Source: a virus. Taken from it: 25,579 nt of DNA. The notes under the pieces were generated by a model, which was not told the origin of the DNA, ran no database searches, and was given only the letters and a program-made list of their open reading frames with translations. Location of the stretch: IMG/VR virus record IMGVR_UViG_3300034063_000493, positions 1 to 25,579 of that record; one strand, written 5' to 3'. Positions 1 through 25,579 of this stretch are shown here, piece after piece (within the stretch, counting starts at the first letter, position 1; each line of letters begins with the position of its first letter). The translations under genes were made by a program, and so were the position numbers.

Positions 1-610
1 GGCAACGGTCAAAGGGCTGGCAGGGTCGATCCTGGGCGAGCTTGCTGGCCCGATTAGCACGATCGCTCAAGAGCTTCTGGGCGTGATTAAGCAGGCCGGG
101 CCGCAACAGATCGCCCAGCAGGTGGCCTCTGGCTTGCTCGATTTCATCAAGCTCGCCGGCAATGCGTTTCTGGAACTGGCCAAGTTCATCGAGGCTTTCG
201 TCAAGAAGTTCGCCCCGATCCTTGGGCTGGATATTCGGAGCGAGACCGAGAAGGAATTGGACCGGCTGCGAGCCGAGCAGCAGGCTGCCGTGCAGGGAGC
301 CGGTGCCACGGTCGATGGCTTCGGCAGGCCGCTGGCGAATGCGGCAGACGTGGAAGAAGAGAATAGGAAACGTACCGAGCAGATCGCCCAACTCGAGGCG
401 CAGATTGCCGCCGAGGCGGCTGCCGGTGTTCTCAGCCAGTTCCAGGCCAACTTCAACGCTGCCATCGACACGGCCCGCACCAAGCTCGAGGAGAAGATGC
501 AGGCCGGCACGCTCACGGAAGAGGACAGAAAGCTGCAGGAAGCCCAGCTGCGTGAGCTCCAGCAGTTCAACAGGAACGGCCAGATCGGCACCGTGGAGAT
601 CCTCAACTAG
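1..610 (+). CDS. C-terminal part of probable phage tail tape-measure protein (5' truncated)
   Basis: The reading frame is open from the left edge (first full codon at base 2) to a TAG at 608-610, giving about 202 residues of a longer protein. The GTG at 83 is internal and not a convincing start. The visible part opens with a hydrophobic and amphipathic stretch (LAGSILGELAGPISTIAQ and an FIKLAGNAFLELAKFIEAF-like segment). It continues with two charged, Gln/Glu/Arg-rich heptad-like segments that should form coiled coils. That mix of a hydrophobic patch and long helices just upstream of small structural genes fits the end of a tape-measure protein, which sets tail length and helps DNA entry. No diagnostic motif is present, so a different minor tail protein is possible. 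Confidence 0.55.
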   Translation, partial: ATVKGLAGSILGELAGPISTIAQELLGVIKQAGPQQIAQQVASGLLDFIKLAGNAFLELAKFIEAFVKKFAPILGLDIRSETEKELDRLRAEQQAAVQGAGATVDGFGRPLANAADVEEENRKRTEQIAQLEAQIAAEAAAGVLSQFQANFNAAIDTARTKLEEKMQAGTLTEEDRKLQEAQLRELQQFNRNGQIGTVEILN

Positions 611-612
611 CC

Positions 613-1479
613 ATGGCCGTCATCTCCTACCGCGAAGTCATCCCGCGTACAGCCTCACACAAGTTCGGAGAGGCTCCGACTGCGGAGCGGAAATACATCG
701 TCACGGTCGATGAGCCGACGCCGACGCAAACGCTGGTCAACGCTGTCGGGATTTTCCACGCGGCCGCCCACCCCGAGTTTTCGTACCTCAAGTGCCTCAA
801 CATTCAGGTCACGGAGACGGATCGGCATCACGCCGAGATCACGTACGGCTACGAACTGCCGAAGCAGGAAGAACTCGACCCAAATCCGCTGGCACGTCCT
901 GACGTGTGGTCGTTCTCTACCGGCGGTTCCCAGGTGCCGGCGCTCGTCTACTACGACGGCAGTGGCAACAGCAACAAGAAACCGCTGCAAAATTCGGCGA
1001 AGGATTTCTTTGAGGGGCTGACCACGCTAGAGGCGGAAGTGCGAGCGTCGATTTCTGGCAACCGCCCTACGTTCCCGTTGGCTAATGCGGCAGCAGTCAC
1101 GAACAGCGTGAACTCGTCTTCTTACCTCGGTGGTGCATCTCACACCTGGCTGTGTGCTGGGATCAGCGGGCAGCAGGCAACCGAGGTAGTTAACGACGTG
1201 GAGTTGCGGTATTGGCAGATCACCGTCGAGCTCGTCTATAGGGCCAGCGGTCACGATCTGCTTCTGCCGAATGTCGGCTGGAACTACCTTGAAGGCGGCG
1301 AGAAGAAACGCGTCTGGGTAAAAGACCCAGAGTCTGGCGAGAAGGTGGCGTCCGGCTCGCCGCGAGCGTTGACCAATGCAGGCGGGCTCAAGGCTGACGA
1401 TCAAGAGCCCGACATTCTCACGCGACGCGTCTACCCAGAAGCAGACTTTTCCAATTACTTCGGCACGCCGCCGTTCTAA
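613..1479 (+). CDS. Phage structural protein of unknown function (tail/baseplate region)
   Basis: A 288-residue protein starting two bases after the preceding stop, with no clear Shine-Dalgarno site, so translation is probably coupled to the gene before it. It has no signal peptide, membrane segment or catalytic motif. The sequence is rich in Thr, Ser, Tyr and Trp with alternating beta-like patterns, for example VELRYWQITVELVYRAS, as in beta-rich virion proteins. It contains charged loops near residues 245-265 and ends in an aromatic tail (FSNYFGTPPF). Position directly after the probable tape-measure gene suggests a distal-tail or baseplate component. That role is inference from gene order only. 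Confidence 0.6.
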   Translation: MAVISYREVIPRTASHKFGEAPTAERKYIVTVDEPTPTQTLVNAVGIFHAAAHPEFSYLKCLNIQVTETDRHHAEITYGYELPKQEELDPNPLARPDVWSFSTGGSQVPALVYYDGSGNSNKKPLQNSAKDFFEGLTTLEAEVRASISGNRPTFPLANAAAVTNSVNSSSYLGGASHTWLCAGISGQQATEVVNDVELRYWQITVELVYRASGHDLLLPNVGWNYLEGGEKKRVWVKDPESGEKVASGSPRALTNAGGLKADDQEPDILTRRVYPEADFSNYFGTPPF

Positions 1480-1488
1480 GGAGCACCG

Positions 1489-1857
1489 ATGCCCGACATC
1501 AGTTACACGATCACCGGCCAGGTCAGTAAGGGTGCCCTGTCGCAGTCATTCGCTGCGTCTGGCGTCACGGCTGACATCGCCACGGCTGGCGTGCTTTCGG
1601 TCACGCTGAACCTGGGTACGGCCGTCACGCAGATTTCCACGGCCACTCTCGGCTCGCTTGGGCTGTGTTTCGCCCGTTCGCTGGCCAGTGCCACGACGCA
1701 TACGGTGAGCTTCGGCCGCTACGCCGGCGGGACGCTGCACGAGACGGCCCGGCTCAAAGCTGGCGAGGCCGCAGTGTTGCGGCTGGCGGCTGGGGACTAC
1801 GCTGCCAAGGCGGCCGTCGAAGGCACCCGCCTGGTGCTCACCGTCTACGAGGACTGA
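1489..1857 (+). CDS. Small beta-rich phage structural protein, function unknown
   Basis: A 122-residue protein with a strong AAGGAG ribosome site at 1478-1483 in front of the ATG. The composition is almost entirely Ala, Thr, Ser, Val, Leu and Gly with few charges. It shows repeated beta-strand-like segments, such as ITGQVSKGALSQSF and VLSVTLNLGTAV, and ends LVLTVYED. This looks like a single beta-sandwich domain, as seen in small tail, decoration or fibre-associated proteins. It sits between two other unknown structural genes in the same orientation and should belong to their operon. I do not recognise the family. Confidence 0.55.
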   Translation: MPDISYTITGQVSKGALSQSFAASGVTADIATAGVLSVTLNLGTAVTQISTATLGSLGLCFARSLASATTHTVSFGRYAGGTLHETARLKAGEAAVLRLAAGDYAAKAAVEGTRLVLTVYED

Positions 1858-1860
1858 GCC

Positions 1861-2346
1861 TTGGCACAAAAGCCAGACGGCAAAGCCGCGAAGACCGAGC
1901 GGGTGACATTCACTCGCCCGGCGGCTGAGCGTATTGCCAAGATCGTTCGCCGCGTCGAGCAAGGCGACCGTGGGGCGGAACCGCTTGTCTTTGAGCGGAT
2001 CGGCGGCGGCGATGCTGCGTTGTCTTTGAAGGTTGCGACATTTACCGGCGTATGGGCCACAGGCACCACGCACGTCGTTAGCCTTGGTCAAACATCGGGC
2101 ACCAGCACTTCGAGCACGGCCGCTGCATACAACGCCTTCTTGCCAGTGTACGCCGAGTCTGCAGTGCAATGCCTACTCGGCAAGGTGCGGCCAACTAGCC
2201 AAGCCGCGTGGCACGTTCTCAACTTCAATCTCGCCGCACTTGGTGGGTTTGACGCTGGCCAGGTGCAGCTATTCGGGCACACTACGTCCACTGGCGGCTA
2301 CGTGCAGTGGTACTCGATCACCACCTGCTCTACGGCCGCCGCATGA
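1861..2346 (+). CDS. Phage structural protein of unknown function, TTG start
   Basis: A 161-residue protein beginning with TTG three bases after the preceding stop. The nearest purine-rich site is GAGGACTGAG over the previous stop codon. The N-terminus (about 35 residues) is basic and rich in Lys/Arg. The rest is Ser/Thr/Gly/Ala-rich, with aromatic residues near the end (GGYVQWYSITT). It overlaps the next gene by four bases (ATGA), a sign of translational coupling. No catalytic motif, signal or membrane segment is visible. A virion role is inferred from its neighbours. Confidence 0.5.
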   Translation: MAQKPDGKAAKTERVTFTRPAAERIAKIVRRVEQGDRGAEPLVFERIGGGDAALSLKVATFTGVWATGTTHVVSLGQTSGTSTSSTAAAYNAFLPVYAESAVQCLLGKVRPTSQAAWHVLNFNLAALGGFDAGQVQLFGHTTSTGGYVQWYSITTCSTAAA

Positions 2347-2903
2347 CGCTCATCACGTTCCAAGACGGCAAGCCCGTCCTGCGTGACGGAAAAGTTGGCA
2401 CCGAGCAGGAGTGCTGCTGCTGCGATCCGTGCCTTGTTCGGCTTTGCACGGCGTACGGCGTCATCGTGTCAGATCCAAACGACACGTCATTTGATGAGTG
2501 GACGTGCGGCATCTTTGCGAATGCGTTTCTGTGGCTGAAGGAGGCGCTGGAGTCCGCTGGTTGGACTGTGAGCCTTACCGACTTTCCGCCTCCAGATGAC
2601 GTTGAGTCGGCGTGCAGCAGCAAGTTGGTTGCGGAATGCTATCTGTGCGACGTGAACGGCCCCGAAGATGGCGAGTGGCTGGACCTTACAGAGTATGTGG
2701 TTGACCATCCGCTCCCTGAAGAGCCGCAATTCAATGGAATACCGCAGCAGCAGCAGGTGTTTGTTGGTTCGCCTCCCATCGACCCGTTTGGCTCATTCCC
2801 TTGCGATAGCGCTAGAGGATCTGGGTTCACTACATCGCCTGGAATCTGTGGCGACAAGCCATACTTCACAACAATGATCCCAATCTGTAATCCGCTCCCA
2901 TGA
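2343..2903 (+). CDS. Cys-rich phage protein with a CCCC cluster, function unknown
   Basis: A 186-residue protein starting at an ATG that overlaps the previous stop by four bases. An upstream GTG at 2307 is in frame but would cut deep into the preceding gene. Near the N-terminus it carries four consecutive cysteines followed by further cysteines (ECCCCDPCLVRLC), then scattered Cys residues. There is a Pro/Gln-rich middle (IPQQQQVF) and a C-terminal region with four more Cys. Such Cys density suggests metal binding or, if exposed on the virion, disulphide crosslinking. The protein is acidic. I do not recognise the family. Confidence 0.6.
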   Translation: MTLITFQDGKPVLRDGKVGTEQECCCCDPCLVRLCTAYGVIVSDPNDTSFDEWTCGIFANAFLWLKEALESAGWTVSLTDFPPPDDVESACSSKLVAECYLCDVNGPEDGEWLDLTEYVVDHPLPEEPQFNGIPQQQQVFVGSPPIDPFGSFPCDSARGSGFTTSPGICGDKPYFTTMIPICNPLP

Positions 2904-3190
2904 TCCGCTGCCGCCTGCATCACCTCGAGGCCCGATGCCGCGAGCGTGGCTACACGCTCGAGCAGGTGCTCCCCTGTATCGCAAGCCAGGACGGCGACCG
3001 CCTGGTGGTGGATGAGACGCACCCGGCGTATCCGCGAGCGAAGCCCGGCCTGGGTGACATGGTTAAGGCGGGACTGTCCGCTGTCGGAATCACTGAGGAG
3101 CGAGTCAGCAAGGCCATCGGGCGGCCGTGTGGCTGTTCCAAGAGGGCCGAGAAGCTGAACTCCATCGGCCGCAAGATCGGCATCGGTTGA
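2900..3190 (+). CDS. Small phage protein of unknown function (96 aa)
   Basis: Starts at an ATG overlapping the stop of the Cys-rich gene by four bases, so the two are probably translationally coupled. The N-terminal part (residues 1-40, RCRLHHLEARCRERGYTLE) is basic with a helix-like pattern. A central stretch reads HPAYPRAKPGLGDMVKAGLSAVGI. A CGC pair sits near residue 81, close to a basic C-terminus. Cysteines at both ends could bind a metal together with the Cys-rich neighbour. No family is recognised. It is the last member of the left-hand structural-region operon before a short gap. Confidence 0.55.
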   Translation: MIRCRLHHLEARCRERGYTLEQVLPCIASQDGDRLVVDETHPAYPRAKPGLGDMVKAGLSAVGITEERVSKAIGRPCGCSKRAEKLNSIGRKIGIG

Positions 3191-3227
3191 CGCCCCCGCT
3201 AGGGTGGCCGGTGAAAGGACTCTCGCC
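3189..3227 (+). promoter_or_regulatory. C-tract/CTA intergenic motif and leader of the small membrane gene
   Basis: This short gap holds ACGCCCCCGCTAGGGTGG directly after a stop codon, followed by a GAAAGGA ribosome site before the ATG at 3228. A similar motif (ACG, a run of C, then CTA) occurs at 22553-22569 with the same distance of about 28 bases to the next ATG, and at 22950-22963. It may mark a promoter or transcription signal; this is inferred from recurrence only. The leader segment GTGAAAGGACTC (3211-3222) recurs exactly at 9983-9994. Confidence 0.3.
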
Positions 3228-3374
3228 ATGGCCGGCTGGCTTATCGCACTCACGGGCTTCGTCTACGCCTACGTCGCGGCGGATCTCGCGTGGCACGGGA
3301 AGTCGGGCCTGGCCATCGCGTACCTGGGCTATGCCTTCGCCAACGTCGGTCTGTACATGGCGGCCACGAGGTGA
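3228..3374 (+). CDS. 48-residue two-helix membrane peptide
   Basis: A short ATG-started frame with a well-placed GAAAGGA ribosome site about eight bases upstream. It translates to a peptide with two hydrophobic segments, roughly residues 4-20 (WLIALTGFVYAYVAADL) and 26-47 (GLAIAYLGYAFANVGLYMAA), joined by a WHGKSG turn. This is the pattern of a two-pass inner-membrane protein. It fills an otherwise empty gap and ends three bases before the next start. Function is unknown; a minor membrane or superinfection-exclusion-type role is possible but unsupported. Confidence 0.6.
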   Translation: MAGWLIALTGFVYAYVAADLAWHGKSGLAIAYLGYAFANVGLYMAATR

Positions 3375-3377
3375 CCC

Positions 3378-3662
3378 GTGCCCGACGATCACGTCTTTAC
3401 GCTGAACGGCGACGAGCGGTGGCTCATCCGGTTTACCACGCTCAAGGGTGCAGCCTACGGGTACACGTTCAGCCAGAAGGCGAAGAACCCGCGAATCATC
3501 TTGGACGCTCGCATGCGTGGGCGGAAGAAGCTCGAGGTGCTGGTGCACGAGCTGCTGCACGCGTTGAACCCGACGCAGAGCGAAGAGCACGTCGAGCAGC
3601 AGGGCAAGGATATTGCCAGGGTGTTGTGGAGCCTGGGCTATAGGGAGGTGCAGGATGGCTAG
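3378..3662 (+). CDS. Small HExxH zinc-peptidase-like protein
   Basis: A 94-residue protein with a GTG start three bases after the preceding stop. Residues 57-61 form HELLH inside the helix LVHELLHALNP, the zinc-binding and catalytic motif of zincin metallopeptidases. A Glu/Glu/His group (69-71) a few residues later could provide the third ligand. The protein is far shorter than typical SprT or ImmA/IrrE peptidases, so it is either a minimal zincin or has only the motif region. It overlaps the next gene by eight bases. The motif is seen directly; peptidase activity and any substrate are inference. Confidence 0.6.
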   Translation: MPDDHVFTLNGDERWLIRFTTLKGAAYGYTFSQKAKNPRIILDARMRGRKKLEVLVHELLHALNPTQSEEHVEQQGKDIARVLWSLGYREVQDG

Positions 3663-4557
3663 ATCAGCCGGGACGTTTCGCCGGAAGAACGCCTCCGATC
3701 CGTGGCTCGTCACGTCACTTGACGGCGGCGTCACTCGCATCGACTTCCAGACTCGCCTATGGGTTTTGCTCTCCAGCGATTGGCACTGGGACTCGACCAA
3801 GTGCAACCGCGAGAAGCTGGCCTCGGATCTACAGAAGGCGAAAGAACTCAACGCCGCAGTCTTGAGTATCGGCGACCACTTCGACGCCATGGGTGGCAAG
3901 TACGATCCCCGCAGTAACGGCAAGTGGGACGTGCGGCCAGAGTTTCAGCGTGGCAACTACTACGACGATATCGTCACGCAGTGTGCCGAGTGGCTGGAGC
4001 CGTACCGCGAGCAGATGGCTCTCATCACGCCAGGCAATCATGAGACGGCCGTACGGAAACGCATGGAGACGTGCCTAACGACCAGGCTTGTGGAGCAGCT
4101 GCGGGTGCGTGGCTCCAAGGTGCGGCACTCTGGCTACTCGGGGTGGATTCTGTTTCGTGCCAAGAACGGCAAAACCAGCTCGGCTCTATATCGACTTTGG
4201 TATCACCACGGCTACGGCGGAGGCGGCCCTGTCACTCGAGGTGTGATCGACTACAGCCGATACCTTGTGGACGTTGACGCCGACTGTATCCACGCCGGGC
4301 ACGTGCACCAGCGGACGCTCATTGAGGCGAGCCGGCAGCGGTTATCGCCTACCGGCATTCCACGTATTCGGCCGATGCACCTCGTTCGCTCAGCGGCCTA
4401 CAAGCAAGAGTGCTTGACCGATGGCTGGGCTGTCGAGAAAGGCATGAGCGCTCGGCCGCTTGGCGGCTGGTGGATGCTGCTGCGATGGAACACGGACAGC
4501 ACGGAGTTGCGTGCGTCGTTCCACGACTCGCCGCGTGATGACAACGACGACGCTTGA
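3655..4557 (+). CDS. Calcineurin-like metallophosphoesterase
   Basis: A 300-residue protein carrying the signature blocks of the metallophosphoesterase superfamily in order: DWHWD (42-46), GDHFD (73-77), GNHE (127-130), HH (184-185) and GHVH (215-218). These bind two metal ions and cleave phosphomono- or diesters. The chosen ATG at 3655 has a GGGAGG ribosome site in the end of the upstream gene; the in-frame start at 3613 lacks one. Phage members of this family act as DNA or nucleotide phosphatases or nucleases. The substrate cannot be deduced here. It is co-oriented and overlapping with the HExxH gene. Confidence 0.88.
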   Translation: MARSAGTFRRKNASDPWLVTSLDGGVTRIDFQTRLWVLLSSDWHWDSTKCNREKLASDLQKAKELNAAVLSIGDHFDAMGGKYDPRSNGKWDVRPEFQRGNYYDDIVTQCAEWLEPYREQMALITPGNHETAVRKRMETCLTTRLVEQLRVRGSKVRHSGYSGWILFRAKNGKTSSALYRLWYHHGYGGGGPVTRGVIDYSRYLVDVDADCIHAGHVHQRTLIEASRQRLSPTGIPRIRPMHLVRSAAYKQECLTDGWAVEKGMSARPLGGWWMLLRWNTDSTELRASFHDSPRDDNDDA

Positions 4558-4609
4558 CGCACGCAGCAGACTGCGACTTTCGCAATTCGCGAATCACGAA
4601 AGGGACATC

Positions 4610-5119
4610 ATGAGCACGACACTTGAAGCGGCCAACGACGCAATGCGGGCGGCAGTGAAGACCAGGCTGGAAGCCACGCCAAAGGATGACCCGAAGATGC
4701 AGGGCTACAAGCCGCCCATCCTGGCTGGCTGCAAGCCGGCCGAAGAGTGTGCGGCCGATCTGCTGAGCCGGGCCACATCGTGCTGCGAAGGCCAGCGAAT
4801 GCGTGGCGACGGGCTGCTCAGCGAGACATACGCCGAGTGGGAGCCGGGCTTGCAGCGGGTCTCGCCGGCAGAGCAGACGCTACGCGACGCTATCGCCACG
4901 ATCCGAGACCGACACGGGAAGTACGGGCCACCTACCGAGCACTTCTGCCGCACCGCGTCGATGGTGAACGCGGCGTTCGGCACGACGTTCTCGGCGGCCG
5001 ATTGGGCATTGGTCATGGTGCTCGACAAGATCGCCCGCCAGATGGGGCCAGCGGCAACCGACGACGCCGCCATCGACATCGCAGGGTATGCGGCTTGCCA
5101 TCAGGAGTGCCGCAAATGA
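4610..5119 (+). CDS. DUF6378-like phage protein
   Basis: A 169-residue protein. The ATG at 4610 is preceded by GAAAGGGA; the frame is open further upstream into the phosphoesterase gene but without a better start. The C-terminal half has the pattern of the phage DUF6378 domain: RDRHGKYGPPTEHF, then a helix around an ADWALVMVLDKIAR-like stretch, then a closing AAIDIAGYAA. In this family the Asp/His-rich helices suggest an all-alpha fold, but biochemical function is unknown to me. The N-terminal 80 residues have a CxxxxxC segment and a CC pair. It overlaps the next gene by four bases. Confidence 0.65.
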   Translation: MSTTLEAANDAMRAAVKTRLEATPKDDPKMQGYKPPILAGCKPAEECAADLLSRATSCCEGQRMRGDGLLSETYAEWEPGLQRVSPAEQTLRDAIATIRDRHGKYGPPTEHFCRTASMVNAAFGTTFSAADWALVMVLDKIARQMGPAATDDAAIDIAGYAACHQECRK

Positions 5120-5373
5120 CCCGGCTCCATGAGATCGACATCGACGTGCTCAAGGCACCAGGCGAGCCTCGCCCGCTGTTCGTGGTCATCCGCCCGGCCA
5201 ATGCCGTGCTAACGCCGGAAACGGTCGAGCACATTCAGCGGCAGTGGCAGATGCTGGTAGACAAGCACCCTGACTTGCCGCCAGCCGTTTGCTTGCCGCG
5301 AGGCTGGGACATTGAGGCGGTTTATCCGCCGAAGCTGCCAAAGGAAGGCGACGATGAGCGAGCCCCTCTCTGA
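5116..5373 (+). CDS. Small hypothetical phage protein (85 aa)
   Basis: Starts at an ATG overlapping the stop of the DUF6378-like gene (ATGA), so it is probably translated by coupling. A long in-frame extension upstream is a shadow of that gene. The protein is a single small domain with a beta-strand-like segment (PLFVVIRPANAVL), then a helix (TPETVEHIQRQWQMLVDKH) and a Pro-rich end. No motif is recognised. It overlaps the following small gene by 20 bases. Confidence 0.5.
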   Translation: MTRLHEIDIDVLKAPGEPRPLFVVIRPANAVLTPETVEHIQRQWQMLVDKHPDLPPAVCLPRGWDIEAVYPPKLPKEGDDERAPL

Positions 5374-5560
5374 CGCCTACCTACAGCAGTGCGAGTTCGA
5401 CGCTCGCCGGTTCAGCGGTGCCTACGTTGGCACGGCTGGCACGCTCGCGGCCCACGTCATGCGGCTGCTCGCGGAGTTGTCGCGGGTGAAGGGCAAGCTG
5501 GCCGTGACGATCGCACAGCGGGACGAGCTGCCGTGCCTGTCGCACATCCGTGGAGACTGA
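5354..5560 (+). CDS. Small hypothetical phage protein (68 aa)
   Basis: The ATG at 5354 has GGAAGG about eight bases upstream, inside the end of the previous gene. The 68 residues are mostly helical, with a central AAHVMRLLAELSRVKGKLAVTIAQRDEL amphipathic helix that could form a coiled coil. It is the last gene of the left-hand plus-strand operon: its stop is immediately followed by the long hairpin at 5561-5630. Function unknown. Confidence 0.5.
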   Translation: MSEPLSDAYLQQCEFDARRFSGAYVGTAGTLAAHVMRLLAELSRVKGKLAVTIAQRDELPCLSHIRGD

Positions 5561-5630
5561 GCCGGGCGGCGGGTTGAGGCGTCGTAGGGTTTTTATCCTT
5601 TCCCCCGCGACGCCTCCCCGCTTGCCCGGC
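5561..5630. terminator. Long imperfect hairpin between convergent genes, probable bidirectional terminator
   Basis: The segment begins right after the plus-strand stop at 5560 and ends right before the minus-strand stop at 5631. GAGGCGTCG (5576-5584) pairs perfectly with CGACGCCTC (5608-5616). The outer arms also pair: GCGGG (5569-5573) with CCCGC (5617-5621), and GCCGGGC (5561-5567) with GCCCGGC (5624-5630). The loop carries a run of five T (about 5590-5594). A hairpin filling the exact gap between convergent genes fits a shared terminator. Confidence 0.65.
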
Positions 5631-5855
5631 TCAACGCTCGCACGTCGCAGCGGCCAGAAGAGTCTTCTTTGGCTTGCACGCTCCGCACGTCTTTCCGTTC
5701 TTGCAATAGCCGCACCTCTGGCAATTGGTGCATACCGGGCACGGATCTTTTCCGGTGCACTTTGCAGCGACGGCGTTCAGTGCTGGCCGCTCGCCGGAAA
5801 TGCTTAACGCCACGAGAGCAGCCCACATTGTCACGGACAGGAACGTGCGAAACAT
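5631..5855 (-). CDS. Secreted Cys-rich small protein
   Basis: A 74-residue minus-strand protein. The ATG at 5855 has TGGAGG six bases upstream, which is better than the GTG at 5867. Residues 1-24 form a signal-peptide-like segment (MFRTFLSVTMWAALVALSIS). The mature part has about nine cysteines in paired CxxC-like spacings: CPVC, CQRC and CGYC, then CGAC. This is typical of a small disulphide-rich or zinc-ribbon-like exported protein. It lies downstream of the integrase in the same direction, converging on the plus-strand operon, a usual place for a host-benefit cargo gene. Function unknown. Confidence 0.6.
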   Translation of the reverse strand: MFRTFLSVTMWAALVALSISGERPALNAVAAKCTGKDPCPVCTNCQRCGYCKNGKTCGACKPKKTLLAAATCER

Positions 5856-5921
5856 TGTCGCCTCCACTTCTGAGGGACAACGTTACGCACCCGGAAGTCC
5901 TGCCGGAAACTGGACGCACGT

Positions 5922-6857
5922 TCAAGCCGCTGGCCTATCGCCGTCATCGGCCGGCGGCTCGTTGATGTCTGGCAGGTAGTCGAGATTGGACTCCCGCCCC
6001 GTGATTTCCTCGTCGTAATAGTGGGTCTCGGCCATTTCCTCGGACGAATGCCCCAGCTGCTTCTTGGCTGAGATTCCAGCCCGTTTCAGATAACTCGCGG
6101 TCGCTTTCCTGATTGAATGAAAGGGCTTGTACGGCACGCCGGCAGTGCGGCACAGCACCTTCAGGCTGGCGTAGCAGGACAGCAACTCCCGGTCATCAAG
6201 CCAGGGCCACACACGCTCGCCAGGAGCCCCTTTGTGCATGGCCAGGCACCGGGCCAGTTCAGGCGTGATCGGGCGTGTAATCGTCTCCCTGTGGCCTTTA
6301 CGTGTGGCAGCCAGGAACGTCAGCGTGTGCCGCTCCAGATCCACCTCTGACCACCGCAGGGCCATCACCGCACCAATCCGCTCTCCGGTCTGGAACATGG
6401 CCTGCAGTTTCGTCACCCAGTACCAGGCCGCTGGCTTGCCCGCTACGTGCCCCTTGCGGTGCTTGGCGGCATCGACCAGGCGGGCGAGCTCGTCGGCCTT
6501 GTACGCCTTCGGTACGGGCTTAGGCACGCGAGGCCGGGCGTAGTCAGGGAACTCGATCAGTTCGCCGTCAGACCGCTTCCATCGCTTCTTCGCCAGCCAG
6601 GTCCACAGGCTGCGGAGATGGGCAGAGTCTTTCGCCAGCGAGGCCGGCGAGATCAGGCCACGCCGCTTGCTGTGGACGGTGCTGCCACGCCACCGGAGGA
6701 ACTTGGCGGCCGTCAGGTCATCGAGGTCATCCACGGTGGGCTCGTGCCCGAGAAAGTCACGAAACCGCTCTAGCGTGCTCAGGTACATCAGCACCGAGCG
6801 GTCGTTCAGGTTCTTCAGCGGGGCGATCCGGTCAACCAGCAGGTCTCGCAGCGTCAT
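5922..6857 (-). CDS. int: Tyrosine recombinase / phage integrase
   Basis: A 311-residue site-specific recombinase. Residues 1-105 form a SAM-like core-binding domain (NDRSVLMYLSTLERFRDFLG). Residues 115-290 form the catalytic domain with Arg160 in TGERIG, Lys187 in TRKGH, HSIR (His247-Arg250), His270 in QLGHSS, and the nucleophilic Tyr280 or Tyr281 in THYYDEE. All key residues are present, so it should be active in inserting and excising the phage genome. The ATG at 6857 has a GGGAGA site upstream and a good promoter at 6890-6918. It is one of only two minus-strand genes. No attachment site can be named without host flanks. Confidence 0.93.
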   Translation of the reverse strand: MTLRDLLVDRIAPLKNLNDRSVLMYLSTLERFRDFLGHEPTVDDLDDLTAAKFLRWRGSTVHSKRRGLISPASLAKDSAHLRSLWTWLAKKRWKRSDGELIEFPDYARPRVPKPVPKAYKADELARLVDAAKHRKGHVAGKPAAWYWVTKLQAMFQTGERIGAVMALRWSEVDLERHTLTFLAATRKGHRETITRPITPELARCLAMHKGAPGERVWPWLDDRELLSCYASLKVLCRTAGVPYKPFHSIRKATASYLKRAGISAKKQLGHSSEEMAETHYYDEEITGRESNLDYLPDINEPPADDGDRPAA

Positions 6858-6889
6858 CTTTCGTCTCCCTTTGTTGTGCCAAAGGGGCG

Positions 6890-6918
6890 ACTTTAGCGAA
6901 TGGTGTACAGACGTTCAA
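6890..6918 (-). promoter_or_regulatory. Integrase promoter with a TGTACA dyad in its spacer
   Basis: On the minus strand TTGAAC (complement of 6913-6918) is separated by exactly 17 bases from TAAAGT (complement of 6890-6895), close to sigma70 -35 and -10 boxes. The start of int is about 32 bases downstream of the -10. The spacer contains the palindrome TGTACA (6904-6909). A second copy, the perfect dyad CTGTACAG, lies at 6968-6975 in the same divergent region. A repressor binding these would control int. The promoter fit is visible; the operator role is inference. Confidence 0.55.
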
Positions 6919-7042
6919 TCTGCACCCCATCCGTTAAAACAATCCCCGGCTTTGGCTGGCTGCGATACTGTACAGCGTTTCGAGTAAGGACGGCAAGGCG
7001 AGTCGGCCCGTACGATTAGGCACCCGGCAACGGTTGCGACCC

Positions 7043-7336
7043 ATGGCAAAGAAAAAACGGCCAGCCCCTAGACACATCGGTAAACTGCTCGCCATGGACA
7101 TGGCAACGGAGACAGAACGTGAATTGGTGGGCACGGCCGAGGCCGCCAAGATCCTGGGCATAAACGCGACGCACGTCCGCCAGTTGGCCCGAGACAACGA
7201 AATCTGGTCAGACACCCGATTTGGGAAGCGTTGCCCCGTATACGACGCCGTCGAGCTCCGCGAGCGAGCCGAGCGGATCTCAGCCGACAGGGCGGCCGGC
7301 AAGCGCCCAGGTCGCCCGCCAAGCGGCGGCCAGTAG
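7043..7336 (+). CDS. HTH DNA-binding protein, possible excisionase or regulator
   Basis: A 97-residue protein from ATG 7043. A TTG at 7034 and ATGs at 7094 and 7100 are alternatives, and none has a clear ribosome site. After a basic N-terminal tail, residues about 32-85 form a MerR/excisionase-like winged helix: LVGTAEAAKILGINATHVRQ, then a wing ending in CPVYDAVEL. The C-terminus is basic and Pro/Gly-rich (GKRPGRPPSGG). It is divergent from the integrase across a 185-base region, the usual place of a directionality factor or lysogeny regulator. DNA binding is well supported; the exact role is not. Confidence 0.65.
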   Translation: MAKKKRPAPRHIGKLLAMDMATETERELVGTAEAAKILGINATHVRQLARDNEIWSDTRFGKRCPVYDAVELRERAERISADRAAGKRPGRPPSGGQ

Positions 7337-7697
7337 GGCGGATTTCCAGGCCGAGAAAATCTTCTCAAGCCGGCCTTGACGTTTCGCAGATAACTGCGTT
7401 ACCCTTCCGCACGCATGGAGAACGCCGTGAAGCGAGTGACTTGGAACGACGCCGTGGTTGCTCTGACGCTGGTTCACCTGGGCCAGCAGCTGGGAACCGA
7501 AAGCACGCTTGCTCGAGCAGTGTTCGACATCGCAACGCTTGTCGCGTCTTTTTTTGGCCGCATTTCATAGATACGTGCGAAACGCAAAACCAAGCGAAAG
7601 GAGTGCTTTGCGTTACGCGACTGGAATGTTCGTACACCACTACTTGCCAGCAGACTGCACGTCCGTACACTACGCCACCCAAGGAGGAATCCCCCAC
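7337..7697 (+). promoter_or_regulatory. Leader region between the HTH gene and the next strong start
   Basis: This stretch holds a GAGAAaatcTTCTC dyad (7353-7366), a TTGACG box (7376-7381) with TACCCT 18 bases later (7400-7405) as a candidate promoter, and a possible 51-codon gene starting ten bases beyond. It also has an AAAGGAG site before an in-frame TTG at 7608, and an AAGGAGGAA site at 7681-7689. Two CGTACAC copies lie 33 bases apart (7631-7637 and 7664-7670). It looks like an early-promoter region; the individual calls are weak. Confidence 0.4.
7415..7570 (+). CDS. Possible 51-residue peptide, perhaps leaderless
   Basis: An ATG frame of 51 codons with high GC in third positions. The peptide has a hydrophobic segment (DAVVALTLVHLGQQLG) and a second one near the end (RAVFDIATLVASFFGRIS). 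There is no ribosome site, but the candidate -10 (7400-7405) would start transcription within a few bases of the ATG, which would suit a leaderless message. It may be a small membrane peptide. It could also be a chance frame in a regulatory region. Confidence 0.4.
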   Translation: MENAVKRVTWNDAVVALTLVHLGQQLGTESTLARAVFDIATLVASFFGRIS

Positions 7698-7964
7698 ATG
7701 GACGCTCACGAAAAAGAATACCTCGCCGCCGTCGCCGCCATGCCCGAGCACACCGTTTCGGGCGGCACCACGCGGCTCATCGACGGGCAGCTGGTCACGA
7801 CCTACGCGGTCGGTGATCGCATCCGCTGGATCGAGAAGGGCCGCACGCTCAACGGCGTCGTGGTCGAGGTGCTGACGGATGACACCTACCACGTGCGGCG
7901 TCACGTTCCCGATCACGGGAACCTGCACTACGCCGTGACGGCCGATCAGATCACGCCGTTCTGA
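7698..7964 (+). CDS. Small hypothetical early protein (88 aa)
   Basis: The ATG at 7698 has one of the best ribosome sites in the window (AAGGAGGAA at 7681-7689). An in-frame TTG at 7608 with its own AAAGGAG site would add 30 residues, so two forms are possible. The 88-residue protein has a compact beta-rich centre, including a TYAVGDRIRWIEKGRTLNG segment and VVVEVLTDDTYHVRR. This reads like an SH3/Tudor-like small barrel, as in many DNA- or RNA-associated accessory proteins. That fold guess is weak. It heads the early genes before the RecT-like gene. Confidence 0.55.
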   Translation: MDAHEKEYLAAVAAMPEHTVSGGTTRLIDGQLVTTYAVGDRIRWIEKGRTLNGVVVEVLTDDTYHVRRHVPDHGNLHYAVTADQITPF

Positions 7965-8197
7965 ACGCAAAAATCACGGCGGATATGGCACGGGGGTTGC
8001 CCCCCCCCCCCCCGTTTATCTTCGCCCCCTCAACAGAGGACACCCGTACACAGGACCACCGAGAGAAGGAGTTAACCGGTGGAAGGAGTGGCGTCGGAGA
8101 CGCCAGAGCAAGGACGCACGAACCACCCGCAACGCAGGACGCCGAGCGGGATTTTCAAAGAAAAGTGACGCAAGTTTTCTTACGAAAGGACGCGACG
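7965..8197 (+). promoter_or_regulatory. Leader of the RecT-like gene with a 14-C homopolymer and two hairpins
   Basis: GGGGG (7992-7996) is followed by an unbroken run of 14 C (8000-8013). Downstream are a perfect hairpin GGCGTC-gga-GACGCC (8090-8104) and an AT-rich inverted repeat AAGAAAA/TTTTCTT (8158-8164 and 8175-8181) just before the GAAAGGA ribosome site. An ATG at 7985 runs through the C tract in frame with the RecT-like gene, so tract length would decide whether an N-terminally extended form exists. No separate gene is convincing here. Confidence 0.45.
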
Positions 8198-9115
8198 ATG
8201 AGCACAGAGATCAGCACCCAGCGGGCCAGCGGCTTGGCCCTTCAATCGTTCGATGACGCCTTCCGCTTCAGCAAGATGGTGTCGGCCTCGGAGTTCGCCC
8301 CCAAGGATTTCAAGAACAAGCCCGAGTCCTGCATGCTGGCCATCCAGCACGGCAGCGAGGTGGGCCTGTCCCCGATGCAGAGCCTGCAGAGCATCGCGGT
8401 TATCAACGGTCGCCCGACGATCTGGGGCGACGCCGCCTTGGCCCTGGTGCAGTCGAGCCCGGTGTGCGAGTACGTCCGCGAGTACACGGAAGGCGAGGGC
8501 GACGGCCTGGTGGCCGTCTGCGAGGCCAAGCGTCGAGGCTACCCAGCACCTACCGTGGTGCGGTTCAGCGTTGCCGACGCGAAGAAGGCTGGCTTGTGGG
8601 GCAAGTCTGGCCCGTGGAGCCAATACAGCAGCCGCATGCTGACCCTGCGTGCCCGAGGCTTCGCCCTGCGTAACGCGTTCGCCGACGCCTTGCGTGGGCT
8701 CATCACGGCCGAAGAGGCCCAGGACTACCAGCACGAGCCGGCCCGCGAGCCCGTGGTGGTGCGTCCGAAGTTCCCGAAAACCGAGAGTCGCCCGGCGGCT
8801 GTGGAGCGCGGCCACGCCCCTGCAACAGCCGTTGATAGCCACGCGCAGCAGACGGCACAGCCGCCGGCCCTCTCGGCCACGAATGATCCCGTCGCCAATG
8901 CCCGGCTCGCCGTGCAGCGGACGAACAGCCTCGAGCTGCTGGCCGCCCTGCGGGATCGCGTGAACCAGCGACACCGCGAAGGCACGTTCACCGAGGCCCA
9001 ACGCAACGAGCTCGTGCACCTGATCGACGGAAAGTGCGAGTGGTTGGAAAGCGAGCCCGAGGACAACGGCCAGGAGTTCGCCCACGAAGCGGCCGCAACG
9101 GAGGCCACGTCGTGA
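8198..9115 (+). CDS. RecT-like single-strand annealing recombinase
   Basis: A 305-residue protein starting at ATG 8198 with GAAAGGA eight bases upstream. Residues about 15-180 match the phage RecT-type pattern: an AFRFSKMVSASEFAPK opening, a central LSPMQSLQSIAVINGRPTIW block, and a late RARGFALRNAFADALRGLI helix ending in AEEAQDY. The C-terminal third is low-complexity followed by a helical tail. Such proteins anneal complementary strands in phage recombination and replication, usually with an exonuclease and SSB. No exonuclease is obvious beside it except the nuclease-like gene at 9487. It overlaps the next gene by four bases (GTGA). Confidence 0.72.
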   Translation: MSTEISTQRASGLALQSFDDAFRFSKMVSASEFAPKDFKNKPESCMLAIQHGSEVGLSPMQSLQSIAVINGRPTIWGDAALALVQSSPVCEYVREYTEGEGDGLVAVCEAKRRGYPAPTVVRFSVADAKKAGLWGKSGPWSQYSSRMLTLRARGFALRNAFADALRGLITAEEAQDYQHEPAREPVVVRPKFPKTESRPAAVERGHAPATAVDSHAQQTAQPPALSATNDPVANARLAVQRTNSLELLAALRDRVNQRHREGTFTEAQRNELVHLIDGKCEWLESEPEDNGQEFAHEAAATEATS

Positions 9116-9336
9116 ATGGCTGGCCCACCTTCGATGACGTTGTCGCGTACCTCCGCGAGCACGGCAAAGCCGACATGGCGACCGTTGCCAGTGGAATGCG
9201 TGATGAGGCGCAACGTTGCCGCAAGGCTGCGGAGACGAACCTCAAGGCGTACCACGACCTCAAGATGAAGCACGAGCCACCGCCGGCAACGCCGGGGTGG
9301 AGGAGTTACCAGGCCAAGACGGAGTCGAGCGACTGA
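9112..9336 (+). CDS. Small hypothetical protein (74 aa) coupled to the RecT-like gene
   Basis: Starts at a GTG overlapping the RecT-like stop (GTGA), with GGAGG nine bases upstream. The 74 residues are largely helical and charged, with a segment around DEAQRCRKAAETNLKAYHDL that could be a coiled coil. The C-terminus is Pro-rich. Size and coupling suggest an accessory factor for the recombinase, but nothing in the sequence proves it. It is followed by a 150-base gap holding two hairpins. Confidence 0.5.
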   Translation: MNGWPTFDDVVAYLREHGKADMATVASGMRDEAQRCRKAAETNLKAYHDLKMKHEPPPATPGWRSYQAKTESSD

Positions 9337-9382
9337 CACAGCCGGCACGCCATTGCCCCAGCGGCTCACCTGGCCGCATTGG

Positions 9383-9466
9383 TCGCCACGCGGTGAGTGG
9401 CGAGTAACCACCGCAGTCGCAGCGCTACCTCCCAGCGTGATGCGACCGCGCCGGGCGTAACCCGGC
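9383..9466 (+). promoter_or_regulatory. Two perfect hairpins in the gap before the nuclease-like gene
   Basis: TCGCCAC (9383-9389) pairs with GTGGCGA (9397-9403) around a seven-base loop. GCCGGG (9450-9455) pairs with CCCGGC (9461-9466) around CGTAA. The second stem ends nine bases before the AAGGAGG ribosome site of the next gene. Neither is followed by a T run, so they are more likely RNA-processing or translational control elements than terminators. Confidence 0.4.
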
Positions 9467-9486
9467 AAACACACAAGGAGGATGTA

Positions 9487-9966
9487 GTGGGCACGGAAGT
9501 CACGCTCAGTTGGCACGAGGCCGCGATGGGCAATTGCATCGGATCGCTGCGGCAACTCTCGGCCGTCAAGGCTGGCAAGCAAGATTGCCATGGCTACGAC
9601 GGCGAGGGATGGAGCGAGCACATCGAAGGCGCGTGCGGCGAGATAGCCGTGGCAAAACTGCTCGGGATCTTCTGGGACGGCAGCGTGAACACATGGAAGG
9701 CCAACGACTTGCCTGGGCTGCAGGTACGCACGCGGAGCCGCCACGACTACGACCTGATCGTGCGGCCCAGCGATGACGACCACGCCAGTTGGGTGCTGGT
9801 GACCGGGCGGTGCCCGCATTACCGCGTGCATGGCTGGATCACTGGTGCCGCCGCAAAGCGTCCCCAGTTTCTGAAGAACTACGGCGGCAGGCCGGCTGCG
9901 TACTTCGTGCCTGCGTCGGAACTGAGGCGGATGGATGAGATGCAATCAACGGCGGCGTCTCGTTGA
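9487..9966 (+). CDS. Putative PD-(D/E)XK-fold nuclease-like protein
   Basis: A 159-residue protein whose GTG start follows AAGGAGG by five bases. Residues 40-60 form a helix with Glu in EGACGEIAVAKLLG. Then come KANDLPG, and QVRTRSRHDYDLIVR with an acidic/basic strand pattern, and a WVLV strand ending in GWI.G..AK. The order Glu in a helix, Asp before a strand, then Q-V-R-x resembles PD-(D/E)XK nucleases with a variant third motif. It could serve as the exonuclease partner of the RecT-like protein. The fold is an inference from the pattern; catalytic residues are not certain. Confidence 0.45.
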   Translation: MGTEVTLSWHEAAMGNCIGSLRQLSAVKAGKQDCHGYDGEGWSEHIEGACGEIAVAKLLGIFWDGSVNTWKANDLPGLQVRTRSRHDYDLIVRPSDDDHASWVLVTGRCPHYRVHGWITGAAAKRPQFLKNYGGRPAAYFVPASELRRMDEMQSTAASR

Positions 9967-10013
9967 CGTGCGGCCGAGGCTAGTGAAAGGACTCCAAAGC
10001 AAGGAGACGAGAG

Positions 10014-10874
10014 ATGACCGCAAATAACACGACGAACTATGAAACCTACATGACGACTATGACGGCTGCTGAGTGGGCCAACGTGCCCGACAACCCTCGC
10101 CAGCGAGACACCGTGGCTCGGGCCTCGAAGGCCAAGCATCTCAATGTGCTCGAGCCGACGCACACTCTGGTCGCGATTGCAGAGTTGCCAGACGGAAAGC
10201 GGTACAAGCTCGACGGCCACACACGAGCATACAAGTGGCAGGCAGACCCAAAGATTGCGCCTACATTCCCGCTGGATGTACGTGTTTACGTTGTCCCTGA
10301 CTTGGCTGAAGTCAAGCGACTGTATATGCACTTCGACGGCAAGGAAGCCGTTGAGACCGCTGCCGACCGAGTGTTTGGTGGGATGCGTGAGGCCAAAATC
10401 TCGCCAAAAAGCGAGTTTGTGCGACGCTCAAGGTTCGCTGCGGCGCTGACAGCAGCTTACAGCTACATCTGTGGCGACCTCATAAAGGTCGATCAGTTCG
10501 AGCGGGTCAAGTTCTTTACGAAGCAGATTCGCTCTCTCGACACGTTTGTCGGCGCCACTAAGCGGATGTGCTCGCCAGCAACGTGTGTCTACCTGATGTC
10601 GCATCGCAAGCACGGCGATGCCGTCAACGATTTCTTCCAGCGGTTCATCAAGGACGAGGGCGTCAAGGATGGGCGACGCCGCGACAGCGTGCAGTGGTTT
10701 TCGGAGCTGATGGGAGAGTACGTGAAGGCCGCTCGAGGAAAAGGCCCAGTGTTTAACCACTACGTCGGGCACGGCCTACGGTGCGTCGAAATGTGGCTCA
10801 ACGACAAATCTGCAATGACAACTCGGCCAGCAGCCGCAGTTGACCCGCACAAGTACGGCGTTGACGAGAAGTAA
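10014..10874 (+). CDS. ParB/Srx-fold phage protein
   Basis: A 286-residue protein with a strong AAGGAGA site before the ATG. Residues 20-110 contain the ParB-like core, with the signature DGHTRAYKW at 67-75 preceded by KRYKL, and a strand pair after it (PLDVRVYVV). In ParB relatives this pocket binds nucleotide or DNA phosphate; phage members act as nucleases, modification helpers or transcription regulators. The remaining 170 residues are helical, basic and Arg/Lys-rich, with no second recognisable domain. It lies just upstream of a DNA methyltransferase, a common pairing in phages. Confidence 0.68.
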   Translation: MTANNTTNYETYMTTMTAAEWANVPDNPRQRDTVARASKAKHLNVLEPTHTLVAIAELPDGKRYKLDGHTRAYKWQADPKIAPTFPLDVRVYVVPDLAEVKRLYMHFDGKEAVETAADRVFGGMREAKISPKSEFVRRSRFAAALTAAYSYICGDLIKVDQFERVKFFTKQIRSLDTFVGATKRMCSPATCVYLMSHRKHGDAVNDFFQRFIKDEGVKDGRRRDSVQWFSELMGEYVKAARGKGPVFNHYVGHGLRCVEMWLNDKSAMTTRPAAAVDPHKYGVDEK

Positions 10875-10945
10875 TCACCTCGCCGCGTCATGGATGGCAT
10901 GCACGCTCGGTCGGGTCGGGCGGCGCGGATTTCACGGAGGACGAA

Positions 10946-12256
10946 ATGGGAAGTGATTACGAACTGACACCAACCGGCCTGGTCGTCCGCGACGGATGGA
11001 CGCCGGAATTATGGGAAGCCGCCGGCCGCGAGATCGCTCGCTACCAGAAGGGGCTGATGTGGCTGATCGGCGACTGGCTGAACGCTGGCGACCGTGAAGG
11101 CTACGTCGAGCGCGGCAAGCTGGCGGAGGCGTGCGAGCGTTTTGGAATTGCCTACGGGACAGCCGCGAACGCTGCAAGCGTGGCAAGGGCTTTTCCTGAA
11201 TCTTCACTTCGTCGTGAACATTTGGAGTTTGCGCACCACCAGGCTATCGCCAACCACCCGCAGGCCACCGACCTTCTCTCGTGGGCCGAGGAGACTGGCG
11301 CCACCGTCAAGCAACTCAGAGAAGAGAAGCAGCGCCGCAGCATCGCAGCCGCGCCCGCTGCTATTGAAGCCAGCGGCACGAAGGGCGACGTGTCGTGGGA
11401 TTTCAAGGTTGGCGACTGCCGGAAACTGCCGTACCCAGACGATCACTTTGACCTTGTTTTTTGCTCGCCTCCATACGAGGCACAGCGGTCCTACGGAGAA
11501 CTCGACTTCAGCCTGTCAGGCGAGGAGTGGGTGGCGTGGGCGACCGATTGCTACATGGAGTGTCTGCGGGTCTGCAAGGGACTCGTGGCCTGGGTGGTCG
11601 AGGGCTACACCGAGGACTTCGCCTACAGCTCGACGCCGTTTCTGCTGCACGCCGACCTTCACCGTCGCGGCGTCAAGATGCGGAAGGTTGTCGTCTATCA
11701 GCGAAACGGCATCCCAGGTACCGGCGGGCCTGATTGGCTGCGGAACGACTGGGAGCCGATCATCTGCGCTACCAAGCACGGCAGGCTTCCGTGGGCAGAC
11801 AACACGGCGATGGGCCAGCCGCCGAAGCAGAACGTGCCGAGGGCAGCGACAAACAGGCACAAGGACGGGAGCCGCAAGTCTGGGATCTACATAGACCCAG
11901 AGGTGTGCAACCCAGGCAACATCATCAGCGGCCTGGTCGGCAGTGGTGGCATGGGCTGGAAGGATGCCACAAAGAACGAGGCTCCTTTTCCTGAGTGGCT
12001 GGCGGAGTTCTTTGTCCGCAGCTTCTGCCCCGAAGGTGGAACGGTGCTCGATCCGTTTAGCGGGTCAGGCACAACGGTCTCGGTCGCGGTGAGGACCGGG
12101 CGAAACGGTGTCGGCATCGACGCCAGGAAAAGCCAAGTCGCTCTTGGGGAAACCCGGCTACGCGGCCTGACTGTCGCGGAAAGCAATCAGGTGATCCCTC
12201 TTCCATACATGGAAAGCGGTCGAGTGTCAGCCGAGGAGGTTGCTTATGTCCGCTAA
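10946..12256 (+). CDS. DNA methyltransferase (N4/N6 type) fused to an LmbU-like DNA-binding domain
   Basis: A 436-residue protein with GGAGG before the ATG. Residues about 18-130 follow the LmbU-like pattern: a GLMWLIGDWLNAGDREGY block, a short HTH-like stretch, a RREHLEFAHHQAI block, and a closing VKQLREEK. Residues 150-410 are an amino-methyltransferase with motif IV SPPY (174-177) and the SAM-binding motif DPFSGSGTT (369-377) after it, the order of beta-class N6-adenine or N4-cytosine enzymes. No restriction enzyme is adjacent, so a solitary protective or regulatory methylase is likely. The target site cannot be read from the sequence. It overlaps the next gene by 11 bases. Confidence 0.88.
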   Translation: MGSDYELTPTGLVVRDGWTPELWEAAGREIARYQKGLMWLIGDWLNAGDREGYVERGKLAEACERFGIAYGTAANAASVARAFPESSLRREHLEFAHHQAIANHPQATDLLSWAEETGATVKQLREEKQRRSIAAAPAAIEASGTKGDVSWDFKVGDCRKLPYPDDHFDLVFCSPPYEAQRSYGELDFSLSGEEWVAWATDCYMECLRVCKGLVAWVVEGYTEDFAYSSTPFLLHADLHRRGVKMRKVVVYQRNGIPGTGGPDWLRNDWEPIICATKHGRLPWADNTAMGQPPKQNVPRAATNRHKDGSRKSGIYIDPEVCNPGNIISGLVGSGGMGWKDATKNEAPFPEWLAEFFVRSFCPEGGTVLDPFSGSGTTVSVAVRTGRNGVGIDARKSQVALGETRLRGLTVAESNQVIPLPYMESGRVSAEEVAYVR

Positions 12257-12479
12257 ATGGATTGGCCGCGATCCACCGAGTGAGTTCATCGCTGAAATGT
12301 GCCAGCAGTTTCAGCGTTCATGGAGTGATGAAGAGCGAAGCGCAAGGCAGGGAAAGATGATTGAGGACGGCGCGTCGTGGACTGTCCCGCAGTTCCTTCC
12401 GCATCACTGCGAGTCAGGACAGTGGGCAAAGGGCCGAGAGCGAAAAGTTGTGGTCTGGAGATGCGTAAATGGCCGCTGA
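12246..12479 (+). CDS. Small hypothetical protein (77 aa)
   Basis: The ATG at 12246 lies inside the end of the methyltransferase gene with GAGGAGG six bases upstream, so the start is well defined. The 77 residues include a helix (SEFIAEMCQQFQRSWSDEER), a Trp/Pro-rich middle (ASWTVPQFLPHHC) and a basic end with a C..W..C-like group. It overlaps the replication-like gene by 11 bases, which suggests coupled translation. No family recognised. Confidence 0.55.
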   Translation: MSAKWIGRDPPSEFIAEMCQQFQRSWSDEERSARQGKMIEDGASWTVPQFLPHHCESGQWAKGRERKVVVWRCVNGR

Positions 12480-13356
12480 ATGGTTCCCAGTAGACGTATC
12501 GCTGGACACCAAGCCCGAGGTGCAGGAGCTCGTTGACCTTACCGGCGAGCCGGTGGAGGTGATCGTCTTCCGGCTGCTCAAGCTCTGGGGCTGGGTGCAA
12601 CTCAACACGGCAGACGGCCGGTTCCGCTCGACGCCTGCCCGCCTGGGCCGGATCTGCGGTGGAGAAGCCGCGTTCTGGGAGGCGGTTGCCGCTGTCGGCT
12701 GGATCGTCTTTGACGGCGAAACTGCCCAGATTCCCAAATGGGAGGAGCGTTTTGGCGGTGCCGCCAAGCGTCGAGCCCTGAAAAACAGGCGTCAGGACAA
12801 GTGGAGGCGCACCGGAGGCGCACCTGTAGACGCTGTTGTAGACGCGCGCGAGGCGCAGGTGCGTCTACAAGCGCGTCTACCACAGGACATAACAGAACAG
12901 GACAGAACAAGAGAAGAAATACAACCGGCTGCGCCGGTAGCTACGAGCGATCCGCCGAAACGGCGGAAACGCTCGCAGCACCACGACGCGATTGCGTGGT
13001 CGGATGCTGATGGGTGGCATGGAATTACCGAGTCAGACCGCAAGGCGTGGGGCGAGGCTTACCCGGCCACTGTTCTCGACATCGAGCTCGTCCGTGCCTC
13101 GGAGTGGCTGAAGGCGAATCCGACCAGGGCTAGAAAGTCCAACTGGCGACGGTTCCTTGTGTCTTGGCTTACGAGATCGCAGGACCGTGGTGGCACAAAT
13201 CGCAGTGCCGGGAAGACACCAGAGGACGTTGCGAAGCGTGCAGCCTTGGAACGCAAGGCGCGCGAGTTTGCTGAGTACCGCCCCGCACCGTACCGCAGCC
13301 CCAAGGAAGTCGCCGCGCTTGCGGCCGGAATGAAACTCAAGGAGGAGGATCTATGA
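12469..13356 (+). CDS. Phage replication initiator / helicase-loader-like protein
   Basis: A 295-residue protein. Residues 1-95 have the winged-helix pattern seen at the N-terminus of phage replisome organisers: EWFPVDVSLDTKPEV, EVIVFRLLKLWGWV, then short strands around RFRSTPARLGRICG. A low-complexity linker (about 100-180) is encoded by the iteron/A-rich DNA described separately. The C-terminal part (185-250) contains a WGEAYPAT block and a W...NP.R..SNWRRFLVSWL helix, as in phage O/DnaD-like replication proteins. It is followed by LexA-like and clamp genes. Function is inferred from domain layout and the embedded origin-like repeats. Confidence 0.68.
   Translation: MAAEWFPVDVSLDTKPEVQELVDLTGEPVEVIVFRLLKLWGWVQLNTADGRFRSTPARLGRICGGEAAFWEAVAAVGWIVFDGETAQIPKWEERFGGAAKRRALKNRRQDKWRRTGGAPVDAVVDAREAQVRLQARLPQDITEQDRTREEIQPAAPVATSDPPKRRKRSQHHDAIAWSDADGWHGITESDRKAWGEAYPATVLDIELVRASEWLKANPTRARKSNWRRFLVSWLTRSQDRGGTNRSAGKTPEDVAKRAALERKAREFAEYRPAPYRSPKEVAALAAGMKLKEEDL
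12803..12927 (+). repeat. ori: Candidate replication origin: tandem 11-mers, four iterons and an A-rich tract
   Basis: Two exact 11-base tandem copies of GGAGGCGCACC (12803-12813, 12814-12824) come first. Next are two direct GTAGACGC boxes (12826-12833, 12838-12845) and, 15 bases on, two inverted copies GCGTCTAC (12861-12868, 12873-12880). Spacing within each pair is exactly 12 bases. TTGTAGACGC and GCGTCTACAA form a perfect inverted repeat. Then follows a purine-rich, A-rich stretch (12881-12927) with two ACAGAACA copies ten bases apart. Iterons next to an easily melted tract inside the initiator gene match the lambda ori plan. Confidence 0.62.
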
Positions 13357-13574
13357 CCGAGACGATTCAGCCACCCGCCACCGACCGCCAGCGCGAGATC
13401 CTCGACTTCGTCCGCGAACGCACGGCGCTCTGCGGCCCGACCGTCCGCGAGATCATGGAGCACTTTGGGTTCCGCTCGCCCAACGGTGCGATGTGCCACA
13501 TCCTGGCCCTGGAGCGGAAGGGTCTCATCCGCCGTCGCGCCGGCCAGACGCGTGGAATCGAGGTGGTGTCATGA
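13353..13574 (+). CDS. LexA-like DNA-binding domain without peptidase
   Basis: A 73-residue protein starting at an ATG that overlaps the preceding stop (ATGA), with AAGGAGGAGG upstream. It matches the LexA N-terminal winged-helix domain almost end to end: a TDRQREILDFVRER opening, the recognition region around GPTVREIMEHFGFRSPNGA, and an ALERKGLIRRR wing followed by RGIEV. It stops where the LexA linker and the Ser/Lys autopeptidase would begin, so it cannot self-cleave. It could bind LexA-type operators constitutively, silencing phage or host SOS genes. The target is unknown. Confidence 0.8.
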   Translation: MTETIQPPATDRQREILDFVRERTALCGPTVREIMEHFGFRSPNGAMCHILALERKGLIRRRAGQTRGIEVVS

Positions 13575-13846
13575 GCCGCCGCAAGCCGTCCCCGCAAGCC
13601 GTCGCTGACACATGCCTTGCCTCGGCGTGGCGTGACGAGATTGACGACGAGTCCAGAATCCTGCTTGAGCAGGCCCACGACACGATCACGGAGCAGTCAG
13701 ACGTGATCGAGAGGCAGCGCCACACGATTCGGCAGTTGATGAACCGTTCGGTTCGCACGGCAAAGATTCTTGAGGTTGTCGAGGCAGAACTAGCGTCGAT
13801 GCGGTTCCCGCTGTTGGGTAACGAAGACCCGGGGATGTCGCTATGA
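13571..13846 (+). CDS. Small coiled-coil hypothetical protein (91 aa)
   Basis: Starts at an ATG overlapping the LexA-like stop and ends overlapping the next ATG, so it is fully embedded in a coupled operon. Residues 20-75 form a long helix with heptad character (a LLEQAHDTITEQSDVIERQ segment, then a MNRSVRTAKILEVVEAEL segment), probably a dimeric coiled coil. The start is basic (SRRKPSPQ). No catalytic motif is present. An accessory role for the replication genes around it is plausible but unproven. Confidence 0.55.
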   Translation: MSRRKPSPQAVADTCLASAWRDEIDDESRILLEQAHDTITEQSDVIERQRHTIRQLMNRSVRTAKILEVVEAELASMRFPLLGNEDPGMSL

Positions 13847-14091
13847 CGCTCGAACAATTCGCCCTGATTTCACTGGGCCACATAAGTCTCGCCTGCACGT
13901 TTGTGTTGGGCGTTTTGGTTGGTGTTTCACTTCAGAAGAAAAGGATTTCCCATGGTCGCAACGAAGGAACGTCGCAAGACTGGTGGCATCACATTGAGCG
14001 CCGGCGAGCTGAAGAATGCTCTGCACGCTGTAAGCCCGGCTGTGCCAAGCCGAGCACCAAAGCCCATCCTGACCAACGTGCGTCTGGGTGA
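13843..14091 (+). CDS. Small membrane protein overlapping the clamp gene by 140 bases
   Basis: An 82-codon frame whose ATG overlaps the preceding stop (ATGA). Residues 5-30 form one clear membrane helix (FALISLGHISLACTFVLGVL). The remaining 50 residues are basic, Cys/His-rich and encoded entirely within the first 140 bases of the clamp gene in another frame. The N-terminal part falls in DNA with no other gene, so the gene is probably real. The C-terminal part may just be run-on into clamp sequence after loss of an earlier stop. Confidence 0.45.
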   Translation: MTLEQFALISLGHISLACTFVLGVLVGVSLQKKRISHGRNEGTSQDWWHHIERRRAEECSARCKPGCAKPSTKAHPDQRASG

Positions 14092-15061
14092 CGGGCTCGT
14101 CACCGGCACGGATCTCGAGGTGCGAATCGACGCCGCCATCGACTACCACGGCGATGCGATGCTGCTGCCGCACGGACGGCTGATGCAGATCCTAAACGCC
14201 GCCGGTGGTGAGGACGTGACGCTGGAGACCAAGGGCACGTCGTGCGTGGTGCGGTGTGGCCACGGCACGTGGACGCTGCCCGTCGAAGACGCGGCTGAGT
14301 ACCCGCTGTGGGAACCAAAGGACGCCAAGCCGGTGACGCGGCTGCCGGCTGACCAGTTCGCCAGGGCCGTGCGTGGCGTCGTGTTCGCCGCCGACCAGGA
14401 GTCGAGCCGCTACGCCCTCGGGGCGGTGCTCGTGGACGTGAAGGACGGCGTGGTCAACTTCGTGGCCACGGACGGCCGCCGGCTGTGCTCGTGCGAGATG
14501 GAACACGACCTGGCCGTCGATGACACCACGACGCTCGTGCCGAGCCGGGTGATGCAGATCCTGGCCCGCGTCGCGGTGGCGGCCGGCGAGGACTCGGTGC
14601 AGCTGGAGGCCACGGCGAACGAGCTGCTGGCGACGATCGGCGGCACGACCGTCACGGCACGGCTGACGGAGGGGCGGTTCCCAAAGTGGCGCGACGTGAT
14701 ACCGAAGGACGGCGGCGAGCCGACCACGGTGCTGGCCACCGAGTTGCTGTCAGCCACCAGGGCTGCAGCCATCGTGACGAGCGAGCAGTCGAAGGGCGTG
14801 CAGTACACGTTCACGGCTGAGGGCATCCACTTGCACGGGCAGTCGGCCGAGGCCGGCGAGTCGAGCGTGACGTGCGAGATCGTGGAGGCCGGTAAGGCGT
14901 GCAGCGTGAAGCTCGATCCCATCTTCGTCAAGGAGTGGCTCTCGGGCCTTCCGGCGGACGGCGAGCCCACGGTGAGCGTCCAGGCCACCGACGCCCAGTC
15001 GGCGGTTGTGCTTCGCACGGACACGTTCACGGGCGTCATCATGCCCCTGGCGACGGAGTGA
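13952..15061 (+). CDS. dnaN: DNA polymerase III beta sliding clamp homologue
   Basis: A 369-residue protein, the normal length for a bacterial beta clamp. The ATG at 13952 has AAAAGGA upstream; earlier in-frame starts lack one. The three-domain pattern is visible. Domain 1 has PILTNVRLGDGLVTGTDLEV, domain 2 has a FAADQESSRYALGAVLVDV block and the conserved ATDGRRL, and domain 3 ends in TGVIMPLATE, like the MPM-L C-terminus of host clamps. The ring tethers polymerase to DNA; phages rarely encode their own bacterial-type clamp. It sits in the replication operon and would recruit host polymerase III to phage replication. Confidence 0.92.
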   Translation: MVATKERRKTGGITLSAGELKNALHAVSPAVPSRAPKPILTNVRLGDGLVTGTDLEVRIDAAIDYHGDAMLLPHGRLMQILNAAGGEDVTLETKGTSCVVRCGHGTWTLPVEDAAEYPLWEPKDAKPVTRLPADQFARAVRGVVFAADQESSRYALGAVLVDVKDGVVNFVATDGRRLCSCEMEHDLAVDDTTTLVPSRVMQILARVAVAAGEDSVQLEATANELLATIGGTTVTARLTEGRFPKWRDVIPKDGGEPTTVLATELLSATRAAAIVTSEQSKGVQYTFTAEGIHLHGQSAEAGESSVTCEIVEAGKACSVKLDPIFVKEWLSGLPADGEPTVSVQATDAQSAVVLRTDTFTGVIMPLATE

Positions 15062-15063
15062 CG

Positions 15064-15372
15064 ATGGAAAACAAGCGTGCAGTCATATTGCACCAGATGT
15101 GGACTGCTGGCGAGACTGCCGAGGCGATTGGCAAACGCTTCGGAGTCTCTGCCAGCACCGTCTGCCATTGGGCGCAGAAGTACAAATTGCCAAAGCGACA
15201 GAGACCGCAAAAGAACAAGTTTGCAGACCCGTCGCCAGAAGAGATCGAGCGACTCAAGGCTGTGCTAAAGGAACGGCACATTCAAGAGCGGATGCGGGAA
15301 GACGTGACGAACACGCACAGCAAGGTTTCCAAGTGGCGGCGAGGGATATTTCAGCCGAGAGGTGTGGCGTAG
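15064..15372 (+). CDS. GcrA-like HTH DNA-binding protein
   Basis: A 102-residue protein whose ATG lies two bases after the clamp stop. Residues 8-45 read as a GcrA/Homeodomain-like HTH: LHQMWTAGETAEAIGKRFGV, then SASTVCHWAQKYKLPKR. The rest is a charged helix (SPEEIERLKAVLKERHIQER) and a basic tail. GcrA-type domains bind DNA and can respond to adenine methylation, which is notable with a DNA methyltransferase in the same region. DNA binding is well supported; the regulatory link is inference. Confidence 0.6.
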   Translation: MENKRAVILHQMWTAGETAEAIGKRFGVSASTVCHWAQKYKLPKRQRPQKNKFADPSPEEIERLKAVLKERHIQERMREDVTNTHSKVSKWRRGIFQPRGVA

Positions 15373-15399
15373 AACGCACAGGATCAGGAGCGGCGAACG

Positions 15400-15771
15400 A
15401 TGAACGATGACAACACGCAGGGCGGTGCCGAGCCGTCTCCTGCATCCGCTGGTTCCCACGGGGATGGCATGGTTGCTCGCCTCCGCAGTTGGAGGGACGA
15501 GCGCGGCTACCCAACGCCGGGCGAAATGATGGACGAAGCGGCACAAGAGATAGAGCGACTGCTGGAAAAGGAAAGCCTGCTGCTTGCGGCTGGCGACTTG
15601 CTAGAGCATCAGTTGATGAAGGTGGCCCGAGAGAGAGACGCCTTGCGTACATGCGAGCCGCAGCCCACGCTCACCGACGCGGAGCGGGAGGCGATTGCCT
15701 ACTACATCGGCACTGGCGGGCCAGATGGCGTAGACGCCACGCTCCGGTCACTGCTGGAGCGGACGAAATGA
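15400..15771 (+). CDS. Hypothetical phage protein (123 aa)
   Basis: The ATG at 15400 is preceded by AGGAG at 15387-15391. The N-terminal 25 residues are low-complexity (DNTQGGAEPSPASAGSHG). A helical middle follows, a DEAAQEIERLLEKESLLLAA stretch and HQLMKVARERDAL, with coiled-coil character. The end reads DAEREAIAYYIGTGGPDGVDATLRSLLER. Similar helix-rich proteins are common fillers in phage early regions. No function recognised. It overlaps the next gene by four bases. Confidence 0.5.
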   Translation: MNDDNTQGGAEPSPASAGSHGDGMVARLRSWRDERGYPTPGEMMDEAAQEIERLLEKESLLLAAGDLLEHQLMKVARERDALRTCEPQPTLTDAEREAIAYYIGTGGPDGVDATLRSLLERTK

Positions 15772-16013
15772 GCGAGCCGACACGCTGCGGGGACTGCTGC
15801 ACCGACACGCGGGGCCAGGAGATTCGCATGAGTGATCCAACGACAGCGACTCATGACCCGGAGGGGCCGCTGTGCTACGGATTCACGCGCGACGGCGTGT
15901 GGCTTGATACCTACTACGGCTGGGTGATTCCTGATGACGCCGTCGCTGATGCAGGCGAGGCGGGGCCGGCCACTGAGCGAGACAGCCAGCGATCAGCGGC
16001 ACCGTCCGCTTGA
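15768..16013 (+). CDS. Small hypothetical protein with an N-terminal CxxCC group (81 aa)
   Basis: Starts at an ATG overlapping the preceding stop. Residues 7-11 (CGDCC) could bind zinc but only one Cys follows (near 36). The centre has an aromatic stretch (YGFTRDGVWLDTYYGWVIPDD) and the end is Ala/Gly/Ser-rich. An ATG at 15828 is a possible later start. The ORF is weakly supported by composition and coupling alone. Confidence 0.42.
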   Translation: MSEPTRCGDCCTDTRGQEIRMSDPTTATHDPEGPLCYGFTRDGVWLDTYYGWVIPDDAVADAGEAGPATERDSQRSAAPSA

Positions 16014-16076
16014 GTTGACACGCATGCCATCTTCCGTTTGACCCGGCGGACACCGGGCGTTCACGGAGGATGTCTC

Positions 16077-16355
16077 ATGCGTTTGCTTCTCGCTTGCCTT
16101 GTGGCCCTGGCCTGCTTCACGGTTGAAGCCGCCCCGACTGTCATCGTGACGGCTCAGGATCACGCCACAGTGATCGCCCGTCGCGGCGTGCTCGTGCATT
16201 CGTCGTGCGGCCAGTACGAAGGGATCGGCTGCGGCTCGACGCCTGAGGCCGCCCGCAGGAACTGCTGTTTCTTCGGCAAGCGTGTGATCGTTGAGGAAGG
16301 CGTTGCCTACTCGCCGGCCCGTCGCCAGTGGTTCGCCGTGATTCGCTACCGGTGA
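16077..16355 (+). CDS. Small secreted protein of unknown function
   Basis: A 92-residue protein with GGAGG about seven bases before ATG 16077. Residues 1-18 form a classic signal peptide (MRLLLACLVALACFTVEA). The mature part is beta-rich with four cysteines (SSCGQYEGIGCGS, RRNCCFFGKR) that could form disulphides after export. A hairpin CCCGG/CCGGG (16042-16057) precedes its ribosome site. An exported protein in a replication region is unusual and suggests host-surface or cargo function rather than replication. Confidence 0.6.
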   Translation: MRLLLACLVALACFTVEAAPTVIVTAQDHATVIARRGVLVHSSCGQYEGIGCGSTPEAARRNCCFFGKRVIVEEGVAYSPARRQWFAVIRYR

Positions 16356-16358
16356 GCC

Positions 16359-16757
16359 GTGGCCATCACGTTCTCTGTACCGGGCGAGCCCGTCCCGCAG
16401 CCGAGGCCACGCGTCTCGACTCGGGGCGGGTTTGCACGGGCGTATGTGCCGAAGACTCACGCAGTGCATGCGTACCGGCAATCGCTTGCAGCAGCTGCTC
16501 GAGATGCTGGCGTAACGCAAACCGACGAGCCGCTCAGCGTGGTGATTGACGCCGTCTTTGTGCGGCCGAAGTCTCATATGCGGAAGAGCGGCGTGAAACC
16601 AGACGCACCCAAGCTGCCCAGGCCCGACGTGGACAACATCGCCAAGGCGTGTTTGGACGCGTTGCAGGACGTGATCGGCGATGACACATGCGTGGCCCGC
16701 CTGGTGATCGAGAAGAGTTACGGCACGGAGGCACGGACAACCGTGCGAATCGGGTGA
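16359..16757 (+). CDS. rusA: RusA-family Holliday junction resolvase
   Basis: A 132-residue protein, typical for RusA, with a GTG start three bases after the secreted-protein stop. The N-terminal block VPGEPVPQPRPRVSTRGG and the central RPDVDNIAKACLDALQ are diagnostic. Asp90, Asp92 and the acidic GDD at 107-109 are the expected metal-binding catalytic residues. RusA is a dimeric endonuclease that cuts four-way junctions made during phage recombination and replication, clearing branches before packaging. It overlaps the methyltransferase gene by four bases. Confidence 0.92.
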   Translation: MAITFSVPGEPVPQPRPRVSTRGGFARAYVPKTHAVHAYRQSLAAAARDAGVTQTDEPLSVVIDAVFVRPKSHMRKSGVKPDAPKLPRPDVDNIAKACLDALQDVIGDDTCVARLVIEKSYGTEARTTVRIG

Positions 16758-17287
16758 GCAACGCCAGCCTCTACCGCTACCTCGCCGAGCACTGCCAGCG
16801 GCACAAGGTGCAGCACTACCTTGAGATCGGCACCCGCGAAGGCGACTCGCTGCGGATCGTGCTGGAGAACGCCGCCGCCGATCTGCTGTCTGTCTGGGTG
16901 GCGGATCTTTGGGGCAACGACTACGGCGGCAGCGGACGCGGCAACCATCAGCACGTTGAGCAACTGCTGGACGATTTCAACTTCGACGGCCGCCGTGCGT
17001 TTCTCGACGGCAACAGCCGAGACACAATCCCGGCCCTGATGCCCGAGAAAGCCGAAGCGTTCGACCTTGTGCTCGTGGACGGCGACCACTCTTACGAAGG
17101 CGGCATGGCCGACTTGGTGAACGTCTGGCCGCTCGTAAAGCCCGGCGGCTGCGTGGTGTTCCACGACATTACGCACCCGGCTCACCCCGATCTGATGCAG
17201 TGCTTTGACGAGTTCGTGGCGAAGCACAACGCACCGCACGAAATCATCACGGACGGCTACGGCCTCGGAGTCGCGTGGAAGAAATGA
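16754..17287 (+). CDS. Class I SAM-dependent methyltransferase
   Basis: A 177-residue protein starting at a GTG that overlaps the RusA stop. It carries the Methyltransf_24-type pattern: the SAM loop YLEIGTREGDSL (22-33), an acidic strand end (VADLWGND), LVLVDGDHSYEGG (105-117) and the strand KPGGCVVFHDI. This group methylates small molecules, sugars or cephalosporin-like substrates rather than DNA. It is coupled by a four-base overlap to a glycosyltransferase, which suggests that both act on a glycan or a glycosylated virion or cell surface. The substrate is unknown. Confidence 0.82.
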   Translation: MSNASLYRYLAEHCQRHKVQHYLEIGTREGDSLRIVLENAAADLLSVWVADLWGNDYGGSGRGNHQHVEQLLDDFNFDGRRAFLDGNSRDTIPALMPEKAEAFDLVLVDGDHSYEGGMADLVNVWPLVKPGGCVVFHDITHPAHPDLMQCFDEFVAKHNAPHEIITDGYGLGVAWKK

Positions 17288-18192
17288 ACATCCCCGACCA
17301 TCTCATTTATCCGCTGGAGCCGTTCGCCGAGCTGTACCAGAAACGGTACGCGGAAGGCATGGCCCGGCTGGCCCACTCCAAGGTGGCCTTCGTGGGCCTG
17401 GCCCGCAACTGTGCCGTGCGGCTGGCTGAGAACCTCGGGCGGCTCGAGCACCTTGTGCGGTCGTGCAAGTCGTGGGCACTGCACATCGAAGAGAACGACA
17501 GCACGGACCAGACGCTTGAGGTGCTCCAGGCGTTTGCCGAAGCGTACAAGCAGGCCACGTTCACATCGCAGACGCTGGGCCGCGAGCACTACGGGGCCGA
17601 GTTCGCAGGCCGCAGGACGATTGCCCTGGCCGAGTACCGCGACGCGTGCCAGCGGTGGGTGCGTGACTGTGCCGCCGATGCCGATTACGTGATCGTCATC
17701 GACTGGGACCAATGGGGCGGGTGGTCGCACACTGGAGTCATCAACGGCATCGGATGGCTCGTGGAGATGCCAGGGGCTTACGGCATGGCCAGCGTCTCAC
17801 TCAATGAGTTCACGATGCTAGGCATGGGCGAGGATCGGCAGCCGAAGATCGGCAAGGGATGGACGCACTACGATGCCTGGGCGTTGCGTGGAGTTGGTCA
17901 GTCTCGCTGCTATTTCGATGACTACACCGCCGGCCTCGGCGGATGGAAGCACCAGTGGCTGCCGCCGGTTGGTTCGCCGCCCGTGCTCGTCTCGTCTGCC
18001 TTCGGCGGGCTGTGCATCTACCGCACGGAAGCCTTCCTGCAAGGCACATACGACGGCGTGAAAGACTGCGAGCACGTCCCGTATCACGCAAGCATCGCTA
18101 AGGCGACGGGCCAGCACTTGTACCTGAACCCGTCGCAACGATGCGTCATGGCTTGGATGACCGACAATGAAGGGCTGCACGGCGACCATTAG
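17284..18192 (+). CDS. GT-A-like glycosyltransferase
   Basis: A 302-residue protein starting at an ATG overlapping the methyltransferase stop. It has the GT-A features VAFVGLARNCA (34-44), an EENDSTDQTLEVL nucleotide-sugar loop (69-81) and a DxD metal site in VIVIDWDQWGG (D140, D142). Late motifs include SSAFGGLCIYR and CEHVPYHASI, typical of glycosyltransferases resembling the mannan-polymerase/Anp1 type. There is no membrane segment. A phage enzyme of this kind may glycosylate virion protein, DNA or host surface polysaccharide. The fold is well supported; donor and acceptor are not known. Confidence 0.72.
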   Translation: MNIPDHLIYPLEPFAELYQKRYAEGMARLAHSKVAFVGLARNCAVRLAENLGRLEHLVRSCKSWALHIEENDSTDQTLEVLQAFAEAYKQATFTSQTLGREHYGAEFAGRRTIALAEYRDACQRWVRDCAADADYVIVIDWDQWGGWSHTGVINGIGWLVEMPGAYGMASVSLNEFTMLGMGEDRQPKIGKGWTHYDAWALRGVGQSRCYFDDYTAGLGGWKHQWLPPVGSPPVLVSSAFGGLCIYRTEAFLQGTYDGVKDCEHVPYHASIAKATGQHLYLNPSQRCVMAWMTDNEGLHGDH

Positions 18193-18529
18193 CGTCGCCG
18201 CATTCCGAGCCGATTGGCTGACGCACATGCCGATGCGGGCACTGTGCGAGCGGTGGACTATTAGCCGCGACCAAGTTATCCGACTGAAGCACGTCTGGCA
18301 TCTGCCACCCCGGCACGACAGGCGACTGCGGGCCAAGCCCGTCCGGCAGCGTGACCCGACGCCCCGCGAGATCGAGCAGGCCAGGAAGGAGATCCAGGCG
18401 ACGTGGAGCGAGGAAGTCCGCGAGGACCGCCGCGTCATCAAGAGCCAGCCCGTGACGCTCAAGCGGATCGAGATGACCGACGAAGCCCGCGACGCGTTCG
18501 AGGACCAGGCCGGCGAGGTGCAGTGGTGA
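18167..18529 (+). CDS. Small HTH-containing regulatory protein
   Basis: A 120-residue protein from the ATG at 18167, overlapping the glycosyltransferase end by 26 bases. Residues 20-50 (MPMRALCERWTISRDQVIRL followed by KHVWHLPPR) fit a helix-turn-helix that scans for DNA. The rest is a long charged helix rich in Arg and Glu (EIEQARKEIQATWSEEVRED). It overlaps the next gene by four bases. It resembles the GcrA-like protein upstream in size and HTH position. The target is unknown. Confidence 0.55.
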   Translation: MKGCTATISVAAFRADWLTHMPMRALCERWTISRDQVIRLKHVWHLPPRHDRRLRAKPVRQRDPTPREIEQARKEIQATWSEEVREDRRVIKSQPVTLKRIEMTDEARDAFEDQAGEVQW

Positions 18530-18792
18530 GCGGCAGCGATCACGTACAGCGGCGGATCGTCGTGGAGTACGGGCAGCTGTACGCGTACTGCTACATGACT
18601 GACGGCAACGGCAAGGTGCTCGAGGAGGAGCGGTTCAAGCAGCCCTTTCGGCTCGACAAGCGGGACATCGCAGACGAGGCCGATGACTGCTACCGCAGCG
18701 TCTGGGATTGGCTTAACGACACCGTCAACGTGACGCCGCTGCAAGGGGATGAGGACGAGGAGGCAGAATCGGGAGAGGAGGACACGCCGTGA
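18526..18792 (+). CDS. Small acidic hypothetical protein (88 aa)
   Basis: Starts at a GTG overlapping the HTH-gene stop (GTGA). The first 60 residues form a beta-hairpin-like and helical unit (VEYGQLYAYCYMTDGNG, then a DIADEADDCYRSVWDWL helix). The C-terminus is strongly acidic (EDEEAESGEED), a pattern seen in DNA-mimic proteins and in binding tails. No family recognised. It overlaps the next gene by four bases. Confidence 0.5.
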   Translation: MSGSDHVQRRIVVEYGQLYAYCYMTDGNGKVLEEERFKQPFRLDKRDIADEADDCYRSVWDWLNDTVNVTPLQGDEDEEAESGEEDTP

Positions 18793-19091
18793 CGAACTAC
18801 GAAGCCACGCCCGCCGAGCTCGACAAGTACGGGGCCAACCTCAACGTGTGGCAGCAGATCCAGCTGCTTTCCGCCTGGTCGCCGCTGATCGGCTACGGCC
18901 AGCGATTCGTCAACGAGGTGGACCCGTACAAGCGTTCCATCATCGTCGGCGAAGCCTGCGAGTGGCTGGCGTCCAAGACGAAGGCCGTGACCGATGACCA
19001 ACTCGTGCGGCTCATCTCGGACGTGCTGAAGACCAAGGAAGGCGAGGCGCTCGTGCGGTTCTGCCTGATGCAAGTCGAGGGCCGCAAGTGA
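18789..19091 (+). CDS. Hypothetical helical phage protein (100 aa)
   Basis: Starts at a GTG overlapping the acidic-protein stop. It is an all-helical protein: TPAELDKYGANLNVWQQIQ, an IVGEACEWLASKTKAV helix and an LISDVLKTKEGEALVRF helix. There is no signal peptide, membrane segment or Cys motif. Its position just before the membrane and lysis genes suggests it closes the regulatory group. Function unknown. Confidence 0.5.
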   Translation: MTNYEATPAELDKYGANLNVWQQIQLLSAWSPLIGYGQRFVNEVDPYKRSIIVGEACEWLASKTKAVTDDQLVRLISDVLKTKEGEALVRFCLMQVEGRK

Positions 19092-19696
19092 ATGTTGAAC
19101 TCGCATTTCGTGCCGGTGCCCTCGCTCTGGCGGTTGCTCTCGCGGTGGCTCCCTACTGGCCGCAAATCCGAGCGGCCGCGAGTCGTGCGGTGGAGGCCGG
19201 CAAAGAAAAAGCCGGTCTCCTGAGTCGCCTTGCCGCCATTGCTCTGCTGGTCGCTGCCGCTTGGGGCAAGGTGCCGCTGCCGACGTTGCCAGCCAGCCCC
19301 TTGGCTCCCGTGGCCGTCGAGACGCCGAGTGCCGAGATGCAGACGCTAGTGCAGCCGATTGCCGATGCCCTTCGTGGTGCGTCGGCCGTGGATCGTGCCC
19401 TGTGGGCTGAAGTGTGGACGAAGGCCGCGACCGTGGCCGCTGGCGATGCCGTCACCACCGAGGTTGTGTTCACCGACACTCGCAGCCTGCGGGCGTTCAC
19501 AGCCCTTGCCGTGGACATCGCCTGGCGGCGCATCGGGCAGCATGTGCCCGGCTCCAACGAATCGCTCAGGAAGGCCGTAGAGGCCGCCTACGGGTCCGCT
19601 GTTGGCACGGACGTTGTGCCGGTCACTGCGGATCTGCGGGGCCGTTACGTGGCGTTCTGTCGTGCCGTGGCATGGGCCGGCGTCAACGGGGGCTGA
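19088..19696 (+). CDS. Membrane protein, probable lysis-region component
   Basis: A 202-residue protein with a GTG start overlapping the preceding stop. It has two hydrophobic segments, about residues 7-22 (FRAGALALAVALAVAPYW) and 44-58 (LSRLAAIALLVAAAWG), separated by a basic AGKEKAG loop. The remaining 130 residues are soluble and helical, with a REV..AFTALAVDIAWRRI helix near the centre. It stops three bases before the peptidase gene. Two helices plus a soluble domain next to a peptidase could be holin or anchor; this is inference. Confidence 0.5.
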   Translation: MNVELAFRAGALALAVALAVAPYWPQIRAAASRAVEAGKEKAGLLSRLAAIALLVAAAWGKVPLPTLPASPLAPVAVETPSAEMQTLVQPIADALRGASAVDRALWAEVWTKAATVAAGDAVTTEVVFTDTRSLRAFTALAVDIAWRRIGQHVPGSNESLRKAVEAAYGSAVGTDVVPVTADLRGRYVAFCRAVAWAGVNGG

Positions 19697-19699
19697 CGC

Positions 19700-20617
19700 A
19701 TGGCCGACTTCCTGCCGCTCTTTGGCTACGCCCCAAACCGGGCAGGCACTGACGCCTTCCTGGCGTCGCTCGCCAAGCCGACGCTGGCTCAAGCCGGGCC
19801 GGATCTCGCCCTGGACGAAGGCCGGGATGTGTTCCTTGGCTCGGCACTACTGAAGTGCGACCCGTCGTGGAAGCGTGGCTCGCAGAAGATCGGCTCGTGC
19901 GTCGGCTGGGGATGGGCTCTGTCGTGCGACATCCTTGCTGCCTGCGACATCCACGTACGCAACGAAGCCGAAACGTATGGCGGCCGTGTGCTCGAGGCCA
20001 GCGTCTACGCCTTCAGTCGCGTGGAGGTGCGTGGATCACGCAACCTCGGCGGCGACGGCTCGTATGGCGGTGCAGCCGCCAAGGCCGTGACGAAGTACGG
20101 CACCCTGCACTACGGCCAGGACTACGGCGGCCAGCGGTTCACGGACAACAGCGGCACCCGCGAGAAGGAATGGGGCCGCGACGGCGTGCCCGACTCGCTG
20201 GAGAAGTACGCCGCCCAGCACAAAGTCAGCAGTGTGGCCCTGGTGAAGACGTTTGAGGAAGCCGCCAAGGCGATCCAGAACGGCTATCCGGTGGCAGTCT
20301 GCTCGATGCAGGGCTTCTCCATGACGCTCCGCGACGGCGGATACCTGTCGCCGATGGGCCAATGGGCTCACTGCATGATGTTCGCGGGCGTGAGGTGGAA
20401 GCCATACCCGGCCCTGCTCTGCGTTAATTCGTGGGGCGACTGCTACTCGGGCGACGTAGACGCGACTCTTCCGGTGCAGTTTCAGCGTTCAGCCGGATAC
20501 GTGCGAGCCGAGACCTGCACTCGGATGCTGGCCGGCGAAGACTCGTTCGCCCTGTCTGGGTACTCGGGCTTCGCCCCGCGAACGATGCCCGGCAACTGGC
20601 TGGAGGGCATCCTGTGA
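19700..20617 (+). CDS. Papain-like cysteine peptidase (C1 fold)
   Basis: A 305-residue protein with ATG three bases after the previous stop. The C1 catalytic triad can be read in order: Cys67 in IGSCVGWGWALSCDI (the QGxCGxCW region), His224 in QWAHCMMFAGVRW, and Asn243 in VNSWGDCYSG (the NSWG motif). A Gln equivalent to the oxyanion-hole residue may be Gln62. There is no signal peptide or pro-domain, and the N-terminal 45 residues are variable. In a phage lysis or structural region it could be a cell-wall or virion-processing peptidase. Fold is clear; substrate unknown. Confidence 0.78.
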   Translation: MADFLPLFGYAPNRAGTDAFLASLAKPTLAQAGPDLALDEGRDVFLGSALLKCDPSWKRGSQKIGSCVGWGWALSCDILAACDIHVRNEAETYGGRVLEASVYAFSRVEVRGSRNLGGDGSYGGAAAKAVTKYGTLHYGQDYGGQRFTDNSGTREKEWGRDGVPDSLEKYAAQHKVSSVALVKTFEEAAKAIQNGYPVAVCSMQGFSMTLRDGGYLSPMGQWAHCMMFAGVRWKPYPALLCVNSWGDCYSGDVDATLPVQFQRSAGYVRAETCTRMLAGEDSFALSGYSGFAPRTMPGNWLEGIL

Positions 20618-20853
20618 GATTCCTGCTCGCGTTCGCCGTCGTGCTCGTTGGCTGCGTCGCCACGCTGCCTGGCGACAACGGCGTCACCGCCGACCTGGCC
20701 TGCGAGACAGCCCGCATGGTCGTGCAGCTGCGGAACGAGATCGCCCCCAGCCCGGCCAGCGACAGGTGCGACAACTGCGACGGCACGGGGAAGATCGGCG
20801 ACGGCCGCATCGTCATGCCTTGCCCCATCTGCAAAGGAACGGGCAAGAAATGA
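20614..20853 (+). CDS. Lipoprotein with a DnaJ-type zinc finger
   Basis: A 79-residue protein starting at a GTG overlapping the peptidase stop. Residues 1-14 (MRFLLAFAVVLVGC) form a lipoprotein signal ending in an LVGC lipobox, so Cys14 would be lipidated. Residues 52-78 contain two CxxCxGxG motifs, CDNCDGTGK and CPICKGTGK, as in the DnaJ zinc finger. That combination in an exported phage protein is unusual. Position among membrane genes would suit an Rz1-like outer-membrane spanin, but the zinc finger is not typical of spanins. Confidence 0.65.
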   Translation: MRFLLAFAVVLVGCVATLPGDNGVTADLACETARMVVQLRNEIAPSPASDRCDNCDGTGKIGDGRIVMPCPICKGTGKK

Positions 20854-21200
20854 CGCTGCCAGAACTCCAGGCCCACGTCTGGGATCGCCTGCCGACGCTA
20901 CAGCGAACGGTTGCCGGCCGTCGCATCGTCTCGCGGATCGTGAATTCTGCCGTGCGAGGCTGGCCCGTGCCGGTGCTCGAGCAGTGCAACGCCGACGAAA
21001 CCCAGGTCGTGGCCAAGCACTACACCAAGCAGATCGAGCGGGCCGCCCGCCACGAGTTCGGCATGGGCATCATCCTGACGCTGGTGCTCGGGGCTCTTGT
21101 GCAAGAGGTCGTGAAGCTCTTGGTTCAATGGTGGCTCGCACGACAGGAGAACCGCACGCAGATGCGTCTGCTGATGCGTGAGGCACGAAACCATGACTGA
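20850..21200 (+). CDS. Membrane protein, possible holin or spanin component
   Basis: A 116-residue protein whose ATG overlaps the lipoprotein stop. The N-terminal 65 residues are soluble and basic (RRIVSRIVNSAVRGW). A membrane segment covers about residues 70-95 (FGMGIILTLVLGALVQEVVK and LLVQWW), followed by a short basic tail. One membrane helix near the C-terminus with a cytoplasmic N-terminal domain does not match a standard class of holin, but the location in a row of membrane genes suggests a lysis role. It overlaps the next gene by eight bases. Confidence 0.5.
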   Translation: MTLPELQAHVWDRLPTLQRTVAGRRIVSRIVNSAVRGWPVPVLEQCNADETQVVAKHYTKQIERAARHEFGMGIILTLVLGALVQEVVKLLVQWWLARQENRTQMRLLMREARNHD

Positions 21201-21432
21201 GGCGGCGAAAGACACTGCGTTCGGCATCATGGAGCGATGGGGCTTTCCAGTGCTCGTGGCACTTGCAGCCGGGTGGATACTGCGGAACGACGTGCTACTG
21301 CCATTGGTGGAAGAGCACCGGTCGTTCGTCAAGCAACTCGGCGAGACGCAACGAGAGATCAGCCAGGCCGTCGCAGAGCAGACGAAGTTGCTCTACGCGT
21401 TGCAGCCAAAGGCAGCCAAGGTGGAGAACTGA
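21193..21432 (+). CDS. Small holin-like membrane protein
   Basis: A 79-residue protein. ATG 21193 is chosen; an in-frame GTG at 21178 would add five residues. A short polar start leads into one membrane helix (GFPVLVALAAGWILRNDVLL), then a long coiled-coil helix (VEEHRSFVKQLGETQREISQ). One N-terminal helix plus a cytoplasmic coiled coil resembles BhlA-type holin-like and other small phage membrane proteins. It ends three bases before the fibre gene. Role inferred from shape and neighbours only. Confidence 0.55.
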   Translation: MTEAAKDTAFGIMERWGFPVLVALAAGWILRNDVLLPLVEEHRSFVKQLGETQREISQAVAEQTKLLYALQPKAAKVEN

Positions 21433-21435
21433 CGC

Positions 21436-22263
21436 ATGGCGATGAATCCGAAGCTGCTGCGGCCGAAGGCGAGTGGGTTCAGCCCAAAAAACATTTCAGG
21501 GCTTTACTCCTGGTGGGACGCCGCCAATGCCAACTCTGTCACGCTCAACAGCGGCAACGTCAGCGAGTGGCGGGACTTGTCGGGCGGCGGCAGGCATCTG
21601 TCGCAATCGACTGCCGGCAATCAGCCGGCGTACACCACGGCAGGCCGAAACGGACGGAACTGCCTGACGTTTTCCGGCAGTAGCAACGGCTCAGTCCGGC
21701 TTGCAGCCGCAGTGTCATCCGACTGGGAGTTTCTGCACAATGGGACATCGCAGTACGGTATTTACATAGTCGCAAGCCACACCGGGACAAGCGGATCAGG
21801 CTCAGTTGGTGGGTATATAAACACACGCGTACTTAGCGCTAGCACATACAATACTCGCGGCTTTTCGATGTGGCATGACTTTGGTGGCCTCGCTGCCAAC
21901 AACAACATCCGCGCGACGATCTCTGCATCAGGAGGGCTAGTCGCCAGACGCGATTTGTCGGCAACTGGTGGCGGAGTTGTGCGGGCCTATGAATTGCTTG
22001 GCGATCCTGCCAACGCAATTTCCGCCAGCCGTCTGTCTTTGAAAAACAACGCTGGAGCAAGCGGCAGCAATACAAACGGGACTACTACGGCTGAAGCCGG
22101 TTCGGCTGCCGGCATACTCACAGTCGGCAATAACGTTGGTGGCACAAACTTCCAGCACTTGGGCATTATCTGTGAGATTCTGATTTACAAACGGGCGACG
22201 GCGATCGCGTCTACGGAATCCTCTGCGATCCTCGCTTACCTGGCGAAGAAGTGGGGGCTGTAG
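21436..22263 (+). CDS. Lectin-like (concanavalin/LamG fold) tail fibre or receptor-binding protein
   Basis: A 275-residue protein from ATG 21436; ATG 21442 is equally possible. Residues 18-75 have the typical opening of LamG/concanavalin-like domains in phage fibres: an ISGLYSWWDAANANSVTL block, a VSEWRDLSGGGRHLSQ block, and GRNCLTFSGSS. Beta-rich repeats rich in Asn, Ser and Gly follow, and it ends in an ILIYKRA strand and a LAYLAKKWGL helix. Local base composition is more AT-rich than its neighbours (for example 22030-22090), a sign of exchange often seen in receptor-binding genes. Probably binds host surface glycan. It overlaps the next start by one base. Confidence 0.72.
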   Translation: MAMNPKLLRPKASGFSPKNISGLYSWWDAANANSVTLNSGNVSEWRDLSGGGRHLSQSTAGNQPAYTTAGRNGRNCLTFSGSSNGSVRLAAAVSSDWEFLHNGTSQYGIYIVASHTGTSGSGSVGGYINTRVLSASTYNTRGFSMWHDFGGLAANNNIRATISASGGLVARRDLSATGGGVVRAYELLGDPANAISASRLSLKNNAGASGSNTNGTTTAEAGSAAGILTVGNNVGGTNFQHLGIICEILIYKRATAIASTESSAILAYLAKKWGL

Positions 22264-22553
22264 TGCGATACTTCCGCTCCACCTCCGCCGTCTACGAGGC
22301 AATCCGGGCACAACTGGACGCCGCCTACGGCTACCCAAACGCCGAGACGAAGACGATCACCAGCATCACGCCTGCGGCCGACGCGCCGCATGACGAGCAA
22401 GGCCGCGTCTACCTCGCCATCTCGGCCGACTACTGCGAATACAACCTGCCGGCCAAACTGCTCCCCCAACTCATCGCCAGCGGTGCCGTCGAAGAGATCA
22501 CCGAGGCCGAGTACCAGGCGGCGGTACAGACGCCAGATCCACTGCAAGGCTAA
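22263..22553 (+). CDS. Small accessory structural protein (96 aa), function unknown
   Basis: A GTG start overlaps the fibre stop by one base (TAGTG), so it is coupled to the fibre gene. The 96 residues form a compact unit: RSTSAVYEAIRAQLDAAYGY, a beta region around QGRVYLAISADYCEY, and a LLPQLIASGAVEEITEAEY helix. Small proteins directly after fibre genes often act as chaperones or assembly factors. No family is recognised, so this is only an option. Confidence 0.5.
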   Translation: MRYFRSTSAVYEAIRAQLDAAYGYPNAETKTITSITPAADAPHDEQGRVYLAISADYCEYNLPAKLLPQLIASGAVEEITEAEYQAAVQTPDPLQG

Positions 22554-22592
22554 CGCCCCCCCACCCTAGCCTAAAGGCACAGGAGACCACGC

Positions 22593-22949
22593 ATGGCCGA
22601 CTCGATCATCTCGCGCAAGTACCGCGACTTCGACATCACGCTGCACACCGCCACGAGCCTGGCCACCACGCTCGACATGCGTGACGTTGCAGGGGCAGTG
22701 CTTTCGATTGGCACGATCTCCACCAACGCCAGCACGCTGCAGATGTGGGTGGGCACCACGCCTACCGGGACTTTCCGCCGTCTGTACAAGAGCGACGGTA
22801 GTGTGGCTGACCTGACGCTGGCCGCTTCCAGCACGGATGGCCGGGCCTACTCGCTGCCGGATGAAGTGTTCGGCACCGAGTATCTGAAGATCGTCTCGGC
22901 CACCACGAACAGCACCGGCACCAGCGGTGTGGTGATGTTCAAGAGCTGA
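22593..22949 (+). CDS. Small beta-rich phage structural protein (118 aa)
   Basis: The ATG at 22593 has AGGAG about eight bases upstream, after a short gap carrying the C-tract/CTA motif. The protein is Thr/Ser/Ala-rich with beta strands (a FDITLHTATSLATTLDM stretch, VAGAVLSIGTIS) and a TFRRLYKSDGS loop. It ends SGVVMFKS. It looks like a single beta-sandwich domain and resembles the small gene at 1489 in size and composition. Decoration or tail-associated function is probable but unproven. Confidence 0.55.
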   Translation: MADSIISRKYRDFDITLHTATSLATTLDMRDVAGAVLSIGTISTNASTLQMWVGTTPTGTFRRLYKSDGSVADLTLAASSTDGRAYSLPDEVFGTEYLKIVSATTNSTGTSGVVMFKS

Positions 22950-22962
22950 CACGCCCCCCCCT

Positions 22963-23379
22963 ATGCCGCAACGCATACCCGCCCATAGGCCGCTGCGTCT
23001 GCGTGCGTCGCGTCAACGGCGAGACGATAGTGCCAGGCCCAACGCAGCGGCACGCGGCTACTGCGACAAGGCACACAGGAGGTGGCGTCAGGCGGTGCTA
23101 ACGCGGGACGCGTGGCAATGCAGAGCCTGCGGGGCTGTCTGCCAGGAGTACGCACAAGCAGACCACGTTGTGCCTGTCAGCCAAGGTGGTGCGAGGTACG
23201 ACGTGGCGAATGGCCAAACGCTTTGCAGGTCGTGCCATGGACGCAAAACGCGACGCGAGCAAGGCGAAGTCGCGTCGCAAAATCGCGTCGCGGTCGCGTG
23301 TGCGAGCCAGGTCGTGGCCTCGCGGCCGACCGCGAGCCGAGACCAGGGTGGTCGAAATCACCCCAACTTTGGCCAATAA
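22963..23379 (+). CDS. HNH endonuclease
   Basis: A 138-residue protein with the HNH/zinc pattern. RDAWQCRACGAV supplies the first Cys pair, then ADHVVPVSQGG holds the catalytic His, YDVANGQTLC holds the Asn region, and C..CHGRKTRRE closes the second Cys pair. The first 35 and last 45 residues are basic or Ser-rich and poorly ordered. HNH proteins next to terminase genes are needed for cos or headful cutting in many phages, acting with the large terminase. The start is uncertain: ATG 22963 abuts a run of eight C with no ribosome site. Confidence 0.82.
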   Translation: MPQRIPAHRPLRLRASRQRRDDSARPNAAARGYCDKAHRRWRQAVLTRDAWQCRACGAVCQEYAQADHVVPVSQGGARYDVANGQTLCRSCHGRKTRREQGEVASQNRVAVACASQVVASRPTASRDQGGRNHPNFGQ

Positions 23380-23436
23380 AAACCCCGGTCGTCTCCTCTG
23401 TGAGCGCGGCCGCAAGTTTCCGCGAGGTTTTTGACC

Positions 23437-23910
23437 GTGGGAAAACGCGGCCCCAAGCCAGCACCGGCATCCGTGCGAAAGTTGGCCGGCAACCCAGGCA
23501 AGCGGAAGATCCGGCCCGACCTCCCGGCCCCGGCTGGTTCGCCACCGATGCCGAAGCGTCTCATGGTCGAGCCGCTCGCCGTGGAGAAGTGGAACGAGCT
23601 CGTGCCGATCCTGCTGGGCCTCGGCACGCTCACCACTGCTGACGGCGAAGCGTTGGCGACTTTGTGCGAGGTGTACGCTGCGACGCAGGCGTGCCTGCTC
23701 GAGCTGCGGGCCACTGGCCCTGTGATGCGAACCGACCTGGGTGGCGTCAAACCGAATCCGGCTGGCCCGTTGTATCGCAGTTTAGTGGCGCTCCAGGCTT
23801 CGCTAATGGGCGAGTTTGGCCTGACCCCGAGCAGTAGGACGCGGTTAGGTGGCAAGGAAGAAAAGCCAACCGACGAAGTCGAAGAGTTCTTCAAGCTCCA
23901 CGGTGCCTGA
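23437..23910 (+). CDS. terS: Terminase small subunit, P27 family
   Basis: A 157-residue protein from GTG 23437 (TTG 23431 is alternative) with GAGG nearby. It shows the P27-type pattern: a GKRGPKPAPASVRKLAGNPGK basic start, PPMPKRL, then the VEKWNELVPILLGLGTLT helix and a TTADGEALATLCEVYA segment. It ends in an acidic EVEEFFKLHG tail. The small subunit recognises phage DNA and recruits the large terminase for packaging. It overlaps the large-subunit start. HNH, TerS and TerL in this order is a standard packaging module. Confidence 0.88.
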   Translation: MGKRGPKPAPASVRKLAGNPGKRKIRPDLPAPAGSPPMPKRLMVEPLAVEKWNELVPILLGLGTLTTADGEALATLCEVYAATQACLLELRATGPVMRTDLGGVKPNPAGPLYRSLVALQASLMGEFGLTPSSRTRLGGKEEKPTDEVEEFFKLHGA

Positions 23911-25108
23911 TCTCTGCAAAGATGGGCAGGCCAAGTACGAGCGGGTGGTGCACTTCTTCGAGAAGATCCTGCGGCACAGCAAGGGGCAGAACGCCGGCAA
24001 GCCGTTCACGCTCCTGCCGTGGCAGCACCACGTCATGCGTGAGCTCTTCGGCCGATTGAACCCTGACGGGTTGCGGCAGCATCGCGTCGGGTACATCGAG
24101 CTCCCTAAGAAGCAGGGCAAGTCCACCACGCTTGCTGGCATCGCTCTCTACATGACCGCCTTCGACTCCGAGCCGGGGGCCGAAGTCTATGGTGCGGCCT
24201 GCGACCGCGAGCAGGCTGGCATCATCTACCGCGAGGCCGCGTCGATGGTGCGGGCTTCGCCTGCTTTGTCTCGTCACCTTGAGGTAATCGACAGCCGCAA
24301 GACGATCGTGCACAAGGCGAGCAACTCGTTCTACCGGGTTCTGAGTGCAGATGCGTTCCGGGCCGAGGGGCTAAATATCCACGCGCTGCTATTCGATGAA
24401 CTCCATGCACAAAGGGACCGACGCCTCTGGGCTTTCGCCCCTGGCCGAGAGGCTGGGGGCGAAGGCCCGGCACAACAAGAGACGCACTCAGGTACGGTGG
24501 AGCTGCTAGGAGATCGCCGCTCATTCTCTCGATCACCACGGCGGGCTACGACCGCAAGAGCATCTGCTGGGAGCAGCACGCCTACGCCGAGCGGTGCATT
24601 GCCGACCCAACAGTTGATCCGGCTTTCTTCGGGTGCATCTACGCAGCCTCGCCCGAGGACGATTGGAAGGACTCCAAGACGTGGCACAAGGCCAACCCGT
24701 CATTGGGCGAGACGATCACGGTGGAGTCATTCGCCGCCGATGCCCGAGAGGCCGAGCAGTCACCGTCGAAGCTCAATAGCTTTTTGCGATACAGACTCAA
24801 CGTCTGGACTACCCAGGACGTGCGGTGGCTCTCGCCCGACAACTGGGCCAAGTGCGGCAAGCCGCTGTCTGGCGATCTCGAGCAGCGTGAGTGGTACGCC
24901 GGGCTCGACCTTGCGACCACTTACGACTTGTCGGCCCTGGTGCTCGTCAGCCAGGCCGACGATGGCACCTTTGACGTGCTGCCTTTCTTCTGGGTTCCGC
25001 AGGAGAACGCTGCCGAGCGGACGCAGCGGGACAAGGTGGACTACATCGGGTGGATTCGTGACGGGTACATCAGGGCCACCGATGGCAACGTCACCGACTA
25101 CGACGTAA
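23849..25108 (+). CDS. terL: Terminase large subunit, N-terminal ATPase part (frame as read; true coding ends at 24430)
   Basis: This frame starts at GTG 23849 (GTG 23903 is an alternative) and encodes a Terminase_1-type ATPase. Residues 86-93 (PKKQGKST) are Walker A, and LLFDEL (180-185, Asp183-Glu184) is Walker B. Homology-like sequence runs to residue 194 (DRRLW, ending at 24430). Beyond that the frame continues open to 25108, but its translation is low-quality Arg/Ser/Thr-rich text with no terminase features, a shadow of the correct frame. The coding sense moves to the frame beginning at 24481 after a 50-base insert. It packages DNA into the prohead together with the small subunit. Confidence 0.8.
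   Translation: MARKKSQPTKSKSSSSSTVPDLCKDGQAKYERVVHFFEKILRHSKGQNAGKPFTLLPWQHHVMRELFGRLNPDGLRQHRVGYIELPKKQGKSTTLAGIALYMTAFDSEPGAEVYGAACDREQAGIIYREAASMVRASPALSRHLEVIDSRKTIVHKASNSFYRVLSADAFRAEGLNIHALLFDELHAQRDRRLWAFAPGREAGGEGPAQQETHSGTVELLGDRRSFSRSPRRATTARASAGSSTPTPSGALPTQQLIRLSSGASTQPRPRTIGRTPRRGTRPTRHWARRSRWSHSPPMPERPSSHRRSSIAFCDTDSTSGLPRTCGGSRPTTGPSAASRCLAISSSVSGTPGSTLRPLTTCRPWCSSARPTMAPLTCCLSSGFRRRTLPSGRSGTRWTTSGGFVTGTSGPPMATSPTTT
24427..24480 (+). other. 50-base insert with 20-bp hairpin and GAGA tetraloop inside terL
   Basis: Removing 24431-24480 (or 24432-24481) joins LFDELHAQRDRRLW directly to DALRYGGAARR in one open frame, as expected for this terminase family. The extra 50 bases are not a multiple of three. 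Bases 24427-24446 pair with 24451-24470 without a bulge: 20 pairs including four G-U wobbles, closed by the GNRA-type loop GAGA (24447-24450). Wobble pairs point to an RNA structure. The stem includes TGG, the last codon before the break. An A-rich tail (24471-24480) follows. Bypassed insert or inactivating insertion are both possible. Confidence 0.7.
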
Positions 25109-25500
25109 TCCGCCGCGACATCGTCGAGCTATCACAGAAGTTCAATATCCGCCAGGTGGGAATCGACCGCTGGAACGCCACGCAACTCGCTACCCAACTG
25201 CAAGGGGAAGGCGTGAATGTGACAGGCTTTGGGCAGGGCTACGGCTCCATGAGCAGCCCGAGCAAGCAGCTGGAGAACCTCGTGCTCTCGGAGAAGATCC
25301 GCCACGCCAACCACCCGGTGCTGTCGTGGATGGCTGGCAACGTGGCAGTGCAGACCGACCACCAGGGCAACATCAAGCCGAGTAAGGCAAAAAGCACGGA
25401 ACGCATCGACGGCATCGTCTCACTGGTGATGGGCCTCGGACTGCACGCCGTGGCGACTGCGAAACCAGCCGAGCAGAACTGGGACATCATCACCCTATGA
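24481..25500 (+). CDS. terL: Terminase large subunit, C-terminal nuclease part (frame-shifted continuation)
   Basis: This frame is open from 24400 to the TGA at 25498-25500. From 24481 it reads as terminase: DALRYGGAARR, PLILSITTAGYDR, then a helical linker. The RNase H-like nuclease follows, with Asp in AGLDLATTYDLSALV, a second Asp in RQVGIDRWNAT, and a third in TERIDGIVSLVMGL. The nuclease cuts concatemeric DNA during packaging. No start codon with a ribosome site lies at its beginning (the first usable one, TTG 24703, would drop key sequence), so it must be reached from the upstream part or is a remnant. It overlaps the next ATG by four bases. Confidence 0.82.
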   Translation, partial: DALRYGGAARRSPLILSITTAGYDRKSICWEQHAYAERCIADPTVDPAFFGCIYAASPEDDWKDSKTWHKANPSLGETITVESFAADAREAEQSPSKLNSFLRYRLNVWTTQDVRWLSPDNWAKCGKPLSGDLEQREWYAGLDLATTYDLSALVLVSQADDGTFDVLPFFWVPQENAAERTQRDKVDYIGWIRDGYIRATDGNVTDYDVIRRDIVELSQKFNIRQVGIDRWNATQLATQLQGEGVNVTGFGQGYGSMSSPSKQLENLVLSEKIRHANHPVLSWMAGNVAVQTDHQGNIKPSKAKSTERIDGIVSLVMGLGLHAVATAKPAEQNWDIITL

Positions 25501-25579
25501 ACGAAAACGCCGTCGCCGACTACAAGATGTTCGACCTGCGTGGCATCGACTGGCCCGAGGTTTCTTCCAGCCGTACGCC
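25497..25579 (+). CDS. Start of the next gene, probable portal protein (3' truncated)
   Basis: An ATG overlapping the terminase stop (ATGA) opens a frame that runs off the window after 27 full codons, with sequence MNENAVADYKMFDLRGIDWP. The usual gene after the large terminase is the portal protein, the dodecameric ring through which DNA is packed. The visible part has no diagnostic motif, so the name rests on gene order. Confidence 0.4.
   Translation, partial: MNENAVADYKMFDLRGIDWPEVSSSRT

Follow-up and report, generated by a model that had tools for sequence, protein, structure and literature searches.

To our knowledge, ribosomal skipping has so far been well established in one phage gene and in the mitochondria of one yeast group. 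The single gene for which programmed bypass in a bacterial system has been described in detail, T4 gene 60, requires a special nascent peptide. The byp elements of Magnusiomyces capitatus mitochondria are hairpin-shaped and mobile.

In T4 gene 60, 50 nt between matched GGA codons are bypassed with help from a stop codon, two stem-loops (one at take-off, one 5') and the nascent peptide (PMC5009743, PMC11194080). Sliding processivity is constant below 56 nt and lower beyond that length (PMC11194080). The available part of a review describes the M. capitatus byps as numerous, independent of mRNA context and tolerant of imperfect landing codons, points to the terminase of Streptomyces phage Hau3 as a possible case of bypass, and suggests that the T4 insert may have given protection against a homing endonuclease (PMC5009743).

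The stretch of DNA analysed here, referred to as the window, comprises positions 1 to 25,579 of the IMG/VR virus record IMGVR_UViG_3300034063_000493. Its large terminase gene, terL, is interrupted by 50 nt (24431-24480) and is otherwise intact. The parts of the gene are as follows.

23849..24430, + strand: upstream (ATPase) part of terL, in frame to the take-off codon (Pfam TerL_ATPase E=2e-16; ORF)
24428..24430, + strand: TGG (Trp), the proposed take-off codon, paired at the base of the stem (reading frame; fold)
24431..24480, + strand: 50-nt insert, site D of the family, between RLW and DAL (absent/present comparison among relatives)
24481..25500, + strand: downstream (nuclease) part of terL, from the resume codon GAC (Pfam TerL_nuclease E=2e-46; ORF list)

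The two parts lie in different frames, and they join against relatives without a gap once exactly 24431-24480 is left out. The empty site was observed as an 86-nt segment in 52 fetched IMG/VR contigs where the window has 136 nt, while a site D insert of 50, 51 or 52 nt was present in 55 fetched loci. The first-pass annotation had stated that the ATPase and nuclease halves are out of frame and are joined exactly by removing 50 bases. Alignment with the 52 relatives confirmed its coordinates and an insert length of exactly 50 nt. Positions 24431 and 24481 each have a G, which leaves the boundary uncertain by 1 nt.

In IMG/VR relatives, which are uncultured phages, inserts of this kind occupy six sites; five lie in terL and one in a glycosyltransferase-like gene. 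In total 31 distinct insert sequences were found, with carriers from 57 metagenome datasets. Sites are named by the residues that flank each insert. The locus counts below include some contigs fetched twice, the dataset count was made from ids taken by hand from scan tables, and the glycosyltransferase-like label comes only from the look of the sequence.

Site A, between DR and DQA in terL: 51 nt (L220, L276, L277, L278, L280)
Site B, between EGL and NI in terL: 50 or 48 nt (20 loci)
Site C, between DEL and HAQ in terL: 50 nt (10 loci)
Site D, the window site, between RLW and DAL in terL: 50, 51 or 52 nt (55 loci)
Site E, between RYR and LNV in the nuclease domain of terL: 47 nt (L210)
Site F, between GAFW and (D/S)Q in the glycosyltransferase-like gene: 50 or 51 nt (7 loci)

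Insert lengths are 47, 48, 50, 51 and 52 nt, mostly 50 or 51, and all three frame classes are represented. Two sites can be occupied on one contig, as in L088 (B and D) and in the contig of L059/L152, which has D in terL and F in the glycosyltransferase-like gene. The 31 sequences share a core consisting of a G start, a short TT-containing stretch, two covarying bases, GCCCC, a variable apical part, GGGGC and the complement. A covariance model of the stem was run on 73 virus records, where it identified the known inserts and one addition, the new site E, and on 549 kb of further loci, where it identified inserts of sites A and F only. No intergenic copies were among the matches in these records and loci, and no further copies of the insert were found inside the window. 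A nucleotide search of INPHARED phages with the insert region produced no match; TerL protein matches in those phages were below 60% identity. The first-pass annotation had proposed a search of related phages for this hairpin in additional genes, and hairpins of this kind are indeed present at six sites in two genes. Apparently the inserts are a recurring family of short, mobile hairpin elements.

Some pattern matches were rejected. The apical-stem matches L145-L147 are intergenic hairpins and probable terminators, the stem-core matches L249, L252 and L251 are hairpins in unrelated sequence, and 12 non-terL matches from a 17-mer scan, all without a hairpin, were judged to be chance.

PHROG matches at 5922-16757 of the window comprise an integrase (5922-6857, minus strand), a RecT-like annealing protein, a DNA methyltransferase, a replication initiation protein, a DNA polymerase processivity factor and a RusA-like resolvase. 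Judging by this gene content, the source is probably a temperate phage or a relative of one. The carriers are tailed-phage contigs with terL, integrase, RecT and RusA genes. GTDB genomes contained one distant TerL (46% identity) in a Phycisphaerales MAG (L247, JAQGHM010000257.1), which is a weak hint of planctomycete hosts and too weak a match to name the host. Most contigs also have a highly conserved hairpin between genes, GGGCGGGCCGCTCC...GGGGCGGCCCGCTC, which has the motif GACGGCTTGAC ahead of it and a T-rich stretch behind it (L219:451, L093:~8100 and L143:~5608, the latter two on the minus strand, and many more). This hairpin looks like a terminator just ahead of the next gene.

The fold of the window insert has the following elements.

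24427..24446, + strand: 5' arm of the 20-bp stem (fold; covariation)
24447..24450, + strand: GAGA (GNRA) tetraloop (fold)
24451..24470, + strand: 3' arm of the 20-bp stem (fold; covariation)
24471..24480, + strand: single-stranded A-rich tail of 10 nt, ending in AGA (24478-24480), which is proposed as the landing triplet and matches TGG poorly (fold; family comparison)

Together with the four preceding bases the insert forms a perfect 20-bp stem (-43 kcal/mol, z = -6.8), while its antisense strand folds much less well (-30.7). There is no second stem longer than 12 bp anywhere in the window, and when the full window was dinucleotide-shuffled 40 times, no stem longer than 15 appeared. The 20-bp stem and GAGA loop of the first-pass annotation were reproduced, but the last 10 nt of the insert, which had been counted in the hairpin, are unpaired and outside it. 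Since the stem starts at C24427, the whole TGG codon is inside the stem, which also corrects the earlier description. The architecture is common to the family, with a stem of 17-20 bp, a loop of 4-7 nt and a tail of 7-12 nt. Family stems begin at the take-off codon or, in a few cases, just after it. The take-off codon lies within the stem-loop, only partly so in a few site D sequences and in site E.

Covariation was assessed on 19 distinct stem cores. Paired cells made up 98.9%, and 31 cells were changed on both sides compared with 10.6 in shuffles, with 0/500 shuffles as high. When the stem alignment was slid as a control, pairing dropped to 29-64%. In 17 stems read in the sense direction, the non-Watson-Crick positions were 45 G-U and 1 A-C, so the structure is kept in mRNA and not merely in DNA or on the opposite strand. 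The covariation above shuffles and the G-U bias bear out the earlier impression that the insert is selected as RNA. In our judgement it is close to certain that this is a real insert of no recent origin, that it has structure as RNA, and that the gene tolerates it and remains functional.

The flanking codons at all six sites join exactly once the insert is skipped. Simple read-through is ruled out for the versions that keep the frame (48 and 51 nt), since they contain an in-frame stop, which is TGA following 2 or 6 codons or TAG following 16. Homologues that encode the region in frame, which would have told against skipping, were therefore not found among them. The nine residues after the insert at site D show synonymous variation only, for example Asp GAC/GAT, Ala GCA/GCG and Leu CTA/TTA/CTC/CTG/CTT. 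Carriers of site D gave dN/dS values of 0.075 (ATPase part) and 0.118 (nuclease part), compared with 0.095 for the nuclease part of non-carriers. Site B carriers were left out of this calculation due to indel-caused misalignment. Purifying selection thus acts on both parts, consistent with the earlier observation that neither half is decayed. We consider it very probable that the insert is skipped during expression by some mechanism.

The sequence on either side of the insert, and the genes upstream of terL, were also compared between carriers and non-carriers.

24386..24430, + strand: upstream flank with carrier-specific synonymous codons, a co-conversion-like tract (synonymous identity)
24481..24525, + strand: downstream flank with carrier-specific synonymous codons (synonymous identity)
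22963..23379, + strand: HNH endonuclease gene, directly upstream of the probable terS (PHROG HNH E=5e-22)
23431..23910, + strand: probable small terminase gene, overlapping the start of terL (position and conservation upstream of terL; function inferred from position)

At site D, synonymous identity in the upstream flank is 0.17-0.48 between carriers and non-carriers and 0.51-0.65 among non-carriers. The corresponding values for the downstream flank are 0.18-0.38 and 0.53-0.64. The recoding extends about 15 codons (~45 nt) on both sides of each site. At sites B and C identity dips at their own positions and same-site carriers agree with each other; site F carriers have the same flank pattern by eye. 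Recoding of one flank only would have indicated that a nascent peptide is required, but the dip is two-sided. Upstream peptides differ among the six sites, and those at site D equal the peptides of non-carriers apart from codon choice. The carrier codons in the window (24386-24525) are CAA AGG ... CTC TGG before the insert and GCA ... AGG after it. In all 23 site D contexts the AGG four codons past the insert and the CTC before TGG are invariant. The carrier-specific flank codons may have hitch-hiked or may be needed for bypass.

The flank pattern resembles the trace that short-tract conversion along with the insert would be expected to leave, although this is inferred from comparison of codons alone. 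Recoding selected against a homing nuclease, or flanks that are functionally needed, could produce it as well. Inserts are scattered on a TerL nuclease tree, which implies 16 changes at site D, 6 at B and 3 at C; its branch support is modest and recombination is likely. The HNH gene was rejected as a carrier-specific mobilising enzyme since carriers and non-carriers alike have it in nearly every case where the contig extends far enough upstream. Consequently, no mobilising enzyme has been identified.

The codons before the insert at sites A to F are CGG, CTG, CTG, TGG, CGG and TGG, respectively. At 5/6 sites the insert ends in a triplet whose first two bases are those of the preceding codon. 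The chance of this is P = 5e-6, a rough value that assumes independent sites and equal bases. The match is exact at site B (all but one sequence, CTA), at C, at E and in one F sequence (TGG), and it is limited to the first two bases at A (CGG/CGT) and in the remaining F sequences (TGG/TGC). Site D is the exception, with AGA, CGC, CGA or TGA as the last triplet in different carriers versus TGG. At sites C, E and F the shared suffix is exactly 3 nt and is in phase with the reading frame, a phase that a target-site duplication would not need to keep. The codon following take-off is always a sense GNN codon, and no site has an adjacent stop. This weak point, raised by the first-pass annotation for the window, thus extends to all six sites. 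TGA is the second codon after take-off at sites C and F and in two B sequences.

Two variants were noted. L250 (~213-265) has the sole 48-nt insert at site B, in which the tail is 2 nt shorter and the CTG landing codon is retained; this natural variant is informative for landing rules. The site D insert of L049 ends in TGA where its nearest relatives have AGA. If the last triplet is decoded as a sense codon in other carriers, the L049 protein would end there.

For site D, the favoured but unsettled interpretation is take-off at TGG and landing on the poorly matched last triplet, by which Asp is kept. Asp is conserved in the 23 contexts, and this favours landing on the last triplet. Take-off at GCT with landing on GCA/GCG, a wobble option proposed earlier, would lose Asp; the same tRNA-Ala could read these codons, and this option is not excluded. 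Landing from CTC 24425 to CTC 24487, also proposed earlier, is unlikely because the downstream Leu varies among carriers (CTA/TTA/CTC/CTG/CTT) like a normally decoded codon.

The best explanation for skipping is ribosomal bypass of the hairpin elements, to which we assign a probability of roughly two in three (0.66). This mechanism is inferred in the absence of transcript, ribosome profile or protein data. The first-pass annotation had already suggested that the terminase is made by ribosome hopping over the hairpin, as in T4 gene 60 and the byps, and that proposal remains the best fit. Translation would reach the codon before the element (TGG in the window), which lies at the base of a highly stable hairpin of 19-20 bp. 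Next, the peptidyl-tRNA would release the mRNA, the ribosome would slide over ~50 nt, and decoding would restart directly past the landing triplet at the end of the short unpaired tail. The outcome would be one full-length TerL from two disjoined frames. The 47-52 nt element may hold everything needed and may be self-sufficient, an inference drawn from its presence in six peptide contexts. It would spread among related phages by recombination that carries a flank of ~45 nt per side, although the mode of movement, like the landing triplet at the window site, is inferred. Points against bypass are the mismatch at site D, the lack of an adjacent stop and the lack of an apparent nascent-peptide signal, and the matched triplets could be relics of target-site duplication.

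Bypass is not separated from precise RNA excision by the present evidence, and excision is the main rival and is not excluded. A micro-intron, in which an unknown endonuclease-ligase removes hairpin and tail from the mRNA and the exons are rejoined, explains exact skipping at six sites in all three frame classes equally well. The recoded flanks are also like co-conversion around homing introns. We nonetheless find it unlikely, as its 3' boundary would be 7-12 nt beyond the stem, without a consensus, at a position that tracks the preceding codon, and codon pairing fits such a boundary better than a splice site does. The archaeal tRNA-type splicing substrate is a bulge-helix-bulge, from which the continuous stem differs, and there is no known splicing partner. 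An Rfam search of the window gave no match, either to an RNA family in general or to a group I or II ribozyme core, and the insert is only 50 nt.

A joined protein might also be unnecessary, if carriers make separate polypeptides or if the insert tunes or blocks TerL expression. The upstream frame of the window stays open well past the insert, to 25108, and some carriers at sites A, B and F have a start codon ≤27 nt from the resume point, both of which suit this idea. At sites C, D and E, however, the first in-frame start codon is 45-474 nt past the resume codon (TTG at 24703 in the window, 222 nt downstream), beyond conserved residues, and a separate downstream protein is therefore unlikely. 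The five break points in terL include positions within the ATPase core, next to the LLFDE (Walker B-like) motif, and within the nuclease domain, and downstream codons at site D are synonymous right up to the insert. We therefore regard separate products as improbable.

Still harder to sustain is the idea that the inserts are mobile palindromic DNA, REP- or MITE-like with a 3-bp target duplication, which inactivates genes and leaves carriers defective or helper-reliant. Hairpin shape, direct triplet repeats and scatter on the TerL tree (16 changes at site D) would all follow from it, but purifying selection on both parts in carriers would not, nor would the covariation with its strong sense-strand G-U bias, the codon phase of the matched triplets, or the absence of intergenic copies from the 73 virus records and 549 kb of further loci. 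The main alternative of the first-pass annotation, a recent inactivating insertion, fails since the insert recurs in tens of independent assemblies, covaries, occurs in all frame classes at several sites and separates parts that are both under purifying selection. An assembly or sequencing artefact can be dismissed with hardly any reservation, as 57 metagenome datasets have contigs that contain the insert or its relatives, the flanks of these inserts diverge and compensatory changes are present; no point was found in its support.

The balance tips slightly in favor of an undescribed class of phage mobile element, a self-sufficient ~50-nt hairpin that is skipped by bacterial ribosomes after any suitable codon and is spread by homing-like conversion with recoded flanks. 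If this is true, such an element could invade essential genes at little cost, and the family would represent a mobile element whose persistence rests on being skipped. A set of portable elements that vary naturally across six sites would identify the minimal RNA needed for a bacterial ribosome to release and land, and it would offer many natural replicates for landing rules and length limits. There is also a consequence for annotation, in that a carrier terL has the appearance of a damaged or frameshifted gene, so that work on viral metagenomes may discard or misannotate it. The literature search yielded no report of such an insert family in phages, with most subscription journals and preprints outside its coverage.

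Among known systems, homing introns and inteins in phage genes are similar in their insertion at conserved motifs and in carrier-specific flanks that resemble co-conversion. They differ in that the family inserts are far too short for a ribozyme or protein, and no insert-specific endonuclease was found. The bypass candidate of Hau3 is likewise in a phage terminase gene, but as far as the available part of the review describes it, the gap is much shorter, is tied to a UUA codon and is not accompanied by a hairpin insert family (PMC5009743).

The likeness to T4 gene 60 is closer. Both have a gap of about 50 nt (47-52 in the family) in a phage gene, both have out-of-frame parts that are rejoined (by inference in the family), and in both the take-off codon is held in a stem-loop. 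The insert sizes also fit the range below 56 nt in which processivity is constant (PMC11194080). Unlike T4 gene 60, which has a stop directly after take-off, the family inserts have none. They have one long perfect 19-20 bp stem that starts from the take-off codon, no dedicated nascent-peptide signal is evident, and many copies occur at several sites in two genes. No sequence relation to T4 gene 60 was seen, though none was tested.

The family is like the byps in having multiple short inserts at many coding positions, here six sites in two genes. With regard to imperfectly matched landing and context independence it is closer to the byps than to T4 gene 60. The byps are found in fungal mitochondria, whereas the family is in bacteriophage genes and hence would be translated by bacterial ribosomes. 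It is further distinguished from the byps by GC-rich stems, a uniform size of 47-52 nt and carrier-specific recoded flanks. The family thus resembles both the byps and T4 gene 60 but is a member of neither, as it has no adjacent stop codon and is not mitochondrial.
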